The position numbers and the translations under genes were made by a program. The notes under the pieces are model-generated. The model was not told the origin of the DNA and did not search any database. It saw only the letters and a list, made by a program, of their open reading frames with translations. A DNA stretch of 34,637 nt from a virus, in IMG/VR virus record IMGVR_UViG_3300034082_003540, positions 1 to 34,637 of that record; one strand, 5' to 3'. Numbering within the stretch: position 1 is the stretch's first letter; the number at the start of each line of letters is the position of its first letter. This document shows, piece after piece, positions 1-34,637 of this stretch.

Positions 1-128
1 AGGCTCCAACGACAACCACTTTGGCACCGACTACAACAACGACGGAGGCTCCAACGACAACCACTTTGGCACCGACTACAACAACGACGGAGGCTCCAAC
101 GACAACCACTTTGGCACCGACTACAACG
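1..128 (+). repeat. Tandem 45-bp coding repeat
   Basis: About 2.8 near-identical copies of a 45-bp unit encode EAPTTTTLAPTTTTT. Units start at 45 and 90, and the one before runs off the left edge. The copies are identical at nucleotide level over their shared length, which points to recent expansion by slippage or recombination rather than to selection on protein composition alone. Confidence 0.9.
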
Positions 129-719
129 CCGACGTTAACATCAACACCAACGTTGACATCAACTTCAACGCCGACGTTAACATCAACACCAACGTTGACA
201 TCAACTTCAACGCCGACGTTAACATCAACACCAACGTTAACATCAACTTCAACGCCGACGTTAACATCAACACCAACGTTAACATCAACACCAACGTTAA
301 CATCAACACCAACGTTGACGCTTACAGCGACACCAACTCCGTCCGGAGAAACGACCACGACAACCACTTTGGCACCATTTTCTTTTTCGGGGGGATCACT
401 GGCCTATTCCAGTACAAATGACGGGGGATGCTCACCGGCTGGTAATGTAAGGCTACAATCATTTAGTAATGATATCTACAATCAAGCTAATGACGCTATT
501 AATGCATCTGGTATGCCAACCGAAGATAAAACCGACGCCTTGGCAGTTGTTACCGCGCTGGGTAATTACGCAGCCTCCGCCCCTGTACCGGTAGGGGTTT
601 ACAACGTGACAATTGGGTCATTCGACGGATCTTCGCAAGTCACATTCGAAGATATAACGCCAGAACCCGGTTATTGCGCAACCTACGCAGTGAATATAAC
701 GATAACACAAACCACATAA
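1..719 (+). CDS. Mucin-like Pro/Thr-rich stalk protein with C-terminal globular domain (5' truncated)
   Basis: The reading frame is open from the first complete codon at position 3, so the gene begins upstream of the window and its true start is not visible. The visible part opens with 15-residue repeats (EAPTTTTLAPTTTTT), changes to 14-residue repeats (PTLTSTPTLTSTST), and ends in a non-repetitive domain of about 115 residues containing two cysteines (GGCSPAG and GYCATYA). There is no membrane segment. The build, a low-complexity stalk carrying a small globular head, is typical of phage fibres and adhesins or of secreted proteins. I do not recognise the head domain. The frame stops at 717-719, but a Thr-rich tail continues in another frame (see 719-805), so the C terminus may be shortened by an indel. 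A virion or adhesin role is inferred from the architecture and the neighbours. Confidence 0.6.
   Translation, partial: APTTTTLAPTTTTTEAPTTTTLAPTTTTTEAPTTTTLAPTTTPTLTSTPTLTSTSTPTLTSTPTLTSTSTPTLTSTPTLTSTSTPTLTSTPTLTSTPTLTSTPTLTLTATPTPSGETTTTTTLAPFSFSGGSLAYSSTNDGGCSPAGNVRLQSFSNDIYNQANDAINASGMPTEDKTDALAVVTALGNYAASAPVPVGVYNVTIGSFDGSSQVTFEDITPEPGYCATYAVNITITQTT
129..332 (+). repeat. Tandem 42-bp coding repeat and 18-bp sub-repeats
   Basis: Three 42-bp units (129-170, 171-212, 213-254) encode PTLTSTPTLTSTST. They are followed by shorter PTLTST units of 18 bp up to about 332. The 42-bp unit is itself built from PTLTST blocks plus an extra ST dipeptide. The nested periodicity suggests stepwise expansion, and copy number is likely to vary between related phages. 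Confidence 0.9.
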
Positions 720-805
720 GAGTAGGCGGATGCGAAACTAGAACAACAACCGAGGCTCTGCGTAAAAGTGAGACGCCCACTACAACAAATATAAATGAAG
801 CTTAA
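719..805 (+). other. Thr-rich 3' tail in a shifted frame after the first gene
   Basis: Past the stop at 717-719 the DNA still reads as Thr-rich protein in another frame: RVGGCETRTTTEALRKSE then TPTTTNINEA, stopping at 803-805. The composition matches the stalk upstream. The end resembles the DNA after the second stalk gene (2637-2663): both hold ACTACAACA followed by ATATAAAT. It may be the displaced true C terminus (frameshift, sequencing error or recoding). Alternatively the TATAAAT at 790-796 may be a T4-late-like promoter core for the next gene. Confidence 0.45.
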
Positions 806-841
806 TTACTAAACTGTTCGTTAATTACAATACAATACAAT

Positions 842-1060
842 ATGATAACTATAATAAATAAAACTCCAACCGATGTTATAAATGCATTCCGAGCAAATCG
901 CCCGAGCAACAACACAACGTCTTTGATATTAGTAAAAGCTGAAACGGATTTTCCAATTTTTGGTTTTCACGTCGTTGGCGACGAAATATTCATTATAACG
1001 AGTGACCGAAGTGAAGTGCTCGTCGATACAGCGGATCGCATCGAGTTGAGAACGACCTAA
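842..1060 (+). CDS. Small hypothetical protein between two stalk-protein genes
   Basis: This 72-residue protein starts at the ATG at 842 (MITIINKTPTDVINAFRANR). It has no signal peptide or membrane segment. The second half alternates hydrophobic and polar residues (FPIFGFHVVGDEIFIITSD), suggesting a small beta-rich fold. No Shine-Dalgarno sequence precedes it; the leader is a short ACAAT-repeat stretch. It is sandwiched between two Pro/Thr-rich structural-type genes and ends 16 bp before the next start, so it is probably co-expressed with them. A fibre-assembly helper or small capsid/tail decoration protein is possible, but the family is not recognised. Confidence 0.6.
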   Translation: MITIINKTPTDVINAFRANRPSNNTTSLILVKAETDFPIFGFHVVGDEIFIITSDRSEVLVDTADRIELRTT

Positions 1061-1076
1061 TAAGTATTCATTTTTC

Positions 1077-2561
1077 ATGCCAAGAGGATTGCCAATCAAT
1101 AAATCGCCGGAGGAAAAAGTATTTGGGATCGTCGGAGAAGTTGTGTCTACAGATGAAGGTGAAGTATACACAAAAGAAACTAACGATACCAGAAACATAG
1201 GTTGGGATCAATTGTTGGCGTATTTACAAAGTCCGACCCCAACAGCAACACCGACGATAACTCCGACCACTTCTAGGCCATTTGTAATCAGGACCACTCC
1301 AACTCCAACTATAACTCCGACGTTAACATCGACCCCAACACCGACTCGATTACCTTTTATAGGACCAACTTTTACGCCAACACAAACACCGACGTTGACA
1401 CCGACTCAAACACTAACCAGTACCCCAGCCGCGTCGGCTATACCGTTTGTAACTCCAACACCAACCTCGACCACGTATTATGATATCGGAGCAACCATAA
1501 CTTGGTCCGTGGAACAATTGGTTTCCCAAACCAGCGGCGACGGCTATCTCGTTGGAGACACGCTGAAGGCAAATTATACTATAACAAATGAAGGCAATGT
1601 TTCTAGCTTCGAAGTTAGAGTGAGAAGTGGAATTCCGGACCCATATGGCGGCGGGTGGATAACAATATCCGGACCATCATACACATACATTGCACCGACG
1701 GCGGGATATTATCAGCTCGGTATATTAGTCAATTATATGGATGGTCGATCAATTTCAATCGAGTCTTCGGTTATAACAGTGGTATCATTTGACAGGCCAG
1801 TTGTCACAGTCGATCCATCAAATGTGACAAGAGGAAAAGCAACGCTATCAACCATTTCTATTTCTGAAGGATTTGGCGGACTTGCTACTGTAACAAGCTG
1901 GGGTTCCAACGGAGCATTTACATTTGAATCAAACACTCAAAGAGTCTGGGACACTTATTTAGAAAATAATGTATCTGGGTTTGGAACTTTTTATGTAATA
2001 CCGTTTAAACGTTTATCGAATGGTAGAACTATCACCGGTGCCGCCGTTCCTGTAAAAGTACAAAGACAGACGTATTATATAACATATACACTTGATGGTA
2101 CTGGGTATATAAAATTCTCTTATGTAGACGCCGATGGCGCGTCGGCAACACTTGAGCGATATGGTTCTCCGTATCAAACAACTTATCCGGCCTACACAGA
2201 TCCATGTGCATCTGCCGTCGCGCTACTCACACCCGGTGGTGCTGGAAGATCCGTTGAATTGACAACAATCGAATGCGGCGCATCAGCTCCAACCCCGACA
2301 CCGACACCAACATCAACACCTACGCCAACACCGACGCCTACACCAACGCCCACCCCAAATTGTACCTCATATGATGTAGACGCTCAATTTGATGGTATAT
2401 TTGACTATGTAGTAGATGCTGCTTGGACTAATTGCGATGGTAGTTCTGGGTTCTACATACTGTCTATGCCAACCTTTTTCAATACTGGGCCGATTTGTGC
2501 AATCACCGGAACATTCGTTGTTAACACTGGATTTTTAAACACCGGTAGCGATTGCCAATAG
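1077..2561 (+). CDS. Multidomain Pro/Thr-linker protein with beta-sandwich domain (putative virion fibre/decoration protein)
   Basis: This is a 494-residue protein in modules. A short N-terminal module (about residues 1-52) is followed by a long PT-rich linker (about 53-135). Next comes a beta-rich region (about 138-400) that includes a stretch like a CARDB/Ig-type sandwich (GDTLKANYTITNEGNVSSFEV). A second, almost pure PT linker (about 403-427) leads to a C-terminal module of about 65 residues with cysteines. There is no clear signal peptide. The stalk-and-bead layout suits an extended virion fibre or head decoration, which is inference. The stop at 2559-2561 is followed by Thr-rich coding potential in another frame, as after the first stalk gene. 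The PT linkers are plausible O-glycosylation targets for the enzymes encoded just downstream. Confidence 0.65.
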   Translation: MPRGLPINKSPEEKVFGIVGEVVSTDEGEVYTKETNDTRNIGWDQLLAYLQSPTPTATPTITPTTSRPFVIRTTPTPTITPTLTSTPTPTRLPFIGPTFTPTQTPTLTPTQTLTSTPAASAIPFVTPTPTSTTYYDIGATITWSVEQLVSQTSGDGYLVGDTLKANYTITNEGNVSSFEVRVRSGIPDPYGGGWITISGPSYTYIAPTAGYYQLGILVNYMDGRSISIESSVITVVSFDRPVVTVDPSNVTRGKATLSTISISEGFGGLATVTSWGSNGAFTFESNTQRVWDTYLENNVSGFGTFYVIPFKRLSNGRTITGAAVPVKVQRQTYYITYTLDGTGYIKFSYVDADGASATLERYGSPYQTTYPAYTDPCASAVALLTPGGAGRSVELTTIECGASAPTPTPTPTSTPTPTPTPTPTPTPNCTSYDVDAQFDGIFDYVVDAAWTNCDGSSGFYILSMPTFFNTGPICAITGTFVVNTGFLNTGSDCQ

Positions 2562-2663
2562 GACGCCCCCTGCATCAACAACAGCAGCGGAAGTTCCAAC
2601 AACCACGACCGAGGCTTCCTACGAAGGTGGGGGGATACTACAACAGATATAAATCAAGAGTAA
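2562..2663 (+). other. Out-of-frame Thr-rich tail with G6 tract after the second stalk gene
   Basis: In the +1 frame from 2563 the DNA reads TPPASTTAAEVPTTTTEASY, a typical stalk tail. After a run of six G (2629-2634), the original frame reads DTTTDINQE and stops at 2661-2663. One extra G would join the two pieces. The end aligns with the tail of the first stalk gene (ACTACAACA then ATATAAATC). It is either a C terminus broken by indels, a slippery or phase-variable tract, or a conserved non-coding element with a TATAAAT box at 2648-2654. The rest of the gap to 2742 is AT-rich and shows nothing clear. Confidence 0.45.
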
Positions 2664-2742
2664 AATTTAATTATTATATCTTGCTTTTTAAAAAAAAACT
2701 GTCATATTTCTGTATATATAATAGTAAAAATAATGGTTATAT

Positions 2743-4044
2743 ATGCAGAACAATAAAATATTCATTCAAATTGCAGCGTATCGCGACCCACAGTTGGTCC
2801 CAACAATCCAAGATTGTATAGCGAATGCCAAATATCCGGAGAATCTCCACTTTTGCATAGCATGGCAACATGGACCAAACGAAAAAATAGATGAAATTGC
2901 TACGTTGCCGAATGTAACAATTATTGACATTCCATATATGGAAAGCAAAGGTGCTTGCTGGGCAAGAAATCAAATCCAGCAAAGATATACGGGCGAAGAG
3001 TATACCATGCAGCTTGACTCTCATCACAGATTTGTAAAAGATTGGGACGAGTTGATCATCGGAATGTATAAACAATTACAAGAAATGGGGCATGCTAAAC
3101 CTTTACTCACCGGTTATATTCCGTCGTTCGATCCAGAAAATGATCCCAGTGCAAGAATTCAAACTCCATGGAAAATGGATTTTGACAGGTTCATACCGGA
3201 AGGTGCAATTTTCTTTTTGCCAGCATCAATAGATGATTGGAAAGACCGTACTTCTCCACTCCCATCCAGATTTTACTCCGCGCACTTTTGCTTCACCGGT
3301 GGAGAATTTTGCAAAGAGGTTCCACACGACCCAGAGTATTATTTTCACGGCGAAGAAATTAGTATCGCCGTCAGAGCATTTACACACGGATACGACTTAT
3401 TTCACCCACACAGAGTTATTGCTTGGCACGAATACACTCGCAAAGGAAGAACGAAGCATTGGGACGATCACGTCGGCTCGAACGTTAATTTGGTAAAAGA
3501 TAAAAAAGATTGGGGTGCTAGAAACAGTGAATGTCATGCAAGAAACCGTAAACTTTTCTCTATGGACGGTGAGAGTATCGATTCTATAGAATGGGGGGTG
3601 TATGGATTCGGAAATGTAAGAACGCTGCGCGACTATGAAAAATATGCAGGTATATGTTTCAAAAAGCGCGGTATTCAACAGGAGACTGTCGATAAAAAAT
3701 ACCCGCCGAACAATTGGAAGAAATACTCTTCGGAGCAAGAATGGCTAAAATCTTTCATCTCCATATTCAGACATTGCATTGATTTACAACCATTCCAAAT
3801 TCCAGAAAAAGATTACGAATTCTGGGTTGTAGCTTTTGAAAAAGCAGATGGTACCTCGTTGTTTAGAAAAGATGCCGATAAAGCAGAGTTGGATGCAATT
3901 ATTGCCGATGGACTAAATCCCAACGGAGACAAATATATGAAACTCTGGCGTGAATTCAACTGCGAAGAGAAACCACATCACTGGGTTGTTTGGCCGTACA
4001 GCAAATCCAAGGGATGGTGCGAACGCATCGTTGGAAATCTTTAA
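2743..4044 (+). CDS. Glycosyltransferase, Skp1-type GlcNAc-transferase family (PF11397-like)
   Basis: This 433-residue protein has no membrane segment. The N terminus IFIQIAAYRDPQLVPTIQDC, the block GACWARNQIQQRYTGEEY (about residues 70-87) and QLDSHHRF (about 90-97) match the signature of the family that includes the Dictyostelium Skp1 hydroxyproline GlcNAc-transferase. In DSH (92-94) the acidic residue and histidine take the place of the DxD metal-binding motif. The family transfers GlcNAc from UDP-GlcNAc, in the characterised eukaryotic case to hydroxyproline. Bacterial and viral members are mostly uncharacterised. It lies right after two Pro/Thr-rich proteins and 8 bp before another glycosyltransferase gene, forming a glycan block. 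The substrate is unknown, and stalk proteins, surface glycans or other targets are possible. No Shine-Dalgarno sequence is visible. Confidence 0.82.
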   Translation: MQNNKIFIQIAAYRDPQLVPTIQDCIANAKYPENLHFCIAWQHGPNEKIDEIATLPNVTIIDIPYMESKGACWARNQIQQRYTGEEYTMQLDSHHRFVKDWDELIIGMYKQLQEMGHAKPLLTGYIPSFDPENDPSARIQTPWKMDFDRFIPEGAIFFLPASIDDWKDRTSPLPSRFYSAHFCFTGGEFCKEVPHDPEYYFHGEEISIAVRAFTHGYDLFHPHRVIAWHEYTRKGRTKHWDDHVGSNVNLVKDKKDWGARNSECHARNRKLFSMDGESIDSIEWGVYGFGNVRTLRDYEKYAGICFKKRGIQQETVDKKYPPNNWKKYSSEQEWLKSFISIFRHCIDLQPFQIPEKDYEFWVVAFEKADGTSLFRKDADKAELDAIIADGLNPNGDKYMKLWREFNCEEKPHHWVVWPYSKSKGWCERIVGNL

Positions 4045-4052
4045 TCTAAAAG

Positions 4053-7000
4053 ATGAATATTGTATTGACTCAATTCTTCACTCCAAATGTTTCATATGGA
4101 GAGTTTAGTAAAGCCATAAACGAAAAGTACTGTCAAGAAAAGGGGTACACTTACCATCTTGAACCGGACGAACAAAAAATTCGTTCCGGTCTTGAGGGAC
4201 GTGCGGCGACGTGGTATAAACCAAAACTATTGTTGGAAGTATTAGAAACTAAAAATCCAGATTATGTAATGTTCTTGGACGCAGACGCGATTGTATTAAA
4301 CAACAATCACAAAATTGAAGATTTCATCATAGATGGAATCGATATTTTGGCGGCGGATGACCACGGACCAAGTAAATTAAACGCGGGAGTTTTTATAATT
4401 AAAAACACCGCTTGGGCAAAAGATTATCTTCAAAAGTGGTGGGATATTTGTAATGAATTCCCACAATACGCAAATGGCCTGTGGCATGATCAAACTTGCT
4501 TTGGCCTTTTAATGGACAGAACACCCGACGTGAGTTCACACGTAAAGATTATAAATAATAATATTATAAATTCAAATCATGAGAACGATTATTGTTTTAT
4601 ATTCCATGCATTTGCCTTTGGATCTTATAAAAATAGAACCATAGACTTGATATACTACAATAAGTTTGGATTGAAACCACCGACGCACAGTGGAATGCCA
4701 TTAAACACATTGGCCGATTTATATGCCGTCGATAAAGGTTCGCAGGGCCACAACTATATAAACAAAGTATATGAGAATTTGTTGGTACACACCAGACACA
4801 ACGTGAAGAAGTTTGTTGAAATCGGCGTGTATCAAGGCAATTCTCTCAGAATGTGGAGAAGCTTTTTTGACGGAAATACTATTGTTGTTGGTGTTGATGC
4901 TGATGCACCTACCGTTAAACGTGGCACAGAAAACTGTGAACTTATACTGTGTGATCAAAATAAAGAATCCGACTTAATTGTTTTAGCCGACAAAATCAAA
5001 GGATGTGATGTTATATTGGACGACGGTTGCCATAAAATGGCGGCGCAACAACGAAGTTTAGCATTATTGTTCAGGTCATTGGCCGTGGGTGGGACATACA
5101 TAATTGAGGATTTACACACCAGCCTTGAATGTAAAAATCCACACAAAGCAGTATTTGGGTGGGGAGATGCCAATAAGACTACAACACTCGAACTACTTGA
5201 AAATTATACAGCAACCGGTAAAATAAAGTCTGAGTATTTGTCTACTACCGAGATTAAATACCTAGAGCAAAACATAGAGAGGGTCGAAGTATTCAGATTG
5301 AGTAGTGAAAGTATAACTAGTATTATCACCAAGAAACTTGTTCCTGTTGATATCCCAGTCGTTGAAAATACTCAGGGAGTGGCTGAAATCGAACACACTG
5401 GAGAAAATATTGGTATAGTATATCACGTATATTGCGTAGGATTTTGGGAAGAACTAGTAAAGGAGCAATTACTCAAGCTTAAAAATACTGGATTATACGA
5501 CGCGGCCAGAGTATTATGGGTGACCATCAACGACCTTAACAATAATAAGGCGAGAATTGATAGGATATTTGCAAAGTATCCAAAATTTAAGATCGAATAT
5601 AGAAATGATAACGGCGCAGAGGCTCCCGGTATACAAAAGGTGTATAGTATATGCCAAGGCGATACCGACATGAAGGTATTATATTTTCACGCTAAGGGGG
5701 TAAGCAATACATACAGGTCAGTTGAAAATAAACAAGAAATATGCTACCGCAAGATAGAAGGTAGCAAGAGTTGGAGATTGTGTATGGAACAGTTCTTGGT
5801 AAATGGGTGGAGAGATTGCGTCAATCGTCTTGATTATTATGATCTGGTTTGCACCACGCACACCGATGCTTGGGTGTGGGGGAACTTTTGGTGGGCAAAT
5901 GCAGATTATATCCGCGCCCATCCATTTCCAAGCGGTCAATCTAGATGGTTTTATGAGTACTGGATTACGACAAATGATGTGATCCCTGTACCAACCGTCT
6001 TTGAATATTATCATTTCTCATACTTGGCACTGATCAGTAAAGTTCCAAGTTATTTGTACAATGGCACTCTCCCAGATGGACAAAAAATCGAATTGATATC
6101 CGCAACATATGGTGCACTGGATATACAGATGGACGAGGGATATCCCGTTCCACCCGATGATACGAGCGATAAAATAGCAGACGTAACCGAGTATGTTCGA
6201 AAAAACTTGGAATTGAATAACTCTATTGGATTCGATAAGAGAGTCCAATCACAATTTCCAGCTGGATTTGATCCGTTCTTCGGCGGAAGAAAACATTTGA
6301 CTATAGATTTTAGCGTTTCTGGTCAAGAAGAGTATGTATCACTAACATTTAGAGATGCCGATGCTGATTTTAATCTTTATCAAAAAACTGCTGAACTACC
6401 TCAAACCAAAAGAGTCAGCCGCGACAATTCAAAGCCAACTAACGTCGGCAAAAAGAAAATCGCCTTTGTTTCTCCAATGGAATTTGAAAGAAACGGTCAG
6501 AACATTCCGGATATGTATATAAAATGCATACGCCCGTTCTTTTTGACCGCAAAAAAGAACGTATTTTCAAACAATGAGAATTGCGACGTAGACTTTATAT
6601 TGCTGACAAACAGCAATTACACATGTGATTTGGATTTTGTTAAGACTATAAGAACACACGAGGAAACAACTGGATATTCTTACGGATGTCTCACGAAGCT
6701 TCTTCTTTTAGAGCACATACCTAATGAGTACGACTATATATTTGTTGCAGACATCGACTCTATCTTTCCATCGGAAATGAAGGATAGTGTTTTTGCGGCA
6801 CCTTTTGTTTTCTTAGATCACTACTTCACACCGTCGCTGAACTCTATATTGCAGATTGATACAACGCACGTTACAATAGATGCCGACGTTTCGAATGAAC
6901 ATTGGACAATGGATACATTCTTCGGAGGAACATATGAAATGATGATGGGCCTCAATAAGTTTGCAAGAGAACAGCACAATAAATATTTTGGTAAAATAAC

Positions 7001-7316
7001 AGAAGGTTATGGATTCTATAGTAAATATCCTGGGGAACTTTTCATATTAAAATATGTATTTGAAAACAAAATAGAACACAAGAGACTATCGGCTTGCTGT
7101 GAATTGGATTCAAATTCCGCAACAAAAAATTGGCATATCGGGGAATTACCGAATAACTTGGAAAGCAAGAATGGACTAGGTCTTCAATTCTTAAATCATT
7201 ATTCTCAGCTGCATCAAACAAAGATGTGCTTGGATATATTGGACGAAATTGTCAAATATATTCTCGATCAACCGTCAGCACTTCCAGAATACAAAGCATA
7301 CAAAGACAAACTATAA
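4053..7316 (+). CDS. Multidomain glycan enzyme: GT34-like transferase, methyltransferase, third transferase-like region, GT6-like transferase
   Basis: This 1087-residue fusion has at least four parts. Residues 1-200 form a GT-A transferase resembling the GT34 (GMA12/MNN10) type, with FLDADAI (DAD 76-78) and LNAGVFIIKN. Residues about 228-360 form a Rossmann methyltransferase: FVEIGVYQGNSLRMW, GVDAD, then DVILDDGCH and GGTYIIEDLH, like sugar O-methyltransferases. Residues about 452-690 form a conserved-looking region (VLYFHAKGV, WVWGNFWWANADYI) seen near capsule and rhamnan transferases. After a linker module (about 705-770), residues 800-1050 resemble GT6, the ABO blood-group transferase family: FVADIDSIFP (DID 900-902) and TFFGGTYEMMMGL. 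GT6 genes are known in bacteria and in at least one cyanophage. It starts 8 bp after the previous gene and ends 3 bp before the next. Module calls are from motifs only; those for the third region and the linker are weak. Confidence 0.75.
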   Translation: MNIVLTQFFTPNVSYGEFSKAINEKYCQEKGYTYHLEPDEQKIRSGLEGRAATWYKPKLLLEVLETKNPDYVMFLDADAIVLNNNHKIEDFIIDGIDILAADDHGPSKLNAGVFIIKNTAWAKDYLQKWWDICNEFPQYANGLWHDQTCFGLLMDRTPDVSSHVKIINNNIINSNHENDYCFIFHAFAFGSYKNRTIDLIYYNKFGLKPPTHSGMPLNTLADLYAVDKGSQGHNYINKVYENLLVHTRHNVKKFVEIGVYQGNSLRMWRSFFDGNTIVVGVDADAPTVKRGTENCELILCDQNKESDLIVLADKIKGCDVILDDGCHKMAAQQRSLALLFRSLAVGGTYIIEDLHTSLECKNPHKAVFGWGDANKTTTLELLENYTATGKIKSEYLSTTEIKYLEQNIERVEVFRLSSESITSIITKKLVPVDIPVVENTQGVAEIEHTGENIGIVYHVYCVGFWEELVKEQLLKLKNTGLYDAARVLWVTINDLNNNKARIDRIFAKYPKFKIEYRNDNGAEAPGIQKVYSICQGDTDMKVLYFHAKGVSNTYRSVENKQEICYRKIEGSKSWRLCMEQFLVNGWRDCVNRLDYYDLVCTTHTDAWVWGNFWWANADYIRAHPFPSGQSRWFYEYWITTNDVIPVPTVFEYYHFSYLALISKVPSYLYNGTLPDGQKIELISATYGALDIQMDEGYPVPPDDTSDKIADVTEYVRKNLELNNSIGFDKRVQSQFPAGFDPFFGGRKHLTIDFSVSGQEEYVSLTFRDADADFNLYQKTAELPQTKRVSRDNSKPTNVGKKKIAFVSPMEFERNGQNIPDMYIKCIRPFFLTAKKNVFSNNENCDVDFILLTNSNYTCDLDFVKTIRTHEETTGYSYGCLTKLLLLEHIPNEYDYIFVADIDSIFPSEMKDSVFAAPFVFLDHYFTPSLNSILQIDTTHVTIDADVSNEHWTMDTFFGGTYEMMMGLNKFAREQHNKYFGKITEGYGFYSKYPGELFILKYVFENKIEHKRLSACCELDSNSATKNWHIGELPNNLESKNGLGLQFLNHYSQLHQTKMCLDILDEIVKYILDQPSALPEYKAYKDKL

Positions 7317-7319
7317 TAT

Positions 7320-9656
7320 ATGTTAATCAATACCATAAAAGACTGGAAATATACTCAAGTAGACGACCGCGCATTAACTAACAGTGGTTGCATTGTTGAT
7401 GTTGGATGTTCCGGTTGGGACTGGTGTGAATTTTTCATTGGAAAAAAACGAGTTGTGGGAATCGACCCATACGAAAGTAAAAAAAATGGAGTGGAATTTT
7501 TTGAAGGATTGCTAGGGCCGATCAACGGTCGGTCTAGCGTGATCAGAAAAGGTGCAAGTAGTCTTGCCATAGGCGAGATGGATCTTGGCGATGATAGCAC
7601 CGTGTTGTTTCCTATGTTGAATTGGAAAACTTTCTGTAAAAAATTCAATATCGACAGAGTATCGATATTAAAAATTAATATTGAGGGTGGAGAATATGCC
7701 TTATTGAACAGTTTGGATGTTGACGATTTTAAGAAAATAGATCAAATCGCTGTTAGTTTTCATGACTTCGAAAACCCAAAATTTAAAGATCTCACATACG
7801 GATCAATCGAACTGTTAAAAAAATCTGGATTTGATGTACAACAAATTGAACCAAAATGGGGATGGTATCTGGCAATAAAAAATAATCCTGAGCCAGAACC
7901 AGTACAAATTTTAACTGAACCTTCAAATATAAAAACGACAATGAATAAGAGTAAAACTACCATCGTGACCGGATTGTGGGATCTAGGCCGAGGAAATCTC
8001 ACTGGCTGGGCCAAGCGCGATTTTCAACAATATAAAAATAAGTTTTTCGAACTTCTTAAAGCGGACGTGAACTTAGTAATATGGATTCCGAGGGAACTAG
8101 AGGAAGACGTGTGGAAAATTCGCAGTAAAGAAAAAAATAATACACAAATTTATTTCAAAGAATTGGCGGATTTTAAAACATGGTTCCCATTTTTCAAGGA
8201 AGTTCAACAAATCAGAAACAACGAGTCGTGGAAGAATTTTGCTGGCTGGTTGGCGGAATCACCACAAGCGGCTCTGGAATATTACAATCCGATGATGATG
8301 TGTAAGATGTTTATGGTGAATGACGCCGCCATATTAAATCCTTTTAATTCTAAGTATTTTTATTGGATGGACGGCGGCCTAACAAATACCGTAAACTCCG
8401 GTTATTTTATACACGATGGCGTACTTGACAAGATATGCGAATACACAGAGTATCATAAGAAATTCACGTTCATATCTTATCCATACGACGGAAACGATGA
8501 AATCCATGGATTTGAACGGAAAGCAATGGCGCAATACTGCAACACAGACTTTGTGAAATATGTCGCCAGAGGCGGTTTCTGGGGAGGTAAGAAAGACATG
8601 GTTCATAAAATGAACGATGAGTACTATGGTATTCTTAGAGACACGTTATCAAAAGGATTGATGGGCGCGGATGAATGCTTGTTTACTATACTATGCCACC
8701 GTTTACCAAAAGAAATACAGAGATTTGAAATAGAAGGAAACGGGTTGGTTTGGCCATTTTTTGAAATGATTAAAAACTTCGAAGTACCGGAAGCGACCGA
8801 CTTGGTGTTATATAAAGAAGGTAGCGCCGATGGCAAGGTTGCGTATATTCAATCCAAAGAAGAAGTTGAAATGAATCGTCGCGGTGATGGCGTTAATTTG
8901 TATGTAGTCACATTTAACTCGCCGCCCCAACTTCAAATTTTGCTCGATACTATCCAAGAATCCAATCCAGAATTACTGAGCAAGACAACCAAATACCTAA
9001 TAAACAATAGTATAGATAGAGGTACCGATGCTGGATATGATACGATTGCTGCAAAATACGGGTTCACCCAAATTAAAGAAGGAAATTTGGGAGTTTGCGG
9101 TGCAAGGTCATGGGCAGCAAAACATTTCAATGAAAGTAATGCTAAATACATTGTTTGGTTTGAAGATGATATGCTCATGGAAAAAACTCAAAGGTTGTGC
9201 AAGAATGGATTGAATATGCACTGTGATAATTGGATGGAAAAGTGTATAGAAATCGTTGACAACGAGAATTTAGACTTTGTGAAAATATCATTCACAGAAT
9301 TCTACGGGGATCACCACGAACAATGGGCTTGGTATAACATACCAGTAGATTTGAAGCAGAAATATTTTCCAACGGGCGAACACAGACTAACGGTTGAGCA
9401 AACTGGTTGCTACAAGGGACTTTCATATTTGATAGGCGAAGTTTATTACTCAAATTGGCCGTCGGTAATGACTAGAGCCGGTAATTATAAAATATTCCTA
9501 GAAACGGAATATGCGCACCCATTTGAGCAGACAATCATGAGCCATACCTTCCAGTTGACCAAGAAGGGTAGAATGCGTAGTGCGGTTCTAATGGCATCTC
9601 TTGTAAACCACCATCGTACATACCACTACTCCAAAGAAATCCGTAAAGAGTGTTAA
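7320..9656 (+). CDS. Fusion of FkbM-type methyltransferase, HtrL/YibB-like domain and GT-A glycosyltransferase
   Basis: This 778-residue protein has three parts. Residues about 20-190 look like an FkbM SAM-dependent methyltransferase: CIVDVGCSGWDWCEF is the SAM loop and ILKINIEGGEYALLN (about 116-130) is the family's hallmark acidic motif. Residues about 212-485 match the HtrL/YibB family (TTIVTGLWDLGRGNL near 213; FYWMDGG near 347), found in LPS and capsule loci and probably GT-A-like. Residues about 522-778 form a GT2-like GT-A domain with VVTFNSPPQ at its start and FEDDM (614-618) as the metal-binding acidic motif. It follows the previous gene by 3 bp. The three domains imply glycan building plus methyl capping, but acceptor and sugar are unknown. 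The fusion appears intact, with no internal stop. Confidence 0.75.
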   Translation: MLINTIKDWKYTQVDDRALTNSGCIVDVGCSGWDWCEFFIGKKRVVGIDPYESKKNGVEFFEGLLGPINGRSSVIRKGASSLAIGEMDLGDDSTVLFPMLNWKTFCKKFNIDRVSILKINIEGGEYALLNSLDVDDFKKIDQIAVSFHDFENPKFKDLTYGSIELLKKSGFDVQQIEPKWGWYLAIKNNPEPEPVQILTEPSNIKTTMNKSKTTIVTGLWDLGRGNLTGWAKRDFQQYKNKFFELLKADVNLVIWIPRELEEDVWKIRSKEKNNTQIYFKELADFKTWFPFFKEVQQIRNNESWKNFAGWLAESPQAALEYYNPMMMCKMFMVNDAAILNPFNSKYFYWMDGGLTNTVNSGYFIHDGVLDKICEYTEYHKKFTFISYPYDGNDEIHGFERKAMAQYCNTDFVKYVARGGFWGGKKDMVHKMNDEYYGILRDTLSKGLMGADECLFTILCHRLPKEIQRFEIEGNGLVWPFFEMIKNFEVPEATDLVLYKEGSADGKVAYIQSKEEVEMNRRGDGVNLYVVTFNSPPQLQILLDTIQESNPELLSKTTKYLINNSIDRGTDAGYDTIAAKYGFTQIKEGNLGVCGARSWAAKHFNESNAKYIVWFEDDMLMEKTQRLCKNGLNMHCDNWMEKCIEIVDNENLDFVKISFTEFYGDHHEQWAWYNIPVDLKQKYFPTGEHRLTVEQTGCYKGLSYLIGEVYYSNWPSVMTRAGNYKIFLETEYAHPFEQTIMSHTFQLTKKGRMRSAVLMASLVNHHRTYHYSKEIRKEC

Positions 9657-9698
9657 TTTTAATTTGACAACAGATCCTAGATGTATATGGTCCGTTAA

Positions 9699-10397
9699 AT
9701 GAAATCTAAATTACATTTTGGGATGGAGTTGACAGAAACGGAAATCGATGAGAATTATGAATATTTCATCGATTTCTTGAAAGAAAGTTTTTCTGGCGAA
9801 CGGTTGGAAAAGCTTTTGGTTATGTACAATGAAGAAAATATGGGACTGCAATTGGCAGTCGCGCCCGCATCGACGAGAATGAATTTCCACTGTGCTTGGC
9901 CCGGTGGATACATTCAACATGTCATGCACGTCGAAAAAGCGTCTAGAGGTATCCAAAAATTTTACTCTGCCATCAATGGAACGGTTGATTTTACGGATGA
10001 GGAGCGGATTTTTGCTGCCCTGCACCACGACCTCGGTAAACTTGGCGATGACACTGGTCCTCAATATATCTGTAATGACAGCGATTGGCATGTCAAGAAT
10101 CGCGGCGAAATTTATAAAATGAATCCGGCACTTCAATATATGCGAGTTCCCGACCGTGCTTTGTATATGTTGCAGCGGTATAATGTAAATGTAACGTGGA
10201 AAGAAATGCTTGGGATTAAACTTGCCGACGGCTTGTATGACAAAGCATGCGAAGAATATTTTATGTCGCATAATCCGGATAGAAATTTGAAGACAAATCT
10301 TCCGTATATTATCCATGTATCCGATCTTCTGTCGTGTAGAGCGGAAAGCGATCAATGGAAAGCTTATAACACAGGCGACACCGGTACGATACTTTGA
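9699..10397 (+). CDS. HD-domain phosphohydrolase
   Basis: This 232-residue soluble protein carries an HD metal-binding set: a histidine in GGYIQHVMHVEK (H74 or H77), LHHDLGK (HD at 110-111) and a late aspartate in IIHVSDLL (D209). This is the H...HD...D pattern of metal-dependent phosphohydrolases, which act on nucleotides, cyclic nucleotides or (p)ppGpp. The substrate cannot be read from the sequence. An intrinsic terminator follows within about 30 bp, so it is probably the last gene of the upstream transcription unit. A nucleotide-pool or alarmone-cleaving role during infection is possible; this is inference. Confidence 0.75.
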   Translation: MKSKLHFGMELTETEIDENYEYFIDFLKESFSGERLEKLLVMYNEENMGLQLAVAPASTRMNFHCAWPGGYIQHVMHVEKASRGIQKFYSAINGTVDFTDEERIFAALHHDLGKLGDDTGPQYICNDSDWHVKNRGEIYKMNPALQYMRVPDRALYMLQRYNVNVTWKEMLGIKLADGLYDKACEEYFMSHNPDRNLKTNLPYIIHVSDLLSCRAESDQWKAYNTGDTGTIL

Positions 10398-10421
10398 GTG
10401 TATAATTGGCACACCGTAGTG

Positions 10422-10453
10422 ACAAAAGGGAGCATTACAAATGCTCCTTTTTT
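10422..10453 (+). terminator. Intrinsic terminator after the HD gene
   Basis: An 8-bp perfect stem, GGAGCATT (10429-10436) with AATGCTCC (10440-10447), closes a 3-nt loop. It is followed by six T (10448-10453) and preceded by four A that can extend the stem. It separates the glycan/HD block from dnaK. Confidence 0.85.
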
Positions 10454-10518
10454 GTGTCTTCATAGGTAAATGGTGTGACAGACTAGTTGGCACGAATAAT
10501 GATAATAGTCATATCGAC

Positions 10519-10547
10519 TTGACAATCCGATTAACTCGGTTTATATT
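10519..10547 (+). promoter_or_regulatory. Sigma70-like promoter for dnaK
   Basis: TTGACA (10519-10524), a 17-bp spacer and TATATT (10542-10547) make a near-consensus housekeeping promoter. Transcription would start near 10554, leaving a leader of roughly 14 nt before the ATG at 10569 with no Shine-Dalgarno sequence. It lies directly after a terminator, which supports independent expression of dnaK by host polymerase. Confidence 0.7.
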
Positions 10548-10568
10548 GAGTCTAATTTTTATAAAACT

Positions 10569-12428
10569 ATGAGTAAAACAAACGACATTATTATAGGCGT
10601 GGACCTTGGTACCACAAATTCATGCGTTGCCGTGTGGCAATCTGGCGAGTCGACGGTTATCCCAAATGCGGAGGGTGCTCGTACCACCCCATCCATCGTG
10701 GCGTTCACAAAAACAGGAGAACGGCTAGTTGGTCAAGCCGCTAAACGTCAAGCGGTAACTAATCCAAAAAATACTATTTTTTCTGCCAAGAGACTCATTG
10801 GTAGAAAGTTCAGTGAGGTACAATCAGAAATCAAGAATCTTCCGTACAATGTCGTAGAGGGTCCAAATGGAGACGCTTGGTTTGAAGTAACTGAAAATGG
10901 TAAACAGAAAAAGTACTCGCCGCAACAAATCGGGGCATTTGTACTGGGAAAGATTAAGGCAGACGCGGAGGCATATCTTGGTCAGCCTGTTACAAAGGCA
11001 GTAATTACCGTCCCTGCGTATTTCAACGACTCCCAGCGCCAAGCAACTAAAGACGCAGGAACCATAGCGGGATTGGAAGTTTTGCGCATCATCAACGAGC
11101 CAACTGCCGCGTCCCTTGCATACGGTCTCGACAAGAAGAAAGATGAAAAGATTGCTGTGTTCGATTTGGGTGGCGGCACGTTTGACGTAACGGTACTTGA
11201 AATCGGGGATGGTGTATTTGAAGTGAAGTCTACCAATGGCGACACTCGTCTTGGCGGTGACGATTGGGATAAGACATTGATGGATTATTTAATCTCGGAG
11301 TTTAAGAAAGAAAACAGCGTTGATTTGAGTAAGGATAATACGGCACTCCAACGTTTGCGCGAAGAAGCCGAGAAGGCAAAGATTGCATTGTCTTCTGCAA
11401 CAACATACGACATAAATCTACCATTTATTACCGCCGACGCGACTGGACCAAAGCATCTTTCCATTCAACTATCAAGGTCAAAGATGGAACAGGTGTGTGA
11501 GGCGTTATTTGAAAGAATGGATGGTCCATATAAAAACTGTCTAAAGGACGCCGGAATTAGTAGTAACGATTTGAACGAACTTGTACTTGTAGGTGGCATG
11601 ACCCGTATGCCCAAGGTTATTGAGTACGCCAAGAAGTTTGGTGGTAAGTCTCCAAACCAAGGTGTGAATCCGGATGAAGTTGTTGCTATTGGCGCAGCCG
11701 TTCAGGGTGGCGTGTTGAAGGGAGAAGTTACTGACATATTGCTATTGGATGTAACTCCACTTACTCTTTCTATAGAAACCGCCGGTGGAATATCCACGCC
11801 GATGATTTCGAGGAACACGACGATCCCAGCAAAGAAATCACAAGTATTCTCGACTTATAGCGACAATCAATCTCAAGTTGATATTGTTGTTCTCCAAGGC
11901 GAGCGACCGATGTCCAAAGATAATAAAAAGCTTGGTAATTTTAAGCTCGATGGTATTCCACCGGCACCACGCGGCATACCTCAAATTGAAGTTTCATTTG
12001 ATATCGATGCAAATGGTATCTTGCATGTTTCCGCAAAAGATCTCGGTACACACAAAATTCAGAACATAACTATTCAAGGTTCGTCCGGACTATCGGCAGA
12101 CGAGATCGAGCGCATGACGAAAGAAGCCGAGATAAACGCAGACAAGGACAAGGAACTCAAGGAAAATCTTGAAACTAAGAATTCCCTAGATAACATAATA
12201 TATGGGTGGGAGAAACAATTGAAAGACAATAAATATGAAGAATCTGTTGCCACTGAAATCAAAATGGGTATTGACAAGGGCAAGGAATCACTACAGAGTG
12301 GTGATGTTGGAAAGATGAAGGATGCTATATCAGAACTCAGTAAGTTGGGCGAACTTGTTTACAAAAACAAATCATCTAGTCAAAAGGGTACACCCGATGA
12401 CCCTATTGAGCCGGAAATAGTGAATTAA
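10569..12428 (+). CDS. dnaK: Molecular chaperone DnaK (Hsp70)
   Basis: This 619-residue protein is close to the length of cellular DnaK (about 638). All three Hsp70 signatures are visible: [10 protein letters not shown] near residue 9, [16 protein letters not shown] near 197, and [13 protein letters not shown] near 338. The conserved interdomain linker ([19 protein letters not shown]) and a full substrate-binding beta domain ([34 protein letters not shown]) follow, with a helical lid ending in EPEIVN. It therefore looks functional: an ATP-driven chaperone for nascent and misfolded proteins, normally working with DnaJ and GrpE, neither of which is encoded here. It has its own promoter and is bracketed by two terminators, like a phage moron. 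Help with host proteostasis or virion-protein folding is inferred. Phage-encoded DnaK is uncommon. Confidence 0.97.
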
Positions 12429-12528
12429 AGGTTATAGAAGGTTCCTCACCTATTGAGGATGGTGGAGGGTAATGGTTAAATCCAACTGCCCCAACTCAAC
12501 CCTCGACGAAAGTCGGGGGTTGTTTTTT
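12429..12528 (+). terminator. Intrinsic terminator after dnaK, with a structured leader segment
   Basis: An 11-bp stem, CAACCCTCGAC (12497-12507) with GTCGGGGGTTG (12512-12522) including one T-G wobble, closes a GAAA tetraloop and is followed by six T (12523-12528). This is a textbook rho-independent terminator. Upstream, TCCTCA (12443-12448) and TGAGGA (12454-12459) can form a second small hairpin with a 5-nt loop. The 3' segment could therefore be a stable RNA end, although no known small RNA family is recognised. Confidence 0.9.
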
Positions 12529-12596
12529 GCCATTATATTATTTTTCGTGTATATACACTATTTATTATATAAATCAATTTAACTATTATATAAAGA

Positions 12597-14153
12597 ATGA
12601 AATTACTGGCGTATTTTGTATTATTAACCGCACTTGTCATAGCGGCGAGCGGTGCTTACTTCAGTATCATTGGACTGACATTGCTGTTCGTTGGCGGTGG
12701 AGTTTCAATCATAGTTATGGGCACAGCTCTGGAAATTGGAAAATTGGTAGCGGCGACATTCCTAAAACAAAAATGGAATGACATAAGTGTCTGGATGCGA
12801 ACATACTTGTTGCTTGCAACACTGTTGTTAATGGTCATAAACTCAATCGGAATATATGGGTATCTCAGCGCGGGTTATACAGAAACATCACTAAGTGTGC
12901 AAGGGTTTGAGCGTCAAATAGAAGTAAACACTGCCAAAATAAAAGAAATTGATAAAGAAATAATAGATTTGCGCCAAGACACACACAATCAAGCTGAAAT
13001 AGTTGACATAAACGAAAATAGAAAAAAATTCATAGACCAGCAACTGCAATTAATAAGTCAGCGGAACCAACAAATAGAGAAATTAAGATCTTCCGAAAAT
13101 AGTAATAAGGATGCTTCCGGCGACATCGCGTCTGCTAAACAAGCACTTGATGTTTCAAGAGCGTCACTGGATTCCGATTCCGCGAAGGAGTTGGAGCAAA
13201 TAAAAATGTATAATTCCCGTCTTGAAATATTAGACCAAGAGGTGAAGAGGTGGATGGACGAAGGAAGTGGAAACTTGTTCAAAAAGAATGGAATGGAAAT
13301 GGCAAGAGAAACCAAGGAGTTACAAAATAAAGAGCGTGATGCGATAGATGTCCAGATGAAATCTTCCCAAGACAGAATAGAAAAACTCCGAACCCAATAC
13401 AATGACCAAGTGAAAGAATATAACGACCGAGTGGTTTTAATAGAATCACGTGCTAACGCACAGCGTGCCGAACTTGATGCAAATATAAAGTTGTTGGAAA
13501 AAGAAAATTCTGATACGGTGGCCGCTATATCGGCTTATAACAAAGAATGTGACGACAGGATTTCGGATTTAAGTAGTAAAAAAACTGAAATGGTTGAGCA
13601 GAATAAAAATGAAATATCAAAAAACCAAGATACCATCCAACAATTATATATTCAAAATGACCAAATAAAAGAAAAAATACTTCACACGGACGTTGGTACC
13701 TTTAAGTTTATAGCTAAAAATTTAAATATTCCACTCGACAGTGCGGTTAATTATTTTATATTAATGATTATGATTGTATTTGATCCATTGGCAGTAGTGT
13801 TGGTTTTAGCATATAATATAATGATTCAGAAAGATAAAAAAGAAACGAGTATCACGTCGCTACCAACAGTTGACGATGCGGAGAAAAAATCAGACTATAT
13901 TATAACAACAACAGGGTTGCCAGTTGTTCCTACAGAGGAACCGGTGACCACACCGGCACCGGAAGAACCGACGGTGGATGTTAATACAAGCACGACCGAG
14001 ACAAGTACTACCTCCGCCCCCATGGAAACTATAGGGGAAACAACAACCACTATACAACCGGATCCATACAGTGAAAAATTAAAACGTAGAGCGCCCCTAC
14101 CACCTTCGCACGTTCAAATGCGAGATTACGAACATTTCAGTCGTCCATCGTAA
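12597..14153 (+). CDS. Membrane-anchored coiled-coil protein with Thr/Pro-rich tail
   Basis: This 518-residue protein has a membrane-rich N terminus (about residues 3-100; hydrophobic stretches at about 4-24, 26-50 and 69-92). A long charged coiled coil follows (about 100-370; repeated EIDKEIIDL, QLQLISQRNQQIEKL, IEKLRTQYNDQV). Another hydrophobic segment (about 383-410; YFILMIMIVFDPLAVVLVLAY) and a Thr/Pro-rich tail (about 430-490) come next. The layout resembles membrane proteins of unknown function that I recall from marine T4-like phages, and loosely DUF4407. It probably sits in the host inner membrane with its coiled coil on one side. Lysis control, superinfection exclusion or membrane remodelling are possibilities, none shown by the sequence. 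The tail resembles the stalk linkers. It follows the dnaK terminator, and its own AT-rich leader has a TATTTATTATATAAAT stretch (12559 onward). Confidence 0.7.
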   Translation: MKLLAYFVLLTALVIAASGAYFSIIGLTLLFVGGGVSIIVMGTALEIGKLVAATFLKQKWNDISVWMRTYLLLATLLLMVINSIGIYGYLSAGYTETSLSVQGFERQIEVNTAKIKEIDKEIIDLRQDTHNQAEIVDINENRKKFIDQQLQLISQRNQQIEKLRSSENSNKDASGDIASAKQALDVSRASLDSDSAKELEQIKMYNSRLEILDQEVKRWMDEGSGNLFKKNGMEMARETKELQNKERDAIDVQMKSSQDRIEKLRTQYNDQVKEYNDRVVLIESRANAQRAELDANIKLLEKENSDTVAAISAYNKECDDRISDLSSKKTEMVEQNKNEISKNQDTIQQLYIQNDQIKEKILHTDVGTFKFIAKNLNIPLDSAVNYFILMIMIVFDPLAVVLVLAYNIMIQKDKKETSITSLPTVDDAEKKSDYIITTTGLPVVPTEEPVTTPAPEEPTVDVNTSTTETSTTSAPMETIGETTTTIQPDPYSEKLKRRAPLPPSHVQMRDYEHFSRPS

Positions 14154-14171
14154 AAAATTTGTTATTATATA

Positions 14172-14199
14172 TTGACATAAACTGTTTGATGTATATATC
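14172..14199 (+). promoter_or_regulatory. Candidate sigma70-like promoter for def
   Basis: TTGACA (14172-14177), a 16-bp spacer and TATATC (14194-14199) lie 29 bp upstream of the deformylase start. The -35 box is perfect, the -10 box weaker, and the AT-rich context raises the chance of a random match. Confidence 0.4.
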
Positions 14200-14228
14200 T
14201 ATGTAAGCATCTCATTAGATGTCTATAT

Positions 14229-14843
14229 ATGAAGTATAAAATAATAAAAGACAAAGACTATCTACACAAGAAAACTGAACCAGTCTCTTCTCTACAGGAA
14301 GGTGAAGAAATTGCAGCAAAGCTGATTGGAGTTCTTGACGAAGTAAAATTTGCTATTGGAATATCGGCAAATCAAATTGGGATTCCAAAAAGCGTATCTG
14401 TTATTCGAGTTAAAAAAGATAAGCCACCGATCATTTTAATAAACCCGACAATTACGGACAGAAGTATAGAGAGGACTCAATATGTTGAAGGGTGTTTGAG
14501 TTTACCGAATAAACAAACCCGTACAACAAGAAGTCTAAAAGTGACCGTGTCTACTTTAAATCATGCAAATCCAATTCCGTTTGGACCGGATGTAGAACCA
14601 ATAACACAAGAGTCATTTGCACAGGACTATGGTATACTCGAATCTGTGTGTATTCAACATGAGATAGACCATCTAAATGGCGTTTTGATGACCGACGATG
14701 GCGTCAAAGTTGCAGTTGCCCCCGTAAAAGTTATAAAACACGGAAGAAATGATAAAGTTGTAGTGGAAAAAAATGGGGAAACTCAATATATAAAGTATAA
14801 AAAAGCTTTACAATTAGTAAATGAAGGCTGGAAAATCATATGA
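14229..14843 (+). CDS. def: Peptide deformylase
   Basis: This 204-residue enzyme removes the N-terminal formyl group from nascent proteins, using a metal ion. All three family motifs are present: GISANQIG (about residues 43-50, motif 1), EGCLSLP (motif 2, with the metal-binding cysteine) and QHEIDHLNG (motif 3, with the HExxH metal site). A C-terminal stretch of about 45 residues after motif 3 (KVAVAPVKVIKHGRN onward) is longer than in the short cyanophage deformylases I know of, and ends in a small lysine-rich region. Phage deformylases are known from marine cyanophages, where faster maturation of short-lived proteins has been proposed. The next gene overlaps by 4 nt (ATGA), so translation is probably coupled. 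Confidence 0.95.
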   Translation: MKYKIIKDKDYLHKKTEPVSSLQEGEEIAAKLIGVLDEVKFAIGISANQIGIPKSVSVIRVKKDKPPIILINPTITDRSIERTQYVEGCLSLPNKQTRTTRSLKVTVSTLNHANPIPFGPDVEPITQESFAQDYGILESVCIQHEIDHLNGVLMTDDGVKVAVAPVKVIKHGRNDKVVVEKNGETQYIKYKKALQLVNEGWKII

Positions 14844-15025
14844 GTAAAAAATCAAATTATTCGGATACAAACCAAGACATTCTTGAAGAAATTCGAGAAA
14901 TATTAATAGACTCCGTTAACGAAAGAAAATGGATCGGTGTGGAAGAAGCATTGGAAATAATAAACGAGGAGTTGGGATATGACAGCGAGAGTGCTGTTGA
15001 TTCCACCGAAACCAACCACGAATAA
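14840..15025 (+). CDS. Small acidic hypothetical protein
   Basis: This 61-residue acidic, mostly helical protein (DILEEIREILIDSVNERKWIGVEEALEIINEELGYD) overlaps the deformylase stop by 4 nt and ends 1 bp before the next likely start. No domain is recognised. The tight coupling and helical, charged composition suit a small regulator or adaptor. Confidence 0.6.
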   Translation: MSKKSNYSDTNQDILEEIREILIDSVNERKWIGVEEALEIINEELGYDSESAVDSTETNHE

Positions 15026-15026
15026 T

Positions 15027-15284
15027 ATGAATATATTAATTGTTACAATAATAAGCATATTGGTGATAATTATCACATGCCTTTCGTATGCTTGCTTTAA
15101 TCTGATAAAAAAGGTCGAAGTGTATGAGGAATGGGTGGCTAGGTTTAGAATGGAATCCGATTCTCTTTACGACCGTCTCAAGATGGTCGATGATAAAAAT
15201 TTATTTGAAAAAGACGACGACGTTGGGTTCGTTTTTTCAGAAGTTGTTAGAATAACGAAAGAATTCAACGAAACGGTAAAATAA
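15027..15284 (+). CDS. Small single-pass membrane protein
   Basis: The frame is open further upstream, but the ATG at 15027 is the likely start because it avoids overlapping the previous gene and begins directly with a membrane segment: MNILIVTIISILVIIITCL, about residues 2-25. The remaining 60 residues are charged and helical (KKVEVYEEWVARFRMESDSL). At 85 residues it is a typical small phage membrane protein, perhaps an anchor or a lysis/exclusion accessory. The function is not recognised. It ends just before the sigma-factor gene. Confidence 0.65.
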   Translation: MNILIVTIISILVIIITCLSYACFNLIKKVEVYEEWVARFRMESDSLYDRLKMVDDKNLFEKDDDVGFVFSEVVRITKEFNETVK

Positions 15285-15287
15285 TAC

Positions 15288-16139
15288 ATGAAGAAAAAAT
15301 TAAAACAAAAAGCGGCGAAGAAAAATCCTGAACCGATTTTAAAAAAAATAAAAAAAGTAAAGAAAGAACTAACTTTAAAAAATACTAAAAAAGTTAAACC
15401 GGCCATAGCGGAGGTAATAGAAGCGCCGGTGGTAACCGCAATCGAAAAAACGGGACCGAATGTTTATTTCACACGTGATACCGAACAAGGTATAATTGAA
15501 TACAATATGGCAACGGACCCAGCTGAGAGGAATCGAATATATAATGATAAAATACAATATGCATTTGAAAAAATAGCGGAGAACGTATACAACACATTTA
15601 AATTTAGTTATTCCGACGTAAGTCCACTTGAGGTACAAAAACAAGCCATATCCCATATGGTTGCAAATATAGACAAGTTTAAAGCCGGTAAGGGAAAGGC
15701 GTTCAGTTATTTTTCAATCGTTGCAAAGAATTGGTTTATATTAGACAATAATAATAATTATCGTAGATTCAAGAAACATATAGAAATATGCGAACATCCG
15801 AGTGATTCGGGTGAATTTGTGATTGAACCGGAACATCAAAAGCGTAACACTGAAGTGAAGGAGTTTATAGAACTAATGGTTGATTTTTGGGATAATAACG
15901 TAAACAAGTATTTCACGAAGGAACGAGACCTTGAGATTGCGAATGCGGTCGTGGAGATATTCAGAAATAGTGGAAGAATAGACGTTTTCAATAAAAAGGC
16001 TCTTTATTTGTATATTAGAGATATTGCCGGTTGCCAGACACAACATATCACTAAAGTAATAAATCGGATGAAAGCGGCTCAAAGGGAAATAGCAGCCCAA
16101 TATTTCTCCAGAGGCACGGTAAATTCTTCGTTGTATTAA
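15288..16139 (+). CDS. gp55: Late-transcription RNA polymerase sigma factor, T4 gp55-like
   Basis: This is a 283-residue protein. After a lysine-rich N-terminal extension (about residues 1-37), the segment about 60-155 resembles the region-2 core of T4-type late sigma factors: YFTRDTEQGIIEYN, KIQYAFEKIAENVYNTF, and KAFSYFSIVAKNWFI (about 137-151), the stretch expected to bind core polymerase and the -10 box. gp55-type factors lack most of sigma70 region 4 and direct polymerase to short AT-rich late promoters. The family is divergent, so the call rests on this motif, the size and the position just ahead of the structural genes. A recurrent TATTTAT box precedes several of those genes. The basic N-terminal extension is unusual compared with the shorter T4 protein (185 residues). 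Confidence 0.75.
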   Translation: MKKKLKQKAAKKNPEPILKKIKKVKKELTLKNTKKVKPAIAEVIEAPVVTAIEKTGPNVYFTRDTEQGIIEYNMATDPAERNRIYNDKIQYAFEKIAENVYNTFKFSYSDVSPLEVQKQAISHMVANIDKFKAGKGKAFSYFSIVAKNWFILDNNNNYRRFKKHIEICEHPSDSGEFVIEPEHQKRNTEVKEFIELMVDFWDNNVNKYFTKERDLEIANAVVEIFRNSGRIDVFNKKALYLYIRDIAGCQTQHITKVINRMKAAQREIAAQYFSRGTVNSSLY

Positions 16140-16193
16140 TATAATAAGTAAAAATCTACATAGCCAACATCTCCGAAAACATGGGTGTTGGAC

Positions 16194-16205
16194 TATTTAT
16201 ATATA
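16194..16205 (+). promoter_or_regulatory. TATTTAT box ahead of the first structural gene
   Basis: TATTTATATATA (16194-16205) sits 2 bp before the preferred ATG at 16208. It is one of six similar boxes ahead of structural genes. It falls inside the longer upstream reading frame, which supports the downstream start. Confidence 0.35.
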
Positions 16206-16207
16206 CA

Positions 16208-16594
16208 ATGGAAAATGATTTTGAGATATTCAAGGGAAAGAACTTCTCCGATCTTTGCAAAGATATTGTGAAGAATTCGGAGGAGAAGAAAAACACGTTG
16301 GACATCTTGGTCACCGACTTACGAGAGATGATAAAAACTATCAATGACGCGACCATGATTGTTCCTCTGTTGAAGGAATACTTCGATGTGGGGGTAAGAA
16401 ATGACGAGCAGCTTATTAAATTGGCTGCAATAATCCAGAGATTGATGGCTGGCAAGACCGGTGGGGAAGATTCTGGTAATATGATACTCACAGACGAAGA
16501 GAGAAAGCAGTTGATGGCAAGTGTAGAGCAAGTAGTTGCGGCTTCCAAAGAACCGGTTGAAGTGGTGGATAAGCCGGTAAAAGATAAAAAATAA
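16208..16594 (+). CDS. Hypothetical protein, baseplate-block leader gene
   Basis: The preferred start at 16208 gives 128 residues (MENDFEIFKGKNFSDLCKDI). An upstream ATG at 16181 adds nine hydrophobic residues, but they are encoded by the TATTTATA-type box. The protein is helical and charged (SEEKKNTLDILVTDLREMIKTI), with an acidic/lysine C terminus. The stop overlaps the next ATG by one base (TAATG), so translation is coupled to the putative spike gene. It may be a chaperone or small baseplate component; no family is recognised. Confidence 0.6.
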   Translation: MENDFEIFKGKNFSDLCKDIVKNSEEKKNTLDILVTDLREMIKTINDATMIVPLLKEYFDVGVRNDEQLIKLAAIIQRLMAGKTGGEDSGNMILTDEERKQLMASVEQVVAASKEPVEVVDKPVKDKK

Positions 16595-18120
16595 TGGCAT
16601 ACGAAAAAATCAAAAAGAATTTTGAATCTGCCCGTATACAAGAGGATAAGCTTGCATCGCAGAGATTCGTCCGTGAATATAAGCACGACAAAATTGAATT
16701 TTATGAATTTGAACCAGCGGTTGTGTTAGATATAATTCTCGATAGAGAACATCCTGTATTCCTAGAACAGTATACAGATGTGTTAGATTTCCCACCGGAC
16801 ATAACTGGAGGAACTCCTACTCAAAAACAACGTGATTACTCGTGGATAGGTAGAATAAAATTTAGATTCTATTATAGTCAAAAGGGGCAGCGAAAAGAAA
16901 CTCTATATTGGGCTTTGCCATTGGAGAATACGGGTATAATAGAATATCCATTGTTAAATGAAGTTGTATCGGTCGTAAAATACTTAGACAACTATTATTA
17001 TACAAAAAAAGTTAACTTGAAGAGTTTAGTAAACGCAAGTGTGGACTTTGCAATAGAACGCAGAGCTGGCCTAGTTGAGGAAAATTTTGATGAATTCTCT
17101 GGTCAGCCGGACGCACCGATGTTTGGACCAAAGTCGAAGATGAATGCATCGGGTGGTCCAAATTACGAAGGAGTACTGGGGAGTTATTTTAAGTTTAATC
17201 CTAAAATAAGAACTTTAAAAAAGTATGAAGGCGACCTTTCACTTGAATCCAGATTTGGTTCTTCCATACGATTTGGTGCATATGATGAAAACAGATCTAT
17301 AGACAATGGGTTGGGACAATATTCCGAGAATGGCGGAAATCCGTATGTATTGTTAAGAAATAGACAAGCCACGGTGTCAACGAATCCGTCAGATTCTGGA
17401 TTCACCGCGAAGGGGTATGTAACCGAATCTATTAACCAAGATGGATCCTCTATACACATGACATCCGGCAAGACCATATCAGAATTTATAACAACTTGTA
17501 ACAAAGTTTTATTTCAATCCGATATAAAAGAAGAACAATCGAATTTTTCCCCCGACGCAGCAACTAATTTTAAATATCCAACTTTAGACGGGGACCAAGT
17601 TATTATAAACAGTGATAGACTTATATTCTCTTCACGTGCAAAAGAAACTTTTCATTTTTCCAAGAAGAGACTGGCGATGGTAACCGACGATGAATTTACT
17701 ATAGATGCGCACAAGCAAATAGTTTTGACCACAAACGATAAAACCACGATCAATTCTCCCAAAATATATCTAGGCGCATTTGATGATGCGGACGAACCCG
17801 TTCTATTAGGCAGAACAAGTGTATTTTGGATATATCAATTATGCAACTGGATGATTGCTCAGACGGATCTGTTGATTTCTCAAGCAGAAGAATGGCACGC
17901 TGTACATATCCACGAAAAAGACTCCCGTAAAGACGAACAAGTCGCGCCCAAGGCGGATTGGTCGAATAAGATGAAAGAATATGCCGCCAGTCTAAAGAAT
18001 ATGAAGCAAGACCTCATAGATTTGAGAGACAAGTTGCCAACGTTGATGAGTACACGTGTGTTTACGGTTGGTGGGGGTGGTGCACCTGGGTATGATGGTG
18101 GAGAATTAAAAACAAAATAA
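16594..18120 (+). CDS. Putative baseplate central spike/hub protein (gp5/VgrG-like)
   Basis: This is a 508-residue protein. A possible OB-fold region (about residues 84-145; YSWIGRIKFRFYYS, PLLNEVVSVVKYLDNYYY) resembles the N-terminal domain of gp5-type spikes. The middle (about 190-275) has EGDLSLESRFGSSIRFG. A repetitive beta segment (about 328-395) reads VIINSDRLIFSSRAKETFHF, then TIDAHKQIVLTT and TINSPKIYLG. It has the alternating pattern of the gp5/VgrG triple-stranded beta-helix. A helical C terminus follows. No lysozyme domain is seen, unlike T4 gp5. The gene lies upstream of gp25- and gp6-like genes, as expected for a baseplate cluster. The call rests on the fold-like pattern and context, not on a strong motif. 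Confidence 0.6.
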   Translation: MAYEKIKKNFESARIQEDKLASQRFVREYKHDKIEFYEFEPAVVLDIILDREHPVFLEQYTDVLDFPPDITGGTPTQKQRDYSWIGRIKFRFYYSQKGQRKETLYWALPLENTGIIEYPLLNEVVSVVKYLDNYYYTKKVNLKSLVNASVDFAIERRAGLVEENFDEFSGQPDAPMFGPKSKMNASGGPNYEGVLGSYFKFNPKIRTLKKYEGDLSLESRFGSSIRFGAYDENRSIDNGLGQYSENGGNPYVLLRNRQATVSTNPSDSGFTAKGYVTESINQDGSSIHMTSGKTISEFITTCNKVLFQSDIKEEQSNFSPDAATNFKYPTLDGDQVIINSDRLIFSSRAKETFHFSKKRLAMVTDDEFTIDAHKQIVLTTNDKTTINSPKIYLGAFDDADEPVLLGRTSVFWIYQLCNWMIAQTDLLISQAEEWHAVHIHEKDSRKDEQVAPKADWSNKMKEYAASLKNMKQDLIDLRDKLPTLMSTRVFTVGGGGAPGYDGGELKTK

Positions 18121-18121
18121 C

Positions 18122-18691
18122 ATGTCGAGTTTACCCATACCGGCAATATCTGCCCCGAAGATTCCAGCTATAAGCTTACCGAGCGCCCCTGCGCTTCCAT
18201 CAGCGATATCTATACCTAAGCTTCCACCTGTACCAAATATACCAGCTCTACCGAAGCTAGACATACCAAAAATAGAAGCCCCGAAACTTGCAGTTCCTGA
18301 TATCCCCAAGATCGAAATTCCAAAAATACCGGTTCCAAAGATCGAAATTCCAAAGGTTAATATAAAAATACCGTCTGGGTTGGATGGTATTACGGGTGGG
18401 GTTAAAAAACCAGAATTTTCACAAAATACCATTGGCAGTATTGGGGGTATAGTAAAATCGTTCAGTATAGGTCTTCCTTCTTTACCGACATTACCAACCT
18501 TGCCGACATTACCAACCTTGCCAACATTACCAACCTTGCCGCCCGTACCTAACATTGCATCACTTTCGCCTAATTTGCCCCCGATGTCTTCAATTGGGGG
18601 GCCGGTGATATCCTCCACGGTCACATCCGTGACGGAAAAAGCGCGTTCGGTGACTACATCACTTAATGTGCCCGAAATTGGAATAAAATAA
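18122..18691 (+). CDS. Proline-rich low-complexity protein of the baseplate block
   Basis: This 189-residue protein is dominated by Pro-X-X and Ile-Pro-Lys repeats: PKIPAISLPSAPALP, then PKIEIPKIPVPKIEIPKV, and a run of LPT triplets (about residues 121-138). It starts 1 bp after the spike gene. The middle module IPSGLDGITGGVKKPEFS looks less repetitive. Such extended, stiff sequences suit a linker or spike-associated structural piece, but no family is recognised. An overlapping minus-strand open frame of 328 codons runs through this low-complexity region and is treated as a shadow. Confidence 0.6.
   Translation: MSSLPIPAISAPKIPAISLPSAPALPSAISIPKLPPVPNIPALPKLDIPKIEAPKLAVPDIPKIEIPKIPVPKIEIPKVNIKIPSGLDGITGGVKKPEFSQNTIGSIGGIVKSFSIGLPSLPTLPTLPTLPTLPTLPTLPPVPNIASLSPNLPPMSSIGGPVISSTVTSVTEKARSVTTSLNVPEIGIK
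18482..18535 (+). repeat. Three tandem 18-bp coding repeats
   Basis: Three copies of TTRCCRACATTACCAACC (18482-18499, 18500-18517, 18518-18535) encode LPTLPT units. They differ at only two positions, consistent with recent slippage expansion inside the proline-rich gene. Confidence 0.85.
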
Positions 18692-18699
18692 AACAACTC

Positions 18700-18709
18700 T
18701 ATATTTATA
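18700..18709 (+). promoter_or_regulatory. TATATTTATA box
   Basis: TATATTTATA (18700-18709) ends 6 bp before the ATG at 18716. It matches the boxes before 21531 and 32718 exactly. If it is a -10 element, the transcript would begin almost at the start codon. Confidence 0.35.
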
Positions 18710-18715
18710 GTATAT

Positions 18716-19162
18716 ATGAAAAAGAATGAATTAGTTGATATAATTAGAACCTTGGTAAAAGAAGAAGTAAATAACGCACTTCCACAGTTATTGATGGAAG
18801 TTTTAGCTGAGAGACTATCAGAGAATTCGGCAGCAATATTGGAAAATAGAGCGGCCACAACACAACGACCGGTTAAGAGTAAGGTGGAAGTATCCACGGA
18901 GGAACCATCGGTTTCGGTCCCAGTCGTGCAACCGCAGATAATGTATTCTAAAAATCCAATATTGAACCAAGTTCTAAACGAAACCACAGGCGGAATACCA
19001 ACCGAAGCAACCATGCAAAGTTCAGTCGATATTTTACAAAAAATGACTCCGCAACAATTGAATGAAAATAAGGAAGTTGCCGCCGTAGCCAACGCTTTGA
19101 AAAAAGATTATAGATCACTTTTAAAAGCAATGGATAAAAAAATCAGTGAAAAGCGTCGTTAA
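18716..19162 (+). CDS. Hypothetical helical protein upstream of gp25
   Basis: This is a 148-residue protein. The N-terminal helix (MKKNELVDIIRTLVKEEVNNALPQLLMEVL) is amphipathic. The middle (about 45-75) is Val/Pro/Thr-rich and probably disordered, and the C terminus is lysine/arginine-rich (KKDYRSLLKAMDKKISEKRR). It lies 3 bp before the gp25-like gene. The pattern of helix, linker and basic tail is common in small assembly factors. I cannot assign a family. Confidence 0.6.
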   Translation: MKKNELVDIIRTLVKEEVNNALPQLLMEVLAERLSENSAAILENRAATTQRPVKSKVEVSTEEPSVSVPVVQPQIMYSKNPILNQVLNETTGGIPTEATMQSSVDILQKMTPQQLNENKEVAAVANALKKDYRSLLKAMDKKISEKRR

Positions 19163-19165
19163 TCA

Positions 19166-19576
19166 ATGTCTACCGCAGTAAAAACTCCAATCGGTTTAAC
19201 CTTTCCCATATCACATGGTCCTATGGGTTATTTTAACCAAAGTTTTGATGTGGTCGATCAAGTAAAATCAAATCTTTATCTTTTATTAAATACCAAAAAA
19301 GGAGAACGAAGATTTAATCTGGACTTTGGTTCTTCGCTCTATAACGTTTTATTTAATTTTAATAATGAAGAATTACAAACTATTTTGGAAAGTTCTATAA
19401 AAAAGGACGTGAGAAAATGGCTGCCATATGTCGATATAAAAAGTGTGACAATCAGTGATTCGGACGAAGAAAAAGATGGGTATCATGTAAAAATATCCGT
19501 TGTATTTACCGCAGACAATGTTGGTATAACATCTCCACAAAATATTACATTGGTTGCCGCACAAGGAAATATATGA
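19166..19576 (+). CDS. gp25: Baseplate wedge protein, gp25-like
   Basis: This 136-residue protein matches T4 gp25 and the related sheath-initiator family (GPW_gp25) in size (T4 gp25 is 132). The core GERRFNLDFGSSLYNVLFN (about residues 49-67) corresponds to the family's EPR-type motif, here ERR, and the N terminus GLTFPISHGPMGYF is the usual lead-in. It nucleates the contractile sheath by sitting on the wedge. It overlaps the gp6-like gene by 4 nt (ATGA), an order kept in many contractile tail systems. Confidence 0.9.
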   Translation: MSTAVKTPIGLTFPISHGPMGYFNQSFDVVDQVKSNLYLLLNTKKGERRFNLDFGSSLYNVLFNFNNEELQTILESSIKKDVRKWLPYVDIKSVTISDSDEEKDGYHVKISVVFTADNVGITSPQNITLVAAQGNI

Positions 19577-21459
19577 TACTAGAAACTCAAAAGTCATTTC
19601 AACCGGCAAAAAAAGATATAAAATATCTAAACAAAGACTTTTCCCAATTGAAAAAGTCTCTAGTTGATTTTGCTAAGGTATATTATCCTAACACATACAA
19701 GGACTTCAGTGAAGCGTCGGTCGGTATGATGTTTATCGAAATGGCAGCTTACGTTGGAGATGTTTTGTCTTACTACGTAGACTATCAATTCAAGGAGTCG
19801 ATGCTTGTAAATTCTGAAGAAAGACAAAATATCATAGACTCGGCCCGATCCCTCGGGTACAGAGTAAAAGTGTCAACCCCGTCGGTAACTTCACTTGATG
19901 TTTATCAGCTCGTGCCATCCAAGACGGATGCAAACGGAGACATCGTCCCCGACTTAACTTATGCTCAAATAATAAAGCCGGGCATGACTTCTATTAGCGA
20001 TAATGGCGTAAGTTTCATAACAAACTTCCCAGTTGATTTCACAGTTGACACAAAAAATGATCCATTGGAAATATCGGTGTATCAAAGAAACTCGTCTGGA
20101 CAACCTGAATTTTATGTTTTGAAAAAGACGGTTACAGCCTCAGCTGGGCAGATAATAACAAAAACCGTGCCCGTGTCGGACCCAACATCATTCTACAGAT
20201 TGGAATTAGCCGAGGCCAACGTCATCGGCATAATGGACATATACGATTCCGATGGAAACCGTTGGTATGAAACAGAGTATTTGGCTCAAGATATGGTTCC
20301 GATAGATTCGGAAAACATATTCAAGAATGATATGGTGATGTCGAAATATAGAGACACAGCTCCGTTTTTAATAAAGTTCTTGAGAACCTCAAGAAGATTC
20401 ATCACGGGTACAAATTCTGACGACACGACTTTTATAGAATTTGGATCCGGAACAAACGTGAAAGACGACGAAATAATAATTCCAAATATAAATACAGTTT
20501 CAAATCAATCGCTATTTAGAACGGAAAATGTTTCGTATGACCCAGCGAACTTTTTATCATCGAAATCATACGGGCAAGCACCTGCGAATACAACATTGAC
20601 AATACGATACGTTGTCGGTGGTGGCGTCACAAGCAATGTAAATGCAAATTCGATAACAAACGTAACGTCTGTTGAATTTTTTGGGGATATAACGGAGCTT
20701 CCAAACCTAGAGCAAAATCTAACAAGTACAGTTAGACGTTCTATAAAAGTCAATAATTCTATACCCGCCGTCGGCGGCATGGGCAGTGAATCAAATGATA
20801 GTATCAGAACAAACGCCCTCGCAAATTATTCCGCTCAAAATAGAGCGGTAACTCAGCAAGACTATATAGTCAGATCGTATGCAATGCCTTCGAAATATGG
20901 ATCTATCGCAAAGGCATACGCAATAGCAGATCAAACCGTGGATACTTCAAACACCAATCACAATCCGTTTGCGGTCAATTTATATATACTCTGCTATAAC
21001 AGTCAAAAGAAACTAATACCATCAAACCTTGCTATCCAAGAAAATCTAAAAACCTATCTAAATCAATATCGGATGTTAACAGACTCAGTCAACATAATAG
21101 ATGGTTATATTATAAACATAGGGGTAGATTTTGGAATAATTGTATATAAAAACTACAACAAGCGAGATGTACTAACCAACTGTTTGACTACAGCCCAACA
21201 ATATTTTGACATAGACAATGCTCAATTCTGCCAACCAATCAATCTAAGTAGACTGGAGCTAGAAATAAGTAGAGTCGACGGCGTACAGTCTGTAAATTAC
21301 CTAAAACTTAAAAACTTGACCGTCAGAGATGGTGATTATTCCCCATACGAATACAATATTCAAAGTGCAACTGTTGACAAGGTCATATACCCGTCGTTAG
21401 ATCCATCGGTGTTTGAAGTAAAATATCCAACCAAGGATATTGTCGGAAAAGTGCTATAA
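19573..21459 (+). CDS. gp6: Baseplate wedge protein, gp6/gpJ-like
   Basis: This 628-residue protein is close to T4 gp6 (660). The N terminus (VYYPNTYKDFSEASVGMMFIEMAAYVGDVLSYYVDYQ) carries the F-x-E...GxxxIEMxAYVGDVLxYYxD signature of gp6-type wedge proteins. A central segment (about 400-430; GGMGSESNDSIRTNALANYSAQNRAVTQQDY) matches the conserved baseplate_J core. gp6 forms the inner ring of the baseplate that drives its hexagon-to-star change. The gene is translationally coupled to gp25 and is followed by a 71-bp gap with a TATATTTATA box before the next gene. Confidence 0.88.
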   Translation: MILETQKSFQPAKKDIKYLNKDFSQLKKSLVDFAKVYYPNTYKDFSEASVGMMFIEMAAYVGDVLSYYVDYQFKESMLVNSEERQNIIDSARSLGYRVKVSTPSVTSLDVYQLVPSKTDANGDIVPDLTYAQIIKPGMTSISDNGVSFITNFPVDFTVDTKNDPLEISVYQRNSSGQPEFYVLKKTVTASAGQIITKTVPVSDPTSFYRLELAEANVIGIMDIYDSDGNRWYETEYLAQDMVPIDSENIFKNDMVMSKYRDTAPFLIKFLRTSRRFITGTNSDDTTFIEFGSGTNVKDDEIIIPNINTVSNQSLFRTENVSYDPANFLSSKSYGQAPANTTLTIRYVVGGGVTSNVNANSITNVTSVEFFGDITELPNLEQNLTSTVRRSIKVNNSIPAVGGMGSESNDSIRTNALANYSAQNRAVTQQDYIVRSYAMPSKYGSIAKAYAIADQTVDTSNTNHNPFAVNLYILCYNSQKKLIPSNLAIQENLKTYLNQYRMLTDSVNIIDGYIINIGVDFGIIVYKNYNKRDVLTNCLTTAQQYFDIDNAQFCQPINLSRLELEISRVDGVQSVNYLKLKNLTVRDGDYSPYEYNIQSATVDKVIYPSLDPSVFEVKYPTKDIVGKVL

Positions 21460-21503
21460 TATTTTACCATTCGCTTTTAGAATGTATATTTTTCGGCGAG
21501 TTG

Positions 21504-21513
21504 TATATTTATA
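21504..21513 (+). promoter_or_regulatory. TATATTTATA box
   Basis: TATATTTATA (21504-21513) lies in the gap after the gp6-like gene, 17 bp before the ATG at 21531. The same ten bases occur before 18716 and 32718. It is a plausible late promoter element for the gp55-like factor. Confidence 0.45.
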
Positions 21514-21530
21514 TAGTATTAATCACAGTC

Positions 21531-22781
21531 ATGCATTACTTTTTATATCCAACCAAAGACGCATTTATTTCCAGTAACCCCGTTCTGATGTTTAAGAACA
21601 CTGGGTTGGACGAGATACTCGAAATCGAAAAAAGAACAAGTTATTATGCATGCGGTAGTACCGAAGGAAACTTGGGTGCAGTTTTAACTAGAGTATTGTT
21701 GCATTTTGACCTGACCCAAATATCACAGTCGATAGCATGTGGACAAATAACAAGTCCACGATTTTATTTGAACTTAAAAGTCTGCGAATCCATGGAAGTT
21801 CCGAGTGAATACACGCTCGCGGCATATCCTATATCGGAATCTTGGCAAATGGGAACTGGATATAAGTTTGATGAGAACGATTACTCTGACGGGGCAAGTT
21901 GGAAATTCAGAGACGGGCAAACAAAACCTTGGTACAGCAGCTCATTTGCAAGCTGCGACGGTGGTGGAGTTTGGTGGGTATCTGGAAGCTTGATTGGGTC
22001 TGGTTCCGGTTACGTCGAACCGCCGTATGTGAATCCAAATCCATATGATTTGTATCCCGATTGCCCAAGCACAACCACAACCGCAGCGCCGACCCCACCC
22101 GTTGCCCCTATCACTGGTGGACTAGCTTGTTCGCAGTCTTTTTACTATCAATCGTCGGACGTGCGCATGGATGTAACAAACATCGTAAATGCGTGGATAT
22201 CCAATACGGTTGTAAACAATGGATTAATAGTGATGCACAGCGATGAAACTAGTTCCTTGGACTACGGAACATTGCGTTTTTTCTCAAAAGAAACTAACAC
22301 CATATATTCACCATATTTGGATGTTGCTTGGGAAGATTCAGAGATAGCTTGGATGTCGCCTGGGTTCAATACATCAAGTGCAGAACCAATTCAAATACGA
22401 GATGCTGTTGTATCCATGAAGAATATGACCAAGGAGTACAAATATGGATCCATCCTTAGAATGGATGTCACTCCTAGAAAGCGTTATCCAGTAAAAACGT
22501 TTGCGAGAGGACCGAATGATATTCAAAGATTTTCCGATTATTTATATCCCTACTACTTACCATCCGCCAGTTACTACGTGATAAAAGACGCGGAGTCCGA
22601 GGAAGATATTATACCATATGACGCTTATACTCAATTGAGTTTTGATTCATATGGAAATTATTTCATGTTGGATACGAGTGGATTGCCGCAAGAAAGATAT
22701 TTTAAAGTTCAAATAAGATCCGAACAAAGCGGTTCTATAATGACATTTGATATTCCCACGCCATTTAAGATCTCGCGATGA
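21531..22781 (+). CDS. DNRLRE-like structural protein with PT-rich linker
   Basis: The frame is open from a TTG at 21501, but the ATG at 21531 is preferred because the upstream codons coincide with the TATATTTATA box. This gives 416 residues. Features include SESWQMGTGYKF (about residue 93), WWVSGSL and DVTNIVNAWIS...NNGLIVMHSDE with LRFFSKETN...SPYLDV (about 205-265). This is the WxxGxG / D+TxxVxxW / NxGLxL pattern of DNRLRE-type beta domains found in secreted and wall-associated proteins. A CPSTTTTAAPTPP linker (about 180-192) interrupts the domain and echoes the stalk genes. It sits between gp6-like and the giant tail protein, so a peripheral baseplate role is likely. It overlaps the next gene by 4 nt. 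Confidence 0.6.
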   Translation: MHYFLYPTKDAFISSNPVLMFKNTGLDEILEIEKRTSYYACGSTEGNLGAVLTRVLLHFDLTQISQSIACGQITSPRFYLNLKVCESMEVPSEYTLAAYPISESWQMGTGYKFDENDYSDGASWKFRDGQTKPWYSSSFASCDGGGVWWVSGSLIGSGSGYVEPPYVNPNPYDLYPDCPSTTTTAAPTPPVAPITGGLACSQSFYYQSSDVRMDVTNIVNAWISNTVVNNGLIVMHSDETSSLDYGTLRFFSKETNTIYSPYLDVAWEDSEIAWMSPGFNTSSAEPIQIRDAVVSMKNMTKEYKYGSILRMDVTPRKRYPVKTFARGPNDIQRFSDYLYPYYLPSASYYVIKDAESEEDIIPYDAYTQLSFDSYGNYFMLDTSGLPQERYFKVQIRSEQSGSIMTFDIPTPFKISR

Positions 22782-22996
22782 ACGTAAATCCATATCTATC
22801 CAATTATTCTCAAGATGATATTCTGAGTTTATATTCCAGTGGATCTATTCAGCCAAGAATAGACGAGTCTGCAAACTTAATATTGGAAAACACATCTTCT
22901 TTGTTTGCATCTTCAATAACGATTCCTCTGAAAAACACTCAGGCAAATAATGTAAAAGTGGAAACAAAATACTCGGTTGTATTCACGGAACTATGA
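22778..22996 (+). CDS. Small hypothetical protein coupled to the giant tail protein
   Basis: This 72-residue protein (MNVNPYLSNYSQDDILSLYSSG) overlaps both neighbours by 4 nt (ATGA-type junctions), a sign of strict translational coupling. It has no membrane segment. The C-terminal half looks beta-rich (NVKVETKYSVVFTEL). It is probably a small baseplate or chaperone component; no family is recognised. Confidence 0.6.
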   Translation: MNVNPYLSNYSQDDILSLYSSGSIQPRIDESANLILENTSSLFASSITIPLKNTQANNVKVETKYSVVFTEL

Positions 22997-25900
22997 ATTT
23001 AGAAAACATCAAATATACAATATCATCTACATCGTCATTGACGATTGGGTCGTATATTGAAAAAGATAATTGGGACTATATAAAGGATAGCGCCGAAGTG
23101 TATGGATTTCCTTTTGGCAAGTCTGATAAGGATTATTTTGATGTAAGTGTGTATGCGTTGGACGACACTTTTATCACCGGTTCTGTAGTAAAACCGAGTG
23201 GTATCTATAAACCTTTTACAGGGTCGTACTACGACGTTAGAAACAAGCCGGTGACATACAGCCATGAATATTTTGTAACGGATCTAGTTATTTCCGGCAA
23301 AGATACGCAGTCTGTCTTGATAAATCTTGCGCAAGAACTGGACAACCTTTCCATAAGTGATGGGAATTACAAGATTGGAGTCCAACTCAACAGAGATTTA
23401 GTAGGAAGCTCCTTCGATTCTTCACAGCGGTTGATGATAGAAGAAATTTCTACGTCTAGAACGGAAGTATCTATAATCCCGATAAGTTTAAGAACCAGTA
23501 CTAGTGAGAGTGACGTAAAACTATTGCGCGAATTTGAATCTTTTTCTACCGGTAAACTCCAGATAAAAGAAGTATTAGATCAATTGGTCGGTGCTATAGA
23601 ATCACCGGAGATATATAATATCTATTATTACGCAAAGAATGAAAACACGAACGCCGCAAGCGATTTTCTTTTTTATTACGGATTAAAGCAAAACACAGAC
23701 GCTATAAAATTTATAACAGATTTATATTACGGAGTTAAGAAGGAGAATCAAGCCACCGTAGGAACATATAACAGAGACATTCTTGGTATCTATGATCAAT
23801 TTTATAATTGGCTAAATCAAAATTATAATACGATTGTATCTTTTCAAGAATTAAAAGACGTATATTATTCTCTATTTTCTTTTATAGTGGAAAAAGAATT
23901 GACTGCTATCAATGCATATAAGCCAGAGACATATCAAAACATAGTTCAGTTTTTATCCGACATATACTATTCATTAATATTTTTTCCAGCTATATCTAAG
24001 ATAGAAACAAATTACAATAACTTATTGGTTGGTTATTTCAAAAACTACTTGAATTTTGGAAATGGAACAATGCTTCCAATAATGAACTTCAAGTTCGTCG
24101 AGTCACAGGATCCCAAATTCCACGACAAATTGATAGTAAAGTTATCATCCCCGCTGGATAACTCGATCCCAGTGGGATCCATGCTATGGATAGTCAACAT
24201 GTTTGCTTCAGCGCCAATCGTTCAGAACACATACTATTTTACAAAGAAAGAAATACAGACCATTCCACTGAGAGGTCCAAATTTCACTATTAAGATAGAA
24301 AGCAAGGGAAATTCAACAGAGACACTGTCTAGCTCCGAACTCATGGGAGAGACGGGTAGTATGTATCAAGAACTGTTTTCAAAGGTCAACGCGAAATTAA
24401 ACAATGAATTCTTAGACACCGTAGACTATAGATATTTTAAAAATTTTATAAATTTCTCAACCGCAACATTGCGACTAGATGCCTTTAGTGAAAAGCTGTC
24501 GGCAGTAACATTATTGGAAAAAGAAATTTCGGATTTAGAAATCAAGTTGTTAGTCCAACCAAATGATATTTTTTATACAAAAGATAAAGCTACGGCGGAA
24601 GATTCCATCAATGACATAAAATCATCATTTGACGGGTACGAAAATTTCTTATATAAAAACCCAAGTTGGTATTCAGAACATACTAACATGTATGAATCTC
24701 AAAGTTCGGCTTCGATGTACGACCAGTCAAACGGAGACAGTTTAATAAACAATCTCCCAGAATTCATAGGAACGGGTACTGGTAATGAAGAGTATGTTAA
24801 GTTTGTCGGAATGATAGGACATTACTTTGACAATTTATCTGTGTTCATAAAACAGTTTACAAATAAAAATGACAGTTCAAATTCTCCGACAAGAGGAATA
24901 TCTCCCAGTATAGTTTCCGATATGCTCACGTCACTTGGATGGGAATCTGAAATATCTAAGGAAAATTTACCATTGCTATTGTCATCTTTTTCTAAATCGG
25001 ACTTTTCACCGTCATCGTCATTCTACGACAAGGTTGGAACTATATCAGAGACTGACAGAAACCGCGTGATTTGGAGAAGAATTTTAAACTCGTTACCATT
25101 CATTTACAAAACAAAGGGGACCGAGGCTTCTGTAAATGCCATCATATCTTGTTTTGGTATACCTAAAAATTTGGTGAAGATAAAAGAATATGGTGGCATT
25201 GACAGTCTAATAGATTCTTCAGATAAATCGTATTATATATTTGATCATGTTAAATACGAACCATACTTTAGTGGTAGTGGGGAATATTTTGAATCAAATT
25301 GGACCGGTAGTATTCAAACCGTCGAATTTAATGTAAGTTTTGACGAGAACAAAATAGAAGAAGAAAATAAGATATTCTATATCGCAGGATCACCCGGCTA
25401 TTGGAACATAGGGGTGATACGCGACAGAGGAAAGCAATGGGGAAGATTGTTCTTCACGATTGACGACGGTGTTAGTTCCAAAAGCTTATTAACAACAAAA
25501 ATACCAATTTTCGACGGAAAAACATATAGTGTGATGTTAAGACGGAATGATCCGTATTATAAGTTTAATATTGCAACGGCATCAAGTGCGGTGATAGACC
25601 AATATTCTATCCAATATGATTTGTTTGTGAAACGCGCCGAAGACTCGCGCATAGTTTACTCGGCGAGCGGAAGTACGTTGATAAGTGGCAGTCTGAACAC
25701 AACTTTCAGAAATGGAACAACTGTTCAATTTGGTGATAACTGGTATGGATTGTCCGGATCATTCTGGGGAAGTATCGACGAGATAAAGCTTTGGGAAATA
25801 GCACTGACGGATGTTAGGTTTGACAACCACACAATGTACAAAGGTGCTTACGACTCATCGACTCCCCAAGAAATGGTAGAAAAGAATCTGTTGCATATTT

Positions 25901-27654
25901 CGTTTGAACGTCCAATCGATTTATATACTAGCAGCGGTGTACTACCACTGAACAATCTTTCTTTCAGAGAGGACTTTCCAACGTTCACTGCAAACAACTT
26001 TGTACCTGTGCTGGAAGTGTTATATGATGGTTATGGATGCCCTTACAACCAATCGGTCTTCCCGTATCAATTTTTGCAAAAGAATATGCGTCAAACCGTA
26101 CAAGTTCCTTCATATGGAGCATCTAGATTCAGAAGCAACAAGATAAATAAAATCGATCAATTTTTGACCAGCCCACTCTCGTCCGAAAGCAGATCTTCGA
26201 TATCACTGGAGTCTGTTAACGGCAGAAATTCAAACAAACTTGGCGTGTTTTTCTCCCCTATAGACATCCAGAATGAAGAGATTTTAAAGTTCTTTGGTAG
26301 TTTTGAGATAGGAGATTTGATTGGCGATCCACGCACTGTTTACGATTCTACTTATAAAAAATTTGAAAAATTTAGAGAGATATATTACGAACAAGGATTG
26401 GGTGCAATCGACTACCAGTCATTTATGAATCTGGTCAAGTCGTATTTTGACAAATCAATGTTCAATTATATAAAGACGGTCATACCAGCCCGTTCAAAAC
26501 TAGTAGAAGGTCTGATGCTAGAACCTTCTATATTAGAAAGACCGAAATTGCAATTAAAACCAATTTTTGAAGAGAATGTAAAAATACCAACGGGGTCTGT
26601 TTATAATATGAGTTATGGTATTTCTGGAGGCAAGAACACATACTACACACAAAGTTTGGATATAGGAACAACCGGAACATCTATATTGAATGACATAAAC
26701 CATGTTCGTTTTAACAACGCCCCAGATAATTATGGGTTTGGAGTATATTCTGAAAATGGAATAGCTTACTACAATGGGGAGTATTATAGAGCCGATATCA
26801 TTCGTAATAAGAAATCATATCAGGTAAAAAGAAAATACAATTTAGCTGGAACGGATAAAAACGAGTACGAGAAACAAGTAAATTTGGAAGGAACCGTCCA
26901 AACTATATCTAGATCTTATGATGAAGTCAGTTTGGTCGCATTACCATTAATAACAGAATTTCCAATGTATTTAATCGCGACGACGAGCAGTATGTATTAT
27001 TCTGGTAGCATATCATTTGACATAGGAGCAAACGGACATACCTCCAGTGTACAAACATCCTCGCACTTTTTGGATGGATTTTTACTTGGGACTATTATCG
27101 GCATATCGTATGACGAAAACCCATCGACGACGAGTGGTGGACAAGTTGGCACGATTCTCGATTATTTACATATTTCCGGAAGTTTCGTCCCACAGTCACT
27201 AGGTTCCGTGGCATATAACGGATTTTTTGACTCCAATGAAGATGCTACCGAATTTTATTTTAGCGGAAATATCATTTTCACATCGGCTCCGGAACCGGCG
27301 CTTCGCGGATATTATAATATCGCGTTTATATCTCAGAATCCAACCGGCTCTTTGATTGACGAATTCGCGATCAAAACGAGGGGATCACTCTTTGGAACGG
27401 CAAACAACGGTATTGCTTATAAAAAGGCAGTTTCTTTGCAAAACGTGCCGATAAACAGCGAACGGTTGGCTGGTTATTTCCCCACACACTATAAATATAA
27501 AAAGAGAATATTCTCGCAAAAAGAGATAAATTCATACGATCAGCAAAATTCTCCGCAGAAGTGGAAGCGTGGAAGTCAAAATAAAAAAACGACTGTTGAT
27601 GAAAAAACAGGTCTTTTAAATAACACTTTTCCAGTTGAAACAAAAGCTACATAA
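22993..27654 (+). CDS. Giant baseplate/tail structural protein with LamG-like domain
   Basis: At 1553 residues this is the largest gene in the window. The N-terminal two thirds are rich in Tyr, Ser and Asn and show no recognised enzyme motif. Around residues 690-725 the block RRILNSLPFIYKTKGTEASVNAIISCFGI resembles the conserved phage tail P2-I/gp7-like segment. Residues about 755-945 form a LamG/concanavalin-like jelly roll: GSIQTVEFNVSF, then LFFTIDDG and GSFWGSIDEIKLWEIALTD, the usual closing motif. LamG folds bind glycans or proteins, so it may contact the host surface. Position after gp25, gp6 and a DNRLRE-like gene suggests the gp7 wedge slot (T4 gp7 is 1032). A gp7 equivalence is inference. 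Confidence 0.65.
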   Translation: MNLENIKYTISSTSSLTIGSYIEKDNWDYIKDSAEVYGFPFGKSDKDYFDVSVYALDDTFITGSVVKPSGIYKPFTGSYYDVRNKPVTYSHEYFVTDLVISGKDTQSVLINLAQELDNLSISDGNYKIGVQLNRDLVGSSFDSSQRLMIEEISTSRTEVSIIPISLRTSTSESDVKLLREFESFSTGKLQIKEVLDQLVGAIESPEIYNIYYYAKNENTNAASDFLFYYGLKQNTDAIKFITDLYYGVKKENQATVGTYNRDILGIYDQFYNWLNQNYNTIVSFQELKDVYYSLFSFIVEKELTAINAYKPETYQNIVQFLSDIYYSLIFFPAISKIETNYNNLLVGYFKNYLNFGNGTMLPIMNFKFVESQDPKFHDKLIVKLSSPLDNSIPVGSMLWIVNMFASAPIVQNTYYFTKKEIQTIPLRGPNFTIKIESKGNSTETLSSSELMGETGSMYQELFSKVNAKLNNEFLDTVDYRYFKNFINFSTATLRLDAFSEKLSAVTLLEKEISDLEIKLLVQPNDIFYTKDKATAEDSINDIKSSFDGYENFLYKNPSWYSEHTNMYESQSSASMYDQSNGDSLINNLPEFIGTGTGNEEYVKFVGMIGHYFDNLSVFIKQFTNKNDSSNSPTRGISPSIVSDMLTSLGWESEISKENLPLLLSSFSKSDFSPSSSFYDKVGTISETDRNRVIWRRILNSLPFIYKTKGTEASVNAIISCFGIPKNLVKIKEYGGIDSLIDSSDKSYYIFDHVKYEPYFSGSGEYFESNWTGSIQTVEFNVSFDENKIEEENKIFYIAGSPGYWNIGVIRDRGKQWGRLFFTIDDGVSSKSLLTTKIPIFDGKTYSVMLRRNDPYYKFNIATASSAVIDQYSIQYDLFVKRAEDSRIVYSASGSTLISGSLNTTFRNGTTVQFGDNWYGLSGSFWGSIDEIKLWEIALTDVRFDNHTMYKGAYDSSTPQEMVEKNLLHISFERPIDLYTSSGVLPLNNLSFREDFPTFTANNFVPVLEVLYDGYGCPYNQSVFPYQFLQKNMRQTVQVPSYGASRFRSNKINKIDQFLTSPLSSESRSSISLESVNGRNSNKLGVFFSPIDIQNEEILKFFGSFEIGDLIGDPRTVYDSTYKKFEKFREIYYEQGLGAIDYQSFMNLVKSYFDKSMFNYIKTVIPARSKLVEGLMLEPSILERPKLQLKPIFEENVKIPTGSVYNMSYGISGGKNTYYTQSLDIGTTGTSILNDINHVRFNNAPDNYGFGVYSENGIAYYNGEYYRADIIRNKKSYQVKRKYNLAGTDKNEYEKQVNLEGTVQTISRSYDEVSLVALPLITEFPMYLIATTSSMYYSGSISFDIGANGHTSSVQTSSHFLDGFLLGTIIGISYDENPSTTSGGQVGTILDYLHISGSFVPQSLGSVAYNGFFDSNEDATEFYFSGNIIFTSAPEPALRGYYNIAFISQNPTGSLIDEFAIKTRGSLFGTANNGIAYKKAVSLQNVPINSERLAGYFPTHYKYKKRIFSQKEINSYDQQNSPQKWKRGSQNKKTTVDEKTGLLNNTFPVETKAT

Positions 27655-27680
27655 AAATAGTAAAAAAAGACAAAGTTCTA

Positions 27681-27690
27681 TATATTTATT
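27681..27690 (+). promoter_or_regulatory. TATATTTATT box
   Basis: TATATTTATT (27681-27690), preceded by CTATA, lies 16 bp before the ATG at 27707 in the short gap after the giant gene. Confidence 0.4.
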
Positions 27691-27706
27691 ATCAAACTAA
27701 TATAAT

Positions 27707-28333
27707 ATGGCATACATCAATAATGAAATAGTCACAGTAGATGCCGTTCTTACCAAAAAGGGTAGAGAGCTTCTTGCTGCCAAGGGGGGATTAAATATCG
27801 TATCCTTTGCACTTGCCGACGACGAAATCGACTACCGACTGTACCAACCAAATCATCCACAAGGGTCGGCATACTACGACTTGGCTATTCGCAATACACC
27901 AGTATTCGAGGCTTTCACCGACGAGACTCAAGTTTTGAAATATAAACTGGTGAGCTTACCATCGGGAGTAACGTCTATCCCAGTTATTTCGTTGGGTCAA
28001 AGTTCCATCAGTGTAAGCAAAAATTACACCGGTGAGTCCGTGATTGTTCCGGCGACAAATCCAACATACAACACGACACTTGGATATACCGCAATTCTCG
28101 CAAACAAGAATGCCGGTACAGTGATTGGTGAGCAACTGTCAACAAATGTGACAGCAACCATTCCAAGTTTCATCGGCGATGTCAACTCGACAACCGCACA
28201 AGTTGCAATTGGACTAAGGTTCAGATTTGTACCAAATTCGGCTTTAACTCAGACCATCACAACCAATCTAACAATTGTTGGAAATGAGAGTGGTGGATCA
28301 GTGACAATTCCAGTAACCGTAAACGCAGAATAA
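27707..28333 (+). CDS. Conserved phage structural protein of unknown function
   Basis: This is a 208-residue protein. The N terminus MAYINNEIVTVDAVLTKKGRELLA followed by FALADDEIDYRLY is a conserved signature I recall from structural-type proteins of marine T4-like phages. The rest (about residues 85-208) is Thr/Val-rich and beta-sandwich-like. Its role is not known to me; the position in the tail block argues for a virion component. It has a TATATTTATT box upstream and no Shine-Dalgarno sequence. The next gene begins 1 bp after its stop. Confidence 0.7.
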   Translation: MAYINNEIVTVDAVLTKKGRELLAAKGGLNIVSFALADDEIDYRLYQPNHPQGSAYYDLAIRNTPVFEAFTDETQVLKYKLVSLPSGVTSIPVISLGQSSISVSKNYTGESVIVPATNPTYNTTLGYTAILANKNAGTVIGEQLSTNVTATIPSFIGDVNSTTAQVAIGLRFRFVPNSALTQTITTNLTIVGNESGGSVTIPVTVNAE

Positions 28334-28334
28334 T

Positions 28335-29465
28335 ATGATATTTAAGGCATTCGAAACTACAGATTTGGTCGCTGGGAGAACTCAACCGGTATCAACTGGT
28401 ATTTGGAGCGACGGTCAAACCAATTGGTCCGCGTTCTACACAAGTAGTAGACAGACGGAACTTTCATCGTCTGCATACGAGCCACTGAACGGATTGTACT
28501 ATACAAACGTGTACGATGGTTCACCAACTGGCTCAGACTCGGATGTTTACTTTTCAATGACATACGGTCACTACGCTGGTTCGGGATCTTCGACTTTTGA
28601 TTCCAATACTTCAATTGGAAGTTTACTTTTCCCGACAAAGGCGGTTTACAACCAATATCGCAATTTGCTATTATCGCCGGGCGATGTTAAATTTTCTTTC
28701 TTGTATACAAACACGGGATCTGCTTCTACAACCGCCGAAGATTCAGACGACATATACGTAATCAATTTCAGAAGCACAAAATTCAAAGACAGACTTGATC
28801 CCGGTCAATTTGAAATGTCCCTAGTCGGCTCTTCGACCACGATTTCCATCATAGACGATTCCAGAGATAACCCAAATACAACCGTCGAAACTGGTGGTAA
28901 GCGCTATAACTTGGTACAGGGAACCGTTACAAGCGGTTCATTATTGACTAGAAACTATGAAGGCATTGGACTCATGTATCCAGACTTGGGGATAGTGGTA
29001 TTGAATCCTAGAGCTATACAATCTCTAATCGGAACGGTTTCTGGTCTAAAAGTGGGTCCAACATCACCAACCGATTTGACTTATTTAACCGACTGGACTC
29101 CGAATTATGCACAATTGACCAATTTATTGTTCAAGTCTCTACAAACTGCTTCATTGACACACCCAATGAAAGCCAGAGTCACGGAATATGTTCCGGCTCG
29201 TCATTTCTTTGTACGAGTAAAGAATCAAGATTTCAATTATTCCAACAATCCAACGTTCGTTATCACTGACAGTGACAATCCGGCAAGTTCGCAGGATATT
29301 GGAAAATTGAGATTTGCCGATTTCTCAACTGACCCTAAGGTGTACGTCACAGCCGTTGGCTTGTACAACGAAAGCAATGACCTTGTTGCCGTGGCAAAAT
29401 TGAGCCAACCGGTGTTAAAAGATTTCACCAATGAGTGCCTAATACGCATACGTTTGGACTTTTAA
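28335..29465 (+). CDS. Tail structural protein sharing a C-terminal domain with the next gene
   Basis: This is a 376-residue protein. Its N-terminal 240 residues are Ser/Thr/Tyr-rich with beta character. The C-terminal part (about residues 285-376) reads HFFVRVKNQDFNYSNNPTFV...VYVTAVGLYNESNDLVAVAKLSQPVLKD. The same segments appear in the next protein (EYLVSIKPGEFNYSTNPSAL...MTTIGLYDEDGELAAIGKLGKPIKN), so the two share a terminal module. That module probably attaches both proteins to a common partner on the virion. No catalytic motif is seen. It starts 1 bp after the previous stop, so it is co-translated. Confidence 0.65.
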   Translation: MIFKAFETTDLVAGRTQPVSTGIWSDGQTNWSAFYTSSRQTELSSSAYEPLNGLYYTNVYDGSPTGSDSDVYFSMTYGHYAGSGSSTFDSNTSIGSLLFPTKAVYNQYRNLLLSPGDVKFSFLYTNTGSASTTAEDSDDIYVINFRSTKFKDRLDPGQFEMSLVGSSTTISIIDDSRDNPNTTVETGGKRYNLVQGTVTSGSLLTRNYEGIGLMYPDLGIVVLNPRAIQSLIGTVSGLKVGPTSPTDLTYLTDWTPNYAQLTNLLFKSLQTASLTHPMKARVTEYVPARHFFVRVKNQDFNYSNNPTFVITDSDNPASSQDIGKLRFADFSTDPKVYVTAVGLYNESNDLVAVAKLSQPVLKDFTNECLIRIRLDF

Positions 29466-29519
29466 TTATAATAATTAAAATATTGTAGGCGGTTGTAGGT
29501 GAAATAACTGCTCCTTCAG

Positions 29520-29529
29520 AATATTTATT
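29520..29529 (+). promoter_or_regulatory. AATATTTATT box
   Basis: AATATTTATT (29520-29529) ends 5 bp before the ATG at 29535. It is a weaker member of the TATTTAT box group. Confidence 0.3.
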
Positions 29530-29534
29530 GTTAT

Positions 29535-32500
29535 ATGATCAAGCAGTTTTCGGCGGGAGACATAACCGTAAGGCCATTCCAAACATTTAAAAATTGGAAT
29601 ATACAAAGCGTTGTGTCCGGAGCACTCGACCAGCATGGATATCCTACCTATTTTCAAAGTCTTGTAGAAATAAACGAGGGTATAAAATTTGAAGCGTCTT
29701 TTAGTATAGACGACCCAGTAAATCCGTCTGGAAAATACAAGCGTGTGGTGTACGGAACCACGGACGCGATGTTTTATAAAAATAAAAACAATCCAGCGGA
29801 GTTGTTTGGTCTGGAAGTACTAGGCGCAGATCCATTCACCGGAAAGCACGAAATACGCAGCCTTCAAGGAAGATTTGTCGGTATGCGAATTGCTCAAAGT
29901 TATTGGGGCGAAAAAGTCAAACCAAATACAGTAAGAATAATAGACAATTCCAATTTGCATCAGACATACAACATCTTCGACGATGGTTTGACAAATTTGT
30001 ATATAACCGGCTCATATTTTAATCATAACGATTTGATACAGGCGGTAAAGACCAATCCGCCTCCATCATATTGGGACACAGGAAGCGGACAATTTACATA
30101 TACTCACGCGGACGGTAGAGTTGAAATACTGGGTGTAACTACCGCAAAGGAATACATGGCGATGGGATTGGCTGTTGTATACACGGAAGACACCGGTTCG
30201 TGGAAGTACAACGTTTCCGGCGCAATCGACATATTTGAGCCAGCCAATGAACATTTTGGCGAATCGGTTGACCTGTGGGACAGATATTTGGTTGTTGGTT
30301 CTCCGATGGACACATTTAATTTATCGGCAAGTTATCATGGATATGCCGCATTGTTTAAGTATGACCAAAGCCGTCATACACATAGACTAATGAGAAGATT
30401 TCATTCTCCTTTCTCATATGAAGGAATCGTTGATGAATACGGGCAAAACCAAAACACGATAGATTTTGTTATATCCGGTGGATACTTATCTCCTGCAAAT
30501 GAGGATGGTTATGGGACTTCAGTTTCTATAGACGGTGGATTTTTAGCAGTGGGATCTCCACTTGGATCCACACCAACCGGAAGTCAAACTGGATTGGTTC
30601 ATGTATACGACAGAAATAAAGGCGGTATCGATAATTGGGGAATAATCAACGTCCTACAAGGAGAAACTTACGAAGATAAATTTGGAAACAGCGTCTCTAT
30701 AGACGGAAATATATTAGCCGTCGGTGCTCCCGGTACCAGTGGTAGTATCGGCGCTGTAAACATTTATAGAAAGAAAAGATACGAGGAAAGTGGATCTTGT
30801 CAAAATATATTAACCAGTTCATTGGTTCTACCATATCCGGTCCCAACTTATATTTCTGGAAATTATACTTGGGTTAAAGAGACGTGCTTGACATCTAGTA
30901 TAGCCATAAACGGTGACCGTTTTGGGTGGTGCGTAAAAACAAATAATGACAGAGTGTTGATTGGATGTTACAGTGAAGAACGCGACGGATTTGCGACATT
31001 GTACACATGCTCGTACTACTCCGCCTCAGTGGATGCATGTCCAACAGCATCGTGGGGGGAATATAGAATTTATCATGCGGACGAATCGAACGGAGACCTT
31101 GGAATTTCGCCGGAATATGGCACCGAAGTAAGTTTACCATATGACGGGTTTGGTATGTCGGTGGCTATGGACGGTGATAACTTTGCAATTGGAAGTTACT
31201 TCGATAAAGGATTTACTCCATACGCGGGAGCATCCCCCGAATTGGAAAAAATACTCGGTGCAGTATATTTTTATAATTATCGCTATATCCCAGAATGTAA
31301 TTCATTCGAATATGCGATGATCAAAAAAACATTTGGTGACAGAACGTTTGAGACGGTGAACAATTTTGGAAGAGCAATTGATATCGATTCGCTCAAAGCT
31401 GTTGTGAGTTATGAATCAGACACGTTGGTAAGAAATGTATCTTACAATTCGTCAACCGAGGAATTTAGCCTTGACGGATATTCATATCAGTCGTCGGGGT
31501 CTGAGGATAATGCACTGGGTAGAATTGGACTGTATTCATACGATACCTCACAAAAGAACTGGGGTTCCGACGTTGTCTTGAGACATAACAAGGAAAAAGA
31601 TAGTCCGTATGGCATCTACGGAAAATCCGTTGCTATAAGTTCAGGTTATTTGGCAGTGGGATCGCCAACATACAACTTAGCGAATGCTGCATCTAGATCT
31701 GCAATTATAGATCCGTATGTTCAATCCGCTTCATACTTTCCATACAATTGCAGCGGATCGGTATTCCTGTATGATTTCGCCGAATATAATAAGGATCCAT
31801 ACATAGGAAATATATTTTATAGGAATGGCTATGTCACGGCGACAAACACATCTTCCAATTTTTACGATATTCTTACAATGTCCGGTAGCCGTGGATTCGA
31901 CATGAAATATCAAGGAACTCATACGATATACGAGCATGAGTATTTAGTTTCAATAAAGCCAGGTGAATTCAATTACAGTACAAATCCATCCGCGTTAATT
32001 TCAGACCCACTGATATTTGATGTCAACCAAGACGGCCTGTTTGATTTATACGACGTTGATTTTATAATGAGATATCTCAACAAAAAGAGATTTGAAGACG
32101 AGTCTGTGTTTTTTGACAACGGTATGACGTTGGAACAAGATACACTCAATGACTATAGTTGGTGGGGTAACGACTTGCTGCAAACAGAAGCCGAGGACGT
32201 GTTACTATTAGAATCTGCATACCAAGAATTCTTTGCAAGTGGATCTTATACAATTTTCACAAAGAAGATTTTTGACTATATTGAAGCCAACCTAGTAAAG
32301 ACCGGAATATTGGATATTGATGGTAATGGCGAAATAGACTTGAAGGATGGTGCGATACTAGTTGCCTACTATGCCAACAAATTGACCCCAGCGCTTCTAA
32401 AGACTTACATCGAAGATAGTTCAACAAGACGCCACGTAAATGATATAATAAGTTATCTAGATCGTTACTGTGGAAAGAAGCTATTTAACGTGGATCCAGC

Positions 32501-32681
32501 CTTCTTTAACTATCAATTATCGTCGTCATATGACCGTACAGGGTCATATCTAGCTCCATATATGACAACTATTGGGTTATATGATGAAGACGGTGAATTG
32601 GCAGCAATCGGTAAGTTGGGGAAGCCTATAAAGAATTTAATTGATTGGCCGATCAATATTATCGTCCGTTTTGATACATAA
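29535..32681 (+). CDS. FG-GAP beta-propeller protein with two EF-hand/dockerin-like loops
   Basis: This is a 1048-residue protein. Residues about 235-715 contain seven FG-GAP-type repeats, each G-x-S-V-x-(hydrophobic)-DG-x-x-L-A-V-G-S/A-P or a variant (near 241, 326, 384, 462, 538, 610 and 695). This fits one seven-bladed, integrin-alpha-like propeller. Two canonical EF loops follow: DVNQDGLFDLYD (829-840) and DIDGNGEIDLKD (927-938), each with Asp/Asn at positions 1, 3, 5, 9 and 12 as in dockerins. The loops lie inside a C-terminal module shared with the preceding gene (start near 803, end near 1000-1048). Propellers of this type bind proteins or glycans, so a calcium-dependent receptor-binding or decoration protein is likely. 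No signal peptide is seen. Confidence 0.75.
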   Translation: MIKQFSAGDITVRPFQTFKNWNIQSVVSGALDQHGYPTYFQSLVEINEGIKFEASFSIDDPVNPSGKYKRVVYGTTDAMFYKNKNNPAELFGLEVLGADPFTGKHEIRSLQGRFVGMRIAQSYWGEKVKPNTVRIIDNSNLHQTYNIFDDGLTNLYITGSYFNHNDLIQAVKTNPPPSYWDTGSGQFTYTHADGRVEILGVTTAKEYMAMGLAVVYTEDTGSWKYNVSGAIDIFEPANEHFGESVDLWDRYLVVGSPMDTFNLSASYHGYAALFKYDQSRHTHRLMRRFHSPFSYEGIVDEYGQNQNTIDFVISGGYLSPANEDGYGTSVSIDGGFLAVGSPLGSTPTGSQTGLVHVYDRNKGGIDNWGIINVLQGETYEDKFGNSVSIDGNILAVGAPGTSGSIGAVNIYRKKRYEESGSCQNILTSSLVLPYPVPTYISGNYTWVKETCLTSSIAINGDRFGWCVKTNNDRVLIGCYSEERDGFATLYTCSYYSASVDACPTASWGEYRIYHADESNGDLGISPEYGTEVSLPYDGFGMSVAMDGDNFAIGSYFDKGFTPYAGASPELEKILGAVYFYNYRYIPECNSFEYAMIKKTFGDRTFETVNNFGRAIDIDSLKAVVSYESDTLVRNVSYNSSTEEFSLDGYSYQSSGSEDNALGRIGLYSYDTSQKNWGSDVVLRHNKEKDSPYGIYGKSVAISSGYLAVGSPTYNLANAASRSAIIDPYVQSASYFPYNCSGSVFLYDFAEYNKDPYIGNIFYRNGYVTATNTSSNFYDILTMSGSRGFDMKYQGTHTIYEHEYLVSIKPGEFNYSTNPSALISDPLIFDVNQDGLFDLYDVDFIMRYLNKKRFEDESVFFDNGMTLEQDTLNDYSWWGNDLLQTEAEDVLLLESAYQEFFASGSYTIFTKKIFDYIEANLVKTGILDIDGNGEIDLKDGAILVAYYANKLTPALLKTYIEDSSTRRHVNDIISYLDRYCGKKLFNVDPAFFNYQLSSSYDRTGSYLAPYMTTIGLYDEDGELAAIGKLGKPIKNLIDWPINIIVRFDT

Positions 32682-32684
32682 CAT

Positions 32685-32694
32685 TATATTTATA
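32685..32694 (+). promoter_or_regulatory. TATATTTATA box
   Basis: TATATTTATA (32685-32694) lies 23 bp before the ATG at 32718, leaving room for the Shine-Dalgarno-like AGGAG in between. Confidence 0.45.
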
Positions 32695-32717
32695 ATAAAC
32701 AATAGGAGAACATATAT

Positions 32718-33029
32718 ATGCCAGCACCAAAAGAAACAATTGAAAGAACGTCATTAACCACAAATCTTGAAGCGAGATATACCCAATCGCCCGACCTAGC
32801 CAACGTTGGCGGCGGCAGCGCTAAAGATGCGGGTAGTCCAAAATTCAAAGCCACCGATTTTGTTGACAACGGTGCCGTGGGGCAAGGCAGAGAATCGGTA
32901 CAGAAAGAATTTACCGTAAACGCTATAAAAGGAACCACCAATTTCACAGAAACCGGTCTTCAATATTCCACAGATGTTTTGAAGGTTAATACCAACTCAT
33001 ACGCTCCCGGCGGTCGTGTCGCTTCGTAA
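32718..33029 (+). CDS. Small hypothetical structural-type protein
   Basis: This 103-residue protein is rich in Thr, Asn and Gly, with no membrane segment (MPAPKETIERTSLTTNLEARY ... VNTNSYAPGGRVAS). It is the one gene here with a clear Shine-Dalgarno sequence: AGGAG about 9 bp before the ATG. That may mark high expression. Together with the TATATTTATA box this suggests an abundant late product, such as a small virion or decoration protein. The family is not recognised. Confidence 0.65.
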   Translation: MPAPKETIERTSLTTNLEARYTQSPDLANVGGGSAKDAGSPKFKATDFVDNGAVGQGRESVQKEFTVNAIKGTTNFTETGLQYSTDVLKVNTNSYAPGGRVAS

Positions 33030-33045
33030 TATATAAAAAGGTTAC

Positions 33046-33537
33046 ATGAAAATACTCGGACTGGACCTGTCGTGTTCGACATGTGGTTATGCTATAACTG
33101 AAAACAAGGTTATATTATTTGCTGGATTTGTAGATATCTCAGACGCGGTTACGTATGATGATAAAGTTGCATTGATTATTGCCGCACTAAAAGACCAAAA
33201 ATTTGATAAAATAATCATCGAAGAAAGTTTATCTGGCTTTTCGTTCGGACGAACTTCACAGCAAGTTTTATTAAAACTAACAAAAAATAAAGCGGTTATT
33301 GCTTATATTCTGGAGAAGTATTATAAAATGAACGTCGCGTCTATAAACGCAATGACTGCAAGAAAGGCGGCGCTGGGGGCCGCTCGCGTTAAAGGGATAA
33401 AACCCAAGGACTATGTCAAAGCCAGAATTGAACAAATGTATGACATGACTCCGTGGTGGATATATAACAGTAAAAAGAATTTAGACAAGAGAAATGCGGA
33501 TATGTATGATGCTATCGTATTGTCGTTGTCGTCATGA
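33046..33537 (+). CDS. RuvC-like Holliday-junction resolvase / RNase H-fold nuclease
   Basis: This 163-residue protein has the RNase H-like core of RuvC-type resolvases. MKILGLDLSCSTCGYAI holds the first catalytic Asp (D7), KIIIEESL the catalytic Glu (E59/E60), and ADMYDAIVLS near the C terminus the closing Asp (D152 and D155). Length matches RuvC (about 170). It would cut branched recombination and replication intermediates, a role filled in T4 by the unrelated gp49. It overlaps the next gene by 4 nt and lies near primase, marking the switch from structural to DNA-metabolism genes. Specificity is not provable from sequence. Confidence 0.85.
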   Translation: MKILGLDLSCSTCGYAITENKVILFAGFVDISDAVTYDDKVALIIAALKDQKFDKIIIEESLSGFSFGRTSQQVLLKLTKNKAVIAYILEKYYKMNVASINAMTARKAALGAARVKGIKPKDYVKARIEQMYDMTPWWIYNSKKNLDKRNADMYDAIVLSLSS

Positions 33538-34190
33538 CCAAGACATCGGCAATAAATGTTGCTAAAAAATTAAAAGCTCTCGCGGAAAAAGCTACTGGAG
33601 CCGAGGCCGACGCGGCAAAAACAAAATTAAGGTCGTATTGTATAAAACATAATATAGATCCAGAAGATTATAGCACGGATTTTTTAGAAGCCGCAATTTC
33701 GTTTAAAAATAATCAAGAAAAAATTCTGTTGAATAATATTATTACCATGATTCTTGAGTCAAACAGAGTTCCGGCTGATACCAAGAATATGAAGGTATAT
33801 TTTAAATGCACTCAAAAGCAACTCAAAAACATAAGAGATGCTTATGAACATTATAAAAAAGTTTACTATGACTACGCCGACGCATTGGCGATTGCACTGA
33901 TAGCGAAGAATAAAATACAAAACAATGCGGCGTCTACGGAACGAGACATGGGATATGAAATGACAGAGGAAGAACGTCAAGAATTTGACAAAATAAAAAA
34001 AGACTTGGAAAAAGAATTTGAAAAAGAAATATCTGAGATGGATAAAGAATCTACCGAGACCGATACCGTGACTCCCGATAAATCTACGATTGACAAAAAC
34101 AAACAGCGTGAGATGATAGAAAAACTACTGTATGTTATGGACGAAACTCCATGGGTTCCATCAAAGAGCAGTGGACTATTTCTTAATTGA
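33534..34190 (+). CDS. DUF2786-like protein between resolvase and primase
   Basis: This is a 218-residue protein. The N terminus (INVAKKLKALAEKATGAEADAAKTKLRSYCIKHNI) resembles DUF2786, a helical domain common in phage and plasmid proteins with unknown role. The C-terminal part is strongly charged and helical (DKIKKDLEKEFEKEISEMDKE), with an acidic Thr-rich linker. It overlaps the resolvase stop by 4 nt (ATGA) and precedes primase by 33 bp, so a replication or recombination accessory role is plausible. There is no catalytic motif. Confidence 0.65.
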   Translation: MTKTSAINVAKKLKALAEKATGAEADAAKTKLRSYCIKHNIDPEDYSTDFLEAAISFKNNQEKILLNNIITMILESNRVPADTKNMKVYFKCTQKQLKNIRDAYEHYKKVYYDYADALAIALIAKNKIQNNAASTERDMGYEMTEEERQEFDKIKKDLEKEFEKEISEMDKESTETDTVTPDKSTIDKNKQREMIEKLLYVMDETPWVPSKSSGLFLN

Positions 34191-34223
34191 CAAGTTCAAT
34201 TTAATCTGCACACTGGCAGGTTA

Positions 34224-34637
34224 ATGGCAACTTTAAAAGTACTAGATCTTATAGGGTTTGTGGACACCACCCTAAAACAATCCGGCAAAAAACGGAAAGA
34301 TAACAACTTACAATACTTTTGCCCATTTTGCAACCATCACAAGAGGAAATTGGAAGTTCGCGTTGAAAGTCCATATCAATGGCACTGCTGGGTATGCAAC
34401 GCCAAAGGCGTTGGTTTATTTTCGCTTTTAAAGAAGATGAAGGCTGGGCAATCTGAGTTCTCAGCGTTGGAGAAAATAGTGGGGCTACCGGAACCAAGAT
34501 TTGTATCAAACGAGAACTTTTCTGATCAGATTGTCATGGAATTGGAACCGGAAGATGTGGTTGAGTCTAAGGAGTCCGAGGTTTCTTTTCCAGGCGAATT
34601 TAAACGACTATTTGACGACGATGGTAGCTATGGTTAT
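34224..34637 (+). CDS. DNA primase, zinc-ribbon N terminus (3' truncated)
   Basis: The first 138 codons are in the window and the frame is open at the right edge. The start ATG at 34224 follows CAGG, a weak Shine-Dalgarno-like match. Two Cys-x2-Cys pairs, FCPFCNHH (about residues 33-40) and HCWVCNAKG (about 56-64), form the zinc ribbon of T4 gp61/T7-type primases, which recognises the priming site. Downstream the chain is acidic (ELEPEDVVESKESE), probably a linker to the TOPRIM catalytic domain outside the window. It makes RNA primers for lagging-strand synthesis. The position after a resolvase supports a replication module. Confidence 0.85.
   Translation, partial: MATLKVLDLIGFVDTTLKQSGKKRKDNNLQYFCPFCNHHKRKLEVRVESPYQWHCWVCNAKGVGLFSLLKKMKAGQSEFSALEKIVGLPEPRFVSNENFSDQIVMELEPEDVVESKESEVSFPGEFKRLFDDDGSYGY

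Follow-up and report, generated by a model that had tools for sequence, protein, structure and literature searches.

The left end of a 34.6-kb IMG/VR viral record, which may be a genome fragment and is referred to here at its full length of 34,637 nucleotides as the window, encodes two Thr/Pro-rich (PT) proteins, a GT60-family transferase and two multidomain fusion enzymes. We consider it likely that this region is a phage-encoded protein O-glycosylation cassette for the phage's own surface proteins, which it probably coats with sugar chains that change quickly among close relatives. A glycosylation system of this kind, linked to mucin-like proteins, had been proposed in a first-pass annotation of the same DNA, and the proposal is supported by co-occurrence in related viruses, a predicted enzyme fold, virion-type neighbouring genes and the glycoproteins of the cultured phage XacN1.

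Thr/Pro-rich proteins and the adjoining enzymes

The ORFs at 3–719, 1077–2561, 2743–4044, 4053–7316, 7320–9656, 12597–14153 and 21501/21531–22781 have the boundaries assigned to them in the first-pass annotation, and the mucin-like repeats described for the first two were confirmed. The ORF at 3–719 (plus strand), which is open at the left where the contig cuts it, contains 81 Pro, Thr or Ser residues in its best 100-residue stretch, and the ORF at 1077–2561 (plus strand) contains 61; TRF identified tandem arrays at 1–337 and 2289–2358. Both products are candidate acceptors. PT ORFs occupy the same position as ORF 3–719 in close relatives. The 1077–2561 protein begins with a short domain of the pattern VFG..G....D.G..Y.K....N.GW, and a similar N-terminus is present in PT proteins adjoining GT60 in relatives; its sole match, a PHROG of unknown function, covers the PT part. 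The further PT linkers noted in the tail of a membrane coiled-coil protein (12597–14153, plus strand), a possible second acceptor, and in the 21531–22781 protein are present but weaker, with 43 and 34 Pro, Thr or Ser residues per best 100, and Pfam gives no support for the 'DNRLRE-like' label attached to the latter. The window also encodes T4-type baseplate wedge proteins (19166–21459), a peptide deformylase, DnaK and a RuvC-like resolvase. Searches of phage records by megablast with the window, and by tblastn with the PT protein and with a fibre-like protein from a relative (L136), returned nothing useful.

The ORF at 2743–4044 (plus strand), a predicted glycan initiator that follows the PT ORFs, matches PF11397 (GT60) at 245.2 bits against a cut-off of 21, which upholds at the family level its earlier description as a Skp1-type GlcNAc-transferase homologue. 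Its predicted model is confident (pLDDT 94.2), and the nearest solved folds are mucin-type ppGalNAc-transferases of family GT27 (Z 19.1–22.1 over 263–286 residues; next family 16.3); the Skp1 enzyme structure was not among the solved structures matched. The predicted model thus has the catalytic-domain fold of GT27 in common, whereas by sequence Pfam assigns the protein to PF11397, and neither its single sequence nor its profile retrieved GT27 chains in the PDB at E values up to 1. Sequence searches for solved relatives of this enzyme and of the last cassette enzyme likewise gave nothing. Pfam detected no ricin-type lectin domain at E 0.01, and in the model the last 100 residues form a beta-rich part unlike such a lectin. 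The residues D92-S93-H94, G203-E204-E205 and H229, invariant in 30 GT60 relatives, may correspond to the metal-binding DxH and the GGEN...H motif of GT27. The model suggests a fold link between GT60 and the mucin GT27 enzymes. The acceptor of the Skp1 enzyme is hydroxyproline, and the first-pass annotation had taken this as a hint for the phage enzyme. The hint found no support: the prolyl-hydroxylase family PF13640 is missing from 24 of 25 carrier records (the remaining one, G012, has three copies), so that Thr/Ser is favoured over hydroxyproline as the acceptor, while a host hydroxylase could still supply the latter.

The two ORFs downstream were correctly recognised as glycosyltransferase/methyltransferase fusions. 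The first (4053–7316, plus strand) comprises a GT34-like domain, a methyltransferase, a middle domain and a C-terminal part, with Pfam matches to GT34/DUF273 and, below threshold, to Methyltransf_24, and with a match to the methyltransferase family phrog_21658. Residues 449–761, the middle domain, match separate genes in two relatives (L047 and L049); the cassette interior of the window is fused into this single ORF. The second (7320–9656, plus strand; Pfam FkbM and HtrL_YibB) joins an FkbM methyltransferase to the conserved last enzyme of the cassette, a YibB-type protein with two GT-A-type domains that we call F1. In the predicted model residues 211–484 form a GT6/blood-group-like domain and residues 520–770 a B4GALNT1/GnT-I/POMGnT1-like domain (both Z 13–14.5), folds that do not fix the substrates; the N-terminal 200 residues, the FkbM part, are poorly modelled. 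The second half of the last enzyme weakly matches (E 6e-4) phrog_842, the beta-glucosyl-HMC-alpha-glucosyltransferase family of phage DNA-glucosyltransferases, a match that counts against a protein acceptor. Fused glycosyltransferase/methyltransferase proteins to which the window fusions bear a likeness are also encoded by the chlorovirus PBCV-1.

Co-occurrence with Thr/Pro-rich proteins

Eighty viral loci carrying a GT60 relative were fetched. To score PT ORFs we applied one fixed rule, a 40-residue window with 60% Pro, Thr or Ser and a minimum of Pro and Thr. Around GT60 the density of PT ORFs was 74 per Mb, whereas the 123 random viral loci examined yielded 2 in 1145 kb (1.7 per Mb); under this single rule the difference indicates that the richness near GT60 exceeds chance. 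A second collection of 79 loci, retrieved with F1 as the only query, had 87 PT ORFs per Mb around F1, and 59 of these 79 loci encoded PT proteins as against 2 of the 123 random loci. The association was also found from the opposite direction: among 50 viral records longer than 20 kb chosen solely by a (Pro-Thr)5 codon pattern, PF11397 was present in 11, compared with 0 of 74 control records picked by two arbitrary 15-mers (the XacN1 positive control was detected in the second control search), and in records of at least 40 kb the counts were 10/30 and 0/25; these records are related and the samples are not phylogenetically independent, making p-values descriptive. The check for co-occurrence of these enzyme families with PT-rich proteins, proposed in the first-pass annotation, was thus strongly positive.

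Among larger records, TPTPTP-coding DNA was present in 15 of 18 with GT60 and in 0 of 16 without it. The latter include SCTP-2, RaK2, CBB, GAP32, Atu_ph07, KVP40 and phiM12, the GT60-negative status of these named phages resting on tblastn of all phage records. We therefore rejected the possibility that the repeats arise by chance or are a general feature of big phages, since random records and GT60-negative jumbo phages lack them. Where the locus had a long GT60, the membrane coiled-coil protein ended in a PT tail in 9 of 15 relatives, compared with 1 of 20 elsewhere. PT genes lay within 2.5 kb upstream of GT60 in 24 of 58 non-redundant loci with the long form and 1 of 10 with the short form, a difference that is not significant alone.

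GT60 also occurs without PT repeats, and these cases weigh against our preferred reading. They comprise lone short forms, three larger GT60-positive records (G012, G016 and G020) in which TPTPTP was not found, and 12 of 18 further, mostly small GT60-positive fragments, of which only 6 contain TPTPTP and which may lack acceptor genes through incompleteness. G012 and G016 encode long Gly-Ser/Thr repeat proteins in place of PT, and as a guess these may fill the same role; a (G-S/T-S/T)3 codon pattern overlooks AGY serine codons and was left out of the testing. In several clades the cassette does not adjoin PT genes, which likewise speaks against this reading.

Conserved ends, variable interior and neighbouring genes

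Such a set of enzymes is carried by many large relatives, in which clustering of the ORFs shows that the cassette begins with GT60 and ends with F1, with differing genes between them. GT60 was present in the fetched stretch of 62 of the 79 F1 loci, with F1 downstream in 61 of these 62. The 73 complete cassettes contain 229 interior genes of 47 families in 40 arrangements. The families include GT25, a PLOD-type glycosyltransferase, GT10 fucosyltransferase, GT34, GT2, a carbamoyltransferase and a methyltransferase, and several are without any Pfam match. Comparison of closely related phages revealed where the variation begins. L053 and L055 are 95.6% identical from the upstream genes into GT60 (ORF 10001–11251), as far as base 11249; past this base they are unrelated save for 285 bases in F1 at 74%, and further on 96% identity resumes. 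Similarity likewise ends at the GT60 end in L071/L072 and just before it in L009/L018, and in some near-identical phages everything after the GT60 stop codon is replaced. Eight of 18 GT60 pairs at 90–95% identity are without any common interior family. Judged from these sequences, replacement between close relatives looks like cassette exchange. Neither the layout of constant ends around a variable interior nor this replacement had been noticed in the first-pass annotation.

A variable interior would suit any surface glycan, and it is possible, but in our view unlikely, that the enzymes alter the envelope of the infected host (LPS or capsule), for example to exclude competing phages, with PT repeats serving as the flexible linkers common in large phages. 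Cyanophage glycosyltransferase clusters that vary between related viruses have been read as host-envelope modification (PMC7824862), and GT60 relatives are present in many bacterial genomes. Against this, no lipid-carrier, flippase or polymerase family was found among the ~18 interior families scanned by Pfam, the predicted GT60 fold is that of protein-modifying enzymes, large GT60-negative phages are without TPTPTP, and GT60 adjoins virion-type genes in the window's lineage.

These neighbours lie in a slot downstream of PhoH, where phages of the window's lineage encode fibre-like proteins and, after them, GT60. Where the slot contains a long GT60, PT ORFs are found in nearly all loci; where GT60 stands alone at ~310 residues or is missing, Ser/Ala-rich fibre-like proteins are the neighbours and PT is nearly always absent. 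In L152 the slot holds a long GT60 without PT, together with a protein whose matches are to Hoc-like head-decoration and tail families. For most of the fibre-like neighbours, PHROG scans gave nothing useful. We rejected PT repeats as the whole explanation of GT60 adjacency, since the short GT60 adjoins non-PT fibre-like genes; with these fibre-like and Hoc-like neighbours, the tie of GT60 to surface-type proteins reaches beyond PT repeats. Transferase genes near virion-protein genes, the arrangement looked for in virus-encoded virion glycosylation, were found both in the PhoH slot and among the PT proteins around the cassette. From their neighbours and N-terminal patterns, the PT proteins would themselves be located on the virion.

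Fibre-like neighbours without PT repeats also fit a different assignment, which we regard as rather improbable, in which virion proteins are glycosylated on the capsid, the tail tube or folded fibre domains and the PT repeats hitch-hike as linkers in variable fibres. Mycobacteriophage capsid and tail-tube subunits bear their glycans at the C-termini (Freeman et al. 2023, as cited in PMC12619734). What argues for the PT regions is that repeats and cassette go together in separate lineages, among them XacN1 as against RaK2-type relatives, and that PT tails also appear, where GT60 is long, on another, unrelated protein. A role of the cassette in glycosylating phage DNA to protect it from restriction we rejected as highly improbable: phage DNA-glycosylating enzymes exist and the last enzyme has its weak phrog_842 match, but the GT60 fold and the gene neighbours point to proteins and base-making enzymes are mostly missing, with PF00303 (thymidylate synthase/hydroxymethylase-type) in only 5 of 25 records, possibly as ordinary thymidylate synthase, and missing from the 297-kb relative G003, and with Tet/JBP (PF12851) in 0 of 25, a search whose control was also silent.

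Proposed pathway and comparison with known systems

From the gene content and order, enzyme families, predicted folds, co-occurrence and interior swaps observed here we infer the acceptor, sugars, timing and benefit of the predicted glycosylation. The cassette probably acts in the host cytoplasm during virion production. GT60 would start the chain by joining a sugar to Thr/Ser. Its targets would be the repetitive, extended stalks of surface proteins that the phage itself encodes, chiefly the neighbouring Thr/Pro-rich proteins. The GT34-like, YibB/GT6-like and GnT-I-like domains together with the two methyltransferase domains would extend and cap the chain. With the first and last enzymes constant and the middle exchanged, close relatives would carry different glycans, with the variation in the outer sugars, as bacteria differ in O-antigen. 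We lean slightly towards the more specific form of this model, a mucin-type O-glycosylation in which a fixed enzyme starts the glycan on the polypeptide, the elongation enzymes are exchangeable as a cassette, and related phages thereby change the type of glycan on their own mucin-like stalks. The benefit may be that the stalks are shielded from proteases, or that recognition by hosts, rival phages or grazers is altered.

Among named phage records, tblastn of all phage records found the GT60 homologue only in XacN1, RAS14 and CM1, and as these are isolated phages with homologous genes the reading is directly testable. In XacN1 the homologue is ORF334, the cassette is homologous and over a dozen PT proteins are encoded, among them the products of ORF232–236, 350, 369, 370 and 372. 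Proteomic analysis of XacN1 identified at least two glycoproteins, for which phage enzymes were suggested (PMC5852040); the available text of that paper draws no link between the glycoproteins and the PT proteins.

A few phages, and chloroviruses too, are known to glycosylate their virions. Our literature search did not find an exchangeable virion-glycosylation cassette described, and in the available texts such glycosylation does not figure as a widespread cassette linked to mucin-like stalks. If the model is correct, the cassettes represent a hidden layer of surface variation in large aquatic phages, bearing on adsorption, recognition and particle stability, and a source of compact enzymes with which proteins could be O-glycosylated where there is no secretory pathway.

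The mycobacteriophage system is alike in that phage-encoded glycosyltransferases act on virion proteins (Freeman et al. 2023, as cited in PMC12619734), but its acceptors are capsid and tail-tube C-termini, and mucin-like repeats or an exchangeable cassette are not described in the available text of PMC12619734. In PBCV-1, according to work cited in the available text of PMC5852040, a virion protein is likewise glycosylated by enzymes of the virus itself, without recourse to the secretory route of the host; this is, however, a eukaryotic virus and the acceptor is the major capsid protein Vp54. The first enzyme belongs to the sequence family of the Skp1 GlcNAc-transferase (GT60; 245 bits), but the Skp1 enzyme acts on hydroxyproline of Skp1, whereas the hydroxylase family is missing from nearly all carrier records. 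Eukaryotic mucin-type O-glycosylation resembles the phage system in the predicted fold of the first enzyme (Z 22), in the Thr/Ser/Pro-rich repeats that are the presumed acceptor and in a chain that would grow one sugar at a time; the phage system differs in being probably cytoplasmic and in having neither a GT27 sequence match nor a ricin-type lectin domain. Bacterial O-antigen and capsule loci differ from the phage cassette, which has no flippase, polymerase or lipid-carrier enzyme among its annotated interior families and whose acceptor is probably a protein, but they have the same layout of conserved ends with exchangeable transferase genes between them.

Thr/Pro-rich ORFs in bacterial genome contigs and in phage XacN1

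In four bacterial genome contigs, a relative of the GT60 (PF11397) transferase lies directly downstream of the end of a Thr/Pro-rich, mucin-like (PT-rich) ORF (L606, 4382-7990; L610, 4381-7998; L588, 6460-8001; and L579, 7164-7883), and the pairing may therefore also exist in bacteria or prophages. The cultured phage XacN1, which has been described as having no visible tail fibres, carries adjoining PT-rich ORFs in a row (AP018399.1, 124048-133110), annotated only as hypothetical.

GT60 and hydroxylase variants

Lone short GT60 forms of ~310 residues, found in loci L136 (5714-6646) and L116 (13197-14129), lack the beta-rich C-terminal part that is modelled in the GT60 of the window, and no PT proteins are present at these two sites. 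The prolyl-hydroxylase family PF13640 occurs in only one of 25 viral records carrying GT60, G012 (locus L045), where it is present in three copies. This record has no PT protein and instead encodes a Gly-Ser/Thr repeat protein of ~1000 residues (positions of note in G012, 32797-35529 and 48144-51248); a hydroxylated acceptor could still be conceived there.

Other genes of the window

The large protein encoded at 29535-32681 contains five FG-GAP repeats, as well as a weak match of dockerin type, and is possibly a virion adhesin. A full-length DnaK/Hsp70 is encoded at 10569-12428, and Hsp20 lies close to the corresponding place in some relatives. The product of 9699-10397 matches phrog_5889, and a relative has a weak HD-domain match; proteins of this type often follow the glycosyltransferase cassette, and in locus L152 one lies upstream of GT60.
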